From: a virus
DNA length: 64,000 bases
Direction: 5' to 3' (one strand)
Virus record (IMG/VR): IMGVR_UViG_3300034104_005687
Span: 248,001 to 312,000 of that record
The first letter of the stretch is position 1. Each line of letters starts with the position of its first letter. Shown in pieces: positions 1 through 64,000 of this stretch. Made by a program: the position numbers and the translations under genes. The notes under the pieces were generated by a model, which saw only the letters and a program-made list of their open reading frames with translations, was not told where the DNA came from and ran no database searches.

Positions 1-1629
1 TGGTATTATAGTGTCACAGAAAAATCAGCATTCTTAGGTTACGATCAATCTGCTGGTAAAATGGTTATTGCGTCTAATGTAGCTATCAGCAGCGACGTTG
101 TCAGCTATGCTAATTTTGGAACCACTGTGGTTGGTAATTTAGAGGTTGGATCTTTGCAACCAGGTGGCACCGGTGGGGAAATAAGTGTATTTGGCAACGT
201 CACTGGTTACAATCTCAACACAGGCAACATAGTCAGTGCTGTGGGCAACGTGGTTGGTGGCAACATTACCACTGCAGGAATTGCCAACATTGCCACAGCA
301 GAAATTGTCACACTTGTCAACATCAAAGCCACAACTGCTGCCACAACAACCACCTCAGGCGCATTAAGAGTAGCTGGAGGCGCCGGTGTTGTTGGCAACG
401 TGTATGCTGGTAATTTTTACACTGGTGGCATAGTAAGTGCAACAGGCAATATCGACGGCGGAAATATCAACGCCGCCAGCGGAGTATATGCTGCTGGTAT
501 AGTCAGTGCTGTGGGCAACATAATTGCTGCGACATTTATTACTGGTGGTTCTTTGGAGGCAACAGGCAATATTGTGGGAGGCAACATCAGTACCACAGGC
601 ATTGCTAATATTGCTACACTGGAAATTACCACACTGGCCAACATCAAAAATGCTGCCGCAGCAACTTCGACCACATCGGGTAGTTTAAGAACTGCAGGCG
701 GTGCTGGCATAGGTGGTAACGTGTTTGCCGGAGGACTGATCAGTGCTGTAGGCAACATTGACGGTGCAAATATCAACACCGCAGGACTGGTCAGTGCTGT
801 GGGCAGTGTTGTAGGTGGCAACATTGTCACAGGTGGCACAGTGAGTGCTACTGGAAATATCACTGGCAACTGGTTGTTGGGCACTAATATTTCTACTGGA
901 GGAGTGATTACTGCAACTGGCAACATTAGTGGTGGCAACATCAATACCGGTGGTGTTGTAAGTGCTACAGGAACTATTACAGGTGGCAACATTGCCACAG
1001 GTGGCACAGCAAGTGCAACTGGTACTATCACAGGTGGCAACATTGCCACAGGTGGCACAGTAAGTGCAACTGGTACTATCACAGGTGGCAACATTGCCAC
1101 AGGTGGCACAGTAAGTGCTACAGGAACTATTACAGGTGGCAACATTGCCACAGGTGGCACAGCAAGTGCAACTGGCAACATTGGTGGTGGCAACATCAAC
1201 ACTGCCGGACTTGTGAGTGCAACTGGTAACATCACAGGTGGCAACATCAACACTGCCGGACTTGTGAGTGCAACTGGTGCAGTAATAGGAGCCAGTTTAT
1301 CTACTGCAGGCACAGCAAGTGCCGCAGGCAATGTCATTGGTGGCAACGTCAACACTGCAGGAGTTGTGAGTGCCGCAGGCAATGTCATTGGTGGCAACGT
1401 CAACGGTGGTGCCAATGTGTTTGCTACCATTCATACAGGAACAACAGTCAGTGTAACTGGTGCTGTGCAAAGCGCCAACGTTGCTGCAGGTAACGTACAA
1501 GCAACGTCAAGACTGATCATACCTACTGCCGCAAGCGATCCTGCTAGCCCAGTAGCTGGACAATTGTATTACAGCACTTCGCTTGGTGGGCTAAGACTGT
1601 GGACTGGATCTGCATGGGACAGCGTATAA
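1..1629 (+). CDS. Tail-fibre-like repeat protein (5'-truncated by window)
   Basis: The reading frame is open from base 1 (WYYSVTEKSAF...), so the gene starts upstream of the window; the first internal Met is at 61. The protein is almost entirely short repeats of about 15-17 residues of the type SATGNITGGNINTAG, rich in Gly, Asn, Thr and Ala and with very little charge, as expected for a beta-helical or triple-stranded fibre. Four near-identical 51-bp units occur at 961-1164. The C-terminus (PVAGQLYYSTSLGGLRLWTGSAW) is the GQLYY...GSAW ending common in phage tail-fibre and structural proteins. The next gene begins 1 nt after the stop. Role in host attachment or the virion surface is inferred from composition; no catalytic motif is visible. 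Confidence 0.75.
   Translation, partial: WYYSVTEKSAFLGYDQSAGKMVIASNVAISSDVVSYANFGTTVVGNLEVGSLQPGGTGGEISVFGNVTGYNLNTGNIVSAVGNVVGGNITTAGIANIATAEIVTLVNIKATTAATTTTSGALRVAGGAGVVGNVYAGNFYTGGIVSATGNIDGGNINAASGVYAAGIVSAVGNIIAATFITGGSLEATGNIVGGNISTTGIANIATLEITTLANIKNAAAATSTTSGSLRTAGGAGIGGNVFAGGLISAVGNIDGANINTAGLVSAVGSVVGGNIVTGGTVSATGNITGNWLLGTNISTGGVITATGNISGGNINTGGVVSATGTITGGNIATGGTASATGTITGGNIATGGTVSATGTITGGNIATGGTVSATGTITGGNIATGGTASATGNIGGGNINTAGLVSATGNITGGNINTAGLVSATGAVIGASLSTAGTASAAGNVIGGNVNTAGVVSAAGNVIGGNVNGGANVFATIHTGTTVSVTGAVQSANVAAGNVQATSRLIIPTAASDPASPVAGQLYYSTSLGGLRLWTGSAWDSV
961..1164 (+). repeat. Four tandem 51-bp coding repeats
   Basis: Four consecutive 17-codon units (961-1011, 1012-1062, 1063-1113, 1114-1164) encode SATGTITGGNIATGGT(A/V). 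They differ only at a few third positions and one Val/Ala codon. Such near-identity at DNA level suggests recent slippage or unequal recombination in the fibre gene. Confidence 0.85.
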
Positions 1630-1630
1630 T

Positions 1631-4600
1631 ATGACAAGACCAATTTGGATAACCCCAACAGGTAGTTTGGGAGTCATTCCCGAAGGAGTGTTTTATCAGC
1701 AGCCCTTGCTGGCCGCCGCAGAGCCGTTGCCTATGCGACCAATTTGTACGGCCACTGCTGCTGGCACAAACTTGGTGACCTGCGACAGCACAGCAGGGGT
1801 GTATGCAGGCCTGGAGGTTACATTTGTAGGCACAACATTTGGCGGATTGTCAGAAAACACACGCTATTTTGTGCTGCAGGTCACAAACTCCACACAGTTT
1901 AGTCTTACTACCAGCGAGATTGGCACTGTGCCTGTGGCACTGACTGCAGGTACAGGCAACATGATCGCAGTATTTGCGCCACACGTATTTTACAGGCTGA
2001 TTGCAGGAACATTACCAACTGGGCTACAGTTAGCAGACAACGGCAATGTGGCAGGCGTTCCCAAAGCAGTTGCAAGTTTGCAGGGTATTCCCATAGACGT
2101 TGCCGAAGACATCACCAACAAATTTGCTGTGCGTGCCTATATCACCACGCAGGCCGGAGTAGTCACAGGCATTTCAGACCGAACATTTACGCTGACTATC
2201 ACTGGCAATGACGTACCAGAGTTTACTACTCCTGCTGGAGCATTTGCCACAGTGTCCACAGCACAGTTCACAGCATCAATATCAGGCACAACTCTCAGTG
2301 TGTCTGGGGAACCACCGGTAGTAGGCATTATTCGTCCAGGTATGAGTCTCAAAGGCAACGGGGTATACCCAGGAACAGTGATTAGATCTTTTATCACTGG
2401 CAGCGGCGGCACAGGTACCTATGAAGTAAACATATCTCAAATACGCAGTTCTGTCAGCATGGTTGGCTCAGTGGGCACATACTACGATGGCGACTATGTA
2501 GAAATTCCAATTCAATATACCAGCACTGATCCAGGAGAAGTTGTGACGGTGACCTTGATTGCTGGGCAACTTCCTTTGGGCCTGACCATAGATGCTGCAG
2601 GAGTGATCAAAGGATTTATTCGTCCTGCTCCCAACGAAGATGAACCAGTGGGCTACGACGAGACTCCTTCAGGCACTGTTCCTTATGACTTTGTGAGCTC
2701 GGCTATCAGCAAAAACTATCAGTTCACACTAGAAGTCAGCGATGGCAAAACCAGCAGTATAAGAACATTCACAATCTTTGTGTACAATCGAGAAGATCTC
2801 ACTGCTGACGATACCTATATCACTGCTGACACTACATTTGTCACTGCCGATCAGACTCCTGAACGATTCCCGTTCTTGCTGAATTTTGAACCCAGCAGTC
2901 TTGGCCGTGTGCGCAGCGACAACAACTTTGCTTATAGATTTATCGGGCAAGACTATGACATCGAACCTGTGCGTTATGCGTTCAGTGTAAATCAAGGATT
3001 TGGATCTCCACCGGGATTGACTCTGGACCCTGCGTCGGGCTGGTATTATGGATTCATCCCTGATCAAGGGGTTACCGAAATTGAATACAGTTTCAATATA
3101 ACTGTGTATCAGGCCACTTATTCTGGAACTCCCATTACCTGTACTGCTACCACCAGTGGAACCAATGTAATTACATGCAACAGTACATTGCAGTTGGCGG
3201 TAGGACAACCTATTGTATTTACTGGCACGGGATTTGGTGGGATCACTGCGTCTGCTACCACAATATACTATGTGGCAGAAGTATTTGGTGCTCTTGGGTC
3301 AACTCAATTTAAAGTATCTACTAGTCCAGTATCTACCACACCGGTGGTGTTGACCACAGCAGCAGGTACTATGCAGGCCAATCTTGTGGTTGCATCACCG
3401 CCATACCCATTCTCTATCACCATTGCCGGCGATATTGACAGCGAAGTTTCGTGGCTATCTCCGGAGTTTCTGGGCGATATTGAAAACGGAGACACCAGTA
3501 TTTTCCGAATACAAGCAGTCAACTCAGGCGGCCGCACACTGAGTTATCGATTAAAAGACGGAGCATTCAACGAGTTGCCGCAGGGATTGAAGCTGTTGCC
3601 TTCGGGAGAAATTGCTGGAAGAGTCACATTCAACACTTTTGCCATTGACCTAGGATCAACCACATTTGATTCAACACAGAGTTCAGTCACTGAAGTTGAT
3701 CCTACCACATTTGATTTAACGTTTATATTTACAGTCAACGCCTATGCCGAAGATTCTGAACAGCCTTTGTATGAACTCAGCGAAATGATTGTGTTGGACG
3801 GAGGCACAGGATTTTCGAGCCCGCCACAGATTCAATTTGCAGCACCACTGGGCGCCAGCGCAGAAGTTGCTGTGGTGGAAGCAGAAGTTGCTGCTGGCGC
3901 AATCACTGCAATCAATGTAGTAGAGCCAGGAGCTGGATACACAACCACTAACCCTGCGTTTAGTATCACAGGTGCAGGGTCAGGACAGGATCTACAAGTA
4001 GTAATGCAACAGACTGGTGTCAAAGACATTATTTCTGTGTTCAAAACATTTACTATTCGTGTAATCAGAGCATACAACAAACCTTATCAAAACTTGTTTG
4101 TGTTGGCCATGCCACCGCAGAACGATCGAGTACTGCTGAATCAGCTGCTGACCGATCAAAACATTTTTATTCCTGACGCAATTTACAGACCCGATGATCC
4201 AAACTTTGGACTCAGTACACAGGTCAAATATCAGCATGCGTTTGGGCTAGCACCAGAAACGTTTGAAACTTATGTGTTGAGCCTGTACGAAAATCACTAC
4301 TGGAAAAATCTTGTGTTGGGCGAAATTGGTACTGCACAAGCCATTGATCCCGACACTGGGCTAGTGGCATACGAAGTTGTGTACAGCAAAGTTGTGGACA
4401 ACTTGGTAAATGCACAAGGGCAAAGTGTCAGCAAACTGGTGAGTTTGCCGTATCCCATCATTGACCCCAACGACGGTAGCACAGTGATTGGCACTGTGTA
4501 TCCCAACAGTTTGATCAACATGCGTGATCAGGTAATTGATGTTGTGGGACAAATTTCTACCAAACTGCCATTGTGGATGACCAGTAAACAAGTCAACGGT

Positions 4601-6025
4601 CGTGTGCTGGGATTCACTCCGGCTTGGGTAATATGTTATACCAATCCTGGGGAGTCTTCTCGTATTGCCTACTACATCAACAGTCAATTTGGCCAACAAC
4701 TAAACAACATTGACTTCAAAGTTGACAGATATGTGTTGGATTCTACACTGAGCAAAAACTGGGATCCAGTCGCACAAGACTGGACTCCTGACCCTAGTCA
4801 AACAACATTTGATCGTGTGGATACCTTGGGGTATGCTGACCTAGGCATTGTGAATGCTTGTACTGAGCTAGCGTTTGCTGACATCAACTACCAACCTATT
4901 AGCTACATAAACTCCCTAGGCGGCCTCGACGGTCCTACTTGGGTGGCCAAGGCCGGCCAAACTCCTCCTGTTGGTACCACAGTGATCATTCAAAACGGCA
5001 GCAAAATTATATTTGTCAAACAAGAAGCATTCATTGGTCCTTCGGGCAGTGTGTTTGATACTGCTGACGATGCGTTTACCAACTATGCAACACCGTTCGA
5101 CAACGGTGGGTTTGACTCAGGATCAGGTCTAGCCGATCCTGGCACATTTGACTATGGTCCTATTATCAGCGACGGGTACAGTCAAACCTGTACAGCAACC
5201 AGTGCCGCTGCCGACGCTATCAGATGCAACAGCACTGTGGGCATGACAGTAGGGGACAAAGTATGGTTTACTGGCACCACATTCGGCGGTGTACAGTCCA
5301 CTAACAACGGCAGTATACAGTTGTACTATGTGACTGATGTCACAGATGTGGTGTGCACCAATACCACATCTGGCACCAACTTGATTACCACAACAGGTGT
5401 AGCCAACATCAACACTTTGCTGGCAGTAGGTAATCAAGTATGGTTTACTGGCACCACATTTGGCAACGTAAATGATCTAACAGCCGATGGTTCGCCACGT
5501 GCCTACTTTGTGGTAGATATTCCAAATACCACACAGTTTGCCATCAGTGACAGTGCAGGCGGTTCGCCTATAACATTGAGCACTGCGTCGGGCAGTATGA
5601 CTATGTATGTTGGCCAATTCCAGATTAGCCAAGCACCCAGCGGAACACCGGAAACGTTTTCCAATGCGTCAGGCACTATGTTTGCCAACTATGGCAACGA
5701 CAGAATGGCAATCTACACTGTGAGCATTGATGCAGAAGAAATTATCACACTGATACTGGACGAACAAACCATATCTGATGATTATGTGAGCTCAAGCCAA
5801 GGACAAAAATACGCTGCCAATACTTTGTTGTACAGACCAGCTTCTCCCCAACAAGATCTTGTGCTGATAAACTGGCAACCATTGATAACTGCCACAACAA
5901 TTATCACAGGCGAAACCTTGTTTGATGGTGGTAGTGTGGCCTGGGTGGATCCAGTTGATATGTACAATGCCACAGATGAGTTGGATAAATATCTTGTATT
6001 CCCCAAAACCAATATTTTGGTTTAA
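1631..6025 (+). CDS. Large virion adhesin-like protein with putative Ig folds
   Basis: 1464 residues beginning MTRPIWITPTGSLG. Segments such as the YRLIAGTLPTGLQLADNGNVAG stretch near residue 120 resemble putative-Ig (He_PIG/cadherin-like) folds of surface proteins. A roughly 75-residue module with consensus CTATxxGTNxxTCxST...VGxxVxFTGTxFGG occurs about four times (near residues 38, 500, 1185 and 1240), so the protein grew by internal duplication. A central region (about 840-1130) is less repetitive, with Asp/Asn/Tyr-rich sequence. No signal peptide and no enzyme motif are seen. It lies between two fibre-type genes and is most likely a tail-fibre or baseplate-associated structural protein; precise role unknown. 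Confidence 0.65.
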   Translation: MTRPIWITPTGSLGVIPEGVFYQQPLLAAAEPLPMRPICTATAAGTNLVTCDSTAGVYAGLEVTFVGTTFGGLSENTRYFVLQVTNSTQFSLTTSEIGTVPVALTAGTGNMIAVFAPHVFYRLIAGTLPTGLQLADNGNVAGVPKAVASLQGIPIDVAEDITNKFAVRAYITTQAGVVTGISDRTFTLTITGNDVPEFTTPAGAFATVSTAQFTASISGTTLSVSGEPPVVGIIRPGMSLKGNGVYPGTVIRSFITGSGGTGTYEVNISQIRSSVSMVGSVGTYYDGDYVEIPIQYTSTDPGEVVTVTLIAGQLPLGLTIDAAGVIKGFIRPAPNEDEPVGYDETPSGTVPYDFVSSAISKNYQFTLEVSDGKTSSIRTFTIFVYNREDLTADDTYITADTTFVTADQTPERFPFLLNFEPSSLGRVRSDNNFAYRFIGQDYDIEPVRYAFSVNQGFGSPPGLTLDPASGWYYGFIPDQGVTEIEYSFNITVYQATYSGTPITCTATTSGTNVITCNSTLQLAVGQPIVFTGTGFGGITASATTIYYVAEVFGALGSTQFKVSTSPVSTTPVVLTTAAGTMQANLVVASPPYPFSITIAGDIDSEVSWLSPEFLGDIENGDTSIFRIQAVNSGGRTLSYRLKDGAFNELPQGLKLLPSGEIAGRVTFNTFAIDLGSTTFDSTQSSVTEVDPTTFDLTFIFTVNAYAEDSEQPLYELSEMIVLDGGTGFSSPPQIQFAAPLGASAEVAVVEAEVAAGAITAINVVEPGAGYTTTNPAFSITGAGSGQDLQVVMQQTGVKDIISVFKTFTIRVIRAYNKPYQNLFVLAMPPQNDRVLLNQLLTDQNIFIPDAIYRPDDPNFGLSTQVKYQHAFGLAPETFETYVLSLYENHYWKNLVLGEIGTAQAIDPDTGLVAYEVVYSKVVDNLVNAQGQSVSKLVSLPYPIIDPNDGSTVIGTVYPNSLINMRDQVIDVVGQISTKLPLWMTSKQVNGRVLGFTPAWVICYTNPGESSRIAYYINSQFGQQLNNIDFKVDRYVLDSTLSKNWDPVAQDWTPDPSQTTFDRVDTLGYADLGIVNACTELAFADINYQPISYINSLGGLDGPTWVAKAGQTPPVGTTVIIQNGSKIIFVKQEAFIGPSGSVFDTADDAFTNYATPFDNGGFDSGSGLADPGTFDYGPIISDGYSQTCTATSAAADAIRCNSTVGMTVGDKVWFTGTTFGGVQSTNNGSIQLYYVTDVTDVVCTNTTSGTNLITTTGVANINTLLAVGNQVWFTGTTFGNVNDLTADGSPRAYFVVDIPNTTQFAISDSAGGSPITLSTASGSMTMYVGQFQISQAPSGTPETFSNASGTMFANYGNDRMAIYTVSIDAEEIITLILDEQTISDDYVSSSQGQKYAANTLLYRPASPQQDLVLINWQPLITATTIITGETLFDGGSVAWVDPVDMYNATDELDKYLVFPKTNILV

Positions 6026-6037
6026 ACTAGGATAAAA

Positions 6038-6931
6038 ATGACCAGTCTTATTAACCCAAACAACATTGATACTTCTTACCCTGTGGCTGGCCAAGACAAC
6101 AGCACACAGGGTTTTCGTACCAATTTTACCAATATCAAACAGAATTTTCAATATGCCGAGGATGAAATCAACACATTGCAAACCAATGGTGTGGTCAACA
6201 ATGCCGCAAACAATTTCAACAACAACCTGATTTACGCAGCAAGAATGCAGGACATTGCATTTACCAAAATCACTGATTCTTCGGCTGCCGGAGCTATTAT
6301 TCTGAATTTTGCTACTGGGCAATACTATTCCCTGGTCACTGATGGTATAGTTAGCCTTACTTTCAGTAACTGGCCTGCAGCCGGTGAAAGTGCTGTGGGA
6401 TACATGAGACTGCAAGTTCAGGTCACCAACGTTGCACACACTGTGACCATTGCCGCCAACAATTCTGAAGGCGGTGCTGCATTGATCAATGCTACAGAAG
6501 TAACAGGTTATGCTGCGACCAATGCTTACACAGGCACAATTACATTTCCTGCAACAGGATACTATGATTTTGAATTTTCGTGCTACGATGGCGGCACTGA
6601 AATCATGGTAAATCAATTGGATCATGCTGCACTGAATGCCAGCAGCGAAGATGTTGCTGCATCAGCAGCAGTGAGTCGTGCTGTCAGCGACAGCTATTTC
6701 AGTACCGCAGCAGCAGAAACTGCCACACTGGCTGCCGGTGTGCCTGGTCAAGTCAAAGTACTAGCCATGTTTGCTGACGGTGGTGATATGGTTATTACAG
6801 TTACCAACGCCGGCTGGAAAACATCGGGCACAGGCACAATCACATTTGATACCATTGGTGATGCTTGCACACTCAAATACATCAACTCAAAATGGTTCTG
6901 CATTGGCAACAACGGTTGTGTATTCGCATAA
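6038..6931 (+). CDS. Virion protein with INPNNID-type N-terminus (paralogue 1)
   Basis: 297 residues. The first ~50 residues (INPNNIDTSYPVAGQDN...GFRTNFTNIKQNF) are nearly the same as in the next gene, so the two share an N-terminal module, probably an adaptor or attachment segment of a fibre. The remainder is beta-rich with a GVVSL..FSNWP and AATNAYTGTITFPATGYYDF pattern also mirrored in the neighbour. The C-terminus differs, ending in a W(F)CIGNNGCVFA strand. Structural role inferred from location and from the general occurrence of this N-terminus in T4-like phage structural proteins. Confidence 0.65.
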   Translation: MTSLINPNNIDTSYPVAGQDNSTQGFRTNFTNIKQNFQYAEDEINTLQTNGVVNNAANNFNNNLIYAARMQDIAFTKITDSSAAGAIILNFATGQYYSLVTDGIVSLTFSNWPAAGESAVGYMRLQVQVTNVAHTVTIAANNSEGGAALINATEVTGYAATNAYTGTITFPATGYYDFEFSCYDGGTEIMVNQLDHAALNASSEDVAASAAVSRAVSDSYFSTAAAETATLAAGVPGQVKVLAMFADGGDMVITVTNAGWKTSGTGTITFDTIGDACTLKYINSKWFCIGNNGCVFA

Positions 6932-6946
6932 GGTCAAGGACAAACA

Positions 6947-8464
6947 ATGTCAAGTAACATCAATCCCAACAACATCGACGGTGCATATCCAGTTGCCGGC
7001 CAAGACAACAACTCACAAGGATTTCGCGACAACTTTACCAACATCAAAGTAAACTTTCAATCTGCCGAAGACGAAATCAACGACCTACAAACCAAGTCGT
7101 TGTTGAAGGCAGCACTGGTAGGCGGCATTCTTGACAACAACATGAATGACAACTTGATCTATGCTGCCACCATTAGAGATTTTGCTGCTCCGCGTGTTAC
7201 ATTGAGCCCCACAGGTAGCCCATTGACTGCCACAGTAAACTATGCAGCCGGACACTATCAAACACTGACTACCAGTGCATCTACCACTGTGGAATTTTCA
7301 AACTTTCCGTCATTGAATGGTTTGATTTCAAATTATGGTTATGTAAAAATTCAATTCAATATCACTGACATATCTCACACCATAACAGTCAAAGCCCCAA
7401 CTACAGGACAACTATTGGGCACAGCAGGCATTCAAGGCTATGTTGCCACCAATGCCTACACTGGCGTTATTTCGTTTGGTGCCACGGGCCTGTATGAATT
7501 TGCATTTGGCAGCTACGATGCAGGCGTCACTATCACTGTGTTTGATCTGAACCGAGCTCTCACAAACTTTGTTTCTGCTGATATTCAAACTGATGATGTC
7601 ACTGCCACTGGATTTGTGAGTGCAGCGGGCAACGTTACGGGCGGTAACTTGATCACTGGTGGTAGAGTTACTTCTACCGGCAATATTGTTGGTGGCAACA
7701 TCACCACTGCAGGCACTGTGAGTGCTACTGGCAACATTGTTGGTGGCAATTTGAATAGCACAGGAACAGTCAGTACGTCAGGCAACGTTGCTGGAGTCAA
7801 CATAAACGGATTTTTGAGACCCACTACTGGCACCAACCTTAATGCACCCATTAGAATGACTGCCGGAACCGTGTTGGCCACACCAGCAGCTGGCGCAATC
7901 GAATACGACGGGGATGCAATGTACAGTTCAGTTGCTGCAAGTCAGCGCGGAGTATTACCCAGCGAGTCGTTTATTGCTCAGAGCTCTAATTATGTCGCAG
8001 CAAATTCGGCATCTGCTCAACAGGTGTTTGATGCCACTGCCTCGGGTACAATCACTGTGGCAGGGTCAACTGCCTACATGTTTGAAGCAGTGTATTATAT
8101 CTCTCGGGCAGCTGGTACTACCAGTCATACATTGGCCACACTGTTTGGCGGTACAGCAACTTTTACCAGTATCACATATCTGGCAGAAACCACTTCTACC
8201 ACAGGCAACGTACTGGGTGCAGTGAGTCGAATATATGGCACAGGTGCCACAGCATTGACAGTGACCGCTGCATCTACTTCGGCTACCGAAAACATCACTG
8301 TGATACTAAAAGGCATGATTCGTACCAACGCTGGCGGAACAATGATCCCGCAGATTCAATACAGCGCGGCACCTGGTGGCGTTCCCACTGTTGTACGAAA
8401 CAGCTATTTCCGGTTGACACCTGTGGGCAACAGTTCTGTGGTGTCAGTGGGCAACTGGAGTTGA
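6947..8464 (+). CDS. Virion fibre protein with INPNNID-type N-terminus (paralogue 2)
   Basis: 505 residues. Residues 1-210 are homologous along their length to the upstream gene. Residues about 215-285 add four copies of the SATGNIVGGNITTAG repeat that also builds the first gene of the window. The C-terminal domain (about 330-505) is a Ser/Thr-rich beta domain of the kind found as a fibre tip. It is therefore a chimaera of the paralogous N-terminal adaptor and the repeat shaft, consistent with modular tail-fibre evolution. Confidence 0.65.
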   Translation: MSSNINPNNIDGAYPVAGQDNNSQGFRDNFTNIKVNFQSAEDEINDLQTKSLLKAALVGGILDNNMNDNLIYAATIRDFAAPRVTLSPTGSPLTATVNYAAGHYQTLTTSASTTVEFSNFPSLNGLISNYGYVKIQFNITDISHTITVKAPTTGQLLGTAGIQGYVATNAYTGVISFGATGLYEFAFGSYDAGVTITVFDLNRALTNFVSADIQTDDVTATGFVSAAGNVTGGNLITGGRVTSTGNIVGGNITTAGTVSATGNIVGGNLNSTGTVSTSGNVAGVNINGFLRPTTGTNLNAPIRMTAGTVLATPAAGAIEYDGDAMYSSVAASQRGVLPSESFIAQSSNYVAANSASAQQVFDATASGTITVAGSTAYMFEAVYYISRAAGTTSHTLATLFGGTATFTSITYLAETTSTTGNVLGAVSRIYGTGATALTVTAASTSATENITVILKGMIRTNAGGTMIPQIQYSAAPGGVPTVVRNSYFRLTPVGNSSVVSVGNWS

Positions 8465-8472
8465 TCTTATTG

Positions 8473-8502
8473 GTTGACTGCGTGTCAACTCCATAATACA
8501 AT
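8473..8502 (+). promoter_or_regulatory. Sigma70-like promoter with overlapping inverted repeat
   Basis: TTGACT (8474-8479), a 17-nt spacer and TACAAT (8497-8502). An inverted repeat GTTGAC-tgcgt-GTCAAC (8473-8489) covers the -35 box and could be an operator. The predicted transcript start is close to the ATG at 8509, so the mRNA would have almost no leader and no Shine-Dalgarno is visible. Confidence 0.55.
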
Positions 8503-8508
8503 ACAGTT

Positions 8509-8748
8509 ATGGAACATCCACTAATTGGCAACATTTCTGACTTGACTCTGGAAGAATTGGGCAGCAAGGTCAGTGAATTACAAAAAAAATTATCTATAGT
8601 ACAGCGGTCTGGCAATGGCCATTTGGCCAATCAGATCAGAATGGCGTTAGAATCATACTACAACGTTTATCAAGCTCGACTACAAGAAAGCTATCAGAAA
8701 GATCAACCCAGCAACGTCAATTTTGACAACAAAATCAATATTCAATGA
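8509..8748 (+). CDS. Small conserved phage protein, predicted coiled coil
   Basis: 79 residues, largely helical with heptad-like leucines (LTLEELGSKVSELQKKLSIV). I do not recognise a function. It has its own sigma70-like promoter directly upstream and overlaps the next start by ATGA, so it heads a small operon with the next two genes. Confidence 0.6.
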   Translation: MEHPLIGNISDLTLEELGSKVSELQKKLSIVQRSGNGHLANQIRMALESYYNVYQARLQESYQKDQPSNVNFDNKINIQ

Positions 8749-9350
8749 ACGTTAGACTACAATACAACCTAGAGTTTGCCGGTGCAGTGCACATTGACGG
8801 CCATTTGCAGCTGAATCAATATCAAGTCAATCTCGACTTGCAAACATGTACTCGTGACCGAGAGGCCATCAACATTGCCATGGATCGACTGCGATTTTTT
8901 GTAAATGTGGAATTGGCCAATGCAGTATATGTAAATCAGAGCGAGCACGATCTTGCTGAAATACTGCAGATGATTGGCACAAATGTAGTCACACTGCCCG
9001 ATGAACCAGTAGACCAGATTGTTGGATTGATGCTGTACTGCAAACTCAACGCAATCATGGAAGGTGTAATGACAGTGACTGCACTGAGCATCTGTTCGGC
9101 GTTGGGCGACGACGTTTGGTACGAGCACACCGAAGAAGATGCCGTGGGACCATTTTTTGACCCTGGCTGGTGGAATCTTGCAACCACAGTACACAACAAT
9201 TTGGACACAGTGGATCGCAGCGACAAAGTGGTAAAAGTGGTACCAGATTGCTGGTCCGAATATGATTTGAGTTGGCCGGATCAGGTTGACAAAGATCAGG
9301 AAAAAGCGCATACTGTGGTATACGCAAAATTTCCCAAGCATGAGAACTGA
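8745..9350 (+). CDS. Conserved hypothetical protein
   Basis: 201 residues, acidic. A beta-rich N-terminus (VRLQYNLEFAGAVHIDGHLQL) is followed by a mixed region with DDVWYEHTEEDAVGPFF. No recognised domain. Translationally coupled to the upstream 79-residue protein (ATGA) and overlapping the next gene by 11 nt, so probably co-expressed with the DnaE-like fragment that follows. Confidence 0.55.
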   Translation: MNVRLQYNLEFAGAVHIDGHLQLNQYQVNLDLQTCTRDREAINIAMDRLRFFVNVELANAVYVNQSEHDLAEILQMIGTNVVTLPDEPVDQIVGLMLYCKLNAIMEGVMTVTALSICSALGDDVWYEHTEEDAVGPFFDPGWWNLATTVHNNLDTVDRSDKVVKVVPDCWSEYDLSWPDQVDKDQEKAHTVVYAKFPKHEN

Positions 9351-9858
9351 CAAATTTGGACAATTGATTTTTAACGAGCACGATGTTGTTCACTTGTATA
9401 TGCAAGGACATGACCCATTGGTTCTGAATCATTTGTTGGTAGACAATACCATTGACCTAGAAACTGCTGCACACATTTTGGACAATGTGCCTGCATTTAT
9501 CCGGTACGATGAACTGGTGCAACAACAGTCGCTCGAAGAGTGGGATCATCGTTGTCAAGCCAACTGGTACATGCCACAAAGCTACAAAGATTTAGACATT
9601 GCCAAGTATGTGTTAGAGCTATGTGAGTCGGACACTGAACTACAGAGATGTGGGCATGAACTCATGCTGTTTCAAGAACGCAACCTGTTTGATCTATTGC
9701 GATATCTCAAATATCTAGTGGATGTAATGACTGAGAATCAACTGATTTGGGGTGTGGGCCGAGGCAGCAGTGTTGCCAGCTTTGTGCTGTACAAACTGAA
9801 AGTTCACCGAATCAACAGCATGTACTACGAATTAGATCCTGCTGAATTTTTACGTTAA
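9340..9858 (+). CDS. DnaE (family C polymerase) palm fragment, lacks catalytic Asp
   Basis: 172 residues from the ATG at 9340, which sits inside the previous gene's last codons; an in-frame Met at 9286 would overlap by 65 nt and is less likely. The C-terminal part (GVGRGSSVASFVLYKLKVHR...DPAEFLR) matches the bacterial DnaE palm motif GPGRGSGAGSLVAYALxITxxDPLxxxLLFERFLN. The preceding helix (ERNLFDLLRYLKYLVDVM) also fits DnaE. The protein stops immediately before where DnaE carries the catalytic DFDxDF, so it cannot be a polymerase by itself. The phage has its own family B polymerase at 55 kb. A binding or decoy role is possible but unknown. Confidence 0.55.
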   Translation: MRTDKFGQLIFNEHDVVHLYMQGHDPLVLNHLLVDNTIDLETAAHILDNVPAFIRYDELVQQQSLEEWDHRCQANWYMPQSYKDLDIAKYVLELCESDTELQRCGHELMLFQERNLFDLLRYLKYLVDVMTENQLIWGVGRGSSVASFVLYKLKVHRINSMYYELDPAEFLR

Positions 9859-9861
9859 ATA
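9854..9861 (+). promoter_or_regulatory. T4-type late promoter motif (GTTAAATA)
   Basis: 6/8 match to TATAAATA, 19 nt before the ATG at 9881, with a good AAGGAG ribosome binding site (9869-9874) between. It overlaps the end of the previous gene. Confidence 0.45.
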
Positions 9862-9880
9862 TAATTTTAAGGAGACTATT

Positions 9881-10084
9881 ATGACTCAAAAGACTTATCG
9901 AACAGCCCAGGGCAAAACAGTTGACATGGGCCGCTTGGTTCTTCAGAACGAACGAACTCGTGCTGTAGGCAACATGAAGGTCAACGCTCGTGGTGATGCC
10001 GTAGACGACATGAATCGTCCCATCAGCAGCAAAACACAACAAGTGAACCGCCAGTACAACAATCAAACCACACCCAAAAAATGA
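9881..10084 (+). CDS. Small conserved T4-like phage protein
   Basis: 67 residues, basic and polar (YRTAQGKTVDMGRLVLQNE...AVGNMKVNARGD). From memory this short sequence type recurs in T4-like phages of aquatic bacteria, but I know of no assigned function. Strong AAGGAG ribosome binding site, late-type promoter motif upstream, ATGA overlap with the GroES-like gene. Its expression with a co-chaperonin could suggest an assembly role; that is speculation. Confidence 0.6.
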   Translation: MTQKTYRTAQGKTVDMGRLVLQNERTRAVGNMKVNARGDAVDDMNRPISSKTQQVNRQYNNQTTPKK

Positions 10085-10482
10085 TCAAAGCAGCCTTTTC
10101 AGCACATCGAATTGATCAATCACAACTAAAGCCCTTGCGGGACGCTGTGATTGTGAGTGAAATGAACTTTGACGAACGCCTCTCAAATGGCGGTATTATT
10201 TTGGTCAAAGACAATGGCAAAAGCTCGGGCATTCGGCCGCGATGGGGCCGGGTATATGCTGTGGGCCCGGATCAGAAAGACATCCGAGTAGGCACATGGA
10301 TCTGTGTTGAACACGGACGTTGGACTCGCGGCATTGACATTGAAGATGAAAACGGCAAACAAACTCTACGCAGAGTTGACCCCAAAGACATCATGCTAGA
10401 ATCAGATGAAGAGCCACAGGATACCACGTTCTCAGATGCCATTCACATTGAAGCCAAACCATCACACATGCAACATAACTAA
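10081..10482 (+). CDS. GroES/gp31-like co-chaperonin
   Basis: 133 residues. LKPLRDAVIVSE near residue 18, GGIILVKDN near 40 (mobile-loop region), WGRVYAVGP near 58 and VGTWICVEHGRWT near 77 follow the order of the Cpn10 beta-barrel (LRPLxDRVxV, GGIxLP, GxVxAVGxG, VxxGDxVLx). T4 gp31 substitutes host GroES so that GroEL can fold the major capsid protein, and this protein most likely does the same. No GroEL is encoded in the window, so it would act with host GroEL. Confidence 0.75.
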   Translation: MIKAAFSAHRIDQSQLKPLRDAVIVSEMNFDERLSNGGIILVKDNGKSSGIRPRWGRVYAVGPDQKDIRVGTWICVEHGRWTRGIDIEDENGKQTLRRVDPKDIMLESDEEPQDTTFSDAIHIEAKPSHMQHN

Positions 10483-10715
10483 TGATTAAAAACTGGGATG
10501 TAGAGCAAGTTATTTCTTCTTGCCAAAAAATGTATTACGGTGCCAATGACCCGTATGTAACTGGTTGGAACAACTGGCCTTGCAAACAAGACTTATATCG
10601 TGTAAAATTTGCTGTGGACGAGATGCTAAAGAAAACCAATACGTTCGCCGGTGAACAAGAGTGGTTAGAAGAACACAACAAAGAAAAAGTTTGGAAGGCT
10701 TTAAATGAAGTGTGA
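10482..10715 (+). CDS. Hypothetical protein
   Basis: 77 residues, Trp-rich (NWDVEQVI..., GWNNWPCKQDLYRVKF..., WKALNEV) and predicted mostly helical. No recognised domain. It starts at the A of the previous TAA stop (TAATG) and runs into the Cys-rich microprotein that follows. Confidence 0.55.
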   Translation: MIKNWDVEQVISSCQKMYYGANDPYVTGWNNWPCKQDLYRVKFAVDEMLKKTNTFAGEQEWLEEHNKEKVWKALNEV

Positions 10716-10851
10716 CACCTGTAGAAAACCCGTCTCTCTTGACTGCGATTGGCGCCAAGGCCGTTGTCCGCATCGCCCGCCAATGTTTACGAGTTATCAC
10801 TATAGATTTCTCAATCTAGCAAATTGGATCAAAGGATTATTTAGAAAATGA
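10705..10851 (+). CDS. 48-residue Cys-rich microprotein, zinc-ribbon-like
   Basis: ATG at 10705 in the end of the previous gene; reads MKCDTCRKPVSLDCDWRQGR then CPHRPPMF and a basic C-terminus GLFRK. The C-x2-C ... C ... C-x-H spacing suggests a small metal-binding fold. It is coupled to the next gene by ATGA. I recall similar short Cys-rich proteins in T4-like phages, of unknown function. Confidence 0.55.
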   Translation: MKCDTCRKPVSLDCDWRQGRCPHRPPMFTSYHYRFLNLANWIKGLFRK

Positions 10852-11039
10852 GCAAAGGCACAAGACCTCGTCCTGCTGTGATTTCCCAACAAGAAATTGC
10901 TGCCAGGCATGAAGAAATTTTTGGTAAAAAAGAACCCAAACCCCGATGGGTGCCCCCACCACTTCCCGACGATATGCAAAACGTTGAATCGTCATTTGAA
11001 AAACAACTTGGTAAAAACATTCCACAAGGAAGAACATGA
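10848..11039 (+). CDS. Hypothetical small protein upstream of clamp loader
   Basis: 63 residues, Pro-rich centre (PKPRWVPPPLPDD) and basic ends; likely intrinsically disordered. No recognisable domain. Coupled on both sides (ATGA with the Cys-rich microprotein and with the clamp-loader gene), so it belongs to the replication operon. Confidence 0.5.
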   Translation: MSKGTRPRPAVISQQEIAARHEEIFGKKEPKPRWVPPPLPDDMQNVESSFEKQLGKNIPQGRT

Positions 11040-11959
11040 AAAAACTTTGGGTAGAGCAGTATAGGCCAAACACAGTGGATGGATATGTGTTTGTGGATGA
11101 TAGTCAACGTGACCAGGTACAAAGCTGGATCAACAGCAAGTCTATACCACACTTGATGTTGAGCGGATCAGCAGGCACAGGCAAAACCACACTGGCCAAG
11201 CTGTTGATTCACGAACTAGGTGTGCAGGACTACGACGTAATGTATGCCAATGGATCCAAAGAAGCTCGCAAAGTAGAATGGGTAGACAAACTGATCAGCT
11301 TCTGTCAAACCATGCCATTTGGTGATTTCAAGGTTGTGCTGATCGACGAGGCCGACTACATGAACAAAGATTCAGTTCAGCCTGCGCTGCGTAACCTAAT
11401 GGAAGACTATTCTGAAACTGTGCGTTTTGTTCTTACCTGTAATTATCCGCACAAAATTATTCCGCCTATTCACAGTCGGTGCCAAGGATTTCATATTGTA
11501 AAAACAGATCAAACAGAGTTTACAGCCCGTGTTGCTACAGTATTGGTAACAGAAGGGGTAGACTTTGACTTGGATGTGCTGGACAGCTATGTCAAGGCCA
11601 CATATCCTGATTTGCGCAAATGCCTAAACTTGGTGCAGCTCAACAGTCAATCTGGACAGCTGAATCCTCCAGGTGCATCAGATCGTTCTGCCCGAGACTG
11701 GAAGCTGGAATGTGTGGACCTGTTCAAGAAAGGTCGACTGCGTGAAGCTCGCACCATGATTTGTCAGAATTCTACTCCCGAAGAAGCTGAAGATATCTTT
11801 CGCTGGATGTACGACAATTTGAATCTGTGGGGAAATACTCCAGAACGGCAAGATCAGGCCATTGTGATTATTCGTAACGGACTCGTCAATCACAACTCGG
11901 TAGCAGATGTAGAAATCAACTTGAGTGCTACATTAATTGAATTGGCGCAAATACAATAA
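11036..11959 (+). CDS. 44: Sliding-clamp loader ATPase (gp44-like, AAA+)
   Basis: 307 residues. Opens with LWVEQYRPNTVDGYV, the classic clamp-loader/RFC start. Walker A is GSAGTGKTT (K50), Walker B VVLIDEADYM (about residue 106) and sensor/arginine-finger region HSRCQGF (about 150), the SRC motif of RFC/gp44 subunits. It loads the gp45-like clamp (encoded at 58.6 kb) onto DNA using ATP. The small partner gp62 is not found next to it or elsewhere in the window. Length is close to T4 gp44 (319). Confidence 0.9.
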   Translation: MKKLWVEQYRPNTVDGYVFVDDSQRDQVQSWINSKSIPHLMLSGSAGTGKTTLAKLLIHELGVQDYDVMYANGSKEARKVEWVDKLISFCQTMPFGDFKVVLIDEADYMNKDSVQPALRNLMEDYSETVRFVLTCNYPHKIIPPIHSRCQGFHIVKTDQTEFTARVATVLVTEGVDFDLDVLDSYVKATYPDLRKCLNLVQLNSQSGQLNPPGASDRSARDWKLECVDLFKKGRLREARTMICQNSTPEEAEDIFRWMYDNLNLWGNTPERQDQAIVIIRNGLVNHNSVADVEINLSATLIELAQIQ

Positions 11960-12583
11960 TGCCAGGATCTCAGCAATAGCACGATGAGAACGCACCCCAA
12001 ACGTATATCGGGCGCCTGGAATAGAATAATCTAAATGAAATTTATTGACTATTGAAATTTTGTCAATAACAGACTTTGGTAAGTCATAGTCTTGGTCATC
12101 CCAATACAACAGCATGGTACGGCGATCAGCAGTCAATTCTAAAACCTGATCAAAATAATCCAAGAATCGTTTGCGAGAAAACTTAGAGCAATTATCTGTT
12201 GTAACTATATTGTCTTTGTTGCGATAACGATCAAGATTATTGATTTGAACAATAAAAATATCATCGGTGCTGCGTTGACTCAAAATTTTTAAATTTGCAA
12301 GATGATCGTGGTTTTCATGAAAGTAACAACCAATCCCAAAGTTGTTACAGGGCAAGCCTAATTTCTGAGACAACAGGTATCCAAATGTTTGGTGTTCATC
12401 AAGTCCGATGCCAAACGCAATGCTATTGCCAACAACGTTTATGCTAGTATCGGCACTGTATTTGTTTCTAAAACCTAACTCGTTGAAGCAATAGGTCACT
12501 GTATTGGTTTGATCATATCCAAAACATTTTACTGTTGAATTGGCCAAATTTTTCATGTGTGGCGGGACAAACCATTTTTCCAA
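11933..12583 (-). CDS. SGNH/GDSL-like hydrolase
   Basis: 216 residues on the reverse strand, convergent with and overlapping the clamp-loader 3' end by 27 nt. VVGNSIAFGIGLDE (about residue 50) corresponds to the block I GDSxTxGxG with Asn for Asp (GNS), and the C-terminal YTFGVRSHRAIAEIL could supply the block V His. SGNH enzymes are esterases acting on acylated glycans or lipids. The GNS variant makes catalysis uncertain. It pairs with the sulfotransferase-like gene behind it (31-nt overlap) as a two-gene insertion between replication and nucleotide genes. Confidence 0.55.
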   Translation of the reverse strand: MEKWFVPPHMKNLANSTVKCFGYDQTNTVTYCFNELGFRNKYSADTSINVVGNSIAFGIGLDEHQTFGYLLSQKLGLPCNNFGIGCYFHENHDHLANLKILSQRSTDDIFIVQINNLDRYRNKDNIVTTDNCSKFSRKRFLDYFDQVLELTADRRTMLLYWDDQDYDLPKSVIDKISIVNKFHLDYSIPGARYTFGVRSHRAIAEILALLYLRQFN

Positions 12584-13287
12584 TTTAAAATTTCCTTAAG
12601 AATTTGCGTTTTTTTTGCATAGTCAACACTGGGAATAGACACCAGCTCAGTGCAAAAGTCTCTCTGATTTGCTTGTTGATATTGAGCGTATATTGGCTGC
12701 CAAATTTCCCATCTTTTGTGATCAATACTGAGTTGTAGATATTTGAATATAACAGGCAATTTTTGATCCAGCAGCTGGAACAGATCAACATAATTGATCT
12801 TGCACACTGCTGGTATTGTTGCTGGTATTTCATAATATTGCATAAAAGATTTATGACATTCCAACAGAGTTTCTTGTACTAACTGAGCATCGTAATTTTT
12901 ACCAATTGATTCAATTGCAGCAATATAAGGATTTAGAGATTTTGGTATAGTTATCATTGCCCTTGCCATTAAGATTTTGCTATAATCAGTTGTGTCAAAA
13001 ATAATTTTTTTTCCTGGGAGAGTCAATAAGTATTCGAAGTCGTCCTGACTTCCCGGAACAGCATAGATTATACTGTGCTCTGTTGCGTGATCAAAACGTA
13101 TTTTTAAATCTTGTATGCGTAAATGATCTTTGATATAGCTGTGTGCAACAGATCCCATCAATGGATTTGTTCTGATTTTGTGTTTGACTCCATCCAGCGT
13201 TTGATAAAAAGTATCGCCGCGAAGAAATGAAATAGACCAATTCAAAAATGTAAACCCGCACCCACCAGGACCAATTGTTAACAACAT
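12553..13287 (-). CDS. Sulfotransferase-like P-loop protein
   Basis: 244 residues. The N-terminus LLTIGPGGCGFTFLNWSISFL looks like the PAPS-binding 5'-phosphosulfate loop of sulfotransferases (GxxxSGTTxL). The body is helical with a KKIIFDTTDYSKIL strand. Overlaps the SGNH-like gene downstream. Two other genes in the window (22200, 25274) start with a comparable loop, so the phage appears to carry a set of them. Family-level call only; substrate unknown. Confidence 0.45.
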   Translation of the reverse strand: MLLTIGPGGCGFTFLNWSISFLRGDTFYQTLDGVKHKIRTNPLMGSVAHSYIKDHLRIQDLKIRFDHATEHSIIYAVPGSQDDFEYLLTLPGKKIIFDTTDYSKILMARAMITIPKSLNPYIAAIESIGKNYDAQLVQETLLECHKSFMQYYEIPATIPAVCKINYVDLFQLLDQKLPVIFKYLQLSIDHKRWEIWQPIYAQYQQANQRDFCTELVSIPSVDYAKKTQILKEILNWKNGLSRHT

Positions 13288-13296
13288 AAAGAAACT

Positions 13297-13590
13297 ATGA
13301 GATATCTACTACTTACCTATGTAACCAGACCCAATGGGAAAATTGACGAACAAATGGAGATTAGCCGTCGTGTAAAACAGCGAGATCTTCAAATGTCCAA
13401 TGTAATTCTTGACTTTAAAGAGTTAAAGGTAGTGAAGTGTAGCATGAGCGGCACTGTGATTCCCAGGGATTGGGACCGAATTGTCAGCTACTACCATCAA
13501 CACTATGCATCGACTATAGAACGATTGCTGAAAGAAAACGGCTACGAAATTGTAAAACCTGATCAACAACCGGCAGAAGAATCCAAATGA
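13297..13590 (+). CDS. Conserved hypothetical protein
   Basis: 97 residues (MRYLLLTYVTRPNGKIDEQ...). The N-terminal half is a beta strand/helix mix and the C-terminus is charged. No known domain. Divergent from the sulfotransferase-like gene with only 9 nt between the starts, and coupled to the HAD gene by ATGA. Confidence 0.5.
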   Translation: MRYLLLTYVTRPNGKIDEQMEISRRVKQRDLQMSNVILDFKELKVVKCSMSGTVIPRDWDRIVSYYHQHYASTIERLLKENGYEIVKPDQQPAEESK

Positions 13591-14177
13591 AAGATAGAGT
13601 AATTTTGGTAGATGCAGACGGTGTACTTCTTAACTGGGAATACGCTTTTGCAATCTGGATGGAACAACACGGATTTAAAACAGTGCCCGGCAGTCAATTC
13701 GACTACAGCATGGGCACACGGTATGCAATTGATGCCGATCAATCCAAGCGATTGATCAAGATGTTCAACGAATCAGCTGCTATTGGATTTTTGCCTGCAC
13801 TCAGAGATGCAGTATACTATGTCAAACGTCTGCACGAAGAACACGGATTTGTGTTTCACTGCATTACCAGTTTGAGCTTGGATCCCAATGCAGGCAAGCT
13901 GCGCGAAATGAATCTAAACAAACTGTTTGGATCAACTGCATTTGAACGTGTGGTGTGTTTGGACACTGGTGCTGACAAAAATGCAGCTCTTGAACCATAT
14001 CGTGATTCGGGACTTTGGTGGGTAGAAGACAAGCCTGAAAATGCCGATGTTGGCCACAACATGGGATTGAAAAGTATACTAATGGAACACGGGCACAACA
14101 TGAAACATGAGTGCCCGTATCCTGTGGTCAAAAATTGGCGAGAAATTTACTCAATAATTGCTCCTCAATCTGAATAA
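13587..14177 (+). CDS. HAD-superfamily phosphatase / 5'-nucleotidase-like
   Basis: 196 residues. VILVDADGVLLNWE gives HAD motif I (DxDGV; D10 and D12), ITSLSLDP (about residue 92) fits motif II, and the WWVEDKPENADVG segment (about 149) fits motif IV with acidic residues. The capped architecture and length agree with phage 5'(3')-deoxyribonucleotidase-like or generic HAD phosphatases. Likely involved in nucleotide salvage, inferred from proximity to replication genes. Convergent with phoH, overlapping by 13 nt. Confidence 0.65.
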   Translation: MKDRVILVDADGVLLNWEYAFAIWMEQHGFKTVPGSQFDYSMGTRYAIDADQSKRLIKMFNESAAIGFLPALRDAVYYVKRLHEEHGFVFHCITSLSLDPNAGKLREMNLNKLFGSTAFERVVCLDTGADKNAALEPYRDSGLWWVEDKPENADVGHNMGLKSILMEHGHNMKHECPYPVVKNWREIYSIIAPQSE

Positions 14178-14995
14178 AGTTTCAAGACATCGCCGATGAT
14201 TTTGTGACGCTGCACATCTCGACTTTCCAGTTCACACACTGCAATTCCTCGAACAGGATGATCTTGCAATCGTTCACACAGATCCAATAGTCCGTTGTCA
14301 CCCGAGGCTCGGTCAGCTTGTTCAACATCACCTGTGATCACAATACGTGAGTTTGTGCCGATACGTGTCATCAGCATCTTGGCCTGTGCTGGGGTCGCGT
14401 TTTGCATTTCGTCTGCGATGATCCACGAGTGTTTGAATGTCCTGCCGCGCATGTAGGCCAGTGGCGCAATTTCAATGACTTGATCTTCAATCATGGCCAC
14501 AATATCTTGTGGTCTATAGTGTTCACGCAATACGTCCAGCAAAGGACGAGTCCATGGTTCCATTTTGGCCACTAGGTTGCCAGGGAGGAATCCGTGTTGT
14601 TCCCCTTCAACTCCCACTGCTGGGCGTGTCATAATGATTCGTTCGCAATCTCCTTCTTTCAGTGCTTTGATAGCAGCTAACATAGCTAGGTAAGTTTTTC
14701 CTGTACCTGCTGGACCTACTGTGACCACAATGTGTTGTGCTGCATCTTGCAGCGCCAGCACCAGTTGTTCTTGGTTTCGTGTTCGAGGGACCAGATCAAT
14801 GCGTCTAGACTGTGGTCTAGGTGCTTGATCAAAACTGATGGTGTTTTCATGGTGTGGCATACGTTTTGCTTGTGCCTTTGCGGCGCGGTTTCTGCTCAAA
14901 GTGTTTACTCCTGGTTGTGCCCTTGTTTGGGCAAGAATATTTACGGTCACAAAAAAATCAAGATATGTGGATACATTATGCTGTGTTTTTACCAT
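14165..14995 (-). CDS. phoH: PhoH-like ATPase
   Basis: 276 residues on the reverse strand. Walker A VTVGPAGTGKTYLAM near residue 95, then RIIMTRPAV and LGFLPGNL-like EQHGFLPGNLVAKM, the PhoH signature region, and Walker B HSWIIADEMQNATP. Sensor-like GTNSRIVITGDVEQAD follows. PhoH is very common in marine and freshwater myophages; its function (RNA helicase/nuclease-linked ATPase) is not settled. An internal Met (MPHHENTIS, about 45 residues in) is an alternative start, since the first 40 residues are not typical of the family. Confidence 0.85.
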   Translation of the reverse strand: MVKTQHNVSTYLDFFVTVNILAQTRAQPGVNTLSRNRAAKAQAKRMPHHENTISFDQAPRPQSRRIDLVPRTRNQEQLVLALQDAAQHIVVTVGPAGTGKTYLAMLAAIKALKEGDCERIIMTRPAVGVEGEQHGFLPGNLVAKMEPWTRPLLDVLREHYRPQDIVAMIEDQVIEIAPLAYMRGRTFKHSWIIADEMQNATPAQAKMLMTRIGTNSRIVITGDVEQADRASGDNGLLDLCERLQDHPVRGIAVCELESRDVQRHKIIGDVLKLYSD

Positions 14996-15050
14996 AAGTA
15001 TTTCTCTATGGCAGACGTTTTGAACGGACTGTGTGCAGCAGATACCGTAT

Positions 15051-15058
15051 CATAAATA
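15051..15058 (+). promoter_or_regulatory. T4-type late promoter motif (CATAAATA)
   Basis: 7/8 match to TATAAATA. 22 nt before the ATG at 15081 of the structural gene, in the short intergenic space upstream of it and divergent from phoH. No clear Shine-Dalgarno follows. Confidence 0.55.
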
Positions 15059-15080
15059 TTTCAATAAACGCACACTGACC

Positions 15081-17216
15081 ATGACTACATCATCTCCTGC
15101 ACCTGTTCCTGTACCGTCACCGTCACCCACTCCGTTGGTAGAAAGCTTTGCACCAAGACCAGTGCGTCCTGCACAGGATCCTGGTGTACCAGTAACCACC
15201 CCAACAGTGGTCCCGGCCAGTGAACGTAAAAGAGCTCCACCACCTGTGACGCCTGGCGCCGGAATAGGCACAAGCGTGACATCCATAAACAGTGTGCCGC
15301 CATTGGCAGATATCACAACTGATGCTGCCGATATTACTCCTGCTTCTACAACCGGCAATACTGTAATACCAACTATAACAAGACCAGGCGGCAATGTAGG
15401 AGCCATACAGTTCAACAACGGCAATGCATTTGGAGGCAATGCTAATTTGACCTTTGCTCAGGGCGGGTTATGGGTCGGAGGCGTGTCAAGTTCAGCAAAT
15501 GCTAGTGGTATAATCACTACCAAAAATGATTTTCGTGCAGGTACTTGGAGTCCTATTAGATCTAGTGCCGAGAACCCTGCGTTTAGTCGACTTCGTTTTG
15601 TTGCAAATGCACCCAACGCAAATACTAGTTTTTATGGGTTCAACAGCGATTATCAAGTAATTCAACAGCAATGCACAGTTGTAACCAATGAAAATGTAAC
15701 TACAACAGCCATGGTATTAATGGAAGGAATCGCATATAATGAGGAGTACGCATCGGTACAACCGGGTACTATTTTTGGCATAAGTGTTAACAATGGGTTT
15801 GGTGACCCCATAAGCACCGGTAATGAATACGGCTGGCAAAGACTTATGCAACTTGATAATTGGGGAACACTTAGTGTCGGCGGCAATATCTCAATAAAAC
15901 CTAATTTTAACTATATTTATAATAATGAGAATCCAAATGAGCCCGGTAGGTTTGGTATTGTATTTGCAGATGGCTCATATCAATGGCATGCACCTATTAT
16001 ACAAAAAGACAGTGCCAATGTTGTGGCAAATGCAAGTATAGTTAATTTTGTAGGCCCTGGTGTCACAGTAACCAATGCAAACGGCATTGCCAATATCAGT
16101 ATCTCTAGCGGAAACATTGTATCAGGCATTGCTGTACAAGAAGAAGGCTCTAACGTAGTTGCCACAGCAAATACCATTAACTTTGTGGGTGCAGGTGTCA
16201 CTGCCAGCAATGTAGGCGGAGTTGCCACCATCACAATTCCAGGAGGCAATGGCTCAGGTATTGTTGTGCAAGAAGAAAGCTCAAATGTTCTGTCTAGTGC
16301 TAGCACACTTAACTTTGTGGGTGCAGGTGTAACAGCAAGTAATGTAGGCGGTGTTGCAACTATTACAGTTCCAGGCAGCAGCGGCATCAGCGGCGTCAAC
16401 ATTCTGTATAATGCCAGCGTTGTAACTGCCAATGCTACCACTATCAACTTCTTTGGACCTTTGGCCAATGTAACCAATGTAGGCGTTGGTAATGCCACAG
16501 ATGTTGGTATTGGATTGACTGTTCAAGATGAAAGCACAGTTGTTACAGGAAATGCAGCCATTGGCACACTTAACTTTCTTGGCGCAGGTGTTACTGTAAC
16601 TGCTGGTCCAACTGGTGTTGCAAACATCACAATTCCCAGTGGCGGTGGCACACCTGGTTCACCAAACGCATCAATTCAATTCAACGATGGGGGCAGTTTT
16701 GCCGGCAACACATATTTTACCTTTAACAAAACCAACGGAAACGTGGATATGGCATTGGGTAATCTCACAGTTTCTAACGGTAATATCACTGGCTACACCA
16801 ATGGCATCCCGCTGGGCTACAAGTACCTGCCTGGAAATTCAGTAACTGGCAATCGTGACATATCTTCATCTGACATAGGAGGCTACATTGTTAAATGGGG
16901 CAATAGCGATATAACACTAACAACTCCTGGTTTTCCTGGCGATAGCAATCTTCCAGTTGGAACAAAGATTGAAATTTTCAATGCAAATCCAACTGGCAAT
17001 GCCAACATTGTGGCTGGCAGTGGTGGTGGTACCAGTACAGTGCTTGTGGGTCCACGTCCCAATGCTGAAGGTATTTTGAGCTACGTGCAAGTTGGTCCTT
17101 ATGAACAAGTGACCATGGTTAAATTAGGAGCATCTGCCAGCAACGTATACACTGGCAACAGTGTGGTTTGGTTCTGCTACGGAAGTGCTTATCCACTGGG
17201 AGTGGCGTACCCTTGA
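15081..17216 (+). CDS. Virion fibre protein with VGAGVTASNVGG repeats
   Basis: 711 residues starting MTTSSPAPVPVP. This start is chosen over an in-frame Met at 15033 because the upstream codons cover the late-promoter motif and because the paralogue at 17268 begins MTISSPAPIPAP. A Pro-rich N-terminus (1-60) is followed by an NVGAIQFNNGNAFGGNANL module, then repeats of about 40 residues (VQEESSNV...NFVGAGVTASNVGGVATITIPG) between about 300 and 500, and the ASIQFNDGGSFAGN motif seen in many phage fibres. Ends in a Tyr/Gly-rich tip. Fibre or baseplate-associated protein by composition. Confidence 0.65.
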   Translation: MTTSSPAPVPVPSPSPTPLVESFAPRPVRPAQDPGVPVTTPTVVPASERKRAPPPVTPGAGIGTSVTSINSVPPLADITTDAADITPASTTGNTVIPTITRPGGNVGAIQFNNGNAFGGNANLTFAQGGLWVGGVSSSANASGIITTKNDFRAGTWSPIRSSAENPAFSRLRFVANAPNANTSFYGFNSDYQVIQQQCTVVTNENVTTTAMVLMEGIAYNEEYASVQPGTIFGISVNNGFGDPISTGNEYGWQRLMQLDNWGTLSVGGNISIKPNFNYIYNNENPNEPGRFGIVFADGSYQWHAPIIQKDSANVVANASIVNFVGPGVTVTNANGIANISISSGNIVSGIAVQEEGSNVVATANTINFVGAGVTASNVGGVATITIPGGNGSGIVVQEESSNVLSSASTLNFVGAGVTASNVGGVATITVPGSSGISGVNILYNASVVTANATTINFFGPLANVTNVGVGNATDVGIGLTVQDESTVVTGNAAIGTLNFLGAGVTVTAGPTGVANITIPSGGGTPGSPNASIQFNDGGSFAGNTYFTFNKTNGNVDMALGNLTVSNGNITGYTNGIPLGYKYLPGNSVTGNRDISSSDIGGYIVKWGNSDITLTTPGFPGDSNLPVGTKIEIFNANPTGNANIVAGSGGGTSTVLVGPRPNAEGILSYVQVGPYEQVTMVKLGASASNVYTGNSVVWFCYGSAYPLGVAYP

Positions 17217-17243
17217 TATTAGCAAGAACTATATTACACGCCG

Positions 17244-17251
17244 ACTAAATA
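17244..17251 (+). promoter_or_regulatory. T4-type late promoter motif (ACTAAATA)
   Basis: 6/8 match to TATAAATA in the 51-nt gap before the structural gene at 17268, 16 nt from its ATG. Confidence 0.5.
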
Positions 17252-17267
17252 TTTTGATAAACACACT

Positions 17268-18029
17268 ATGACTATTTCGTCTCCTGCCCCAATTCCTGCC
17301 CCATTGCCGCCAGTCACTCCGTTGGTAGAGACTTATGCACCAGCACCAGTGCCTGTGCCCCCGCCCACAGTGACCCCGCCAGAAGTATTCAGGCCAGGCC
17401 CCCAACCAGCACCACCGCCTGAACCCGATTATCCTGAACTCAATGCTGAACCCGTGGCACCGCCTGATCCTCAATTGATCCTGGCCCGAGGCAGTGTTCC
17501 TTATGCTGTAGCAGTGTTGGACGAAGGTGATTTGGTTACTCCCAAAGTAACTCAGATGAATTTTATCGGTGCGTCGATCACAGCGTCAGCTGATGGCAGC
17601 CGAGCATCCATACAGGTCAGTCCACAAACTGTGTCCACAGTCAGTGCAGGTACAGGCATACAGGTTGTTGCAGTTCAGGAAAGTAATGGTACCAATTATC
17701 AAGTTATCAATACTTTTACAGAAGTTGTAATAGATCTTGGCACTGTATCAGGTACATTTACTCCCAACAGAAACAACGGCACCATACAAAAACTAACACT
17801 AACTGGCAACATTGTGCTAAACGCACCCAGCAATATGTCAGCTGGGCAAAGCTTGACATTGATTATCAAGCAAGACGGATCAGGAAATCGAGGGTTTACT
17901 CCTGCAAACACATATTTGTTTGCCAGCGGATATCAAACATTGAGTCCCGAAGCCAACGTCACTGATATGCTAAACATGTTCTCTGATGGAACATTTGTCT
18001 ACGCCACTTTGACCAATGGATACGTCTAA
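17268..18029 (+). CDS. Virion structural protein, paralogue of the preceding N-terminus
   Basis: 253 residues. The first 25 residues (MTISSPAPIPAPLPPVTPLVE) duplicate the N-terminus of the gene at 15081. A long Pro-rich linker (about 1-75) leads to one copy of the repeat seen upstream (VAVLDEGDLVTPKVTQMNFIG) and then a beta domain (TLTGNIVLNAPSNM...SLTLIIKQDGSGNRGFTPA) found at the C-termini of phage fibre proteins. Likely fibre or baseplate component. TAATG-type overlap with the next gene. Confidence 0.6.
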   Translation: MTISSPAPIPAPLPPVTPLVETYAPAPVPVPPPTVTPPEVFRPGPQPAPPPEPDYPELNAEPVAPPDPQLILARGSVPYAVAVLDEGDLVTPKVTQMNFIGASITASADGSRASIQVSPQTVSTVSAGTGIQVVAVQESNGTNYQVINTFTEVVIDLGTVSGTFTPNRNNGTIQKLTLTGNIVLNAPSNMSAGQSLTLIIKQDGSGNRGFTPANTYLFASGYQTLSPEANVTDMLNMFSDGTFVYATLTNGYV

Positions 18030-18655
18030 TGCCAACAGGTGCGTCAAGACTGGGATTTTGGTGGGTAACTCCGTTTGCGCCGCCACCTCCGCCTCCTGAA
18101 CCTCCAGTAGATCCGCAACCCATTGATTTTGATGCCGACTACATTGTAATCGAATACACATTTACCAACGGTAGAGATCTTGACACCAGGTCTAGGGTCA
18201 ATATTCCTACTTTGCCTCCGCCCACCGGCGGCGGGCCATATATTGGATGGGGACAAGGTATTTCACAGGGCAGTTATGTCAGCGGTACTGTTTTGACCTG
18301 GGGCGGGGACAACACAGGCCAAGGTGTTGAAGCCACACTGCTAGATTTGAGAGTAATCAAGAGTCAATTCCCATCTGCTACCAATGTAGAAGTTGAATGT
18401 AGATGTATGTGGTTTGGTGCAGTGGGCAATTTGCCTGTGTATCTAACACTGCTTATGTATCAAGGCGGCACAATGGTAAGAAGCGGATTTACCTGGACCA
18501 ACCCCACTGCCACTGCTGCACAAACTGTGTACAGCACAGGCAAGGTAATAACTGCATATTCAAGAACTCCAAGCAACAACGGCGAACTTTTGGGCAGCAT
18601 TGTTTACAATGTAACCGATGGGGAAGGTGCCATAACCATTGTGCCCATCCCATAA
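18029..18655 (+). CDS. Probable virion structural protein
   Basis: 208 residues. Pro-rich stretch (PFAPPPPPPEPP, about 16-27) followed by a beta-rich domain with many Gly, Thr and Tyr. Same Pro-linker style as the two preceding genes and transcribed with them. No enzyme motif. Confidence 0.5.
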   Translation: MPTGASRLGFWWVTPFAPPPPPPEPPVDPQPIDFDADYIVIEYTFTNGRDLDTRSRVNIPTLPPPTGGGPYIGWGQGISQGSYVSGTVLTWGGDNTGQGVEATLLDLRVIKSQFPSATNVEVECRCMWFGAVGNLPVYLTLLMYQGGTMVRSGFTWTNPTATAAQTVYSTGKVITAYSRTPSNNGELLGSIVYNVTDGEGAITIVPIP

Positions 18656-18680
18656 TTAGGACAAGTTAGCAGCAGCAACT

Positions 18681-18688
18681 CATAAATA
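18681..18688 (+). promoter_or_regulatory. T4-type late promoter motif 5 nt before ATG
   Basis: CATAAATA (7/8). The ATG is at 18694, only 5 nt downstream, so transcription from the usual late start would give a leaderless mRNA; there is no Shine-Dalgarno. Confidence 0.55.
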
Positions 18689-18693
18689 ATCAC

Positions 18694-19269
18694 ATGGACA
18701 AAGAGATTTTCAAGAACCACGAAGACTACTGGCAAGTAGCAGACAACATTCGCGACATCTACATGAGCGACGGCAGTCTCACTACCTTGCTGGATTTTGA
18801 GCGTGTGTTGGACGAAATGGACATGTATGCTTTCAAAAACTGGGCCATAGGAGAACTGATTCAGGGTCCTGTGATCTCAAAATACCGAGTGGCCTGCACG
18901 TTTATGTGGCCCTACAAGCTAATGCCGGACCCGCGTGCAGCACGCAGATTGCTGCCGTTTGACTGCGAAGTCAACTACAAAAAGCAAAAGATCAAGATAC
19001 CAATTCGCATCACTGACCCCAGCGATTATCGCCCGGGCACAGCCAAAGCACGACTCATTGAAAAACCTGTGTGGCTGGTAGAAATTGTGATGCCCAAGGC
19101 TCTCATGAGCGACATTCGTACAGGCAGCATTGAAATGGAAGACCAGGACATTGACCTGGAAGATCTAGATTCAGCCTACGAGGAAGATCTAGACAAAGAA
19201 GAATATCAAAACGACAATCAGGCGCAAGATGCACAGCAACAACTCAACCAACCCGCACCCGCTGTTTGA
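18694..19269 (+). CDS. Conserved T4-like phage protein, probable virion component
   Basis: 191 residues. N-terminal helical part (EIFKNHEDYWQVADNIRDIYMSDGS), central beta part with KIKIPIRITDPSDYRPGTAKARLIEKPVW, and a strongly acidic Asp/Glu/Gln-rich tail from about 150. It sits behind a late-type promoter motif and overlaps the next gene by 41 nt. Family appears conserved in T4-like phages; exact role not known to me. Confidence 0.55.
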   Translation: MDKEIFKNHEDYWQVADNIRDIYMSDGSLTTLLDFERVLDEMDMYAFKNWAIGELIQGPVISKYRVACTFMWPYKLMPDPRAARRLLPFDCEVNYKKQKIKIPIRITDPSDYRPGTAKARLIEKPVWLVEIVMPKALMSDIRTGSIEMEDQDIDLEDLDSAYEEDLDKEEYQNDNQAQDAQQQLNQPAPAV

Positions 19270-19786
19270 AGGCCTTGAATACAAGGATCTAGACGGCATC
19301 ATGAAGTCCACTGTTCATGTGGACGAGTTTGCCTCCAAAATGGGCGACGACGCTGACATCATTGTGCTGAGCTTTTTTGTACGCGACAAAGCTGCTGCTC
19401 GTGATCTAATGTCGTGGTTTGAAAAAGGCTATGAATTTGTGTTGGACGCAGACGTAAGCCCTGGAGAAATCAAACCTGGACGCTACTTGGTATATTTGGA
19501 AATACGTCGTCGCAGTGCTGCAGGACGCCATATTCAGTCATTGCTGGATGATCTGTCTACCTTGACTGAGTTTGAGCCCAAGGACTGGAGATTCACCTAC
19601 GATGATCAACAGTATGATTGGAGCGAAGACAAGTTTGAGCAGGTAGTGCCCTTAACTCCTGATGCATATCGTCGTGAACACGAATCTGAACTCAACGAGT
19701 GGCGCACTGCTGCAGGCTTGCCCGCTAAACGAATTCACGAAGTCAAACCCGACATACGTAGTTTACAGAACGCTGCTGGAATTTAA
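19229..19786 (+). CDS. Conserved T4-like phage protein
   Basis: 185 residues (start at 19229 inside the previous gene's acidic tail, which explains the long overlap). Contains DGIMKSTVHVDEFASKMGDD and IKPGRYLVYLEIRRR, a pattern I recall from aquatic T4-like phages without a function. Mixed alpha/beta, no metal or nucleotide motif. Likely co-translated with the preceding protein. Confidence 0.55.
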   Translation: MHSNNSTNPHPLFEGLEYKDLDGIMKSTVHVDEFASKMGDDADIIVLSFFVRDKAAARDLMSWFEKGYEFVLDADVSPGEIKPGRYLVYLEIRRRSAAGRHIQSLLDDLSTLTEFEPKDWRFTYDDQQYDWSEDKFEQVVPLTPDAYRREHESELNEWRTAAGLPAKRIHEVKPDIRSLQNAAGI

Positions 19787-19816
19787 AACTGCAATTCACA
19801 GCTTCATACATAGTGT

Positions 19817-20470
19817 ATGATAGTAAAAAGTTTCGGTTGCAGCTTTGTATGGGGGTCTGAACTATCAGATATCAACCTTAAAAATAAAAAGTTCAGTTCA
19901 TTGACATGGCCTGCTCTGATTGCAAACAAAAAACAAGCCCAATATCAGTGTCACGCTCGCCCTGGTGCTGGAAATTTCTTTATATTACAAAGTCTGCTGA
20001 ATCAGTTACAAGATCCCGACGATCTATACATTGTGAACTGGACGTTTCACGGACGGTATGATTATGTGTTTGCACACGGTGAAAAAACTACAACATCGTG
20101 GCATTCAATCACACCTTGGGACATGCACGATCGTGCAAAATTTTATTATCAAAATTTTCACAGCGAACTTGTTGACAAGTTGCAAAATTTGATCTGGATA
20201 TCGTCAGCTGTTGCAGCGTTGACTGAGGTCAATGCAAAATTTTGCATGACCTATATGGACAACTTGTTGTTTGACAGTCGATGGAACTGTACTCCGGCAA
20301 TGATCAAATTACAAGAAACGGTTAGACCTCATCTACATCAATTTGAAGGACAGAACTTTGTTGATTGGAGTCAAAAGAATCAATATCCCATAGGATCTGT
20401 GGGCAATCATCCCTTGGAGCAAGCACATGCAGCAGCGGCTGAATACCTGATAAATCAACGTTTGGTATAA
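19817..20470 (+). CDS. SGNH/GDSL-like hydrolase
   Basis: 217 residues. Begins VKSFGCSFVWGSEL, block I with Ser in GCSF; RPGAGNFF gives the block II/III Gly/Asn; the C-terminal GNHPLEQAHAAAAEYL gives a block V-like His. The GCSF variant with early Ser is common in phage SGNH proteins. Predicted esterase on glycans. An inverted repeat CATAC-atagt-GTATG (19807-19821) spans the start codon. First gene of the 19.8-26.5 kb accessory island, convergent with a methyltransferase. Confidence 0.6.
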   Translation: MIVKSFGCSFVWGSELSDINLKNKKFSSLTWPALIANKKQAQYQCHARPGAGNFFILQSLLNQLQDPDDLYIVNWTFHGRYDYVFAHGEKTTTSWHSITPWDMHDRAKFYYQNFHSELVDKLQNLIWISSAVAALTEVNAKFCMTYMDNLLFDSRWNCTPAMIKLQETVRPHLHQFEGQNFVDWSQKNQYPIGSVGNHPLEQAHAAAAEYLINQRLV

Positions 20471-21189
20471 ACAAAATACAACCTACCTAGTTCGGTAGGT
20501 TCTTTTTTGAACGTATCTAAAGTCAAGTTGTAGCGTTCAGCAAACTGATTTACAATTTCAAATGTCCAAGGAAAAATATCCACATAGGGACCAGTCTTGT
20601 GCGGGATACCTGGATTGGCTCGCAAAAAGAATTTACCACCAGGCTTCAACAAGTTCACACAGTGTGCAAATCTTTCTTCAATTTCATCTTGTGAGTTAAA
20701 GTTGATACTGCCCAGTGCAATAATCACATCATGTGATTCTGGCTTTACTTTGTAGTCTAGAATATCTACTTCATAATCAGCTGCATCATTGTAAGGATCA
20801 ATACCAACAATATTGTGTATGCGATCTTTAAACGGGTGATAGCCACAGCCCACATCCAGAACTTTTTCAGGATTTAGTTTGTTTACTTCTTCCACTAGTG
20901 CCCATCCTGAGTGATCATATTCACCAGTTCTGGGACGCCAGATTTCACTGAAGAAACGATGTGTGTAACGCTCGCTTAGATCTGCTACAATTTCTTTTAT
21001 TGTGCCACGATATTCACATGGCAAAAACAACTCAGCATCCACAGCATCTTTGAATTTGCTGTAGCGAGCCGGCGTCCACGGCAGTGATTGCACGTTGGTA
21101 TCAGCATCAAAAGAAATATTTGCATACTTGGGTAAATTAAATGCAAGTTGCAAATTTTTTGTAATTAGGTTAAAAATTTTGGTGTTCAT
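20455..21189 (-). CDS. SAM-dependent methyltransferase
   Basis: 244 residues. KVLDVGCGYHPFKD (about 112-125) is motif I of class I methyltransferases, NIVGIDPYNDAAD motif II, HDVIIALGSINF motif IV and LLKPGGKFFLRANPG the post-IV loop. Resembles FkbM/ubiE-type small-molecule or glycan methyltransferases. Its C-terminal codons include the terminator hairpin and overlap the plus-strand gene by 16 nt. Substrate unknown; glycan context suggested by the neighbouring SGNH hydrolase. Confidence 0.75.
   Translation of the reverse strand: MNTKIFNLITKNLQLAFNLPKYANISFDADTNVQSLPWTPARYSKFKDAVDAELFLPCEYRGTIKEIVADLSERYTHRFFSEIWRPRTGEYDHSGWALVEEVNKLNPEKVLDVGCGYHPFKDRIHNIVGIDPYNDAADYEVDILDYKVKPESHDVIIALGSINFNSQDEIEERFAHCVNLLKPGGKFFLRANPGIPHKTGPYVDIFPWTFEIVNQFAERYNLTLDTFKKEPTELGRLYFVYTKR
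20480..20508. terminator. Intrinsic terminator between convergent genes
   Basis: Perfect 8-bp stem AACCTACC (20480-20487) / GGTAGGTT (20494-20501) with a 6-nt loop, then TCTTTTTT. It serves the plus-strand SGNH gene that ends at 20470. The same bases encode the last residues of the reverse-strand methyltransferase. Confidence 0.75.
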
Positions 21190-21243
21190 AGGAAATTTTG
21201 ATATATAAGTTAGATTTTCAATTACTATTTAAGGAGACTTACG

Positions 21244-22203
21244 ATGATCAAGAAATTTCTACTTGCCTTGTTGCTGGTGCCTGCTTTGGCCACTGCTTGG
21301 CAACCCACAAAACCAGTTACTGTGGTATTCCCCAATGGCCCCGGGGCCGGAAACGAAATATCATTTCGTATTGTAGCAGACATTGTGGAACGGAAAACTG
21401 GAGCCAAATTCAATTCTGAATATCGCCCAGGAGCTGACGGCAACATTGCTATCAATCACTTTGTGACAACTCCCCGCGATGGACACACCATTAGTGTGCC
21501 TGCTTGCCAATCAAATTGGGTCACACCTGAAATCTGGTATCCCAACATGATCAAGTACAGCCCAATGGATCTGGAACCCATTGCCAACATTGCTCGCTCA
21601 CCCCTAGCATTTTGGGCACATCCGTCAAGCAAGATCAACACTCCGGAAGAGTTTGTTGCAGCCATTCGTAATAAGCAACGAATGACTGTGGCTATTGGCG
21701 GTGGCGGGCACAAGCTGGCAGTGGAATATCTTGTGGACAAGGTCAGTGTGGCTGGCAGTGATAACTTACAAACTGCTATGTACAAAGGTCCAGCACAGGC
21801 CCTGTTGGATGTCATGGGCGGGCACGTGGAATTTGGCGTAACTCCCGTGGCAGTGGGATATCCTCATGTACAAGCAGGCAAACTCAAGTTCATTGGCATT
21901 GCTGATACACGCCCACTGCCAGGGTTGGAGCACATTCCTTTGATGAGCAAAGCAGCGCCAGGACTCAGCATACACGGCTGTTGGAACATGGTATTGCCAC
22001 CAGGTACACCCCTTGAAATCCAAGCATGGTATCGTGATCAGTTTGTGCCTGCAATTCGCAGTGCAGACGCTGCTGTGAAGTTTCGTGAAAACATGATGTA
22101 CATTACGCCAGAAGAACACAGTGCCGCAGGTGTTAGAGTCAGCATGGCACGTTTGCAGCAGACATGGCAACCCATTGCTCGCAGAATTGATCCCAACAAA
22201 TGA
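21244..22203 (+). CDS. TctC/Bug-type periplasmic solute-binding protein
   Basis: 319 residues. The signal peptide MIKKFLLALLLVPALATAW is followed by KPVTVVFPNGPGAGNEISFR, the ligand-loop signature of tripartite tricarboxylate transporter receptors (TctC/Bug). YRPGADGNIAI and the VGYPHVQAGKLKFIGIADTRP region also match. TctC proteins bind carboxylates in the periplasm and deliver them to TctAB; no TctA or TctB is encoded here, so it would work with host permeases. Good AAGGAG ribosome binding site (21231-21236) and a weak TTGATA/TACTAT promoter. A host-derived auxiliary metabolic gene; the family is greatly expanded in Betaproteobacteria. Confidence 0.85.
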   Translation: MIKKFLLALLLVPALATAWQPTKPVTVVFPNGPGAGNEISFRIVADIVERKTGAKFNSEYRPGADGNIAINHFVTTPRDGHTISVPACQSNWVTPEIWYPNMIKYSPMDLEPIANIARSPLAFWAHPSSKINTPEEFVAAIRNKQRMTVAIGGGGHKLAVEYLVDKVSVAGSDNLQTAMYKGPAQALLDVMGGHVEFGVTPVAVGYPHVQAGKLKFIGIADTRPLPGLEHIPLMSKAAPGLSIHGCWNMVLPPGTPLEIQAWYRDQFVPAIRSADAAVKFRENMMYITPEEHSAAGVRVSMARLQQTWQPIARRIDPNK

Positions 22204-22829
22204 AATATATCTTTGTAGCCGGTGCTCCGGGCTCTAAATGGAGCAGCGTGGTCAAAAACATCTATTACTCACCCAGTATCGATCAAAGTGACTACCGAGA
22301 CGAGTGGACCTATTATCACGATGCGTCTGGCCAGCGCGAACTCATGCATTTGGGTGCATACTGGGATCCAGGCATGGCATGCGACCTGCCCGCGGATCTC
22401 ACTACACTTACACAACAACAACTGGAGGAAAAATTCAATGAACCATTCAACCAGGATTCTGCAGGAATCCGAATCATCAAAAGCCATATCTTCTCGTATG
22501 AACAAAATATCAGATACCTGCGTCAGCAGTTCGTAGATTGTGCCATTGTGCTGGTTCATCGCAGCGATGATGCTTGCCTGGGTTGGTGGGTAAAGTGCGG
22601 ACACTTTGACATCACTTACCCCAGTTATGCAGGTTACTATCAAAACTTAAAAAATATGGCCAGCATAATTAAACAGCAAAATACAGGTATACGTCAGGCC
22701 TGGACTCACTACACAGGTTCTGAACCACAGACCAATAGACTGCTGGCTACTGAGCTGGGTATTGAAACGCCACCATTGGAATACATACAAGACTACCACA
22801 TGAGCAACATCAAGGTAAAAGTAATATGA
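22200..22829 (+). CDS. Sulfotransferase-like P-loop protein
   Basis: 209 residues. MKYIFVAGAPGSKWSSVVKNI is a P-loop/PSB-like start as in phage sulfotransferase-like proteins. IRIIKSHIFSYEQNIRYL and CAIVLVHRSDDACLGWW provide the HxF and 3'-phosphate-binding-like strand. ATGA-coupled with TctC and with the oxygenase gene. Reaction proposed: transfer of sulfate from PAPS to a glycan or small molecule; a nucleotide-kinase fold cannot be excluded. Confidence 0.45.
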   Translation: MKYIFVAGAPGSKWSSVVKNIYYSPSIDQSDYRDEWTYYHDASGQRELMHLGAYWDPGMACDLPADLTTLTQQQLEEKFNEPFNQDSAGIRIIKSHIFSYEQNIRYLRQQFVDCAIVLVHRSDDACLGWWVKCGHFDITYPSYAGYYQNLKNMASIIKQQNTGIRQAWTHYTGSEPQTNRLLATELGIETPPLEYIQDYHMSNIKVKVI

Positions 22830-23476
22830 CACAAAGCAACTGGGAAATAACAAGACAACGCAGTCAATATCATTTTGACAACAGCCGAATGGACCCACGT
22901 TGGGACACTGTACAACAGCTGGGACACATTGCGCCCTGTTGGCATGCGGAATTATCTGAAGCTATCGCAGCATCAACACCAGTGACTTGGCGCACTCGTG
23001 GTCGAGACAACGATCCACTGAAACGTGCATCAGAGGAATACGATCAAGAAGATTATGATCTAGAACAGCAGGGCTATGGTCGAGATCACATTGTTACAGA
23101 CTTGAACTACAACCTGGCACCTGTGTTTCAGCACATTGCTGATCAGTTTGCCTTGGACAAAAGCATGGCTCGCATACACGTACAACGCCCAGGACAGACC
23201 TGGAACCTACACTTAGACAAGCTGGAAAAATGGATGCCAGCAGATCCCAGTCAGGTAGTACGATACTTTGTGCAACTCACAGACTGGCAACCTGGACATT
23301 TTTGGAGTTATGGCAATTACAACTGGTCAGGTTGGCGTGCTGGAGATGTTTCAACTTTTGACTGGGTCAATGTGCCCCATGCAACAGCCAATGCAGGACA
23401 TGTGCCCAGAGCAACACTGCAGATCACCGGAATTAAAACCGCTGCCACAGACACTTTCTTAAATAGTATACTATGA
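22826..23476 (+). CDS. 2OG-Fe(II) oxygenase / Asp-beta-hydroxylase-like
   Basis: 216 residues. MARIHVQRPGQTWNLHLDKLE supplies the HxD iron ligands (HLD). WSGWRAGDVSTFDWVNVPHATANAG supplies the distal His, and the following R(ATLQITG) fits the 2-oxoglutarate Arg. This is the double-stranded beta-helix dioxygenase arrangement (aspartyl/asparaginyl hydroxylase type). Coupled by ATGA to both neighbours, so it works in the same operon as the sulfotransferase-like and APS-kinase-like proteins. Substrate unknown. Confidence 0.6.
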   Translation: MTQSNWEITRQRSQYHFDNSRMDPRWDTVQQLGHIAPCWHAELSEAIAASTPVTWRTRGRDNDPLKRASEEYDQEDYDLEQQGYGRDHIVTDLNYNLAPVFQHIADQFALDKSMARIHVQRPGQTWNLHLDKLEKWMPADPSQVVRYFVQLTDWQPGHFWSYGNYNWSGWRAGDVSTFDWVNVPHATANAGHVPRATLQITGIKTAATDTFLNSIL

Positions 23477-24270
23477 AACAACCTCAACGTATTCTTATCA
23501 TGGGCCTGCCCGGTGCAGGCAAAACATATCTAGCTCAACAACTAAAGCAACAGCTTGAAAGTCACGGATCTACTGTAGGCTGGCTCAACGCCGACGAAGT
23601 TCGACGTCATTACAACGACTGGGATTTCAGTCGTGAAGGGCGTATACGTCAAAGCCTGCGTATGCGTGATCTTGCTGATGAAAGCAACACAGACTATGTA
23701 ATTGTGGACTTTGTGGCCCCACTGCCCGAAATGCGTCACAACTTCAAAGCTGATTGGTGTATCTGGATGGATACCATTGATGCAGGACGCTACGAAGACA
23801 CCAACAAGATGTTTGTGGAACCTGATGTTTACGATTTCCGTATTACAGAACAGGCAGCAGAAAAATGGTCAGAGTTTGTGGCCGAGCACATCCAGGACAA
23901 TCGTCGCAGACCTGTGTTTGACTGGCAGCGAGAAACAGTTCAAATGCTGGGACGTTGGCAACCATGGCATACAGGCCATCGTGCACTGTTTGAACGTGCT
24001 ATTGCCAAAACAGGGCAAGTTGTGATTCAAATCCGTGACTGCCAAGGCTGGCAAGGGTCAAACCCATTTGCTATAGAACAGGTCAAAAGTTACATACGCA
24101 GAGATCTAGATCCTTTGTATCAGGGACAATACGAAATACAAGTTGTGCCCAATATTGTGAACATTACCTATGGGCGAGATGTTGGTTACAAAATTGAACA
24201 AGAAGTATTTGATGATGCTACTCATTCAATAAGTGCTACTAAAATACGCCGGAGCATGGGGCTTGAATGA
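23473..24270 (+). CDS. APS-kinase-like / nucleotidyltransferase fusion
   Basis: 265 residues in two parts. Residues 1-150: ILIMGLPGAGKTYLAQQL (Walker A), GWLNADEVRRHYNDWDFSREGRIRQSLRM and DYVIVDFVAPLPEMR, the order seen in adenylylsulfate kinase (CysC). Residues 155-265: QMLGRWQPWHTGHRALFERA (HxGH nucleotidyltransferase motif), then SISATKIRRSM (ISATxIR), as in NMN adenylyltransferase-like enzymes rather than ATP sulfurylase. APS kinase would make PAPS, the donor for the three sulfotransferase-like proteins nearby; the second domain may instead adenylylate a different substrate. Confidence 0.7.
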   Translation: MKQPQRILIMGLPGAGKTYLAQQLKQQLESHGSTVGWLNADEVRRHYNDWDFSREGRIRQSLRMRDLADESNTDYVIVDFVAPLPEMRHNFKADWCIWMDTIDAGRYEDTNKMFVEPDVYDFRITEQAAEKWSEFVAEHIQDNRRRPVFDWQRETVQMLGRWQPWHTGHRALFERAIAKTGQVVIQIRDCQGWQGSNPFAIEQVKSYIRRDLDPLYQGQYEIQVVPNIVNITYGRDVGYKIEQEVFDDATHSISATKIRRSMGLE

Positions 24271-24466
24271 TACTACTGCTAGAAGTTTAGTAAAAACCGT
24301 GACATGGAGAGTCACTGGATCGACTGCTACATTTCTGATTGCGTATGCAATGACTGGCAACTTTGCTGTTGCTGGCGTGATAGGGGTGACTCAAATGATA
24401 TCTAACACCATTCTGTACTATATTCACGAGCGGGCATGGAATCGCATTACATGGGGAGTAAAATGA
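24233..24466 (+). CDS. DUF2061 membrane protein
   Basis: Up to 77 residues. A GTG at 24233 gives a 38-nt overlap with the previous gene; an in-frame TTG at 24263 would shorten it by 10 residues. Sequence ARSLVKTVTWRVTGSTATFL, then IGVTQMISNTILYYIHERAWNRI matches DUF2061: two transmembrane helices with the conserved W-R-x-TG-S and YYxHERxWNRI. In bacteria I recall DUF2061 next to cysC/cysN sulfate-activation genes, which agrees with its position directly behind the APS-kinase-like gene. Function unknown. Confidence 0.7.
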   Translation: MLLKYAGAWGLNDTTARSLVKTVTWRVTGSTATFLIAYAMTGNFAVAGVIGVTQMISNTILYYIHERAWNRITWGVK

Positions 24467-25320
24467 TATTGCCTAGCTTGGTGTTGCCAAGTCGCATAAA
24501 TCAGCACTGGCAATTTTCAGGAATGGATCATATTGACCAGTGCTTTGACAAGAATCATTTTTTGTCATATCCTTACAGTATAACTTACAAGTACAACAGT
24601 CGTGGGTTCCGTGATCAAGAATGGCCCGACACCATGCAAGAATTGCGCAACGCAATATGGTGTATTGGTGACAGCTTCACTGTCGGTCTGGGGTCGCCGC
24701 TGGAACACACCTGGGCATTTCGACTGTCACAGATTGCCAATCGTCGTATCATAAATGTTTCAATGGACGGTGCCAGCAATGAATGGATTGCAAGAACTGC
24801 AAAAAACATTGTTCAAGTTGTTGATCCTGCACAACTTGTAATAATGTGGAGTTACACTCATCGTCGGGAAAGCATCAAAACGTCATTGAGTGATGAATTT
24901 CGAAGAATATATAGCAGTAACTGCACTGACCACGAAGACTGGGAGAATTTCGTAGACTGTAAAAAAAGAGTTGATTTGATTGCAAACTCGGTGCAATTTG
25001 CAGTACCTTGTTTTCGTCATGAACCACCGTTGATTCATCAGAGTTGGTGGGAATCAATACGTGGCACTAACTGGCCAGCAAACCCTCCGACTACACCCCA
25101 AGAATTAAATTCATTGCCAGACTGGATATTGCATGAACTAAAAAATTTGCATGGAAGATTAGACGAATACAGAGATATTGTGACAAGACAACAGTTGTAT
25201 TCTCCACTTCCTGCTACAGTTATACAAGTTGAATCTCAAGATCTTGCTCGAGACGGTCATCATTTTGATTTGATTACAGCTGATTGGGTGGCAACTCAGG
25301 CAACGAGCCGGTTGAATTAA
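24463..25320 (+). CDS. SGNH/GDSL hydrolase
   Basis: 285 residues from the ATG at 24463, preferred over 24436 because of the ATGA overlap with the DUF2061 gene and the GGGGAG ribosome binding site at 24453. IWCIGDSFTVGLGS is a canonical block I (GDSxTxGxG), NVSMDGASNEWIARTA block III-like, and LARDGHHFDLITADWVA block V with DxxH. All catalytic Ser, Asp and His positions are therefore plausible, making it the best-preserved SGNH enzyme of the window. Its 3' end overlaps the convergent sulfotransferase-like gene by 47 nt. Confidence 0.7.
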   Translation: MILPSLVLPSRINQHWQFSGMDHIDQCFDKNHFLSYPYSITYKYNSRGFRDQEWPDTMQELRNAIWCIGDSFTVGLGSPLEHTWAFRLSQIANRRIINVSMDGASNEWIARTAKNIVQVVDPAQLVIMWSYTHRRESIKTSLSDEFRRIYSSNCTDHEDWENFVDCKKRVDLIANSVQFAVPCFRHEPPLIHQSWWESIRGTNWPANPPTTPQELNSLPDWILHELKNLHGRLDEYRDIVTRQQLYSPLPATVIQVESQDLARDGHHFDLITADWVATQATSRLN

Positions 25321-26518
25321 AGATAGAATTCCAAAATTCTGACTCTGTATGTGTTTTTTCTAACAAGTATTGATCAGTAACTGGTGACGCTGTTTCTGGG
25401 TTGGCCTGAGCCCAGTCGTTGTATATCTCGATCAACTGTTCAAAATTTCTTATTGTTTTTTGTTTTTCAGACAGTGTTTGTTTTTTGATTGGAGGCCCAC
25501 TTATCATTATACCCAACTCAATCATTTGATTTATGGTTTGTTGTGCCTGATCATATCCGTGTTTGAATTGAACCAATGCTTGCTGCTGCGGATGACTCAT
25601 CAGAGACACTACTCCTTCGTGACGTATTAGATTTTGTGCCCATTGCTGCTGTAACTCCGTTGGTAAATTAGCAATATCCTCTACAGAGTGCACTGCCGGC
25701 CAATGCTCAGGAGCGTGCTGTTGGTAATGTTTTACAACGTCAGTTTGTTCCAGTAGTAATTTGTTCAAATCGCTGGGTTTTTCCAGGGGCAAATGATTTA
25801 GATCGCTGCGAGCATAGTGCATCTTGTTCCAGTCATTGAAACTTATGCCAAAATTCTGATTCCATGTTACGCGATTAGATTGAGAGGAAAACACCGGTAG
25901 GTCAAGTATGTATTGTTCTAGTCTAGGAATATCTTTTTCGTAGTTGAAATACGAAGCAATGTCAAAATGTTGCTCGCTCCAGTCAACATACAGTTTGTAT
26001 GCATCCAACTGTCGCTCAAATACCACAGGATCCAGAGTCACTCCCGATTTGTATATTTCGTAAAATGCGTTGATTTTTTCATAGGCAGTGTATACATTTA
26101 GTTTTTTGGTAATTGTGTTCAATGTCATGCTGAGAGCGTGCTCAAACACATTGGCACGCCTACAAGCAATCACATAAAAGTTTTCATTGAGATAGTGATA
26201 AAAAGGAACTTGTTGTTCCATGGTGTCACCACGTCGACGAATATGATAATGTGCCAAGCGTGACGTTTTGTAGTGATCTACACCGTCCAACAACTCTGTT
26301 ACTTGTTGCAGTGTTTGATGATATCCCCAGTCTTTTACTGTTTTTTTGCTGACAATTTCTCGACCAAATTCAGGGCTGTAGTACTTGGCCAGTCCGTTGG
26401 TGAGTTCGTGCATGTTGATAACAGGGCGACCAAAGTCATGAAACTGCATGTAAATGGTCAGCATGCGTTGCAACAAGGTGCTGCCCACAGCATCAGGAGT
26501 GAGAATTAGAACGTTCAT
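25274..26518 (-). CDS. Large sulfotransferase-like protein
   Basis: 414 residues on the reverse strand. MNVLILTPDAVGSTLLQRML is a 5'-PSB-like loop (xxGSTxLxxxL). VDHYKTSRLAHYHIRR and YVIACRRANVFEHALSM form the RxxxFxxALS 3'-phosphate-binding motif of Stf-type sulfotransferases. The C-terminal 200 residues are helical and Gln-rich and have no recognised fold. With the APS-kinase-like gene nearby it supports a sulfation function. Confidence 0.55.
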   Translation of the reverse strand: MNVLILTPDAVGSTLLQRMLTIYMQFHDFGRPVINMHELTNGLAKYYSPEFGREIVSKKTVKDWGYHQTLQQVTELLDGVDHYKTSRLAHYHIRRRGDTMEQQVPFYHYLNENFYVIACRRANVFEHALSMTLNTITKKLNVYTAYEKINAFYEIYKSGVTLDPVVFERQLDAYKLYVDWSEQHFDIASYFNYEKDIPRLEQYILDLPVFSSQSNRVTWNQNFGISFNDWNKMHYARSDLNHLPLEKPSDLNKLLLEQTDVVKHYQQHAPEHWPAVHSVEDIANLPTELQQQWAQNLIRHEGVVSLMSHPQQQALVQFKHGYDQAQQTINQMIELGIMISGPPIKKQTLSEKQKTIRNFEQLIEIYNDWAQANPETASPVTDQYLLEKTHTESEFWNSIFNSTGSLPELPPNQL

Positions 26519-26532
26519 GCAGGTACTTATGG

Positions 26533-26540
26533 ACTAAATA
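26533..26540 (+). promoter_or_regulatory. T4-type late promoter motif 5 nt before ATG
   Basis: ACTAAATA, with the i-spanin ATG at 26546. No Shine-Dalgarno between; another leaderless-type arrangement, fitting late expression of lysis genes. Confidence 0.5.
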
Positions 26541-26545
26541 TCTAC

Positions 26546-27034
26546 ATGTGGATATTACAACTTCTTCCTGACGCAGTTATTCTTTGGTTCTGTAACATCC
26601 TGTTGTTGGTTGGCGTTGTGCTGACTGTAGCAGGGTTTTTCATTCATAGATTACCTTTCTTGTATCAATATCAGTTGCCCTTCAAAGTCATAGGCATTGC
26701 ACTGTTGACCCTGGGCGTGTACTTTCGCGGAGGCTATGCTGTAGAACACGAGTGGCGTCAACGTGTGGCAGAACTAGAAGCACAACTCAAAGTAGCACAA
26801 CAACAAAGTGCTCAAGTCAACACTGTGATTCAAGACCGTGTGATCACAAAAACACAAGTTATCAAAGAAAAAGCCGACACTCTGGTGCAGTTTGTGGATC
26901 GTGAAATTTTCAAAGATCGTGAAGTTGTACGAGAAGTAAACAACTGTCCTGTACCGCAAGAAGCCATTGATGTGCACAACGAAGCTGCACGAATGAATCG
27001 AGTGATTGAACAGCAAAGAAAGAGCACAAAATGA
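26546..27034 (+). CDS. Inner-membrane spanin-like protein (Rz-type)
   Basis: 162 residues. Two N-terminal hydrophobic helices (VILWFCNILLLVGVVLTVAGF, then a second one around residues 45-62) precede a long coiled coil (HEWRQRVAELEAQLKVAQQQ, TQVIKEKADTLVQFV). It is followed, with 4-nt overlap, by a short lipoprotein. This Rz/Rz1 arrangement identifies a spanin pair that fuses inner and outer membranes at lysis. Two membrane helices rather than one is slightly unusual for an i-spanin. Confidence 0.65.
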   Translation: MWILQLLPDAVILWFCNILLLVGVVLTVAGFFIHRLPFLYQYQLPFKVIGIALLTLGVYFRGGYAVEHEWRQRVAELEAQLKVAQQQSAQVNTVIQDRVITKTQVIKEKADTLVQFVDREIFKDREVVREVNNCPVPQEAIDVHNEAARMNRVIEQQRKSTK

Positions 27035-27297
27035 AATTGTTGGTTCTAACTGCTGCGTTGGCGCTGTCAGCATGCTCCACTCCTGTGCCAGTGAAACAAC
27101 CATTTCCTGTGGCTCCTGCTGCACTGCTGGAACGCTGTCCTGACTTGCTGGTCATTGATGACGGCAAAAACAGCATGCGAGACATGCTGAAAGTTGTGAT
27201 ACAAAACTATGCACTGTATTATCAGTGTGCAGAAAAGACTCACGGCTGGCAAGACTGGTACGGTGAGCAAAAAAGAATACATGAGAGCGTGCGATGA
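27031..27297 (+). CDS. Outer-membrane spanin lipoprotein (Rz1-type)
   Basis: 88 residues. Signal peptide MKLLVLTAALALSAC with a lipobox (LSAC; C15), then a Pro-rich stretch (STPVPVKQPFPVAPAALL) typical of Rz1. ATGA overlap with the coiled-coil membrane protein upstream and with the next gene. Implies a Gram-negative host with an outer membrane. Confidence 0.7.
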   Translation: MKLLVLTAALALSACSTPVPVKQPFPVAPAALLERCPDLLVIDDGKNSMRDMLKVVIQNYALYYQCAEKTHGWQDWYGEQKRIHESVR

Positions 27298-27641
27298 GAT
27301 ACAGAGAAATACTGGAATCTTGTTGGAAGGGCTATCAGCGTGTGCCAGGCACAGCTGAATACTCACCAGGCAGTTGTGAAAAGATCAGTGAAACAGATCT
27401 TGAAGAAGACCTGCGTAAATGGTTCAAACAAAAGTGGGTGAGATTTGGACCTGACGGCAAGATCCGTGGAGACTGTGCTAGAGGTTCAGAAAAGGAAGGC
27501 AAACCCAAGTGTTTGCCACAGGCCAAGGCACATGCCCTGGGCAAGAAGGGTCGTGCGTCAGCAGCGGCTCGCAAACGTCGTCAAGACCCTGACGCCAATC
27601 GCAGAGGAGCGGCCATCAACGTGGCCACAAAGAAAAAATGA
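27294..27641 (+). CDS. DUF5872-like basic protein with capsid-targeting-like leader
   Basis: 115 residues. Starts MRYREILES, one of a set of short leaders in this window resembling the T4 capsid-targeting sequence. The rest (KWVRFGPDGKIRGDCARG...KPKCLPQAKAHALGKKGRASAAARKRR) is a very basic Cys-containing module that I associate with DUF5872 in phage proteins. Positive charge suggests DNA contact, for example inside the head. Coupled to the next gene, which has the same style of start. Confidence 0.55.
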   Translation: MRYREILESCWKGYQRVPGTAEYSPGSCEKISETDLEEDLRKWFKQKWVRFGPDGKIRGDCARGSEKEGKPKCLPQAKAHALGKKGRASAAARKRRQDPDANRRGAAINVATKKK

Positions 27642-28648
27642 AAATCAATCAATTTGTAAACGAATCCCACATGACCTGTCCCGAGTGCGGCGGCCCTGCT
27701 TTCAGTGATCTGCTGTTGGCAGAAAAGAAAGACGCTTGCTATCACAAGGTCAAAGCAAGTGCCAAGGTATGGCCGTCAGCGTATGCGTCTGGACGACTGG
27801 TGCAGTGCCGCAAAAAAGGTGCTGCCAACTATGGCAACAAATCTGAAGGTGTGGCCGAAGATGCTGTGGCAGACTTTGTGGCTCGCGGCGGCCAGATACA
27901 AAAAGGAAAACTACACAAACCACGTAAGGGTGAAACTTGGCAAGGATCATCACATATTGGCGCAGCGGGTGGACAAGGTACAAAAGGTACAGTGTCAGGT
28001 CGAGCTGCAAACACCAACCCAAAGGGTGGTAAACCAGTGGTCAGTGCCGAAGGTTACAATCCTGAATACGATGACGAAGCAGGCATGGCTGACAACAATC
28101 TCGAAACGCTAGAACGTGCAGTCAAAGGCATTGATGACCTAATTCAAGCCGGTGACAACTTGCCAGAATGGTGCCAAGAAAAGATTGCTGTGGCAAAAAG
28201 CATGTTGGTAAGTGTATGGGACTACATGTATTCAGAAGAAGCCAGTGACGAAGTAGATCCTGAAGTCGATGAGATGTTTGAAGCCATGGATCAGTTAGCA
28301 GAAGAGCTGGCTGCCAAGCACAAGGTCAATGTAGACACTGTGTGGGAAAGTTTTGAACAGCTGGATGATCGCATTCTGTACGAAACTGCTGCATGGCGAC
28401 GCAAAGAAGGCAAAAGCAAAACAGGCGGACTCAATGCCAAGGGTGTGGCCAGCTATCGTCGTGAGAACCCAGGATCAAAACTGCAAACTGCTGTGACCAC
28501 AAAGCCAAGCAAACTGAAGCCTGGATCAAAGGCTGCCAAACGCAGAAAGAGCTTCTGCGCCAGAATGTCGGGCGTAAAAGGCCCAATGAAAAAGCCCAAC
28601 GGCAAACCAACTCGCAAAGCACTAGCACTGCGCAAGTGGAACTGCTGA
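27638..28648 (+). CDS. Putative packaged protein with CPEC zinc motif
   Basis: 336 residues starting MKINQFVNES. HMTCPECGGPAF carries a CxxC knuckle, and LLAEKKDACYHKVKASAKVWPSAYASGRLVQCRKKG is a recurring phage-head-associated module. At residues about 68-76 the sequence SEGVAEDA is a degenerate copy of the GVAEG repeat found elsewhere in the window. An acidic middle (150-240) is followed by a basic C-terminus ending RKSFCARMSGV...RKALALRKWNC, another motif I recall from T4-like phages. Likely an internal virion protein; no enzyme function visible. Confidence 0.5.
   Translation: MKINQFVNESHMTCPECGGPAFSDLLLAEKKDACYHKVKASAKVWPSAYASGRLVQCRKKGAANYGNKSEGVAEDAVADFVARGGQIQKGKLHKPRKGETWQGSSHIGAAGGQGTKGTVSGRAANTNPKGGKPVVSAEGYNPEYDDEAGMADNNLETLERAVKGIDDLIQAGDNLPEWCQEKIAVAKSMLVSVWDYMYSEEASDEVDPEVDEMFEAMDQLAEELAAKHKVNVDTVWESFEQLDDRILYETAAWRRKEGKSKTGGLNAKGVASYRRENPGSKLQTAVTTKPSKLKPGSKAAKRRKSFCARMSGVKGPMKKPNGKPTRKALALRKWNC
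27846..27860 (+). repeat. Degenerate copy of the GVAEG repeat
   Basis: AAGGTGTGGCCGAAG matches the 20-bp cassette repeat at 37.4 and 46.0 kb over 15 bp with one mismatch (GCC for GCG). It encodes EGVAED and has no partner copy nearby, so it may be a site without a cassette. Confidence 0.5.
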
Positions 28649-28667
28649 CCATACAAGGAGCCAAGTT

Positions 28668-29285
28668 ATGAGCATACTCACACTACAGCAACTACGACAA
28701 CTGGTACCAAGTGCACCCCACATCGAAGATTGGCACGAAGCCCTGGACCAGCTGCTGGACGACTACGGAATCAACACACCACAACGTGTGGCACACTTCA
28801 TAGCACAATGCGCCCATGAATCAGGAAATTTTAGATTTATTCGTGAGAACTTGAACTACAGTGCCAAAGGCCTGATGAGCACGTTTAAAAAGTATTTCCC
28901 CACAGAAGCACTGGCCACACAGTATCAACGTCAACCTGAACGCATTGCCAATCGAGTGTATGCTAGCCGTATGGGCAATGGCGACGAAGCTTCCGGAGAC
29001 GGATGGCGTTATTGCGGTCGCGGCCTGATCCAACTCACAGGCAAAGACAACTACACATTCTTTGCCGGTAGTCTTGGAATCCCTGTGGAAGAAGCTGCTG
29101 AATACTTGGCCACGTTTGAAGGTGCTGCACAAAGTGCCTGTTTTTTCTGGGAACAAAACAATCTCAATCGTTTTGCTGATGCCAACGACGTCAAAGGTCT
29201 GACTCGTGCCATCAACGGTGGACAGATCGGCCTAGAAGACCGTATCAAACACACCAACCATGCCTTGCATGTCATGGGAGTTTAA
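28668..29285 (+). CDS. GH19 endolysin (chitinase-fold muramidase)
   Basis: 205 residues. RVAHFIAQCAHESGNFRFIRENLNYSA carries the catalytic Glu (E51) and the YSA motif of GH19. ANRVYASRMGNGDEASGDGWRYCGRGLIQLTGKDNY holds the second acidic and the GRGxxQLTGxxNY signature. Phage GH19 proteins of this size are peptidoglycan-degrading endolysins. No signal peptide, so export depends on a holin, for which the gene at 31051 is a candidate. AAGGAG ribosome binding site at 28656. Confidence 0.85.
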   Translation: MSILTLQQLRQLVPSAPHIEDWHEALDQLLDDYGINTPQRVAHFIAQCAHESGNFRFIRENLNYSAKGLMSTFKKYFPTEALATQYQRQPERIANRVYASRMGNGDEASGDGWRYCGRGLIQLTGKDNYTFFAGSLGIPVEEAAEYLATFEGAAQSACFFWEQNNLNRFADANDVKGLTRAINGGQIGLEDRIKHTNHALHVMGV

Positions 29286-30161
29286 ATGCCAATCATATTT
29301 GAATCCGGTGTATCGATCAGTGCAGGCATAACCATTACAGATGGTACTGGAGAGACCCAAGGGCAGTTATTCTCTACACCTGGCACATTTAGTTGGACTG
29401 CTCCCGAAGGAGTAACCAGCGTGTGTGCTGTTGCCATTGGCGGAGGTGCTGGCGGGTATAGATTTACTGGCGGGCTAAAACGAGGCGCTGGTGGTGGCGG
29501 TGGCGGATTGGGTTGGAAAAACAATATTCCAGTTACGCCAGGGCAAAGTTATACAGTAGTAGTAGGCGCTGGCGGCACTGGAACATCTGGAGCCGATCTT
29601 CCCCTAGCCACTGATGGCACTGAAAGTTATTTCATTAGTGATAGCACAGTTAGAGGCCTTCCTGGTTATCGTACCGGCCTTGGTGGTAGAGAATCTCAAG
29701 GAGGGGGATATATAGGCGATGGCGGCGGCAATGGCGGTAACAGCGGTGGCGATGCTAGCAATGAAGTAGGTGGTGGTGGCGGAGCCGGTGGATATAGTGG
29801 AAACGGCGGTTTAGGAAGCTCGTTTGGAAACAACGGTGCTGCAGGCGCCGGTGGTGGCGGTGGAGCCGGTGGCTCTTATAGAACACCATTCGCTGGTGGT
29901 GACTTTGGACTTGCCGGCGGAGGGGTTGGTGTATTTGGTGAAGGATCAAGTGGAGCAGGAGGTCTTGGCTACAACAACGGTTCTACCACCGACTCAACAG
30001 GTCAAGGTGGTTCAGGCGGAACCGCAGGTAGTTCTGGTCAAGGGGCCGGCGGACTCTATGGTGGCGGTGGCGGATCAGCAAATGCGGGCGGTGGCGGAGC
30101 AGTAAGAATTATTTGGGGCTCAGGCCGTGCGTTTCCATCAACCAATACAGGTAGGTTATAA
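29286..30161 (+). CDS. Glycine-rich tail adhesin-like protein
   Basis: 291 residues. A short N-terminal strand region (IFESGVSISAGITITDGTGE) and TPGTFSWTAPEGVTSVCAVAIGGGAGG lead to a roughly 200-residue poly-Gly-rich region (GGGGGAGGYSGNGG...). This is the glycine-rich domain seen in phage tail-tip adhesins, where polyglycine sandwiches form the receptor-binding surface. Ends GGGAVRIIWGSGRAFP, the usual terminus of that domain. Likely host-range determinant. Confidence 0.6.
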   Translation: MPIIFESGVSISAGITITDGTGETQGQLFSTPGTFSWTAPEGVTSVCAVAIGGGAGGYRFTGGLKRGAGGGGGGLGWKNNIPVTPGQSYTVVVGAGGTGTSGADLPLATDGTESYFISDSTVRGLPGYRTGLGGRESQGGGYIGDGGGNGGNSGGDASNEVGGGGGAGGYSGNGGLGSSFGNNGAAGAGGGGGAGGSYRTPFAGGDFGLAGGGVGVFGEGSSGAGGLGYNNGSTTDSTGQGGSGGTAGSSGQGAGGLYGGGGGSANAGGGGAVRIIWGSGRAFPSTNTGRL

Positions 30162-30235
30162 TGGCTGCCGAAGCAACATCTACATTGGCTGGTGCAACCA
30201 GTGTGTTTACCAATACAGCAACACCAATTCTGTAA
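30161..30235 (+). CDS. Possible 24-residue peptide
   Basis: ATG at 30161 overlaps the previous stop (TAATG) and reads MAAEATSTLAGATSVFTNTA then TPIL. Placement suggests translational coupling, but there is no homology to judge by. It could be only leader sequence for the next gene. Confidence 0.25.
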   Translation: MAAEATSTLAGATSVFTNTATPIL

Positions 30236-30236
30236 G

Positions 30237-30244
30237 ATTAAATA
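30237..30244 (+). promoter_or_regulatory. T4-type late promoter motif (ATTAAATA)
   Basis: 6/8 match to TATAAATA, 16 nt before the ATG at 30261. Confidence 0.45.
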
Positions 30245-30260
30245 AACAAAAGAGCAAACA

Positions 30261-30977
30261 ATGCCAATAGTAATCGGACCAGGAATTGAAGTAGGACCCG
30301 GAGTTGTCATGGGCGGCGGGTTTGTGCCGTCAGCTACCCTGGTGTACGATTTGGATGCAGCCAACTACTCAGCTGTGCCTGTTAACGGCAGCACAGTGGC
30401 TGGCACCGGCAGTTTTGGCATCACAGTGGCCAATGCCGGTGCCAGTATCTCTTGGCAGTCAGACAATGGCGGCGTGTTTAGAAAAAGCAATGCCACTGGC
30501 ACTGATGTCATGTATGGCGGCCCTAACTATGTCACTGGACAAAGTTACACAGTGTTTATGGCCTACAAACGCATAGCTACATCGTCTGGAAGACTGCTTA
30601 ACACTCAAAGTGAAGCGACCAAAGACTGGCTAATGGGACTCTACAACGGCAATCCTGATACATTCTATCCCAACTACGCAGTAAACTTGCCTGCATCTGG
30701 CGCTGACCTTGTGTGGCACTTTGGGTGGGCAACCTGGAACACCAGCACAAATCTAGGACAACTATACACTGCAACAAGTTCACAGCCAGTGGGAACATCA
30801 TACGCTGTAACCAATGCTGGAGGAGGCGGTTTTAACCAACTCAGAATGTTTAGTCGTTCTGCCGGCAGTGAAGTGCAAACGGCTGACATAGGTTTTGTCA
30901 AGGTATACAATGGAGTACTCACATTGTCAGATGTACAAGGCTTGTACACACAATATAAATCAAGATTTGGATATTAA
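30261..30977 (+). CDS. LamG/ConA-like virion protein
   Basis: 238 residues. N-terminus MPIVIGPGIEVGPGVVMGGG parallels the start of the Gly-rich adhesin upstream. The domain from about 30 (TLVYDLDAANYSAVP...TVFMAYKRI...IGFVKVYNGVLTLSDVQGLY) has the signature of LamG/concanavalin-like jelly rolls: LDAANY start and a VYNGVLTxxEV(Q) C-terminal strand. Carbohydrate-binding tail protein is the likely role. Confidence 0.6.
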   Translation: MPIVIGPGIEVGPGVVMGGGFVPSATLVYDLDAANYSAVPVNGSTVAGTGSFGITVANAGASISWQSDNGGVFRKSNATGTDVMYGGPNYVTGQSYTVFMAYKRIATSSGRLLNTQSEATKDWLMGLYNGNPDTFYPNYAVNLPASGADLVWHFGWATWNTSTNLGQLYTATSSQPVGTSYAVTNAGGGGFNQLRMFSRSAGSEVQTADIGFVKVYNGVLTLSDVQGLYTQYKSRFGY

Positions 30978-31025
30978 AACATAACAATCATATTATGATC
31001 AGTAATCGCAACAGATACGAAATCT

Positions 31026-31033
31026 AATAAATA
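31026..31033 (+). promoter_or_regulatory. T4-type late promoter motif (AATAAATA)
   Basis: 7/8 match to TATAAATA upstream of the holin gene; followed by AAAGGAG (31038-31044) and a GTG start at 31051. Confidence 0.5.
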
Positions 31034-31050
31034 TTTCAAAGGAGCCAACA

Positions 31051-31605
31051 GTGAGCAAAAAAGAACTACCCCCAAGCAAAATATCCAAAGCAGAAGAAGA
31101 CTGGATGACCAAGAAATGGCGACCCATGATGGCCATCATGTACATGACTGCCTGCTTGTTTGACTTTGTGTTTTTTCCAATAATGTTCACAGCCGTTCAA
31201 TTCTGGGAAACTGCTGTACAAAACGATGCGTTCCGTCAATGGGCACCTATCACATTGCAAGGTGGCGGCCTGTTCCACGTGGCCATGGGTGCTGTGCTGG
31301 GCGTGAGTGCATGGAGTCGAGGCCAAGAAAAAATGGCCGGTGTGTCTGGAGGAAACAATGCAACACCACAACTATCCAACCCTGCAACCGGGGCTGCAAC
31401 ATTTGGCGTATCTGCGCCAGCAACAAACTCCTGGGGTTCGCAACCCATGGGCGGCGGAAGCAGCTTTGGAAGCGCACCTCAATCAGCAGCGTATACTCCC
31501 GCACCCAGCTGGGGTCAGACTCCTGTTGCAACCGCGGCACCAGTAAACACTGGATGGGGCGGCAAAAAGGCTCCACCTGAGCCAGAATATCCAGTAATTG
31601 GTTAA
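31051..31605 (+). CDS. Holin of the 3TM phage type
   Basis: 184 residues with a GTG start supported by an AAAGGAG site. Residues about 22-90 hold hydrophobic helices (MMAIMYMTACLFDFVFFPIMF; LFHVAMGAVLGVSAWSRGQEKMAG) with the conserved W(R)PMMAxMYM...FDF and GxGLFHxAMGAVLG pattern of T4-like aquatic phage holins. The C-terminal 90 residues are Gly/Ser/Pro-rich, low complexity and unusual in length. It would permit release of the GH19 endolysin. Confidence 0.65.
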   Translation: MSKKELPPSKISKAEEDWMTKKWRPMMAIMYMTACLFDFVFFPIMFTAVQFWETAVQNDAFRQWAPITLQGGGLFHVAMGAVLGVSAWSRGQEKMAGVSGGNNATPQLSNPATGAATFGVSAPATNSWGSQPMGGGSSFGSAPQSAAYTPAPSWGQTPVATAAPVNTGWGGKKAPPEPEYPVIG

Positions 31606-31618
31606 AAAGGAAACAGCA

Positions 31619-31840
31619 ATGAAATCATTAATTTTAGCAGTAGCATTGGCTCTAGGTACTTCGCTGGCGTATGCTGAAGAGCCCAAAAAAGAAACTAAAA
31701 AAGTTTGTGTAGACGTCAAAGACAAAGAAGGCAAACCTGTCAAAGACGCCAAAGGCAATGTCAAGCAAAATTGCAAAGAAGTCAAGCAACACAAAAAACT
31801 TGAAAACGCAACTGCGGTACCGGACGGCAACAAAAAATGA
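31619..31840 (+). CDS. Small exported protein
   Basis: 73 residues from the ATG at 31619, which follows an AAAGGAAA site; an in-frame Met at 31598 would lie in the preceding gene. Signal peptide MKSLILAVALALGTSLAYAE is followed by a Lys-rich mature chain with two Cys (VCVDVKDKEGK...KQNCKEVKQ) that may form a disulfide in the periplasm. Function unknown; sits in the lysis region. Confidence 0.55.
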   Translation: MKSLILAVALALGTSLAYAEEPKKETKKVCVDVKDKEGKPVKDAKGNVKQNCKEVKQHKKLENATAVPDGNKK

Positions 31841-31926
31841 TAGGTATTGTACTCTGGGTCAGTTCTGTTTTGGTTGTGGCCATTGCAGTTTGGTGGACCA
31901 CAGACTATCTATTTCGTCGACGTTGA
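31837..31926 (+). CDS. 29-residue membrane microprotein
   Basis: ATGA-coupled to the exported protein. Reads MIGIVLWVSSVLVVAIAVWW then TTDYLFRRR: one transmembrane helix and a positively charged end. Stops at 31924-31926, just before the DnaJ promoter. May be a lysis accessory peptide; inferred from topology only. Confidence 0.45.
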   Translation: MIGIVLWVSSVLVVAIAVWWTTDYLFRRR

Positions 31927-31927
31927 T

Positions 31928-31957
31928 TTGACAAAGGCAGCACCAACCCAGTATAAT
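31928..31957 (+). promoter_or_regulatory. Strong sigma70-like promoter for dnaJ
   Basis: Consensus TTGACA (31928-31933), 18-nt spacer, consensus TATAAT (31952-31957). The -10 lies inside an inverted repeat (see next feature). No Shine-Dalgarno precedes the ATG at 31981. Confidence 0.7.
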
Positions 31958-31979
31958 TAACATATACTGGGTTTCTTTT
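31945..31979 (+). terminator. Terminator-like hairpin overlapping the dnaJ promoter
   Basis: 11-bp perfect stem AACCCAGTATA (31945-31955) / TATACTGGGTT (31963-31973), 7-nt loop, then TCTTTT. It looks like an intrinsic terminator for the upstream lysis genes, but it also contains the -10 box, so it could instead or additionally act as an operator or attenuator. Confidence 0.6.
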
Positions 31980-31980
31980 A

Positions 31981-32757
31981 ATGACAGATCACTACGCCAC
32001 ATTGGGTGTTTCCAAAACTGCCACCGCTGACGAGATCAAACGAGCATTTCGCAAGCTGGCCAGTCAGCACCACCCTGACAAAGGTGGCGATACCGCAGCA
32101 TTTCAAAAAATACAGGCTGCATATGACACACTGGGCGACGCAGCCAAACGAGCTGCCTACGACAACCCCCCAGCACAACACAACTTTTCAAACTTTGGCG
32201 GTGCACAGTTCAATGACATATTTGGTCAGATGTTTGGCGGCGGTGGGTTTCCAGGGTTTAATCAAACACGTCGCAATCATGTGCGTGTGACGCTGTGGAT
32301 AACACTGCATGATGTTGCCACCGGAGGTGCCAGAACAGTGAGTCTAGACACAGCACAAGGTGCCAGTGCTGTGGAGATCAACATTCCTGTGGGCATTGAA
32401 GACAACGACAATGTACAGTATGCAGGCATAGGACCTGGTGGCACTGACTTGGTCGTGACCTTCAAGATTCGCCCAGATTCTCAATGGCAGCGTCAGGGTC
32501 AAAATCTCATTCAAGAACAGCGTGTGAATGTGTGGGATTTAATCACTGGCGGGTCTGTTCAAATCACTGACATTTTGAACAACCAATTGCAGATTACCAT
32601 TCCGGTGGGTACACAACCGGGCACTATGTTGCGTGTGCGAGGACGTGGTCTTCCCAACTCGCAAGGGCAAACCGGAGACATGTTTGTGAGAGTACATGCA
32701 GTATTGCCCCCCAAAATTGCTCCAGAAATACTGGAAGCAATCCAAAAGTATCGCTAA
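31981..32757 (+). CDS. DnaJ-family co-chaperone without zinc finger
   Basis: 258 residues. J domain at 1-65 (DHYATLGVSKTATADEIKRA, HHPDKGGD with HPD, AYDTLGDAAKRAAYD). A short Gly/Phe region (FGQMFGGGGFPGF) is followed by the two beta-domains of the substrate-binding part (VTLWITLHDVATGGARTV, VNVWDLITGGSVQI, RVRGRGLPNSQGQTGDMFVR). The CxxCxGxG zinc finger is missing, so it is a class B (CbpA-like) protein. It stimulates Hsp70 ATPase; no DnaK is in the window, so it uses host DnaK. A strong promoter precedes it. Confidence 0.85.
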   Translation: MTDHYATLGVSKTATADEIKRAFRKLASQHHPDKGGDTAAFQKIQAAYDTLGDAAKRAAYDNPPAQHNFSNFGGAQFNDIFGQMFGGGGFPGFNQTRRNHVRVTLWITLHDVATGGARTVSLDTAQGASAVEINIPVGIEDNDNVQYAGIGPGGTDLVVTFKIRPDSQWQRQGQNLIQEQRVNVWDLITGGSVQITDILNNQLQITIPVGTQPGTMLRVRGRGLPNSQGQTGDMFVRVHAVLPPKIAPEILEAIQKYR

Positions 32758-32802
32758 TTTATTTGCGATGTGTTACAATAACAGTTAGGTTAACTTTTTA
32801 CT

Positions 32803-35073
32803 ATGTCCATGACAAACAACTCCGAAATTGAAAGCATTGTTGAACAAGCCGTTGAAATTGCTCGCGACAAAAAACATGAATTTGTTATCACCGAGCACTT
32901 GCTGTTGGCCATGATACGGTATCAGCCGTTTCGCAAACTACTGGACAAATTTGGCACAGACACTGAGCACATGGAGGTCGAGGTTGACACATATCTTGGT
33001 GGTCTGACCAACATTGTGACTTCAGCAGAAAACATCCAGCCCAGAAAAACACAGGCTCTGGAACGCATTTTCAATCGAGCCAATGTGCAGGCCATGTTTA
33101 CTGGCCGACGCACACTGACCACTGGCGACTTGTATCTCAGCATCATGAGTGAGAGCAACAGTCATGCACATTATTTCTTGCTGAAATACGGTGTGAAGAA
33201 AACAGAATTCATTGACTTCTGGCAGAAAAACTACACTGCTGCCGAAGGCAAACTCAGCAATACACAAGCCACAGAAATCCTGGAAGAGTACTGCATAAAC
33301 CTCAGTGCCAAGGCCAAAGCCAATCAGCTGGAGCCCATGATTGGCAGAAGCAAAGAAGTACAGGAAATGATCACTGTGCTGGCTCGCAAGTTCAAGGCCA
33401 ACGTGCTGATGGTGGGCGATCCTGGTGTGGGCAAGACTGCTATTGTGGAAGGCTTGGCCCAGGAAATTGTGGCTGGTCGAGTGCCTGCGTTTATCAAGGA
33501 TCATGAAGTATGGGGCTTGGAAATTGGTTCACTGTTGGCCGGATCTAAGTATCGCGGTGACTTTGAAGAAAAACTCAAGTCTGTGATTGCTGCACTGGAA
33601 AGCAGAAAGAACTGTATTTTGTTTGTGGACGAAGCACACACCATGAAAGGTGCAGGAGCCAGTTCCAACAGCAGCCTGGACTTTGCCAACATGCTGAAGC
33701 CTGCTATCACCAAAGGCAGCTTGAAAGTGGTGGCTTCAACTACCTGGGAAGAATACTATGAAAGCTTTGAAAAAGACCGTGCTCTTATGCGACGTTTCTA
33801 TCGCTTGTCGATTGATGAACCGGATACTCTCACTACCGAACAAATTCTCATTGGTTTGTCGCCCCGGCTCGAACAGTTTCACAATGTTCTCATTGATACC
33901 GAAGCCATTACGGGCGCAGTGGAGTTGGCCAACCGATACATCCATGATCGCAAAAACCCAGACAAGTCGATTGATCTCATTGATGCAGCATGTGCTCGGG
34001 AACGTGTCAAAGACGCAGGTACAGTTACAATTACAAAATCCATGATTGAACAACAGCTGAGTCGTGTGGCTGGTGTGCCTGTGGACAAACTGCAAAATGA
34101 ACGCAGTGCCAAAATTGTGGAACTGGAAGGCAATATCAAACAACGACTATATGGGCAAAATTCAGCTGTGGACACTGTGTTGGAACGTGTGTACATCAGC
34201 TTTGCCGGCATCGGCAATGAGAGCAAGCCCATGAGCAGTTTCTTGTTCCTGGGACCCACAGGCACAGGCAAAACAGAATTGGCCAAAGCATTGTCCAACA
34301 ATCTAGACATGCACTTGTTGCGATACGACATGAGTGAGTATCAGGAACGTCACTCAGTAAGCAGTTTGATTGGTGCGCCACCAGGATATGTGGGCTTTGA
34401 AGATGGCAACATCGGCGGCGGCAAACTGATCTCAGACATCAGCAAGCATCCGTTCAGCATTATCTTGTTTGACGAGATTGAAAAAGCTCACCCCGATGTC
34501 ACCAATATCTTGTTGCAGATGCTGGACGAAGGACACATCACTGGCAGCAACGGCAAAAAAGTCAGTTGCAAAAACACCATCATCATCATGACATCCAACC
34601 TGGGTGCACGTGACAGTGAAACCAATGCCATTGGCTTTGGTTCACAAGAAAAAACAGGCGAAGACGAACGAGCCATGAAAGAGTTTTTCAAGCCCGAGCT
34701 GCGAAATCGTATTGATGCTGTGTGCAAGTTTGTGAAACTGGACACACTGGCCATCAAGAAGATTGTGGTAAAGTTTGTGGATGAACTCAAAGCCAGCTTG
34801 GCACCCAAGAACATCAGACTGAATCTTAGCGAAGCAGTGATTGATTACTTGGCAGTCAAAGGATACGACAGCAAGATGGGCGCTCGACCATTGAGTCGCA
34901 AAATTGACGAAATCATTCGTGTGCCGTTGAGCAAGAAGATCTTGTTTGAACGTTTGAGCGACTGCACAGTCAACGTGGATATTCAAAACGACACAGCAGT
35001 GTTTGATGTAGAAGTTGCAGTTCAATCAGGAGTAAATCATGACGGTATCATTGTTGTCAACACTGAAAACTGA
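32803..35073 (+). CDS. clpA: ClpA-type AAA+ unfoldase with ClpP-binding IGF loop
   Basis: 756 residues, near the ClpA length. N-domain (1-150: EFVITEHLLLAMIRYQPFRKLL), D1 with GDPGVGKTA (K211) and ILFVDEAHTMKGAG, D2 with GPTGTGKTE (K490), IILFDEIEKAHPDV, and sensor-2 GARPLSR. There is no ClpB-type coiled-coil middle domain. ClpP-binding loop IGF occurs at residues 610-612 (TNAIGFGSQ), aligned with the ClpA IGL position. So the protein should be able to dock on ClpP; none is encoded here, implying use of host ClpP. A truncated ClpX/ClpB reading is excluded by two complete ATPase domains. Confidence 0.85.
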   Translation: MSMTNNSEIESIVEQAVEIARDKKHEFVITEHLLLAMIRYQPFRKLLDKFGTDTEHMEVEVDTYLGGLTNIVTSAENIQPRKTQALERIFNRANVQAMFTGRRTLTTGDLYLSIMSESNSHAHYFLLKYGVKKTEFIDFWQKNYTAAEGKLSNTQATEILEEYCINLSAKAKANQLEPMIGRSKEVQEMITVLARKFKANVLMVGDPGVGKTAIVEGLAQEIVAGRVPAFIKDHEVWGLEIGSLLAGSKYRGDFEEKLKSVIAALESRKNCILFVDEAHTMKGAGASSNSSLDFANMLKPAITKGSLKVVASTTWEEYYESFEKDRALMRRFYRLSIDEPDTLTTEQILIGLSPRLEQFHNVLIDTEAITGAVELANRYIHDRKNPDKSIDLIDAACARERVKDAGTVTITKSMIEQQLSRVAGVPVDKLQNERSAKIVELEGNIKQRLYGQNSAVDTVLERVYISFAGIGNESKPMSSFLFLGPTGTGKTELAKALSNNLDMHLLRYDMSEYQERHSVSSLIGAPPGYVGFEDGNIGGGKLISDISKHPFSIILFDEIEKAHPDVTNILLQMLDEGHITGSNGKKVSCKNTIIIMTSNLGARDSETNAIGFGSQEKTGEDERAMKEFFKPELRNRIDAVCKFVKLDTLAIKKIVVKFVDELKASLAPKNIRLNLSEAVIDYLAVKGYDSKMGARPLSRKIDEIIRVPLSKKILFERLSDCTVNVDIQNDTAVFDVEVAVQSGVNHDGIIVVNTEN

Positions 35074-35710
35074 AAGTCGAGACCGACTGTATTTTGATCA
35101 GTGGCAGTATGCGTTTTCTTTTTGGTTGAAAGAAGCGCACACACTCAGACATAGATCTGTTGCTGCACTAGATCACTATGTTGGTGACAGAATGTCATGG
35201 GCACACTGGGAAGAACGGTACACAGCAAAAGTAGTTTCCGATCTAAGAATCGTTCTGGATTTTGTCAACCATATTGCACAGCCGTTCAAGCTGACTGTGA
35301 GCGGGCACTGGGCTTCGATCTATACCAACGATCCTGACATTGCTGACGATTTAATTGCGCAGTGTCCTTTTACCAAACAACACCGGATCAAACAGGCTGT
35401 GGTAGATCGGCCTCGTGACACTGTGTTGCTGTTGGAGCCCACACATCAGTTTCGCAGTTACTTTAAGAGTCAGAAATTTCCTGGGGCCAAAATATCTGCT
35501 TTACAAGATTTTTTTACAGCGCAAGGCAACGATATAAAACCCAGTATTGCCATGCAACAGTTCTTGAAAGGTACTCGGCACGGCAATCACTGGATTCCAG
35601 ATCACTACTATGTGGACTACAATGACCCAGTGTATGCTACCATGTTGGCATTGATCATGCCCAGAGCTTTCAGAAAGACTGTGCCCATTGTTCAGCGTAT
35701 AAATACTTGA
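35039..35710 (+). CDS. Conserved hypothetical phage protein
   Basis: 223 residues, overlapping the clpA 3' end by 35 nt. Aromatic-rich (YFDQWQYAFSFWLKEAHTLRH, GNHWIPDHYYVDYNDPVY). No known motif. The gene's end overlaps a late-promoter motif serving the next gene. Probably in the same transcription unit as clpA. Confidence 0.5.
   Translation: MTVSLLSTLKTESRDRLYFDQWQYAFSFWLKEAHTLRHRSVAALDHYVGDRMSWAHWEERYTAKVVSDLRIVLDFVNHIAQPFKLTVSGHWASIYTNDPDIADDLIAQCPFTKQHRIKQAVVDRPRDTVLLLEPTHQFRSYFKSQKFPGAKISALQDFFTAQGNDIKPSIAMQQFLKGTRHGNHWIPDHYYVDYNDPVYATMLALIMPRAFRKTVPIVQRINT
35698..35705 (+). promoter_or_regulatory. T4 late promoter, exact TATAAATA
   Basis: Perfect TATAAATA 7 nt before the ATG at 35713. 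It is the strongest of the late-type motifs and starts the small virion gene set that follows; the mRNA would be nearly leaderless. Confidence 0.7.
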
Positions 35711-35712
35711 CT

Positions 35713-35880
35713 ATGGCAAAAATTATCGAAGACGTACTCGTCATTAAATTCAGCAAAATTGTGCGTGAAAACGACACAGACCCAGATCCAGCTATTACCA
35801 ATGAGCACATTACTGCCATGGTAGAAGTTGCACAGGAACTGGTGGGCAGTGCAGTGATTGTGGAAGTTGAACGAGCATAA
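35713..35880 (+). CDS. 55-residue conserved small protein
   Basis: ATG at 35713 directly behind an exact late promoter motif. Reads MAKIIEDVLVIKFSKIVRE and onwards to AVIVEVERA; a beta/alpha/beta-like acidic protein. The stop overlaps the next start (TAATG). Probably a virion or assembly protein because of its promoter; function not recognised. Confidence 0.6.
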   Translation: MAKIIEDVLVIKFSKIVRENDTDPDPAITNEHITAMVEVAQELVGSAVIVEVERA

Positions 35881-36242
35881 TGATCACCACCAAAACCATG
35901 CTGGGCACCACAGTGTATGGCACACCGTCGGGCAACTACGACGGCAGCAGTCAAGACTGGGCTGGCGATGCTGTCGAAGCTGCCAACTACTATCAAGGTC
36001 GCGGTGGTTTGCAAACTGTGTTGATCAATGTAACTAGCGTGGTAGCCGAAATCATCATCGAAGCCACCCTAGACTCTGTGGCTCAAACTGCCACATGGTT
36101 TGAAACTTATTCCATTGGTGATTCAAGTTCGGCTGTGACTGGTTATTATTCGGTCAATATTCCTGGAAACTTTGCCTGGATTCGGGCCCGTGTAGTGGGC
36201 TTTGACGGCGGTACTATTAACTCTGTAACTATTTCATACTGA
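35880..36242 (+). CDS. Beta-sandwich virion protein (conserved in T4-like phages)
   Basis: 120 residues. TVYGTPSGNYDGSSQDWAGD, YYQGRGGLQTVLINV and WIRARVVGFDGGTINSVTISY form an all-beta domain. I recall this pattern in structural proteins of aquatic T4-like phages. Expressed from the exact late promoter at 35698. Could be a head-decoration or tail protein; unproven. Confidence 0.55.
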   Translation: MITTKTMLGTTVYGTPSGNYDGSSQDWAGDAVEAANYYQGRGGLQTVLINVTSVVAEIIIEATLDSVAQTATWFETYSIGDSSSAVTGYYSVNIPGNFAWIRARVVGFDGGTINSVTISY

Positions 36243-36679
36243 TGACTACTTCAAAATTAAAATTCGATATTGTTCCCACCAATCCTGATGCTCCCGTAGG
36301 CGTAGAGGTTTGGGCTGATCAGCAATGCATACTGAATCAAGATCAGTGTACTGAATCTCATGCAGTGGACCACGATTTTGATGACACAGTTGAACAACTG
36401 CATGTTGTGAAAATTGTGATAAAAAACAAAACAGCCGAACACACTCAAATTGATGACAACGGCACAATTGTGAGTGACAGCATGTTGGAAATCAACAACT
36501 TCAGCATTGACGGAATTGACATAGATCAAGTGGTGCGCGAACAAGCTGTGTACCGACATGATTTCAACGGTACTGAGACCGAAATCACTGAACAGTTCTA
36601 CAACACTGTGGGCTGCAACGGAACTGTGAGCTTGAAGTTTTCTACCCCTGTTTACCTTTGGTTGCTGGAACACATGTAA
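36242..36679 (+). CDS. Hypothetical virion-region protein
   Basis: 145 residues, acidic, beta-rich (FDIVPTNPDAPVGVEVWADQQCIL; LEINNFSIDGIDIDQVVREQ). Resembles a carbohydrate-binding or Ig-like fold in strand pattern only. Coupled to the previous gene (TGATG). No function recognised. Confidence 0.5.
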   Translation: MTTSKLKFDIVPTNPDAPVGVEVWADQQCILNQDQCTESHAVDHDFDDTVEQLHVVKIVIKNKTAEHTQIDDNGTIVSDSMLEINNFSIDGIDIDQVVREQAVYRHDFNGTETEITEQFYNTVGCNGTVSLKFSTPVYLWLLEHM

Positions 36680-36687
36680 ACTAAATA
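36680..36687 (+). promoter_or_regulatory. T4-type late promoter motif 5 nt before ATG
   Basis: ACTAAATA with ATG at 36693; leaderless-type arrangement for the nucleotidyltransferase/cassette gene. Overlaps the previous stop. Confidence 0.5.
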
Positions 36688-36692
36688 CCAGC

Positions 36693-38162
36693 ATGACCAC
36701 AATTGTAATCATGCCTGGCGGCTTTCACCCATTTCATGCAGGACATGCTGCATTGTATCAAAGTGCGCAACAAACTTTTCCCGATGCTGAAGTGTATGTT
36801 GCTGCCACCAACGATACCAGTTCACGACCTTTTCCGTTTGCTGTAAAAGAAAAGCTGGCTCGATTAGCCGGAGTCGATACAGGTCATTTTGTACAAGTCA
36901 AATCACCGTTTAGAGCAGAAGAAATTACCGCCAAGTTTGATCCACAAAAAGATGTGTTGATCTTTGTACGCAGTGAAAAAGACGCAGCACAACCGCCACA
37001 ACCTGGTGGTGTCAAAAAAGACGGGTCGCCTAGCTACTTGCAGCCTTTGTTGGGTGCTCGAAAGCTAGAACCATTTGCAAAACATGCCTACATGGCATAC
37101 TTGCCCACTGTGGAGTTTGGTCCTGGCATGACGTCGGCCACTGAGATTCGTAGTGCATGGCCCCGGCTAAACGAAAAACGCAAAACAGCTCTTGTGATGA
37201 GCCTGTACCCTAAAACGCAAACGAACCCTAAGTTGGCACAAACTGTGGTCAAACTGTTGGACACAGCATTAGGTGTAGTAGATGAGAGTGCGCTGGATAA
37301 CCTTCCACGCCCAAACAAACGTAATCAATTCAAGAGTCTACACAAACAAAGAAAACAACGTGGACTAGACGAGCAAGGTGTGGCGGAAGGCGTTCCTCAA
37401 CCTGGTAAATCATCTGGCAAACCTATATCCTGGATTGATCCTACCAAAGTTGTAACAGAATATCTAACGCTAGATGAGATATTCAAGTCAGTATCAGGCA
37501 TACCATACTATAACAATGTTGTAACAGATAGAGATAATAAAGACTTTACTTGGGGAGTAACTAAAAGAGTAATTCAATATGCAAAAGAATTAGTCATACG
37601 ACCCGATGCCTATAAAAACTGGCCTCCTATAATAGTTTTAGATGGCAAATTACAAGACGGGGCACATCGCATATCCACTATATACTTGATGCAACAAAGA
37701 GTTCAGCCAAATAACCCAATTTGGAAAAACGCTAAACTAAAAGTAGAATTTGGTACATCAGATAATGTAAAGCAAGGTGTGGCGGAAGGCAACGATGATA
37801 TCTGGGGACCGCAAGGAAACTTTGCTGGAGATATCAAAATAGATGTTGGCACAGCAAGCATGAAAAAAATACAAGCTGGTGATACTGTAAAGTATTTTGG
37901 AGAAACAGCACAAGTAATTGAACTAGATCCAGACAAAAACTATGCTCGAATCTCAGCCAATGGCAAGACTCTGAATGTGCGTTTATCTGACTTAAAACAG
38001 TTAGGTCGAGGTGTAGGCGAAAACCAAGGTTGGGCTGCTACCTTTACCAACGAAGACGACTACATAGAAGAAAAGTGGAGCAGCAAGTACAAAAACAGCA
38101 TCAACTGTGCTGCACCACGAGGATTCAGTCAACGTGCTCACTGTGCTGGCCGCAAAAAATAA
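36693..38162 (+). CDS. Nucleotidyltransferase plus GVAEG-bounded ParB-like cassette
   Basis: 489 residues in modules. 1-195: cytidylyltransferase-like domain with MPGGFHPFHAGHAALY (HxGH) and GMTSATEIRSAW (ISxTxIR equivalent). 228-233 and 361-366: identical QGVAEG peptides encoded by the same 20-bp DNA. Between them (234-360) lies a ParB/sulfiredoxin-like domain, NWPPIIVLDGKLQDGAHR (DGxHR motif). 370-445: small beta domain (IQAGDTVKYFGETAQVIELD), then RGVGENQG, a weak third site. The C-terminus (KSINCAAPRGFSQRAHCAGRKK region) is a basic Cys-containing tail. E-G bonds in GVAEG fit prohead-protease-like sites, so it may be a processed polyprotein; inference. Confidence 0.6.
   Translation: MTTIVIMPGGFHPFHAGHAALYQSAQQTFPDAEVYVAATNDTSSRPFPFAVKEKLARLAGVDTGHFVQVKSPFRAEEITAKFDPQKDVLIFVRSEKDAAQPPQPGGVKKDGSPSYLQPLLGARKLEPFAKHAYMAYLPTVEFGPGMTSATEIRSAWPRLNEKRKTALVMSLYPKTQTNPKLAQTVVKLLDTALGVVDESALDNLPRPNKRNQFKSLHKQRKQRGLDEQGVAEGVPQPGKSSGKPISWIDPTKVVTEYLTLDEIFKSVSGIPYYNNVVTDRDNKDFTWGVTKRVIQYAKELVIRPDAYKNWPPIIVLDGKLQDGAHRISTIYLMQQRVQPNNPIWKNAKLKVEFGTSDNVKQGVAEGNDDIWGPQGNFAGDIKIDVGTASMKKIQAGDTVKYFGETAQVIELDPDKNYARISANGKTLNVRLSDLKQLGRGVGENQGWAATFTNEDDYIEEKWSSKYKNSINCAAPRGFSQRAHCAGRKK
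37372..37391 (+). repeat. Cassette direct repeat, copy 1
   Basis: AGCAAGGTGTGGCGGAAGGC; encodes QGVAEG. Identical to copies 2 and 3 and 19/20 to copy 4. Left boundary of the first ParB-like cassette. Confidence 0.85.
37771..37790 (+). repeat. Cassette direct repeat, copy 2
   Basis: Same 20 bases as copy 1, exactly 399 bp (133 codons) downstream, in the same reading frame. Recombination between the two would delete the cassette without a frameshift. Confidence 0.85.
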
Positions 38163-38214
38163 TTGATTTTTGTTTCAAAACCACTAGAAAAATTTTGTCA
38201 GGCCGTGTATAATC

Positions 38215-38222
38215 TGTAAATA
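38215..38222 (+). promoter_or_regulatory. T4-type late promoter motif (TGTAAATA)
   Basis: 6/8 match to TATAAATA, 23 nt before the ATG at 38246, with an ACGGAG site between. A TATAAT (38208-38213) lies just upstream but lacks a spaced -35. Confidence 0.4.
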
Positions 38223-38245
38223 TTAGCACATTTTACGGAGATACC

Positions 38246-39148
38246 ATGGCAGACATTCAACCCACAACCACCCCACCTAGCAACACTGATCCCGCTCAAG
38301 TACAGATTCAAGTTGATCTAGATTACTTGCGCACTACTCGTGTTCATATCTGCATGCCATGCTACGGCGGCATGATGACTGAACAAACATTCATGAGCTT
38401 TATCAAATGGGGCAATACTTGTCGCCAATTGGGCATTGACTGGACTGTGGAAACCATGACCAATGAAAGCTTAATCAGTCGTGCACGAAACACACTCACA
38501 GCCAAGTTCTTGAACACACCCGAAAGCACTCACTTGATGTTTATCGACGCAGACATTGGCTGGGAACCCTGGCACCTGTTGGTCATGATCAATGCTCGCA
38601 AAGACGTGATCGGCGGCTTGTACCCCATGAAGAGTTTGCCTGTGAAATGGTGCGTCAACGGCATCCCGGGCAAAGAAGAAGGCACACCCGAACAACCACA
38701 CTTGGTAGAAGTCAGCAAAACTGGCACAGGTTTCTTGTTGATCAAGCGCGATGTGTTTGAAAAGCTGAATCAGCACCCTGCTACTCGTCCGTTCAACAAC
38801 GACATTGGCTTGCCCGAAGAACTCAATCCTTACATGAAAACCTACTTTGACACAGCAGTGCGTGAAAATCGTTACTACTCCGAAGACTGGACATTCTGTG
38901 AAAACTGGCGTGATCTAGGCGGGGAAGTGTACGTGGACAAACGTGTGCTGTTGCGTCACGTGGGCACCTATGTGTTTGACGGTCAAACACAAGACAAACT
39001 GTATCAGGACCTTGCTGCTCTGGTCAAAGGTCCCACACATCAGATTCCTAGCCAGTTGCCGCCTGCGGCTACAGAGGCTGCACCTGCTGCAGAGCCTGAA
39101 GTGTTTGCATCTAGCCAAACCCCCGAAACAACTTCTACAGCTCCGTAA
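38246..39148 (+). CDS. GT-A-fold glycosyltransferase-like protein
   Basis: 300 residues. RVHICMPCYGGMMTEQTFMSF begins a GT-A domain. ESLISRARNTLTAKFLN and STHLMFIDADIGWEPWHLL contain the DxD-like metal motif (DAD), and KTGTGFLLIKRDVFEKL with YYSEDWTFCENWRDLGG the acceptor-side ED motif, as in GT2/Anp1-like enzymes of phages. The C-terminal 40 residues are Pro/Thr/Ala-rich and disordered. Could glycosylate a virion protein or a host glycan; no partner identified. Confidence 0.6.
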   Translation: MADIQPTTTPPSNTDPAQVQIQVDLDYLRTTRVHICMPCYGGMMTEQTFMSFIKWGNTCRQLGIDWTVETMTNESLISRARNTLTAKFLNTPESTHLMFIDADIGWEPWHLLVMINARKDVIGGLYPMKSLPVKWCVNGIPGKEEGTPEQPHLVEVSKTGTGFLLIKRDVFEKLNQHPATRPFNNDIGLPEELNPYMKTYFDTAVRENRYYSEDWTFCENWRDLGGEVYVDKRVLLRHVGTYVFDGQTQDKLYQDLAALVKGPTHQIPSQLPPAATEAAPAAEPEVFASSQTPETTSTAP

Positions 39149-39149
39149 C

Positions 39150-39157
39150 GGTAAATA
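39150..39157 (+). promoter_or_regulatory. T4-type late promoter motif 5 nt before ATG
   Basis: GGTAAATA with ATG at 39163; leaderless-type arrangement ahead of the 1408-residue protein. Confidence 0.45.
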
Positions 39158-39162
39158 CACTC

Positions 39163-42100
39163 ATGAACCTCCATGAGTTAGATTCCTACAACCTTGCAGA
39201 TGCAGTAAAATTCCACAATCGCCTTAACCCGCGGTTGTGGGACAAAACTGAACATCTGTTGCCCGAAGTACACAACAAACTGCTGGAAATAGCAGCCGAT
39301 TTTCAAGAATTTTTGGGTGTGCCTGATCTAGACGTAGTGGATGTCACAGTGTCAGGATCCAATGCAGCCTACAGTTATACCCCACACAGTGACATTGACC
39401 TGCATCTTGTGGTGCAAATGCCAGAGCAAAACAGCGAAGTATTTCAAGAACTTTTCAACGCCAAAAAATATCAGTACAACGATGAACACGACATACGCAT
39501 AGGGGGTGCTGATGTTGAACTCTATGTTCAACCTGCGGATCAAAAACATCATAGTCTAGGAATCTACAGTGTCAAAAACAATGACTGGGTCCAGGTACCA
39601 CGCAGACGCAAAATAGAACTAGACGACCAGTGCGTGGCTCATAAAACTGAAGATCTGGCAGCCAGGATTGATCAAGCTGTGGCATCCGGCAGCGAAGAAA
39701 CCATGCAGCGTTTGTGGGACAAAATTAAGACCATGCGTCAGACTGGGCTAGAGCAAGCCGGCGAGTTTGGCTGCGATAACTTGGTATTCAAAATGCTGCG
39801 TCGTTCTGGACACATCGAACGTTTAACGCAAGCCAAGACACAGGCTCATGATCGTGAGCTCAGTCTCACAGAAAAGAAAAAACGCAAGAAGGCCAAAAAG
39901 AAATTTACCTATGGTGCGTTTGGTGGCTGGTTCTATCCAGGCTACAACTTTGGCGCAGGCGAAACCGGTGATGCTGGTGGCGGAGACGGCGGTGGAGAAA
40001 GTGTACGCGAAGTTGATTCAGGCATTGCACAAGGCAGCGCCATTGGTGACGCTGGTGCACAAAGCACATGGGACGGGGTAAGTCCTGACACTGACGAATA
40101 TCTCAGTGAAGAAGCCGAAGCCGAAAGCATTGTGCGTGATTTCATTAGAGACACTGCTCGCCGACTGAACATTCAGAAACTACCGCGTGTGCGACTACAC
40201 AATGATGACAGCTGGAGCGAAAATGCCGGCAGCTTTGGCAGATACGTACCTGAAACACACGAACTACATGTGAACATGGCCGATCGCCACATCATGGACA
40301 TATTGCGTACCACTGCACACGAATTGGCACATTGTAGACAGCACGAACTGTCGCCGTTGCCTGCTGATGCTGGCAACACTGGCAGTCGTTGGGAAAATCA
40401 AGCACATGCCACAGCTGGTGTGATCATGCGTGATTATGCTGATGCACATCCAGAAATGTTTGACAAATCTGCTGTAACTGAAAGCTCAGGTTACATTCCC
40501 ACTGACGCAGAAAAGAACGATCCACGCTTTGTGATGGCCTTGAGTCCAGATGTTCGTCCAGGCGCAACAGGCAAGAATGCCAACAAGATGGCGTTGAGGA
40601 CCAATGCACAAGGTCAGCCACAATTGGCCAAGACCAATGGCCTAGTAGAAAGCCTGCGTCGAGAGTTTGCTCTCCTAGAGGATGAATTTCTAGGCGAAAT
40701 CAAAATGACCAGCAAGAATCTGCGAGCTGAAGCCGCCAAGACTGGTGCTATAGCTGGCATGGAATTTGAAATGATTGTGCCCAACACTGAAGGCAACGAT
40801 GACGGTGACTTGGAACCCGACTATGACGCAGACCAACGCTGCCGTAGCATAGATGATGCTGTGGAGTTTTTCTATGACGGCGACTACAATGGCCGTAGAG
40901 ATGTTGAAAACCTACGTGCAAGAATGAACAACGATTTCCAGGAATGGCGTGATGATAAAATTGGCAATGATTGGGATACGGATGGGGATGATTATGTGCG
41001 TGAGTGGGTTGCCAACAATGTAGACGAATCAGAATGGAACAACAATGAAGATGATCCTGAAGCTTCGCGTGAAGAAAAATTAGACAACTTTGCTGCTAAT
41101 GTTTACAATGATCCCGGCAGTAATTACCATCAACAAGCATTTGATGAGTTCCGAGAAGAAAATCAAGACTCATATGACGAAAGTGACTGGTTAGACGCTG
41201 AAGACCTAGATCGCATGAGCGGTGTTGAAAACGCCTATGATATTTCTTGGCCGCACTGGACCAGCGGTGGCGGCGGTGGCGAAGCCAGTATTGAAGATGT
41301 AGCACAAGAGTTTGAAAATGCCATAGGCCGTGACGTTCGAGCCAGTGGCAGCTATCATTCAGGACGAGTACAAAGACCCAGCCCTACACAACAACACTAT
41401 GTGGTCGAGCCCGATGGCAGTTTGGAGCCGGATGATACCAATGATCAAGGCCTGGAGTTTGTAAGTCCGCCCCTGCCCATTGACGATATACTAAGTGACT
41501 TGAACAAAGTCAAGGCCTGGGCCAAAGAATATGGCTGCTATACCAACGACTCAACAGGCTTGCACATCAACATCTCAGTGCCCAACTACAGCAGAGAAAA
41601 CTTGGACTTTGTAAAGTTAGCATTGTTAATGGGCGACGAGTATATCCTGGACTTGTTTGGTCGTGTTGGCAATACCTACGCTAAGTCAGCCATGAAGCTG
41701 GTCAAGGAAAAAGTACGTGAAAATCCAGATGCAGCAAAACAGTTGCTGGACAAGATGAAGGGTAACTTGGATGCACTTGCTACCAAGGCCATCCACTCAG
41801 GTATTACCAGCAAGTACACCAGCATCAACACCAAGGACGGACACATTGAATTCCGCTCACCTGGTGGTGACTGGCTGGATGACAACTTTGACAAGATTGA
41901 AAACACCCTGTTACGATTCACAGTGGCCATGAGTGCGGCACTGAATCCGGATGCTTATCGTCAAGAGTATCAAAAGAAACTTTACAAATTGTTGACTGCG
42001 GACCAAAAGGATTCAGACACAATCAAGTATTTTGCACAATATGCTGCTGGTGAGCTACCCAAGGCTGCCTTGCGTAGTTTTGTTAAGCAAGCACAACTAG

Positions 42101-43389
42101 AGCGCAAGGTAAAACGCGGCGAAACAATCAATCAAAAAATGTGGTGGAGCGTTACCAATCCCCCGCAAAGTTCTGCCGGTATAGAAGTTGTTGCTACCTC
42201 TAAAGAAGAAGCCATTGCCCAAGCCCTGGGACCAGATGGCTATCCTGGCTGGGCCAACACACGACAATCAGTTGTGGCCAAGCCTTTGCGTCCATTTGAA
42301 GACACCAGTTTGGACAAACCTTTTGTATGGAAAGTTCAAGGCACTGATTCTCCATATCAAAGACAAGGTATAGAAGTTGTTGCTTTTAGTGAGCTCGAAG
42401 CAATGCAAAAAGCCAGACGACGATGGAATTTAAACATAGGTACAACCCCAGAACAAGAATTCTTTAGAACCAACCGTTGGATTGCTACCACTGTTCGTCC
42501 TGCTGAAGAACCTGAACAAGATCAAGACAGTGCAACAACTGGCAACTGGGGAGCTTATGTAACGGTGCTTGATCGGTTTGCAGAATTCAACGACCAAGGT
42601 ACCACCCGTACTAGGAGATTCAGAGACCAGGCAGCAGCTGAGTCCTGGATACAGAATTATAATATAAGGTACCCTAGAAATGATCTTGAATTGACTGCTC
42701 GAGAGCTTGAACCTTCTGAACAAGCGCCGCAGTCTGGCCGTGCTGCCACAAGCCCAACAGGACAGTGGAAAATGGTTGATGGTTTAAATCGTGAAGTATA
42801 TCGTTTCCGTCCTGCAGAGAATACTAGAGCCAAAGCCAATGAGTTAGCCTCACTATGGGCACGGGAAAACAACTTTGATGGCAATTATCAAGTTGAACCT
42901 GCGGAAGATACTGCACAAACAGATACGAACCCACTAACACCAACAGGCTCTGGACCCTGGGAAGTAGCCAGCAGAAGCAACAATCAAGTTTATTACAACC
43001 CACCAAGCAGTAATCCTATTGAAGCAGAGTCACAATCAAGAACGTGGTTAAGACAAAACGATCACAACGAATCAGACTTTGAAGTACGAACTCGAGAAGG
43101 TGTTGGTGGCACAGACACAGCACAAGGTGGTATCATTGATATTGAACCAGATATATCACAATACAATGCACCACAAACACTGACCCGCCCTGGGCAAGAT
43201 CAGCAGGTGTTTACAGGCCAATGGAAAGTAACACTCGATGGCGAAGAGATTCATCGCTTTGGCGGCATTGGTAACAATCAAATGGATGCAAATCGTGTTG
43301 GCCGTGAATGGGCACGTAATCAAATACGTCAAGGATTATTATATCCTGCGGGCGATATCGAAGTCTTTCCAGTAATGGGAAATGCCTAA
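39163..43389 (+). CDS. Multi-enzyme protein: polbeta-NTase, zincin, amidoligase-like, repeats
   Basis: 1408 residues. Leader MNLHELDSY resembles the other packaged-type starts. Residues 60-165: polbeta-like nucleotidyltransferase, GSNAAYSYTPHSDIDLHL (G65-S66, D77/D79). About 238-250: basic patch KKKRKKAKKK. 330-440: zinc peptidase with HELAH (H386, E387, H390). 525-920: putative amidoligase (COOH-amine ligase) signature, GMEFEM (532-536), TGLHINIS (G799, H801) and HIEFRSPGGDW (H894, R898). 990-1405: about six repeats of 45-50 residues, W-x-V...EAxxxAxxW. Internal EFALLEDEFLGE (about 500-515) could be a processing site. A combination of this kind is unfamiliar to me; each activity is predicted from motifs only. 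Confidence 0.6.
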   Translation: MNLHELDSYNLADAVKFHNRLNPRLWDKTEHLLPEVHNKLLEIAADFQEFLGVPDLDVVDVTVSGSNAAYSYTPHSDIDLHLVVQMPEQNSEVFQELFNAKKYQYNDEHDIRIGGADVELYVQPADQKHHSLGIYSVKNNDWVQVPRRRKIELDDQCVAHKTEDLAARIDQAVASGSEETMQRLWDKIKTMRQTGLEQAGEFGCDNLVFKMLRRSGHIERLTQAKTQAHDRELSLTEKKKRKKAKKKFTYGAFGGWFYPGYNFGAGETGDAGGGDGGGESVREVDSGIAQGSAIGDAGAQSTWDGVSPDTDEYLSEEAEAESIVRDFIRDTARRLNIQKLPRVRLHNDDSWSENAGSFGRYVPETHELHVNMADRHIMDILRTTAHELAHCRQHELSPLPADAGNTGSRWENQAHATAGVIMRDYADAHPEMFDKSAVTESSGYIPTDAEKNDPRFVMALSPDVRPGATGKNANKMALRTNAQGQPQLAKTNGLVESLRREFALLEDEFLGEIKMTSKNLRAEAAKTGAIAGMEFEMIVPNTEGNDDGDLEPDYDADQRCRSIDDAVEFFYDGDYNGRRDVENLRARMNNDFQEWRDDKIGNDWDTDGDDYVREWVANNVDESEWNNNEDDPEASREEKLDNFAANVYNDPGSNYHQQAFDEFREENQDSYDESDWLDAEDLDRMSGVENAYDISWPHWTSGGGGGEASIEDVAQEFENAIGRDVRASGSYHSGRVQRPSPTQQHYVVEPDGSLEPDDTNDQGLEFVSPPLPIDDILSDLNKVKAWAKEYGCYTNDSTGLHINISVPNYSRENLDFVKLALLMGDEYILDLFGRVGNTYAKSAMKLVKEKVRENPDAAKQLLDKMKGNLDALATKAIHSGITSKYTSINTKDGHIEFRSPGGDWLDDNFDKIENTLLRFTVAMSAALNPDAYRQEYQKKLYKLLTADQKDSDTIKYFAQYAAGELPKAALRSFVKQAQLERKVKRGETINQKMWWSVTNPPQSSAGIEVVATSKEEAIAQALGPDGYPGWANTRQSVVAKPLRPFEDTSLDKPFVWKVQGTDSPYQRQGIEVVAFSELEAMQKARRRWNLNIGTTPEQEFFRTNRWIATTVRPAEEPEQDQDSATTGNWGAYVTVLDRFAEFNDQGTTRTRRFRDQAAAESWIQNYNIRYPRNDLELTARELEPSEQAPQSGRAATSPTGQWKMVDGLNREVYRFRPAENTRAKANELASLWARENNFDGNYQVEPAEDTAQTDTNPLTPTGSGPWEVASRSNNQVYYNPPSSNPIEAESQSRTWLRQNDHNESDFEVRTREGVGGTDTAQGGIIDIEPDISQYNAPQTLTRPGQDQQVFTGQWKVTLDGEEIHRFGGIGNNQMDANRVGREWARNQIRQGLLYPAGDIEVFPVMGNA

Positions 43390-43931
43390 TGCGAGCTAAT
43401 GAGTTTGTTGTTGAAGCACACGTTCCACCTATACGTGATCAGATTCGTGCTGACGTGAAAAAGAATGGTCCTGGTGAATATTTTGTGCGTGTAACTGCTG
43501 TAGACCAACTGGGATTTAGTGCCAGGCAAAAGTTTGGTCGATCGCCCGACATGGATGATCCCAACTTTGATGTAGACTACATTGGTGCAGGCCGAGGACG
43601 TCCTGCACTTTGGTTCTACCCAGTTAACGAATATCTCAAAAACAAAGACTTGTACGCAACAGAAAATCCTTATGTTTGGCTAGTTAAACTAAAAGACACA
43701 GCTTGGCTACAACCTGCTCGTCGTGGTGATTCAGGTGTGGCTAATCCGCCGCAGGGTAAACAACGTGTGGGTATTATGCGTATGAGTAATCCTCCGGCTG
43801 CTATATTCTTCCAGCCAGGATTTGATGTTGTAGGACGTTACTATGACTATGCAGGACAACACAAGCGTCACGGCGAAGTCAAGGGTCGTCCTGATCCTAG
43901 CTGGTTTGATCGTGTTAGAGGTCAATCATGA
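43389..43931 (+). CDS. Putative packaged protein with MRANEF leader
   Basis: 180 residues. Starts MRANEFVVEAHVPP; the (V)VE-A bond after the leader fits a T4-type prohead-protease site. The body (YFVRVTAVDQLGFSARQKFG, WFYPVNEYLKNKDLYATENPYVW) resembles an ADP-ribosyltransferase or RES-like fold only faintly, so no function is assigned. TAATG overlap with the large multi-enzyme gene and ATGA with the next leader-bearing gene. Confidence 0.5.
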   Translation: MRANEFVVEAHVPPIRDQIRADVKKNGPGEYFVRVTAVDQLGFSARQKFGRSPDMDDPNFDVDYIGAGRGRPALWFYPVNEYLKNKDLYATENPYVWLVKLKDTAWLQPARRGDSGVANPPQGKQRVGIMRMSNPPAAIFFQPGFDVVGRYYDYAGQHKRHGEVKGRPDPSWFDRVRGQS

Positions 43932-44410
43932 GAGCACAAGAGTTTGTAGGCGAAAAAGTTTCTCCAGAAACTGCACAAGACGGTTTTCTTGATCAGCAGC
44001 TGGTCAACAACGGAGAATGGACAATCAAAGCCACGGGCGATACACGACGCTATGGTGACACAGTTGCCAATGTGTTGCATGTAAAGGTGTTTGATACCAA
44101 CACCAATGAAGAACTGGCCTGGGTCGATTTTCTTGTAAAAACTCGTAGAGAAGATGGAGAGCGATACATGGAGTCAGCATACACTTATGTAAATCCTCGA
44201 TACCGCGGCAAGGGACTGGCCAAGTTAATGTATCAGTATGCCAATAGCTTGGGCAACGACATTCAACCAAGTCAAATGCAAACTGACATGGGCAAAGGTA
44301 TGTGGAAAGGACTCAACAAGGCTGTGAAACAACCTCCTTTGCTGCCTACTGTGTCTGTGCCCGAGAAACCGCCCAGTGTGTGGCAGCGTTTGCGAAAGGC
44401 CGTGGTATGA
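43928..44410 (+). CDS. GNAT-like acetyltransferase with MRAQEF leader
   Basis: 160 residues. Leader MRAQEFVGEK (VGE-K). Domain with WVDFLVKTRREDGERYMESAYTYVNPRYRGKGLAKLMYQYANSLG, where the RxxGxG/A of acetyl-CoA binding is R-G-K-G-L-A. The fold is compact and lacks a clear N-terminal strand. Possibly modifies host or phage proteins after injection; speculative. Coupled by ATGA on both sides. Confidence 0.55.
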   Translation: MRAQEFVGEKVSPETAQDGFLDQQLVNNGEWTIKATGDTRRYGDTVANVLHVKVFDTNTNEELAWVDFLVKTRREDGERYMESAYTYVNPRYRGKGLAKLMYQYANSLGNDIQPSQMQTDMGKGMWKGLNKAVKQPPLLPTVSVPEKPPSVWQRLRKAVV

Positions 44411-44955
44411 GAGCAAATGAATTTACACAACCACGGGCTGCTGGCTGTATAATAGTAGCTGAGGACACAGGTCGTTGGTGTTTACAGCAACGCAGTGACA
44501 CAGTGAGTGATCCTGGCCTGTGGTCAACCTGGGGTGGCGGCTGTGAACTAGGAGAAACACTGGAACAATGTGTGCGTAGAGAGCTGGCAGAAGAAGGTGG
44601 ATATGTAGGCCCACTCCAGTTGGAACCACTCAGCAGCAACAGTCAGTATGCCACCTTTATTGGTCGTGTGCCACATGAATTTGAACCCAAAATCAATCGT
44701 GAATCAAAAGACTGGTGCTGGTGTGAGTCAGATCAACTGCCTGAACCCATGCATCCAGGACTTGCACAAGCGTTGAGTGAAAACTTTGCTGACGGCAAAG
44801 TAAAAGGAAAAAGCAGACCTGGGCGTGTAAAACGTGCAGGTGCCAGCTGCAATGGAAGTGTAACAGATCTAAGAGCAAGAGCCAAACGTGCATCAGGAGA
44901 AAGAGCCCGTATGTACCACTGGTGTGCCAACATGAAATCAGGACGTAAAAAATAA
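44407..44955 (+). CDS. NUDIX hydrolase with MRANEF leader and basic Cys tail
   Basis: 182 residues from the ATG at 44407 (ATGA overlap), not the upstream in-frame Met. Leader MRANEFTQP. NUDIX domain at about 10-125: GGGCELGETLEQCVRRELAEE, i.e. Gx5Ex7REUxEExGU complete, so hydrolysis of a nucleoside diphosphate-linked substrate is plausible. The C-terminal 50 residues (RVKRAGASCNGSVTDLRARA, then RMYHWCANMKSGRKK) are a basic Cys-containing tail that I recall on many aquatic T4-like phage proteins. The tail may bind DNA in the head. Confidence 0.7.
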   Translation: MRANEFTQPRAAGCIIVAEDTGRWCLQQRSDTVSDPGLWSTWGGGCELGETLEQCVRRELAEEGGYVGPLQLEPLSSNSQYATFIGRVPHEFEPKINRESKDWCWCESDQLPEPMHPGLAQALSENFADGKVKGKSRPGRVKRAGASCNGSVTDLRARAKRASGERARMYHWCANMKSGRKK

Positions 44956-44984
44956 GAGGCGGTCTCCTGTAACTTAAACTTATT

Positions 44985-45447
44985 TCAAAAACAAACAGCA
45001 CAAGGTTGGCGGGCCGAATATAATACCGCTGGTGAATCCGCTCTGATGTGTGGCGGTAGCCAATTCTGTCCGCTGTTAACAGGCTTCTGTTCTCTACCCC
45101 TGTGCCGCAGGGATGCCCAGAGAAAACGTCTGCCCTGTGGCAGTAGCGTTAGAACAGTCGTACGGGTTGAGCGTAGCGCAAGCTAGCTTATTGTCAGATA
45201 CTGTCATAGATCCAATTGACACCGAGGGATCTTTAAAAGTCGTAGCAGGTAGGGTAAGGTACAGAGCCCAGAACAGTAGACAACACAAATACCTGCTGTC
45301 ATAAGTGTGGCTGAGCAACTCAGCGAATGTCTTGGCGCCCTGTTTCAGGGTGTCGTATGGCGTCACAATCTAGCGAAATATCTCTTGTGTATTTGTATAA
45401 ACAAAGCGAGCTGACAAGCGAAGCTTAGGATTGCGTAGCAATCCGAT
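44985..45447 (+). ncRNA. Candidate large structured RNA
   Basis: About 440-510 nt without a convincing gene but with many perfect stems. GGTTGGC/GCCAATT (45004-45010, 45059-45065, two G-U pairs only on this strand) stacks on TACCGC/GCGGTA (45024-45029, 45053-45058). TTCTCT/AGAGAA (45090, 45119) encloses CCCTG/CAGGG. Others are CTGCC/GGCAG (45130-45143), TAGC-GCAA-GCTA with a GNRA loop (45174-45185), AGATCC/GGATCT (45208-45232), AGCAGGTA/TACCTGCT (45244-45297), GCTGAG/CTCAGC (45310-45324), CCCTG/CAGGG (45338-45350) and GGATTGC/GCAATCC (45428-45444). The G-U pairs and GNRA loop favour the plus strand. Length and ornate structure recall GOLLD/ROOL-type phage RNAs, but I cannot match a family. 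Confidence 0.5.
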
Positions 45448-45450
45448 CAG

Positions 45451-45458
45451 ACTAAATA
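45451..45458 (+). promoter_or_regulatory. T4-type late promoter motif (ACTAAATA)
   Basis: Directly after the last hairpin of the candidate RNA and 8 nt before the ATG at 45467. It separates RNA and gene into different transcription units. Confidence 0.5.
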
Positions 45459-45466
45459 CAAATACT

Positions 45467-46597
45467 ATGCTATTCAACGAACTCTTTAACTCTAGCCCTG
45501 AACCCCTTGCTGAGGGTGTATTGGATAACCCTGGGCAAGAACACAGCCCGGTTGCGTCTGCTATTATTCGTCGTATCTTGCTACAGCGTACAGACTTATT
45601 GAGCAAGTACGGTCCTGAGCGAGTGGGTGCAGCAGTTGACGATGTTGCTGACTTTGTGGGTGACACGGACGAAATTGGCAGTAGCGATGTATCCGGTTGG
45701 GTTCGCCAAGTTGAACAGATGTTGGGCAACATGACAGAAGCTGGATACAAGCGTGATGCGTATCAAAGAGATTACGACAATAGTGTTGCAGGCATGAGCA
45801 AACGTGACTCTTACGCCTACAGTCAAGACGGTGGTGGCAACGATGAACGCCACGATCTAGATCCCACTGAGTGGTACATTGTCAAAGATGGCAAAATGTT
45901 CAAAGCAACTGTGTATCCTACCCAAGTACAGTCAGCAATGTCACAGGGCTTTAGTCCCAGCAGAGAAGAAGCCAAAGCCAGAGCTGACCAGCAAGGTGTG
46001 GCGGAAGGCTCAGATTTTTTTGCAGGTAGCAAATTTGCCGACGAAGATGGCAATACATTTAGTGTAGAAAAAATAATAGCCTTTGCCAAAAAAAATCCAA
46101 AATATTTTCATAAAGATTTTCCATTATCAAAAATAAAACATGATCTTTCATGGTGGCAAGGAAATAAAGAAAGAATGATGAATGCTGATACAAGTTTTCC
46201 ACTGTTAGTAATTCAAAATGATGATGGACATCTTGGTGTTGCTGATGGGCTTAATCGCATGAAAAAAGCAGTTGATGTTGAGAAGAAAACAACTATTGAT
46301 GTTTATCTAGTTCCAAAAAAAGATATTATGAAGTTCTCTGAAAAGCAAGGTGTGGCGGAAGGTGATATCGGTCAGTTAGAAAAAGATATTGCTGCTGCAC
46401 CAGTTGAGCCTATTGCCAACATGGAAGGCTCCAACGAAAAGATTGGCAATATGGATGCTGATGCGTTTGATTCTGCCATGGCACGCCTTAAAAAGCTAGC
46501 AGGTGCAGGGCCAATGAAAACTGTGTGGGATCCTACCAAACGTGTTTACCGCAACATGCCCACAGCAGTTCAACCTCCTCAACAGCCCAAAAAATGA
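45467..46597 (+). CDS. GVAEG-bounded ParB-like cassette protein with leader
   Basis: 376 residues from the ATG at 45467; an in-frame Met at 45431 lies in the RNA/promoter region. Leader MLFNELFNSSPEPLAEG is like the T4 Alt-type ELF leader and ends in LAE-G. 20-95: a helical domain (SAIIRRILLQRTDLLSKYG...). 176-181 and 294-299: QGVAEG. The cassette between (182-293) is visibly AT-rich and contains FPLLVIQNDDGHLGVADGLNR, a ParB/sulfiredoxin-like DG-x-R motif. The C-terminus (300-376) ends with a Met/Pro-rich tail. As in the gene at 36693, the two repeats are in frame. Confidence 0.55.
   Translation: MLFNELFNSSPEPLAEGVLDNPGQEHSPVASAIIRRILLQRTDLLSKYGPERVGAAVDDVADFVGDTDEIGSSDVSGWVRQVEQMLGNMTEAGYKRDAYQRDYDNSVAGMSKRDSYAYSQDGGGNDERHDLDPTEWYIVKDGKMFKATVYPTQVQSAMSQGFSPSREEAKARADQQGVAEGSDFFAGSKFADEDGNTFSVEKIIAFAKKNPKYFHKDFPLSKIKHDLSWWQGNKERMMNADTSFPLLVIQNDDGHLGVADGLNRMKKAVDVEKKTTIDVYLVPKKDIMKFSEKQGVAEGDIGQLEKDIAAAPVEPIANMEGSNEKIGNMDADAFDSAMARLKKLAGAGPMKTVWDPTKRVYRNMPTAVQPPQQPKK
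45990..46009 (+). repeat. Cassette direct repeat, copy 3
   Basis: Identical 20 bases to copies 1 and 2 although in another gene 8.2 kb away. Left boundary of the second ParB-like cassette. Confidence 0.85.
46344..46363 (+). repeat. Cassette direct repeat, copy 4
   Basis: 19/20 identity (last base T). 354 bp (118 codons) after copy 3, in frame. Right boundary of the second cassette. Confidence 0.85.
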
Positions 46598-46860
46598 GAG
46601 CCAGCGAGTTCATTGGCACCGTTGCCAAACGTAATGCTCGCGTAGGCTCCAGACATCAACGTGGGCACACTCCGCTGCCCAGATATCGTTACAGCAATGA
46701 TCAAAAATTGGATGAACTCAGTTTCCTGGGTTCTGAATGCACCAAGGACTGTTCAGGACATCGTGCTGGCTACGACTGGTACAAGAAACGTGGCTATGAA
46801 CCAGCCAGCTGGAGCAACAGCTTCAACCGTGGTGCTGCCTTGGCTGCTGCTGGCAAATAA
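46594..46860 (+). CDS. Small basic packaged-type protein with CTKDC motif
   Basis: 88 residues from the ATG at 46594 (ATGA overlap). Leader MRASEFIGTVAKRN; then ELSFLGSECTKDCSGHRAGYDWYKKRGYEPASWSNSFNRGA. This SGHxAGY...SWSxSFNxGA module is one I recall from aquatic T4-like phage proteins. Basic N-terminal half and paired Cys. Probably an internal head protein. Confidence 0.55.
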   Translation: MRASEFIGTVAKRNARVGSRHQRGHTPLPRYRYSNDQKLDELSFLGSECTKDCSGHRAGYDWYKKRGYEPASWSNSFNRGAALAAAGK

Positions 46861-46893
46861 CAACTCACAATCACAGCTAGCATACATACGTGC

Positions 46894-47733
46894 ATGATTG
46901 ATATTTGCACTGTTGTATTCCAACAAGAAATTCCTGTGCTGAAATTACAGGCTCAAAGCATAGATTTGTACTGCCACGACATTGGCGTAAACTGCATTTA
47001 TGTTGTGGTCAACGATCACGACTCAGTTGTGCAACTGATTGATCCTGCATGGTGGGGCAGTATGAGCCATTTGGTTCGAGTCATACCCAGATCTGTGTTT
47101 TCAACTGACTTTGTGGACAATGGATGGGTCAGTCAGCAAGTACTCAAACTACTGGTGCCCGCCATGAGCTACAATCAGTGTACCATGGTATTGGATGCCA
47201 AAACTGTATTTGTTCAACCTGTGACATTGTCACAACTGTTTGATTCCACAGGCAAGATTGCCACAGGAACCCTGGAGCTGTATCCAGTGTTTGATGCTGC
47301 TAGACAAATTGTCAATGCCACATACAACATTGACCTACAGCATCAAATTGGACCCGGCGGCGTGCCGTTTGTGTTCAACAACAACACAGTGAGAATGATG
47401 ATTGCAGATACCACTGCACTGACTCAGCAGAACTTCCCTGAATGGTTTCAATCGCAAGGCATGCTCACAGAGTTTGTGCTGTATTCTGGTTATGTGCAAT
47501 ACCGACATGGTTCATTGACCAGTTTGTACACTACAGATCAACCATCAATACGGCCGGTAAACATGTGTCACAGTGAGGTTGCATTAGCGGATCGTATACT
47601 AGATCATATGCAGCAGGCCACCACAGTGAGCATACACCGAAACGCCTGGCCGCAGCTCACTGTGAGTCAGCAACAACAGTATCGTGATTTGCTGATCGAC
47701 AAAGGAATTACTCAAGCATGGGCACTAAAATAA
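46894..47733 (+). CDS. Glycosyltransferase-like protein (DUF6492 type)
   Basis: 279 residues. MIDICTVVFQQEIPVLKLQAQSI begins a GT-A-like fold. NGWVSQQVLKLLVPA and CTMVLDAKTVFVQPV hold the QQxxKL and D-x-K/D motifs common to DUF6492 proteins, and GPGGVPFVFNN the acceptor loop. First gene of the glycan island at 46.9-52.8 kb; overlaps the PIG-L gene by 16 nt. Confidence 0.55.
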   Translation: MIDICTVVFQQEIPVLKLQAQSIDLYCHDIGVNCIYVVVNDHDSVVQLIDPAWWGSMSHLVRVIPRSVFSTDFVDNGWVSQQVLKLLVPAMSYNQCTMVLDAKTVFVQPVTLSQLFDSTGKIATGTLELYPVFDAARQIVNATYNIDLQHQIGPGGVPFVFNNNTVRMMIADTTALTQQNFPEWFQSQGMLTEFVLYSGYVQYRHGSLTSLYTTDQPSIRPVNMCHSEVALADRILDHMQQATTVSIHRNAWPQLTVSQQQQYRDLLIDKGITQAWALK

Positions 47734-48242
47734 ACGCACTGTGCATGGTTGCACACCCTGATGACTGTGTGATTTTTGCCTATAGTTATATTCACAATCA
47801 TCCAGAAATGAATTGGACCATTGGATACCTGACCTATACTGAACAAGACCCACGAGGTGCAGAGCTTGCTGCTTTTTGGCGCCGCCGAGGTATTGATACT
47901 GTGTTCTTGGGATTTGAAGATCATTGGCACGACAATGAACAAAAACAATTCACTAGATGGACAGAGGAACGTGCCGAACGAGCCTGTTGGGAGTTGGCAA
48001 AGAATTTTGATCTGGTGTTGACACATGATGAATTTGGCGACTACGGACACATACATCATGTGTTGGTACACAATTCAGTGCAATGGCATCCGCGTCTGGT
48101 CACATTTGCGCCACCAGGCCAAGGTACCACATACACTGTGCCTGCAGGTACATACAACCTCAATGAGTTGCCCATGCACGGTGAAATTGTGCAAGGCTTT
48201 CATCACAGTGAACACCGCAACAGTTACAAGGAAACAAAATGA
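47718..48242 (+). CDS. PIG-L/LmbE family deacetylase
   Basis: 174 residues. ALCMVAHPDDCVIFAYSYI has the AHPDD zinc motif and DLVLTHDEFGDYGHIHHVLVHNS the downstream HxxH zinc ligands. The family removes acetyl groups from N-acetylated sugars (GlcNAc-PI, mycothiol, antibiotics). Somewhat short for the family (usually 220 or more), but the catalytic ends are complete. Together with adjacent glycosyltransferase- and SGNH-like genes it points to glycan editing. Confidence 0.8.
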   Translation: MGTKINALCMVAHPDDCVIFAYSYIHNHPEMNWTIGYLTYTEQDPRGAELAAFWRRRGIDTVFLGFEDHWHDNEQKQFTRWTEERAERACWELAKNFDLVLTHDEFGDYGHIHHVLVHNSVQWHPRLVTFAPPGQGTTYTVPAGTYNLNELPMHGEIVQGFHHSEHRNSYKETK

Positions 48243-49051
48243 AATTAATGGTAGCAGGATGTAGTTATTCAGCAGTGAGTCAGCGCATGCCTGGCACCAG
48301 CTGGAGTGAGTTGCTGGCTCAACAACTAGGCTGGGACCTGACGAATCTAGCACGACAGGGTTGCAGCAACGGGGGCATACGTGTGCAGATTGATGAAATA
48401 CTGAGGCAACGTCCTGACTTTGCTGTGATCACTCCCACGTTCTGGGACAGAATGGAAATACCAGCTTCGGCAGCACCATTTGATTGGAAAAAAAGCACAG
48501 GTGGATGGAATCCAGAAATACAGCGTCACTTGCAAGATCGCACATTAAAAAATGGCTATAATCGTGACGATGGCATCAACAACGTCAACTACGGCAACAA
48601 CAACTACAACATGATCTGCGAGACTATCTACACCTTAGCAGAAAACTTTGATCATCCTTATCGTTCAGGGCTGATCAGCAAAACATCTCAGACTGCTGTA
48701 CGACACTACATAGATGGTATATATGATTCAGAATGGAAACGGCAACAAGACGAATGGATTGTTAAGTCGGGCATTTTTGAACTGCATCATGCTGGCATTG
48801 ACTTTTTGTTTGTGCCTGTGTTGTTGTGGCCCTTTGATCCTGCGTTGGGGGCAACTCAATGGCGCAAATCAATCAGTACTGCTGTGCCTGACCGCAACGT
48901 GATGTTTGACGAACGAGAATCAATATTGCCGTTGTGTGGCAACAATCCGTTTGAAGGAGAAGATCCTGGTTACCATTCGGGTGCCCGGGGCCAACAACTC
49001 ATTGCTGACAACTACTATCGCAGAATCACACAAGATTTTGGATTAGCGTAA
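48239..49051 (+). CDS. SGNH hydrolase
   Basis: 270 residues. MKLMVAGCSYSAVSQRMPGTSW (GCSYS block I with early Ser), NLARQGCSNGGIRVQI (block II/III Gly-Asn) and YHSGARGQQLIADNYYRRI (block V His H247 or so). Coupled to the deacetylase gene (ATGA). The GCSYS form is frequent in phage SGNH proteins. Predicted carbohydrate esterase. Convergent with a reverse-strand GT gene, overlapping by 9 nt. Confidence 0.6.
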   Translation: MKLMVAGCSYSAVSQRMPGTSWSELLAQQLGWDLTNLARQGCSNGGIRVQIDEILRQRPDFAVITPTFWDRMEIPASAAPFDWKKSTGGWNPEIQRHLQDRTLKNGYNRDDGINNVNYGNNNYNMICETIYTLAENFDHPYRSGLISKTSQTAVRHYIDGIYDSEWKRQQDEWIVKSGIFELHHAGIDFLFVPVLLWPFDPALGATQWRKSISTAVPDRNVMFDERESILPLCGNNPFEGEDPGYHSGARGQQLIADNYYRRITQDFGLA

Positions 49052-50101
49052 ATGTGGCTCAATCATGCGCTGCATTTCGGAGTATTTTTCTTGACGAAAC
49101 TCATATAGCCTGTGATGATTGTGGTCCAGGATGGATCGAGCTTGCAGTAGTATTTTCTGATGGTCTTGTTGACTCAACCATTTTACTTGCTCAAATGCAG
49201 CTTGCCAACGATCAATGTCACGTTCAATGCTGTCATAGCTTTCGTCCAGTATGGAATCAAAAGTCTTGAATCCAAAGGATCGAAGTTTTTTCAACCAGTG
49301 TGCTACGCCAAAGTGCACAAACAGTCTACGAGCATGTAGGCATTTGCCAATCTTTTCTGCCATGAGATAGCAGTCTCCAGATCCCAGTGTTTCTACCAAG
49401 ATGCTGTAGTATGTGCGATTGTATATTTCCCAGGGTTCGATGCTGCTGATAGAGTTGTCAAGATGTTCTCTTACCTCCCATGCAGGATCTAGATTTGGAC
49501 TCACATAAGGCCACACAATTTTTTGATCAGGAAATTGTTGTTGTACTTTGTCAGTGGTTTCGGTGATGTTGCCACCTACAAAAATGTCTCGGTAGGTAGC
49601 AATACTGTGATTCAGCAGTCCTGATTTTTCAAGACTCAGCATCACATAGTCTCGATGTTCTCTGCGTGTGCCACACAAACAGTCAAACAAATAAGGACGT
49701 GACAGTGGAAAATCATCACGTGGTGGGTTCCACTGTAGGAAAGTAAAACTCCACCATGGACGATACACTGTACGATGAGTCAAAGTTTCAGAAGCATACA
49801 GTCCTGCTACACTCAACAGCCAGTTGTTGGCATCGGTGGTATCAATCCAGTTGATCAACTCTGTCTGCGATCTAAACTCAATATCAGTAAACAACACCAG
49901 GTCAAACTGACTCAATTGTAGATTTTCAAATTCTGGTTTGTAAGAAAATTCTGTGGGTCGATTAAAGTACACTGGCAATACTGCAATCTTGGTAGGCTGT
50001 GCCAGTGCAGTGGCTAGATCCACTATCTGTGGATAATCAAAACCCCAATCTATGGCTTGGTAGCCCGGGCTATAAATTTTGAGTTGCGAGAAATCTGTCA
50101 T
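49043..50101 (-). CDS. Glycosyltransferase-like protein
   Basis: 352 residues, reverse strand. FDYPQIVDLATALAQP opens the chain; FDCLCGTRREHRDYVMLSLE is the end of an N-terminal Rossmann-like domain. LVETLGSGDCYLMAEKIGKCLHARRLFVHFGVAHWLKKLRSFGFKTFDSILDESYD has the E-K-x-x-K/R...LRSxGFKTFDxxxDExYD pattern I know from phage and bacterial glycosyltransferase-like (GT10/fucosyltransferase-like) proteins. ATGA overlap with the next reverse gene. Confidence 0.5.
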   Translation of the reverse strand: MTDFSQLKIYSPGYQAIDWGFDYPQIVDLATALAQPTKIAVLPVYFNRPTEFSYKPEFENLQLSQFDLVLFTDIEFRSQTELINWIDTTDANNWLLSVAGLYASETLTHRTVYRPWWSFTFLQWNPPRDDFPLSRPYLFDCLCGTRREHRDYVMLSLEKSGLLNHSIATYRDIFVGGNITETTDKVQQQFPDQKIVWPYVSPNLDPAWEVREHLDNSISSIEPWEIYNRTYYSILVETLGSGDCYLMAEKIGKCLHARRLFVHFGVAHWLKKLRSFGFKTFDSILDESYDSIERDIDRWQAAFEQVKWLSQQDHQKILLQARSILDHNHHRLYEFRQEKYSEMQRMIEPHLR

Positions 50102-51114
50102 GGTTTCCAGGCCTTGTAAGTGTTACCAAACTTTTGAGTTAGGTGTTGGTCGTCTGCAGCACTGCGTCCTAACCAATGTTGATCAGGCTGTCCAGGGCAT
50201 ATTTCTTCCATAATTGAAGTCTTGATCACACCCGTAGCTTCAGAAAGCCTTTGCCGTATCTGATCCATCCACTGATCAAAGTTCTCAATTTCTTTTTTAT
50301 CCCAATCAAATCGCACACTGCGGTTAAGATCGGGCACAGCATCACAGATTGCTGTGTGATAGTCAGGATCAAACCCGCCAATCTTGGTCATATCATCATA
50401 CATGTACCTGTGCTGTGGCTCTGTAGAGATCTCTCTGCGACTCATGGTCCAGTTGCCCAGTAATTCGTACTCAGACAACCAGCGTATGAGTTCACCTTTG
50501 CCCCAGGGTGGCACAGTGGCTTCTCCTGGACAGTTGTCCACAATGGCGTCTAACCATTTGATGTGATGACGTTGTTCCAGGAACAGTCGTAGATCAGTGA
50601 TGTCTTGTTTGAGTACAGGCACATATTCAGAAATAAAGCAGTGAGGTGTTTGTCTTTCAATTCCCAAAGCGTTTTTGATAGTTTCGTAGTAACCCCAGCT
50701 GTGTCGTTGATTTTCCAGTACCATGTAATTCAACTTGCCGTTCTTGAACGGTTCATAATCGCGAATCAAGATACAGTCAGGGTCGTTCATGACCATGAGA
50801 TCATAATCTAGGTAATCCAAAAAAGCCATCTTGATGGCCTGTTGTCGCAGCCACCAACCCCGATAGTCATCTTCAAACACCCAGTTGTTGACTTCGGGAT
50901 ACAGTCTGTAGATTTCTGAGTCGGGCGCATAATCAAAGTTAGTGGTATCAATGCCGTATTTTTCAAATACGGGCCATAGTTCTTCTTTGGGCACAGGACT
51001 GGCAATACAGGTTCTGTCTACACCAATCAGGTGCCGGCTAAACTCTGATTGCAACGCCATCACAGCGTGCGGCACACGATAACGTGCAAGGTATACAATT
51101 TTTGCTGATGTCAT
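50098..51114 (-). CDS. Glycosyltransferase-like protein (DUF6492 type)
   Basis: 338 residues, reverse strand. FEDDYRGWWLRQQAIKMAFLDYLDYDLMVMNDPDCILIRDYEPF contains the W-x-R-QQ-x-x-K and DxD-like (DPDCILIRD) motifs of DUF6492. Similar in plan to the plus-strand gene at 46894 but more diverged. Coupled by ATGA to both neighbours in a four-gene reverse operon. Confidence 0.55.
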   Translation of the reverse strand: MTSAKIVYLARYRVPHAVMALQSEFSRHLIGVDRTCIASPVPKEELWPVFEKYGIDTTNFDYAPDSEIYRLYPEVNNWVFEDDYRGWWLRQQAIKMAFLDYLDYDLMVMNDPDCILIRDYEPFKNGKLNYMVLENQRHSWGYYETIKNALGIERQTPHCFISEYVPVLKQDITDLRLFLEQRHHIKWLDAIVDNCPGEATVPPWGKGELIRWLSEYELLGNWTMSRREISTEPQHRYMYDDMTKIGGFDPDYHTAICDAVPDLNRSVRFDWDKKEIENFDQWMDQIRQRLSEATGVIKTSIMEEICPGQPDQHWLGRSAADDQHLTQKFGNTYKAWKP

Positions 51115-51710
51115 AATATTTCTTTGAATTGATCACGATGCCACAACGACATGTTGTTGGCATCACAGTCTGTGACCTGATCCAGCGGGACAGGAAAGTT
51201 CCAGGGTGGCAACTGCCAGTTGACACCAGATGATGGAAAATGTTCTGCAGAGTATTCAATATCAACGTTTTGACCAATGTATGTTTGGTGTGTGATAAGA
51301 ATCCAAGGAACACTGCTGTTGTACCAGTTGAGCCATAATTGACGACAATCATGATTGTTGAGATGTATAGCAACATCTCTCACAAACAGCAAATCAACTT
51401 TGGGTATGGGATCTGTGGTCACATCGTGTAACACAACATCAAGCTCAGGATGGCGATGCCAAGCATCTGCAACCATGGCCAAACTGATATCGCCCCCTTG
51501 GTACTGCACAAACTGTCCCACTCTCTTCATCCAATTGCAGTCGTTACACCCAGCATCAAAAATACTGGATATATTATGTTTCTTAAAAAGTTCAATAATG
51601 TTGTCACGTAAGCGTTGTGTACCGGGCACACTACTGGCCCCTGTTAAATTGCCAGCAGTATGAGTTGGTGAATACAACTTTGAAAATATTTTTTGTAAGG
51701 TTAGATTCAT
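51111..51710 (-). CDS. SAM-dependent methyltransferase
   Basis: 199 residues, reverse strand. SSIFDAGCNDCNWMKRVG (about 50-67) is class I motif I (DxGCxxxxW), YQGGDISLAMV motif II and KVDLLFVRDVAIHLNNHD motif IV/V. In similar phage islands these act on sugars or small metabolites. Coupled by ATGA to the radical SAM gene. Confidence 0.7.
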   Translation of the reverse strand: MNLTLQKIFSKLYSPTHTAGNLTGASSVPGTQRLRDNIIELFKKHNISSIFDAGCNDCNWMKRVGQFVQYQGGDISLAMVADAWHRHPELDVVLHDVTTDPIPKVDLLFVRDVAIHLNNHDCRQLWLNWYNSSVPWILITHQTYIGQNVDIEYSAEHFPSSGVNWQLPPWNFPVPLDQVTDCDANNMSLWHRDQFKEIL

Positions 51711-52759
51711 ATCTTGTTGCAGGTTTTAACGCACTGGTATGTTCTACCTTGTGCTATGCTATTTAATTGCCATGTTTGTTCCACACGATCAAACCATTCA
51801 AGACATTGAGTCAATGGATATTCCAGTGCGTTGTTTTGATGTATCAGCGTGGCCAGTTCTTGATTACCAGGATGATTCATTTGTCCCGGATAGAATCCCA
51901 AAAAGCAACAAGGGTACACAGATCCGTTGGCGGCCACATAGATTTCTCGGTTGCGTTTGTGAATACACTGTATGTCAAGATCGGGCGTGTCCTTGGCTTC
52001 TTTGACAGTTTTGGAATCGTACCAAGTAACATGATTTTCTAACAAGGGTTTGATATCTCTAGGAGTCCCGTTGAATCCAGGATCGTTACCAATTTGATGA
52101 CTAAACTCTCCAGTGCGTGTAAATGCAGGGCCGTTGTCTCTGCCGTCGTATATGTTTTCAAACTTGGCAAACCCAAGCTGTTGTGCCATGTTTCTACAGG
52201 CCTGTTCTTGATGACGATTATGTTCAAATGGAACAAATCTCCATACTGCACGACCGCCTGCTTGGATAAAGGCAGAGGCATGTTCAATGATTCTATGCCA
52301 GTCAGTGTCTTGACGATATAAAGAATGAGTATCTGCTAGTCCGTCAATTGCCCAACCAATTTCTACTCCTGACATAGCCAATCGAGCCCACCATTCAGAG
52401 TTGCGCACACTGCCATTGGTATTGATTGCCACAGGCACGCCGTGGTCAACTAGATACTTGACTATTTCTGCGCCGTCTCGCGCTGATCCAAAATCCCCAA
52501 GATTACCGTTGAAAGAAAATCCGTGCGAGAATCCATATGACACAGGAACACGCCCGTTGACAGGAGGATCAGGCTGCATGATACTGGCCAATATTTCAGG
52601 AGTAAAAATTTGTTGAAATTGAACTAAGTTGAGTTCACACACAGGATAACCTGAATTAAAATCCATGCCTCTATAGTTGCGCATGCACATAGGACAACGA
52701 GCATTGCATCTTGTGGTTAACTCAACGTGGACTCTACGTATCTGATTTAGTTTTAACAT
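51707..52759 (-). CDS. Radical SAM / SPASM protein
   Basis: 350 residues, reverse strand. VHVELTTRCNARCPMCMRN gives the radical SAM CxxxCxxC (C18, C22, C25). FNGNLGDFGSARDGAEIVKYL and AINTNGSVRN follow the barrel pattern, and the C-terminal CIHKRNREIYVAANGSVYPCCF segment plus CLEW and CVKTC provide SPASM auxiliary-cluster Cys. The family carries out peptide or carbohydrate modification and cofactor maturation. First gene of the reverse operon, headed by an exact TATAAATA. Substrate unknown. Confidence 0.75.
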   Translation of the reverse strand: MLKLNQIRRVHVELTTRCNARCPMCMRNYRGMDFNSGYPVCELNLVQFQQIFTPEILASIMQPDPPVNGRVPVSYGFSHGFSFNGNLGDFGSARDGAEIVKYLVDHGVPVAINTNGSVRNSEWWARLAMSGVEIGWAIDGLADTHSLYRQDTDWHRIIEHASAFIQAGGRAVWRFVPFEHNRHQEQACRNMAQQLGFAKFENIYDGRDNGPAFTRTGEFSHQIGNDPGFNGTPRDIKPLLENHVTWYDSKTVKEAKDTPDLDIQCIHKRNREIYVAANGSVYPCCFLGFYPGQMNHPGNQELATLIHQNNALEYPLTQCLEWFDRVEQTWQLNSIAQGRTYQCVKTCNKI

Positions 52760-52766
52760 TGTAGAA

Positions 52767-52774
52767 TATTTATA
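52767..52774 (-). promoter_or_regulatory. T4 late promoter, exact TATAAATA (reverse strand)
   Basis: Perfect TATAAATA reading leftwards, 7 nt before the ATG of the radical SAM gene. It places the glycan operon under late control. Confidence 0.65.
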
Positions 52775-52786
52775 GGCGTAGTTTTT

Positions 52787-52794
52787 GATAAATA
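52787..52794 (+). promoter_or_regulatory. T4-type late promoter motif 5 nt before ATG
   Basis: GATAAATA (7/8) reading rightwards, ATG at 52800. Together with the reverse motif it makes a 40-bp divergent late promoter pair. Confidence 0.6.
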
Positions 52795-52799
52795 TTCTT

Positions 52800-53096
52800 A
52801 TGAAAAGTCAGTTTGTCAAATTGGTGTTCGATGTATACTGTCGTTGGAGTGACACTCCTCCACGATATCGTTGCTATGTTGAAGACGAGTTGTTTGCTGA
52901 ACGAACATGGACATGGCAAGGTGTTCATCTTGAAGAAGCATTTCAGATACAGGCACCGCCGGGTCGATACAAAATAAGATATGAGTTGTTGGATACTGAA
53001 AAAGCAGAACTGCGTCTGCGCAACGGCAGAGTAGAAGTGGGATCAGCTGTGTTGCACAAAGGTGATGTGTTGGAGATAATCAATGAAAATGCGTGA
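52800..53096 (+). CDS. Conserved small phage protein
   Basis: 98 residues from the ATG at 52800; an in-frame Met at 52785 would lie within the promoter motif. All-beta (VKLVFDVYCRWSDTPPRYRC; GRYKIRYELLDTEKAELRL). Probably a virion protein given the late promoter; I recognise no domain. Overlaps the next gene by 14 nt. Confidence 0.55.
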   Translation: MKSQFVKLVFDVYCRWSDTPPRYRCYVEDELFAERTWTWQGVHLEEAFQIQAPPGRYKIRYELLDTEKAELRLRNGRVEVGSAVLHKGDVLEIINENA

Positions 53097-53280
53097 AATT
53101 ATGGAAACGGCCAGTGGTGGTGCCAGTGCAGGTGTTACATCAGCTGGCAGTATGGCTCCGGCTATAGGCAACATGGGCATGTTGTCAAGAACAGGCTCAG
53201 GCCTACTGACAGGTAAATATACATCAGAGCCGACGCCTAACACGCCGGCCAAATACAAAAGGAAAAAACGTGCTAGTTGA
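53083..53280 (+). CDS. Small packaged-type protein with MKMREIME leader
   Basis: 65 residues. MKMREIMETASGGASAGVTS has a leader comparable to the capsid-targeting set (IME-T), then a low-complexity Gly/Ser/Ala/Met region and a basic C-terminus KYKRKKRAS. I recall short proteins of the MREIM type in T4-like phages. Candidate internal head peptide. Overlaps the dps start by 11 nt. Confidence 0.5.
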   Translation: MKMREIMETASGGASAGVTSAGSMAPAIGNMGMLSRTGSGLLTGKYTSEPTPNTPAKYKRKKRAS

Positions 53281-53713
53281 TGATTTAAAAACACTGTTGG
53301 CCACCCAATATGCTTATGTGCTCAAGGCACAGTTGTTTCATTGGAACGTTGAAGGCCCAGACTTTGCCCAACTACACAAATTTTTTGGCAAGATATACGA
53401 AGAAGTGTACGAAAATTCTATAGATCAAACCGCAGAATTTATTCGCATACTTGACGACTACACCCCAGGCAGCTTTGAACGTTTTGCTGAACTCAGTTTG
53501 ATTCCTGGTCAAACCAAAATCCCGCGTGCTCGACTCATGATTGAAGAACTGTTCAATGACTCAGAGCAATTGATTGCATTGTTGAATCAGTGTTTTGATG
53601 TGTCTGAAGCCGAAGATCAACAAGGCATTTGTGATTTCCTTGCTGGTCGTATTGATGCCATGGGCAAGCACCGTTGGATGCTGAGAAGTTTCTTGAAAGA
53701 CCAACGAGCATGA
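53270..53713 (+). CDS. dps: Dps-family ferritin-like protein
   Basis: 147 residues, the usual Dps size. LKAQLFHWNVEGPDFAQLHKFFGKIYEEVYENSIDQTAEFIR matches the Dps signature HWNVxGxxFxxLHxxF...DxxAExIR. Candidate ferroxidase ligands H24, H36, D52, E56 are present. The acidic residue normally four after the second His is Gly40, and the D/E pair is one residue further away than usual, so iron oxidation may be altered. Dps binds and protects DNA and scavenges iron and peroxide. Located between leader-bearing virion-type genes. Confidence 0.75.
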   Translation: MLVDDLKTLLATQYAYVLKAQLFHWNVEGPDFAQLHKFFGKIYEEVYENSIDQTAEFIRILDDYTPGSFERFAELSLIPGQTKIPRARLMIEELFNDSEQLIALLNQCFDVSEAEDQQGICDFLAGRIDAMGKHRWMLRSFLKDQRA

Positions 53714-54459
53714 CCGTAGATATTCGCACCATATTGCAACGCATTACAGCCATTGAAGAAGGTGCAACCACACCAGCTGTGGTCAAGCACGGGCTAAATC
53801 CTCAACAGAAGTCAGTGCCGCAGTTGCCTGCATTGTTCAAGCCTAGATCTATCAAAGCATTGGGTGCAAAGACTGATCCGCAGCATCCCATGAAAGGGTA
53901 TGCTGTGGGTGCAGATGAAAGTGCAGAGTCCAAGAAGTCTGCCTTGGAAGAAGCCATGGCCCAGGTAGAAGAAGACATGCTGAGCAAAGTCAAAGCTGAT
54001 CTCAACAGCTACCTAGACAGATTAGAAAACAAATTGGCCGGTGATGATGGCCAGCGCGACAAAGGCACACCTGACTTGGATCGTCTAGAAAAGAAAACTC
54101 GCATCGACCGAGACCTAATAGACAAGGCTGTGAATGCTATTGAAAAAGGCCAGGCTGAAAGCGACCAAGCAGTTGCAGAAGATCCCACACAACAAGACTC
54201 TATGTCTGCGGCGCCACCTGTGCCTGTTGAAGATCCTGTGTTGCCTGAATCAGCAGGTCCTGTGTTCACAGTGGAAATGAGTGACGGATCATGTTTAGAA
54301 TGTTGGGGCGACGAAGGACGCGGTTTTGAAGTACGCAGACAAGGTCGTTCTATGCCTAGTCGTTTCCCCAAAGTTGATCATGCTAAGATGGCCATGGACC
54401 TGTTTAGGAATCAGTGGGAACGACAAGACCGTGGGCAGGATTACATAGAGGAACACTGA
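53710..54459 (+). CDS. Conserved phage protein, acidic coiled-coil
   Basis: 249 residues from the ATG at 53710 (ATGA overlap with dps). The middle is a long helical region (ALEEAMAQVEEDMLSKVKAD to LNSYLDRLENKLAG). The C-terminus (GPVFTVEMSDGSCLECWGDEGRGFEVRRQGR, residues about 178-210) is a small beta domain. I recall similar proteins in aquatic T4-like phages without a function. Possibly scaffold- or head-associated. Confidence 0.5.
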   Translation: MTVDIRTILQRITAIEEGATTPAVVKHGLNPQQKSVPQLPALFKPRSIKALGAKTDPQHPMKGYAVGADESAESKKSALEEAMAQVEEDMLSKVKADLNSYLDRLENKLAGDDGQRDKGTPDLDRLEKKTRIDRDLIDKAVNAIEKGQAESDQAVAEDPTQQDSMSAAPPVPVEDPVLPESAGPVFTVEMSDGSCLECWGDEGRGFEVRRQGRSMPSRFPKVDHAKMAMDLFRNQWERQDRGQDYIEEH

Positions 54460-54506
54460 AATACTGCCGATGAAATATCAGTAGCAAACAAGAACACCCT
54501 TAGGAC

Positions 54507-54588
54507 CGCACTTGTTGCGAGGGCGCCCGGCTGCTGGGCGTGGTAATCCGATTCGCTACCGGAACCCACTAAGTGAGCAAATACCCTC
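54507..54588 (+). ncRNA. Candidate structured RNA upstream of dsbA-like gene
   Basis: The 190-nt gap holds a multibranch fold. GAGGG (54519-54523) / CCCTC (54584-54588) encloses CGCCC/GGGCG (54524-54540, 7-nt loop) and GGTA/TACC (54542-54560). CGCA/TGCG (54507-54519) lies just before. No gene is evident. Could be a small RNA, a 3' UTR element of the preceding gene or a processing site. Strand not proven. Confidence 0.35.
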
Positions 54589-54597
54589 AACAGAGGC

Positions 54598-54626
54598 TTG
54601 ACTTCGGCCGCTGTTTCATTTATACT
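54598..54626 (+). promoter_or_regulatory. Sigma70-like promoter for the DsbA-like gene
   Basis: TTGACT (54598-54603), 17-nt spacer, TATACT (54621-54626). An AGGAG ribosome binding site (54640-54644) and the ATG at 54650 follow. Confidence 0.65.
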
Positions 54627-54649
54627 AGTGTTTTAAACAGGAGTATTGT

Positions 54650-54910
54650 ATGGAACAAAAAACATTCAACGGTGAACAAAAGATCAAACTGATTCAAATC
54701 ATCAACGAAGGTATGCAGGTCACTCAAGAAATTGAAACTCTAACCGGCGGCCTCAATGACACCATCAAGGCTGTGGCCGAAGAACTGGAAATCAAACCAG
54801 GTGTACTGAAAAAAGCCATCAAGCTGGCACACAAGGCCGAATTTGGCAAAGCCAAACAAGACCACGAACTGCTGGAAACAATTTTAGAAACTGTTGGCAA
54901 GACCTTATAA
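54650..54910 (+). CDS. DsbA-like late-transcription DNA-binding protein
   Basis: 86 residues, helical and charged. KLIQIINEGMQVTQEIETLT then GLNDTIKAVAEELEIKPGVLKKAIKLAHKAEF matches the plan of T4 DsbA (double-stranded DNA-binding protein that assists late promoters) as found in aquatic T4-like phages. Own sigma70-like promoter and strong ribosome binding site; immediately followed by an exact TATAAATA for the polymerase. Assignment by sequence pattern and position. Confidence 0.6.
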   Translation: MEQKTFNGEQKIKLIQIINEGMQVTQEIETLTGGLNDTIKAVAEELEIKPGVLKKAIKLAHKAEFGKAKQDHELLETILETVGKTL

Positions 54911-54913
54911 ATA
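54906..54913 (+). promoter_or_regulatory. TATAAATA upstream of DNA polymerase
   Basis: Exact late-type motif overlapping the DsbA-like stop. The polymerase ATG lies 69 nt further on, giving a leader with a GGCC-TTCC-GGCC hairpin (54957-54968) just before the CGGAG ribosome binding site. Late motif ahead of an early-type gene may be fortuitous. Confidence 0.35.
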
Positions 54914-54956
54914 TCTGTTTCAACAGCGAGTCGCTACCGTAAGCAGCATGAATCAC

Positions 54957-54968
54957 GGCCTTCCGGCC
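54957..54968 (+). promoter_or_regulatory. Leader hairpin at DNA polymerase ribosome binding site
   Basis: GGCC (54957-54960), loop TTCC, GGCC (54965-54968), 5 nt before the Shine-Dalgarno ACGGAG (54973-54978). T4 gp43 represses its own translation through a hairpin at its leader, so a comparable operator is possible; inferred. Confidence 0.35.
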
Positions 54969-54982
54969 ATAAACGGAGAACA

Positions 54983-57649
54983 ATGAGTTATATTGACGCA
55001 CTATTTGATCGTGAGCACGATCGCATTCATGTTGTAGAACGCCGCGATGGCATTCGCAAATATCAAGAGTACCCTGCAAATTACGTTTTTTACTACGACG
55101 ATGCTCGTGGCAAATTTCGCAGTATCTACGGCAATCCAGTTTCAAGATTCAGTTCCAAAAACAACAAAGAATTTCGCAAAGAAGTGCGACAGCACAGCCA
55201 CAAGCAGTTGTATGAAAGCGATATCAACCCAATCTTTCGTTGTCTAGAAGACAACTACAAGGGTCAAGATGGTCCCAAGCTACAAACAGCATTTTTTGAC
55301 ATTGAAGTAGCATTTGACAAAGAGCGTGGGTTTTCACCTACCACAGATCCTTTCAATCCTATCACAGCAATATCAGTGTACCTGGACTGGCTGGATCAAC
55401 TGATTACTATGGCAGTGCCGCCGCGAGGGTTGAGTTGGGAAACTGCACAGGAACTGGTAGCAGAGTTTGACAACACATTTTTGTTTGAACGTGAAGAAGA
55501 CATGATCAAGATGTTTCTTGACATCATCGATGATGCTGATGTGTTGAGTGGTTGGAACTCCGAGGGCTATGATATACCTTACACAGTAAACCGTACCACA
55601 CGGGTGCTCAGCAAGGATGACACTCGCAAGTTTTGCTTGTGGGGACAGTTGCCCAAAAAACGCATGTTTGAACGTTTTGGTGCAGAGAACGAAACATACG
55701 ACTTGATTGGTCGAGTGCATATGGACTATATGCAACTGTATCGCAAGTACACTTACGAAGAACGTCACAGTTATAGCCTAGATGCCATTGCTGAATACGA
55801 ACTAGGCGAACGCAAGACACAGTTCGAAGGCACACTGGATCAGTTGTATAATCAACACTTCAAGAAGTTTATTGAATACAACCGTCAGGACACTGCACTG
55901 ATCGGCAGACTGGACAAGAAGCTGAAGTTCTTGGATCTGGCCAACGTGTTGGCACATGAAAACACTGTGCTGTTGCAGACCACCATGGGTGCTGTGGCAG
56001 TGACTGAGCAAGCTATTATTATCGAAGCCCACGAACGTGGAGTTGTTGTTCCTAACCGCAAAGAAAGACTCGCAGATGAAGACACACAAGCCGCAGGTGC
56101 CTATGTTGCTTACCCCAAAAAAGGCATCCATGAATACATTGGCAGTATTGACATCAACTCGCTCTATCCCTCGGCTATTCGTGCGCTCAACATGGGGCCA
56201 GAAACCATTGTTGGTCAACTCAGACCCACGGCAACTGATAAATTGATTCGTGACAACATGTCTCAAGGGCAAAGCTTTGCTGCTGCCTGGGAAGGCTTGT
56301 TTGCCAGCATAGAGTATACTGCTGTGATGGAACAGAATCGCGGCAGCGAAATCACCATTGACTGGCAAGATGGCACAGAAAGCACACACTCAGGTGCTGA
56401 AATTTGGCACATGATTTTTGATTCTAACCAGCCCTGGATCATGAGCGCCAATGGCACTATTTTCACTTATGAACGTGAAGCAGTGATTCCAGGCCTGCTG
56501 AAACGTTGGTATGCTGAACGCAAACAAATGCAGGCCAAACTCAAAGAGTGCATTGACTCAGGAGACAAAGCTGCCGAAGAGTATTGGGACAAGCGTCAAT
56601 TGGTCAAGAAGATTAACTTGAACAGCTTGTATGGTGCTATTTTGAATCCAGGATGTAGATTCTTTGACAAACGTATTGGACAGAGTACCACACTCACAGG
56701 CCGTAGTATTGCTAAACACATGGATGCGTATGTCAACGAATGTATCACAGGCAAATATGATCATGTGGGCGAGACCATCATCTATGGCGACACAGATTCG
56801 TGTTATTTCTCGGCCTGGCCAGTGTTGCAGAAGTCTGTGGAAGCTGGCGAAATGGAATGGAACAAAGAAATTTGCATTCAGCTGTATGATTCAATTGCTG
56901 ATCAAGTCAACGAAAGCTTTCCTGGATTTATGGAGCAAGCATTTCATTGTCCCAGGGAAATGGGTTCAGTGATCAAGGGCGGTCGAGAAGTTGTGGCATC
57001 AAAAGGACTGTTTATTACCAAAAAGCGATATGCTGTGATGATTGTGGACAAAGAAGGCAAACGTCAAGACATCAATGGCAAGCCGGGCAAGGTCAAAGCC
57101 ATGGGGCTGGATCTAAAACGCAGCGATACTCCCAAAGTGATTCAAGACTTCTTGAGTGATGTATTGCACGATGTGCTAACAGATGCCACACGCGATGCTG
57201 TGGTTGAAAAAATACGCACATTCAAATATGTGTTTTCAGAACGTCCAGCCTGGGAAAAAGGTTCACCCAAGCGTGTCAACAATTTGACCAAGTATGGTGC
57301 TGCCGAGGCTGCGCAAGGCAAAGCCAATATGCCAGGACATGTGCGAGCAGCACTGAACTGGAACACACTGCGTCGCATGAACAGCGACAACTATTCAATG
57401 CAGATTGTGGATGGCATGAAAACCATTGTGTGCAAGTTAAAGTCGAATGCATTGGGCTGGACATCAATTGGTTATCCCACTGACGAGCAGAGACTGCCCG
57501 CCTGGTTCACAGAATTGCCTTTTGATGACGGGCTCATGGAAGCCACTGTGGTTGACGGCAAAGTTGACAACTTGTTGGGTGTGTTGGACTGGGACTTGGC
57601 AGCAGCCACCAACACTGAAAACACATTTACCTCACTGTTTAGCTTCTAA
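54983..57649 (+). CDS. 43: Family B DNA polymerase (gp43-like)
   Basis: 888 residues (T4 gp43 is 898). 3'-5' exonuclease: Exo I FFDIEVAF (D106, E108), Exo II SGWNSEGYDIPY and Exo III YNRQDTALIGRLD. Polymerase: motif A SIDINSLYPSAIRAL (D390), motif B KKINLNSLYGAI and motif C IYGDTDSCYF (D603, D605). KKRYA (near 680) and the C-terminal FTSLFSF clamp-binding tail are as in T4-like enzymes. All catalytic residues are present in both active sites. Works with the gp45-like clamp and gp44-like loader in this window. Confidence 0.95.
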   Translation: MSYIDALFDREHDRIHVVERRDGIRKYQEYPANYVFYYDDARGKFRSIYGNPVSRFSSKNNKEFRKEVRQHSHKQLYESDINPIFRCLEDNYKGQDGPKLQTAFFDIEVAFDKERGFSPTTDPFNPITAISVYLDWLDQLITMAVPPRGLSWETAQELVAEFDNTFLFEREEDMIKMFLDIIDDADVLSGWNSEGYDIPYTVNRTTRVLSKDDTRKFCLWGQLPKKRMFERFGAENETYDLIGRVHMDYMQLYRKYTYEERHSYSLDAIAEYELGERKTQFEGTLDQLYNQHFKKFIEYNRQDTALIGRLDKKLKFLDLANVLAHENTVLLQTTMGAVAVTEQAIIIEAHERGVVVPNRKERLADEDTQAAGAYVAYPKKGIHEYIGSIDINSLYPSAIRALNMGPETIVGQLRPTATDKLIRDNMSQGQSFAAAWEGLFASIEYTAVMEQNRGSEITIDWQDGTESTHSGAEIWHMIFDSNQPWIMSANGTIFTYEREAVIPGLLKRWYAERKQMQAKLKECIDSGDKAAEEYWDKRQLVKKINLNSLYGAILNPGCRFFDKRIGQSTTLTGRSIAKHMDAYVNECITGKYDHVGETIIYGDTDSCYFSAWPVLQKSVEAGEMEWNKEICIQLYDSIADQVNESFPGFMEQAFHCPREMGSVIKGGREVVASKGLFITKKRYAVMIVDKEGKRQDINGKPGKVKAMGLDLKRSDTPKVIQDFLSDVLHDVLTDATRDAVVEKIRTFKYVFSERPAWEKGSPKRVNNLTKYGAAEAAQGKANMPGHVRAALNWNTLRRMNSDNYSMQIVDGMKTIVCKLKSNALGWTSIGYPTDEQRLPAWFTELPFDDGLMEATVVDGKVDNLLGVLDWDLAAATNTENTFTSLFSF

Positions 57650-58590
57650 TGAAACTGAGTGATTTGGTTGCCTATAGAAACTTGTTGGAAGAATATTCCC
57701 TGGCGGATATTCACCAACAGTCTCGCGGTCAGCTCAATGCTGTGATGCATCAAGTGGTCAACCATGGACTACAATTCAAACAGTTCAGCAGGGAACTGGG
57801 GCAGGATGCTGCCGCAATTGATTCAGCATTTGTCAAATTTGGTACCACTATCAACGACATCAAACAACACCTAGATGTGTTGATTGAGCAACAATATCCC
57901 GACATGCTTAGAGAAAGCCTGCGTTGGTTTGAACACGAAAGCATATACGAGGCCACTGACTATGTGCTGAATCGCAAACTGCATCTTGATCCAGCTAGTC
58001 AGGAATTGTTGTTGGGTCGAGTATTGAGATACACTGATTGGCGATTGCCTGGGTTGTGTTTTAGACCTGGATTAGAAAAATGGGTAGAACACTTGGTACC
58101 CTTGGATCCGTTGTATCTGGTAGACCACAACACTGAGTTATTGGCACCAGCAGTGGCAGGGTTTCACGAGCAGTATCAGCGCAGACTGAGATTGTATACC
58201 ATTAATGATTGCAACAACAATCAGGCTATTTTATCACAACTACCCAACAATCAATTTGGTTATGTGTTTGCCTACAACTGGTTCAATTTCAAACCATTGC
58301 AGGTAATCGAGCAGTACCTACGTGAACTGTGGCACAAGGTACGACCTGGCGGTACAGTGTTGATGACATTCAATGACTGCGATTATGCACATGGTGTTGC
58401 ACTAGCCGAACGCAATTTTATGTGCTTTACCCCGGGCACACGCATCATGAAGGCTGCCGAAACAGTGGGGTTTGACACCCTGGATCGACATCGCGGGCTA
58501 GGTGATGTAGCCTGGTTAGAATTCCAAAAGCCCGGAAAAATTTACAGCCTGCGCGGCGGCCAAACATTGGCCAAAATAATTGAGAAATAA
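57649..58590 (+). CDS. Methyltransferase-like protein in replication operon
   Basis: 313 residues. N-terminal 120 residues are helical (NLLEEYSLADIHQQSRGQLNAV). The second half resembles a SAM-dependent methyltransferase: LYLVDHNTELLAP motif II-like, FGYVFAYNWFNFKPLQVIEQYL motif IV-like and HKVRPGGTVLMTFND the post-IV loop. A clear GxGxG motif I is lacking, so activity is uncertain. TAATG overlap with the polymerase gene. Confidence 0.5.
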   Translation: MKLSDLVAYRNLLEEYSLADIHQQSRGQLNAVMHQVVNHGLQFKQFSRELGQDAAAIDSAFVKFGTTINDIKQHLDVLIEQQYPDMLRESLRWFEHESIYEATDYVLNRKLHLDPASQELLLGRVLRYTDWRLPGLCFRPGLEKWVEHLVPLDPLYLVDHNTELLAPAVAGFHEQYQRRLRLYTINDCNNNQAILSQLPNNQFGYVFAYNWFNFKPLQVIEQYLRELWHKVRPGGTVLMTFNDCDYAHGVALAERNFMCFTPGTRIMKAAETVGFDTLDRHRGLGDVAWLEFQKPGKIYSLRGGQTLAKIIEK

Positions 58591-58601
58591 TATCAATTTA
58601 G

Positions 58602-58630
58602 TTGAAAAATCTAAATATATCCTGTATAAT
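58602..58630 (+). promoter_or_regulatory. Strong sigma70-like promoter for sliding clamp
   Basis: TTGAAA (58602-58607), 17-nt spacer, TATAAT (58625-58630). AAAGGAG (58636-58642) and the ATG at 58648 follow. A CTAAATAT late-like string lies inside the spacer. Confidence 0.75.
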
Positions 58631-58647
58631 TGTTTAAAGGAGAAATC

Positions 58648-59370
58648 ATGAGAGACCATTTGTTAGACCTAGTACAACACAGCATTGACCTTGGCTGTAT
58701 CGACATGTTGAAAATTGAGGGCACTGAGACCGAGACCAAAATCATTGGTGTAGGCAATGATCAAAGTGTGGTGATTGATGGTGTATTCCATCATCCAATT
58801 GCTGAGTTTGTGGGATCGTTTGGCATGCCTAATCTGCCCAAACTCAAAACTATTTTGAATCTTGATGAGTACAAACAAGATGCCAACTTGACCATGAGCC
58901 GCAACAACAGCGGTGATCTTGACGGCATTGAATTTGCCAACAAGTCTGGAGACTTTCGCAACACCTATCGATTCATGGTAGCAAATGTTGTGGCCAGCAA
59001 AGTGCCCACACCTAAGTTCCGTGGAGCCAACTGGCACGTTGAATTCCAGCCAGCCGCTGCCAACATTCAACGCCTGAAATGGCAAATGAGTGCCAATGCT
59101 GAAGAACCCAACTTTCAAACCAAAGTTGAAAACGGCGATTTGAAGTTCAGCTTTGGTGCAGCGGCCACACACGCTGGCAACTTTGTGTTTCAATCAGCAG
59201 TGACAGGAACACTCAAACGCAGTTGGAATTATCCTGCCGCACAGATTGCCAGCATTTTAGGCAGCAGTGGCGACAAAACCATGAAACTCAGTGACGATGG
59301 TGCTATGCAGATCACTGTGGATTCAGGACTGGCTGTTTACAACTACATCATCCCTGCTCAGACCAAGTAA
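58648..59370 (+). CDS. 45: Sliding clamp (gp45-like)
   Basis: 240 residues from the ATG at 58648 behind AAAGGAG; the in-frame Met at 58630 overlaps the -10 box and is rejected. Content and size match T4 gp45 (228). Segments GMPNLPKLKTILNLDEYKQD and FRGANWHVEFQPAAANIQRLKW, and the C-terminal LAVYNYIIPAQTK fit the T4-type clamp fold. It tethers the polymerase and, in T4, also activates late transcription with gp33/gp55. TAATG overlap with the next gene. Confidence 0.85.
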   Translation: MRDHLLDLVQHSIDLGCIDMLKIEGTETETKIIGVGNDQSVVIDGVFHHPIAEFVGSFGMPNLPKLKTILNLDEYKQDANLTMSRNNSGDLDGIEFANKSGDFRNTYRFMVANVVASKVPTPKFRGANWHVEFQPAAANIQRLKWQMSANAEEPNFQTKVENGDLKFSFGAAATHAGNFVFQSAVTGTLKRSWNYPAAQIASILGSSGDKTMKLSDDGAMQITVDSGLAVYNYIIPAQTK

Positions 59371-61004
59371 TGACTGATTCTATTGTTCAAGACAATCTCA
59401 CAGCCAAGCAGTCAGACTATGCTGTGTTTTTACCAGCTATCTCAGGCTTCTATGCTACCTTTGTAGGAAAACAAAGGAACGAGCACTATGTGGATCCTGC
59501 ACGTTTCCCTGCTGGGCTCACAGACATGGAACAGATGAATTGGCTCAACAGCCAAAAAGCCTTGTTTCCGTATCGTTGGAGTCTGTATTCTGGTGGGCAT
59601 GCCAACTTGGACTTGAACAAGCAGGACTGGTCAGAGGACATGGTTCGCAACCGAGAGCCCGGCACGTTCATCCTAGGCGACTCAGGTGGATTTCAAATTG
59701 CCAAAGGCCTGTGGGAAGGCGATTGGAAAGCCAACTCGGGTTGTCCAAAAGCACAAAAGAAACGTGAGTTGATTCTAAACTGGCTAGACACAGTGGCTGA
59801 CTACGGAATGATTCTTGATATTCCAACTTGGGTCATTCACGACAAGAAAGCATCAGAAGCCTGTCAGATTACCACATTGCAAGAAGCCGTGGATGCCACC
59901 AAGTTCAACAACGAATACTTCATGCGTCACCGCAAGGGTGTAAAGAATGGTGGTGCCAAGTTCTTGAACGTGTTGCAGGGAGACAACCACACCAGTGCGG
60001 ATGCATGGTACGAGACCATGAAGGAATATTGTGATCCTGCAAAATATCCAGACACACATTTTGATGGGTGGTCAATGGGTGGTCAGAACATGTGCGATGT
60101 TCATTTGGTGTTGCGACGACTGGTGGCTTTGCGATACGACAACTTGCTGCAACAGGGAGTACATGACTGGATGCACTTCTTGGGCACATCAAAACTAGAG
60201 TGGGCGGTGTTGCTCACTGTTATTCAGAGAGCTGTGAGAAAATATGTCAACCCTGCTTTTACTATCTCTTTTGATTGTGCTAGTCCATTCCTTGCAACGG
60301 CGAACGGGCAAGTCTATTTTGAAAACGTTTTTGAGCACGATTCTAAGTGGTCGTACAGAATGGCGCCGTCGGCAGACGACAAAAAGTACTCAACAGACAC
60401 CCGCAAGTGGTCAGACGGAGTAGTACAAGACGGTGTCTATCCACGTTGGGAAGACTCACCAATCAGCAACATGCTGAAGATGAAAGACATCTGTATCTAC
60501 AAGCCAGGTGTGCCCAAAGCAGGTGTTGTTATCACAGAAGAAAACTTCCGTGATCCAGAAATGTATGATGTATTGCCTGATGTCAACAAGAACAGCAAGT
60601 GGGGTAAGACATCCTGGGACAGTTTCAGTTATGCCTTGCTGATGGGTCACAACGTTTGGATGCATTTGACTGCGGTGCAAGAAGCCAACCGACGCTTTGA
60701 TGCTGGTGAACATCCTGCTATGATGCAACGTTCGGGAGGTGATTACGCCAAGTTTGCGGACATTGTAGAAGCTATCTTTGCAGCACCAGACCGTGACAGT
60801 GCAGAAGCCATAATTGAACACTATGACACATACTGGATGGAGATTGTGGGCACACGCGGATTCAAAGGCAAAAAGACCAAAAACGCACGTACACAGTTCA
60901 ACGCATTGTTCAGTTTGGACGAACCCGAGGTTGCACAATCCAATGACGACAGTGTACAATTAGACAACAACAAACTCGATCAACTAGAGCAGGATCAACA
61001 ATGA
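59370..61004 (+). CDS. dpdA: DpdA-like transglycosylase (TGT fold), DNA 7-deazaguanine insertion
   Basis: 544 residues. FILGDSGGFQIAKGLW (D104, the DSGGFQ motif of tRNA-guanine transglycosylases, proton acceptor) and ISFDCASPFLATANGQVYF (D302, matching the catalytic nucleophile segment FDCxxPxRxAxNGxxF) identify the TGT barrel. FDGWSMGG and WMHFLGTSK fit the substrate-loop and GxG positions. The CxCxxC zinc site of tRNA enzymes is not seen, as in phage DpdA enzymes that swap guanine for 7-deazaguanine in DNA. The acidic, Gln-rich C-terminus (about 510-544) is extra. Context: replication operon, QueD-like gene two positions downstream. Confidence 0.7.
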   Translation: MTDSIVQDNLTAKQSDYAVFLPAISGFYATFVGKQRNEHYVDPARFPAGLTDMEQMNWLNSQKALFPYRWSLYSGGHANLDLNKQDWSEDMVRNREPGTFILGDSGGFQIAKGLWEGDWKANSGCPKAQKKRELILNWLDTVADYGMILDIPTWVIHDKKASEACQITTLQEAVDATKFNNEYFMRHRKGVKNGGAKFLNVLQGDNHTSADAWYETMKEYCDPAKYPDTHFDGWSMGGQNMCDVHLVLRRLVALRYDNLLQQGVHDWMHFLGTSKLEWAVLLTVIQRAVRKYVNPAFTISFDCASPFLATANGQVYFENVFEHDSKWSYRMAPSADDKKYSTDTRKWSDGVVQDGVYPRWEDSPISNMLKMKDICIYKPGVPKAGVVITEENFRDPEMYDVLPDVNKNSKWGKTSWDSFSYALLMGHNVWMHLTAVQEANRRFDAGEHPAMMQRSGGDYAKFADIVEAIFAAPDRDSAEAIIEHYDTYWMEIVGTRGFKGKKTKNARTQFNALFSLDEPEVAQSNDDSVQLDNNKLDQLEQDQQ

Positions 61005-61498
61005 ATCGCAAAGGACACGACCATGTGAATTTTTTCACTGGTACAGAAGTAGAAAAAACTCCTGCATTTGGCAAACAAACACTGTTTGTGGTAGGTGTGC
61101 AAAGTGTCGAAAGTGTTGCACTGAATTTACAAGGCTGCGAACATATCTTTTTTGGAGCCAATCACAGCTTTGATCCCAAAGACAATCTAGAGTGGGCACG
61201 TTGGGAAGGCATGATCGGATACTTTCTTGAGCGTGGTTATTTGTGCAGTTTGGATATTCCCACAAGTGCTGTAGAGCAATTCAATGACTCGGGCTTGTGC
61301 GAATATCGCAACTTTGTGCCACAGATTCGTGTGAGCATTCCGTATATTAAATTGTGGAACTACAACACCATGATCAAGATTGACGACAACGATTTTGACG
61401 CAACCAATCCCGGCGTATGGACGCACAGCTTGCACAGCCTAATGTCAAAGCGAACGTTCACAGACTGGGATCAATACAACAAGGACCAACCTATATGA
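61001..61498 (+). CDS. Conserved protein between DpdA- and QueD-like genes
   Basis: 165 residues. NRKGHDHVNFFTGTEVEKTPA and QGCEHIFFGANHSFDPKDNLEWARWEGMIGYFL look like one ordered alpha/beta domain. No radical SAM or zinc motif, so it is not QueE or QueC. ATGA-coupled on both sides, which makes a role in the same base-modification pathway plausible. Function unknown. Confidence 0.5.
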   Translation: MNRKGHDHVNFFTGTEVEKTPAFGKQTLFVVGVQSVESVALNLQGCEHIFFGANHSFDPKDNLEWARWEGMIGYFLERGYLCSLDIPTSAVEQFNDSGLCEYRNFVPQIRVSIPYIKLWNYNTMIKIDDNDFDATNPGVWTHSLHSLMSKRTFTDWDQYNKDQPI

Positions 61499-61938
61499 AT
61501 CAACAACAAAGAGAAACAGTAGAACGCATTATGACTGCGGCAGAGCGTAAAATTTGGATCACGTTTCGCAAGGAAGGCATTCACTGCTATCCTGCAGCCG
61601 CAACTGATCCTGCACTGGCCACAGGCGACGAGTATGATGTGAGCTTTCTTGGCACACCACACCGTCACATCTTTCACTTTCGTGTTTGGATCGACGTGAT
61701 TCACAATGATCGAGACATTGAGTTCATCCAGTTCAAACGCTGGTTAGAGAATCTTTACAGAGACAGTATTCTACAGTTGGATTACAAGAGCTGTGAAATG
61801 ATGGCAGATGATCTATATCTACAGATTGCTGCAAAGTATCCAGATCGTGCGGTCTGGATTGAGGTTGCCGAAGATGGTGAAAACGGCGCCCTTATAAAGT
61901 ACGAAACTTACCGCCCTCAACTCAGTGTTAACATTTAA
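61495..61938 (+). CDS. QueD/PTPS-like T-fold protein
   Basis: 147 residues from the ATG at 61495 (ATGA). A His in GIHCYP and the HRH of LGTPHRHIFHFRVWIDV occupy the three zinc-ligand positions of QueD/6-pyruvoyl-tetrahydropterin synthase (H...HGH). DIEFIQFKRWLENLY matches the GMVxDFxxLK segment, SCEMMADDLYLQI the TxENLAxxI helix and WIEVAEDGENGALIKY the terminal VxxxETxxxxAxY strand. QueD makes the 6-carboxy-tetrahydropterin precursor of 7-deazaguanine. Match is by pattern; the catalytic Cys is uncertain (C33 nearby). Confidence 0.5.
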   Translation: MNQQQRETVERIMTAAERKIWITFRKEGIHCYPAAATDPALATGDEYDVSFLGTPHRHIFHFRVWIDVIHNDRDIEFIQFKRWLENLYRDSILQLDYKSCEMMADDLYLQIAAKYPDRAVWIEVAEDGENGALIKYETYRPQLSVNI

Positions 61939-61947
61939 GGAAGTATC

Positions 61948-62175
61948 ATGGCCAAGCCTACATTCAAACCCAACCAGCGCCTGACTGAGATCTTTGAAGA
62001 TCTCGAAGTGTTCTTGGAATTCTGCCAAGACTACGGGTATCGTTACAACGAGAGCGATCTCTACAACTTCAAAAGCTATGCTTGGCAACAGTTTACCAAG
62101 TACAGCACCGGCAAGAACGCCAAGAACATGTGGTGGGAAGATGCACGCCGCTTTGCAGGATACCGCCCAGCATGA
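61948..62175 (+). CDS. Small conserved phage protein
   Basis: 75 residues (KPNQRLTEIFEDLEVFLEFC, then YAWQQFTKYSTGKNAKNMWWEDARRF). Helical, aromatic-rich. An AAGGA site precedes it. No function recognised. ATGA overlap with the glycosyltransferase gene. Confidence 0.55.
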   Translation: MAKPTFKPNQRLTEIFEDLEVFLEFCQDYGYRYNESDLYNFKSYAWQQFTKYSTGKNAKNMWWEDARRFAGYRPA

Positions 62176-63386
62176 GAAAGCTGTTCTACATGGGCTTGGA
62201 GAGCTACGAAGCCCGTTACACACTACAGCTCACAGAGTGGAACCGGCGTGTTTTTGAACGCCGTGGCTTAGACGTTGTGTATGTACCCGGCAACACCATT
62301 GACAACACACAGGCCATCTCAGTGGGTCAAGTGTTGGATGCACATGGTCGCAGTTACTTTGCCATGAGCCAGATGATGAATTTGGTTCAGATGATGAAGA
62401 ACGGTGATGTCACAGGTGACGATGTGATCTACTTTGAAGACATGTTCCAGCCAGGCTTTGAAAGTCTTGGCTATATCATGAATCAGATTCCACGTGAACA
62501 ATGTCCCAAAATCTATGTGCGTTGTTTGGCACAGGCCATTGACCCTGATGACTTTGTGCATGTATGGGGTATGGCAAAGTGGATGAACTTGTATGAACAA
62601 ATGGTCAATGAAATGGTGGCTTTCTCGGGGGGTGCAGTATTGGCTACCAATGAGGAAATGGTCGCGCACATGCGCATTGCTGGATGGACTGCTCCAATCT
62701 ACAACATTTCTGGTCTTGCATTTGGAAAGGCGGAAGTACTGGAGCGGATCGGTGGACTGGAAAAAATCCAACCGTTTAATCAGCGTTCCCGGAGGGTGGG
62801 TTTCGCAGCAAGGTTTGACCAAGAAAAGCAACCTGGCTTCTTTATGGATCTCATTGAAATGTATGGCGAGCTTACCACGGAGCCATGTGAGTTTGCAATT
62901 TACAGTGGCGGACCTTTGCGATCCAACAATCCAGAGTATGTTGAACGTGCCCGCCGTATGGAGGCAGAAGGCAAACTCCAGATCTATGACAACATAAGCA
63001 AGAACGAATACTATGCTCACCTTAACAATACTCGTGTGCTGTTTAATTGTGCTCTACAAGACTGGGTCTCTAACACAGTTTCCGAGGCTGACACTCTTGG
63101 CTGCAATGTTCTTTATCCTGCCTATCGCAGTTTCCCCGAAACTTTTGCAAACGATCCAAACAGGCTTTATGTCCCTTGGAGTATAGACGATGCCTACCAC
63201 AAAATGCAACTACTCTTACGAGAACCGCATCACAACATGGGACTTATTAGCGATTGGAACAATGCCACTGTGGATCGTGTTGTTGATATCGTTACTGGCA
63301 TGGGTGAGCAGTGGAATCGAGCGGGCAATCGCTATCGTGACCATGCTGCTCACGAAAAATATCAAGTTGTAAAGATTGAATCATGA
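62172..63386 (+). CDS. GT-B glycosyltransferase-like protein
   Basis: 404 residues from the ATG at 62172 (ATGA), not the upstream in-frame Met. N-terminal Rossmann-like half (MRKLFYMGLESYEARYTLQL, DDVIYFEDMFQPGFESLGYI), then VGFAARFDQEKQPGFFMDLIEMY, the start of a GT-B C-terminal domain, and CNVLYPAYRSFPETFANDPNRLYVPWSIDDAYHKM, a PYR(S/A)FPE acceptor/donor motif with a DDA loop. Phage enzymes of this type are known from T4-like genomes. It could glycosylate modified DNA or a surface glycan. Its neighbour is a GalE-like epimerase that supplies UDP-sugars. Confidence 0.55.
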   Translation: MRKLFYMGLESYEARYTLQLTEWNRRVFERRGLDVVYVPGNTIDNTQAISVGQVLDAHGRSYFAMSQMMNLVQMMKNGDVTGDDVIYFEDMFQPGFESLGYIMNQIPREQCPKIYVRCLAQAIDPDDFVHVWGMAKWMNLYEQMVNEMVAFSGGAVLATNEEMVAHMRIAGWTAPIYNISGLAFGKAEVLERIGGLEKIQPFNQRSRRVGFAARFDQEKQPGFFMDLIEMYGELTTEPCEFAIYSGGPLRSNNPEYVERARRMEAEGKLQIYDNISKNEYYAHLNNTRVLFNCALQDWVSNTVSEADTLGCNVLYPAYRSFPETFANDPNRLYVPWSIDDAYHKMQLLLREPHHNMGLISDWNNATVDRVVDIVTGMGEQWNRAGNRYRDHAAHEKYQVVKIES

Positions 63387-64000
63387 ATGTTGTAGTAACA
63401 GGCGCTGCTGGCTATATTGGCGGCCAAGTGGCATTGCAGTTGCAAGATGCAGGCCACTCTGTAACAGGCATTGACCGCAGACCTTTGCCACAACACCTTC
63501 GAGGTATAATGAAGTTTGTGCAAGCAGACTTTGACAGCGACGAGTCCTATAAATTGTTGTTGGATGTGCAGCCCAATGCTATTGTACATTGTGCCGGTAC
63601 TAGCCTGGTTGGGCCCAGCATTAAAAAACCTTCAGATTACTACAACAACAATGTGGCCAAGACCCTGCACCTGCTTAATTTTATAACACAGGCTTTGCCT
63701 CGAACTAGATTTATTTTTAGTTCAAGCGCAGCAGTATACGGTGAACCTATTATGACACCATGTCACGAAGTTGATCCTTTGCAACCTATCAGTCCCTACG
63801 GTCAAAGCAAATTGATGACAGAAATGATCTTGGAGAGCTATCATTGTGCTTATGGGCTGGACTATGTGGCATTCCGCTACTTCAATGCCTGCGGTGCCGA
63901 CAGCCAAGCTAGGCATGGACAAGAGACAGGTGCCACGCACATCATTGCCAGGGTGCTGGAAAGCATTAGAGATCAACAAGATTTTGTGCTCAACGGCATT
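63383..64000 (+). CDS. galE: UDP-glucose 4-epimerase-like SDR (3'-truncated by window)
   Basis: 206 residues visible, reading to the window edge in frame. MNVVVTGAAGYIGGQVALQL is the GxxGxxG NAD-binding start. IVHCAGTSLVGPSIKKPSDYYNNNV, FIFSSSAAVYG and PISPYGQSKLMTE provide the catalytic Ser and YxxxK (YGQSK) of extended SDR sugar epimerases, and FRYFNACGAD is the GalE N-A-x-G motif. Interconverts UDP-glucose/galactose or the N-acetyl forms. ATGA overlap with the glycosyltransferase gene. Confidence 0.85.
   Translation, partial: MNVVVTGAAGYIGGQVALQLQDAGHSVTGIDRRPLPQHLRGIMKFVQADFDSDESYKLLLDVQPNAIVHCAGTSLVGPSIKKPSDYYNNNVAKTLHLLNFITQALPRTRFIFSSSAAVYGEPIMTPCHEVDPLQPISPYGQSKLMTEMILESYHCAYGLDYVAFRYFNACGADSQARHGQETGATHIIARVLESIRDQQDFVLNGI

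Follow-up and report, generated by a model that had tools for sequence, protein, structure and literature searches.

What does a bacteriophage gain from joining a kinase to a nucleotidyltransferase? In the 64,000-nucleotide stretch of a large environmental virus, infecting bacteria, that we analysed (the window), positions 23473–24270 (plus strand) form a single ORF of 265 amino acids that holds both a kinase domain and an HxGH domain. The earlier note on this DNA had described the gene as a fusion of a CysC-like P-loop domain with an HxGH nucleotidyltransferase, and this is confirmed by a PF01583 match and the HxGH domain within the one ORF. PHROG 10255 ('kinase') covers the entire protein (E 3.4e-48), and its members from Stenotrophomonas, Xanthomonas and Clavibacter phages are full-length two-domain relatives, 36–40% identical to the fusion, whose annotations go no further than hypothetical, kinase or riboflavin biosynthesis protein. 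Taking the sequence and the gene neighbourhood together, we lean slightly towards the fusion being a compact two-step PAPS synthetase, with an N-terminal APS kinase and a C-terminal ATP sulfurylase.

The kinase domain retains the APS contacts of CysC

The N-terminal domain (23473–23913, plus strand) matches PF01583 with E 9.6e-11 and 42.4 bits (Pfam gathering score 21.1), over residues 5–92 only, and scores 32.7 bits with NCBIfam apsK (TIGR00455), far under the cut-off of 138.7. Its profile finds the APS kinases of the PDB at E 2.9e-15, and the best 50 Foldseek matches of its AlphaFold2 model (mean pLDDT 90) are all APS kinases; no ribosylnicotinamide kinase was matched in either search. Five residues, K17, D41, R44, F52 and R57, are invariant in 65 relatives and align with K456, D480, R483, F492 and R497 of CysC from Mycobacterium tuberculosis, whose phosphosulfate and adenine contacts with APS have been published (PMC4373884). 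The P-loop (GLPGAGKT), the catalytic Asp, the two phosphosulfate Arg and the adenine Phe are all present. The earlier note had taken a kinase lacking APS-binding residues as the observation that would speak against its reading; these residues are kept, and the reading survives. The lid follows the pattern GR-EDTN-x-x-F-x-x-P and is shorter than the 30-residue lid of APS kinases with its Arg, Lys and second Phe, for which R106, K112 and F114 may be the counterparts, judging from the sequence.

The nucleotidyltransferase domain is related to NadM rather than to Sat

The HxGH nucleotidyltransferase domain (NT; 23914–24270, plus strand, approximately residues 148–265) carries GRWQPWHTGH, R188, NPF, YGRDVGY and ISATKIR, and matches Pfam CTP_transf_like at E 9e-4, slightly under the cut-off. 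Membership of the ATP sulfurylases by sequence was rejected: the Pfam search gave no match to PF01747 for the fusion protein or anywhere in the phage record, and no ATP sulfurylase was among the PDB matches of the NT profile. When NT and Sat profiles are compared, only the ISxTKxR motif aligns. The landmarks HTGH, YGRDVGY and ISATKIR follow the same order as HRAH, VGRDHAG and ISGTKVR in Sat, which is weak evidence because HxGH and ISxTxxR are common to the wider superfamily. Known PAPS synthetases (PAPSS1/2 and the bifunctional SAT/APS kinase of Aquifex, 2gks) resemble the fusion in combining an APS kinase with an HxxH/HxGH nucleotidyltransferase domain, in PAPSS1 with the kinase first as in the phage protein. 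However, the PAPSS1 chain found in the PDB search has 630 residues against 265, and apart from the landmarks (HxGH, GR loop and ISxTKxR) no similarity of NT to Sat is detectable.

The nearest solved relatives of the NT profile in the PDB search are NadM-type NMN adenylyltransferases (E 2.7e-10), a type exemplified by MJ0541 (1f9a) and 2qjt that shares with NT the GR-x-QP-x-H-x-GH start, NPF and the IS-x-T-x-x-R end. NT differs from this type in being short, in its family-specific invariant R188 and GR-VGY loop and in its ties to sulfur genes, and it stays under the NCBIfam cut-offs (26.4 bits against 181.2 for NadM, TIGR01527). CoA synthesis by a CoaD/CoaE logic was also considered and set aside; the NT profile gives only weak CoaD-type matches.

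A stand-alone NT adjoins APS reductase in SAR11

In SAR11, the most abundant bacteria of the ocean, NT without the kinase is common. These lone genes adjoin aprM-aprB-aprA (APS reductase) in 8 of the 10 Pelagibacteraceae loci examined, with the identities of AprB and AprA confirmed, and the NT of the window shares 55% identity with one of the copies linked to aprMBA. The same place is occupied by sat in the sat-aprMBA operon of Allochromatium vinosum (PMC3779200), although NT is not a homologue of that Sat by sequence. NT is present in 60 of 65 genomes with aprA versus 15 of 53 without it, a linkage that partly reflects shared ancestry. Canonical Sat (PF01747) is absent from 59 of the 65 aprA genomes, and five have neither NT nor Sat. 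The kinase/NT pair, for its part, has neighbours without a recognised sulfur role in most SAR11 genomes. According to published accounts, SAR11 carries AprBA, Ca. Pelagibacter ubique has no sat and most SAR11 have no ATP sulfurylase, so that APS turnover represents a gap in these bacteria (PMC5069961, PMC10356861).

The neighbours of the fusion gene

Directly behind the fusion lies the gene of a small DUF2061 membrane protein (24233–24466, plus strand; PF09834, E 6e-22, 78.2 bits against a gathering score of 23.1), as the earlier note had recognised. Its reading frame is open from 24233, and the likely start codon is the TTG at 24263, which agrees with the starts of its relatives. Of the 62 non-identical loci compared among phages, 18 have DUF2061 directly behind the fusion. 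The reverse search started from 39 viral loci with DUF2061 and found, in 15, a gene related to the fusion or to either domain; the two genes overlap directly in 12 of these 15, and in 9 of the 12 the partner is a kinase without NT. The association therefore exceeds chance, and it is the kinase domain that DUF2061 accompanies. A search of seven host genomes gave no DUF2061 in the two that have a clear CysD.

Ahead of the fusion, a putative 2OG-Fe(II) oxygenase (22826–23476, plus strand) overlaps both the preceding gene at 22200 and the fusion gene by 4 nt. A Pfam search of the window protein gave no hit, but the assignment made earlier is supported by HxD, PH and R motifs kept across 71 relatives. 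In 12 of the 62 phage loci, an oxygenase of this kind lies no more than 1.2 kb from the fusion. At two other loci (L066 and L071), an N-terminal region joined to a second, degenerate kinase is unrelated to this oxygenase by profile.

Clear Pfam sulfotransferases adjoin kinase-NT genes in six phages and flank them in several bacteria, and in Rhizobium sp. BK376 a Sulfotransfer_2 domain is fused ahead of the kinase-NT. Sulfotransferase genes are commoner near kinase-NT than far away, in a count from which the Rhizobium seed profile was left out because it contained kinase-NT domains. The search of the phage record itself gave no clear sulfotransferase gene. Three loop proteins had been put forward as sulfotransferase-like, and one of them, at 22200–22829 (plus strand), is weakly so by its sequence: 24 of 42 members of its family match Sulfotransfer_3 (PF13469, best E 1.1e-6), with the window's copy under every cut-off. 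K94-S95-H96 and R121 are invariant; of the Arg and Ser that bind the 3'-phosphate, R121 would be the former, but a Trp (W129) stands at the Ser position, and Foldseek returned no significant fold match for the model. The proteins at 25274, encoded on the opposite strand, and at 12553 had no sulfotransferase family match by Pfam or profile and were rejected as such.

A compact PAPS synthetase and its alternatives

In the enzyme that we propose, NT would transfer the AMP moiety of ATP to sulfate, releasing PPi, and the N-terminal domain would phosphorylate the resulting APS at its 3'-OH to give PAPS. This PAPS would feed the sulfotransferase-fold enzymes encoded nearby in phages and fusion-carrying bacteria, the candidate user here being the 22200 protein, and DUF2061 would perhaps serve in membrane placement. 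A possible end use is the sulfation of a surface glycan, which for this phage we suggest only tentatively. In SAR11, the stand-alone NT would follow AprBA and catalyse the first step in reverse, making ATP and sulfate from APS and PPi. The proposal is favoured because the kinase keeps its APS contacts, sulfotransferases are linked or fused to kinase-NT genes and NT lies beside aprMBA, where ATP sulfurylase would be expected. It is weakened because NT is NadM-like and not Sat-like, the lid is short and the apsK score low, because some aprA genomes have neither NT nor Sat and most SAR11 pairs have no sulfur neighbours, and because the phage record has no clear sulfotransferase and the SAR11 linkage is in part a matter of ancestry. 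The reading first given for this locus stands in part: its core, the route from APS kinase through PAPS to sulfotransferases, is better founded than could be seen from the letters alone, but two of its three loop proteins are lost.

The unusual NT and the altered lid would also suit a parallel donor free of sulfate, in which NT would couple some other small group to a nucleotide and the CysC-like kinase would phosphorylate the 3' position, producing a PAPS-like donor for a transferase of sulfotransferase fold. The synthesis of O-methyl phosphoramidate in Campylobacter, with the CysC-like Cj1415 and the cytidylyltransferase Cj1416, is a precedent for a sulfate-free donor, and the same gene neighbourhood would be predicted. 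However, the two phosphosulfate-holding arginines of CysC have invariant counterparts here, and NT is tied to the genes of APS reductase, whose product is APS, and we regard this explanation as unlikely. It is quite unlikely that the kinase makes PAPS from APS supplied by the host and that NT, serving some unrelated purpose, is joined to it for expression only: phage kinases without NT, followed by DUF2061, and the kinase-less NT of SAR11 fit such independence, but the split kinase and NT genes of SAR11 touch or overlap, the fusion is kept over phages and several bacterial groups, and the lone NT adjoins APS reductase. Finally, a NadR-like NAD salvage, with NT as NMN adenylyltransferase and the kinase acting on nicotinamide riboside or NAD, would agree with the solved relatives of NT and with a domain order resembling NadR-like fusions, but it is likewise quite unlikely and was rejected, since the matches of the kinase are to APS kinases rather than to ribosylnicotinamide kinase, 111 of 118 SAR11-family genomes already have NadD, with or without NT, and the aprMBA and sulfotransferase linkage would be left unexplained.

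Returning to the PAPS synthetase, its wider form may as well be right as wrong: NT would be a new minimal ATP sulfurylase from the NadM-like nucleotidyltransferases, the one that SAR11 is missing, and the fusion a PAPS synthetase under half as large as the known ones, found widely in aquatic phages, of which some bring sulfotransferases of their own. The SAR11 protein has 126 residues and the phage protein 265. If true, the stated gap in SAR11, where AprBA is present and ATP sulfurylase mostly missing, would be filled, and phages would encode a complete sulfate activation next to sulfotransferases, a little explored means of altering host or virion surfaces.

Results

The virus record, from which the window takes bases 248001-312000, has a total length of 349 kb. 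Six overlapping genes run head to tail on the + strand from 21244 to 25320. The first encodes a TctC-type periplasmic binding protein (21244-22203; PF03401, E 1e-21), and it is followed by the 22200 protein, a putative 2OG-Fe(II) oxygenase starting at 22826, a fusion starting at 23473, a DUF2061 gene and an SGNH/GDSL-like hydrolase (24436-25320; weak matches). The fusion joins an APS-kinase-like N-terminal domain to a C-terminal HxGH nucleotidyltransferase domain (NT); both domains and the DUF2061 gene directly behind them had been proposed in the earlier note and were confirmed. The 25274 gene lies on the opposite strand.

A TctC-type protein at the start of the operon is unusual for a phage, and 14 of 62 loci have TctC-related proteins in the vicinity of the fusion; among families encoded around the fusion in phages, GDSL lipases rank second in frequency (5/110 genes). 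The window also contains a second nucleotidyltransferase-like protein of 489 aa (36693-38162, +; weak CTP_transf_like match), a protein of 1408 aa that carries a putative amidoligase domain (39163-43389, +; PF12224, E 1.3e-8) and a gene block including a DUF6492 protein and a radical-SAM-like protein (49043-52759, -).

A kinase profile built from 65 relatives matched APS kinases in the PDB (E 2.9e-15), and the best 50 Foldseek matches of the AlphaFold2 model (mean pLDDT 90, pTM 0.73) were exclusively APS kinases. In the structure of Mycobacterium tuberculosis CysC, ribose, phosphosulfate and adenine are contacted by D480, R483, F492 and R497 (PMC4373884). According to PDB profile alignments, these correspond to D41, R44, F52 and R57 of the fusion, which are invariant in 65/65 relatives, so that the APS-binding residues, whose absence had been named beforehand as evidence against a sulfation module, are kept. 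As the kinase lid is shortened, specificity for APS is likely rather than settled.

DUF2061 accompanies the kinase domain: of 62 phage loci with the fusion, 18 have it directly downstream, and in nine further loci it follows a kinase that lacks NT and has glycosyltransferase-like genes upstream. In the phage group L329-L339, glycosyltransferase-like genes precede an APS-kinase-like gene without NT, which retains a more canonical NKDLGFS-x-EDR motif and is directly followed by DUF2061.

Relatives of the fusion occur in viruses (at least 569) and in bacterial genomes (at least 538, a set that includes a few phage-looking contigs such as L165 and L184), mainly Pelagibacteraceae among the matches listed, with SAR116, SAR86 and Rhizobium also among the carriers. 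The cores of both domains are strongly conserved. Among the matches listed, SAR11 kinase and NT are mostly two separate genes, touching or overlapping, and are fused in others; the kinase also occurs without NT in some phages, and NT without the kinase in many SAR11 genomes. Split genes in Pelagibacteraceae (L188-L244) have a conserved neighbourhood of FAD-dependent dehydrogenase-like, enoyl-CoA hydratase-like and Rieske-like proteins and electron-transfer flavoproteins (named by eye), which is unexplained by sulfation.

In Rhizobium sp. BK376, the kinase-NT protein (44% identity to the phage fusion) carries a Sulfotransfer_2 domain fused at its front. Six phage loci (L014, L050, L066, L071, L081 and L156) have sulfotransferase genes that score above the Pfam cut-offs at no more than about 60 nt from kinase genes; in two of them, L066 and L071, the sulfotransferase is separated from the fusion by a second, degenerate kinase gene (4488-5381 and 4034-4996, respectively; N-terminal region of about 165-185 aa), and the L071 copy has lost its P-loop Lys. 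Sulfotransferases made up 6/110 genes near the fusion vs 2/110 far from it in phage loci, and 5/98 vs at most 2/96 in cell loci. Counting with six seed families gave 22 near vs 6 far (P about 7e-4, with the far exposure of cell loci estimated and the loci not fully independent).

Discussion

By sequence, the nearest relatives of NT in the PDB profile search were NadM-type NMN adenylyltransferases (2qjt, E 2.7e-10); ATP sulfurylase was not among the matches. Its invariant residues include R188 and a GR-VGY loop. NadD is present in 111 of the 118 genomes of the SAR11 family, with or without NT, and therefore NT is not needed as the sole NMN adenylyltransferase.

Gene context is more telling for NT than sequence. 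In eight of ten Pelagibacteraceae loci retrieved for having NT without the kinase, aprM-aprB-aprA directly adjoins NT on the same strand (AprB and AprA confirmed by PDB comparison, AprM assigned from position and likely membrane character); one such NT is 55% identical to that of the window. In the SAR11 loci L368, L369, L371-L373 and L375-L377, TenA-like and transporter-like genes (named by eye) recur, the lone NT lying between them and aprMBA. In Allochromatium vinosum, aprMBA is immediately downstream of sat (PMC3779200), Ca. P. ubique has AprBA and lacks sat and cysDNC (PMC5069961), and ATP sulfurylase is absent from most SAR11 (PMC10356861). We found aprA in 65 of the 118 genomes and, with lists compared by eye, NT in 60 of these 65 vs 15 of the 53 others (Fisher P 2e-13, uncorrected for shared ancestry and incomplete genomes). 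In 25 genomes NT and aprA are no more than about 4.5 kb apart. Of the 65 aprA genomes, 59 lack canonical ATP sulfurylase (PF01747), and five lack both it and NT; among 25 separate host genomes, six had a Sat or CysD match and 19 neither. By sequence NT lies outside the Sat family, to which it would be a functional counterpart.

Concerning sulfation by this phage, the earlier note described three sulfotransferase-like loop proteins, which holds for 22200 solely at the level of its family (24 of 42 members); its own model gave no significant match in the fold search and it has a Trp at the expected 3'-phosphate Ser position. The 25274 family, which keeps an Arg and a Ser at a similar place, and the 12553 protein had no matches in family and profile searches. 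Sulfotransfer_1 and Sulfotransfer_3 had no match in the phage record, so the claim of phage sulfation rests on the divergent 22200 protein and on what the fusion's relatives do in other genomes.

Sulfate activation would account most simply for the kinase contacts, the linkage of NT to aprMBA and that of the fusion to sulfotransferases taken together. Among the papers searched we found none proposing it, although one may exist. Judging from sequence and gene context, NT would act as an ATP sulfurylase and the kinase as an APS kinase, and the whole fusion would be a compact PAPS synthetase.
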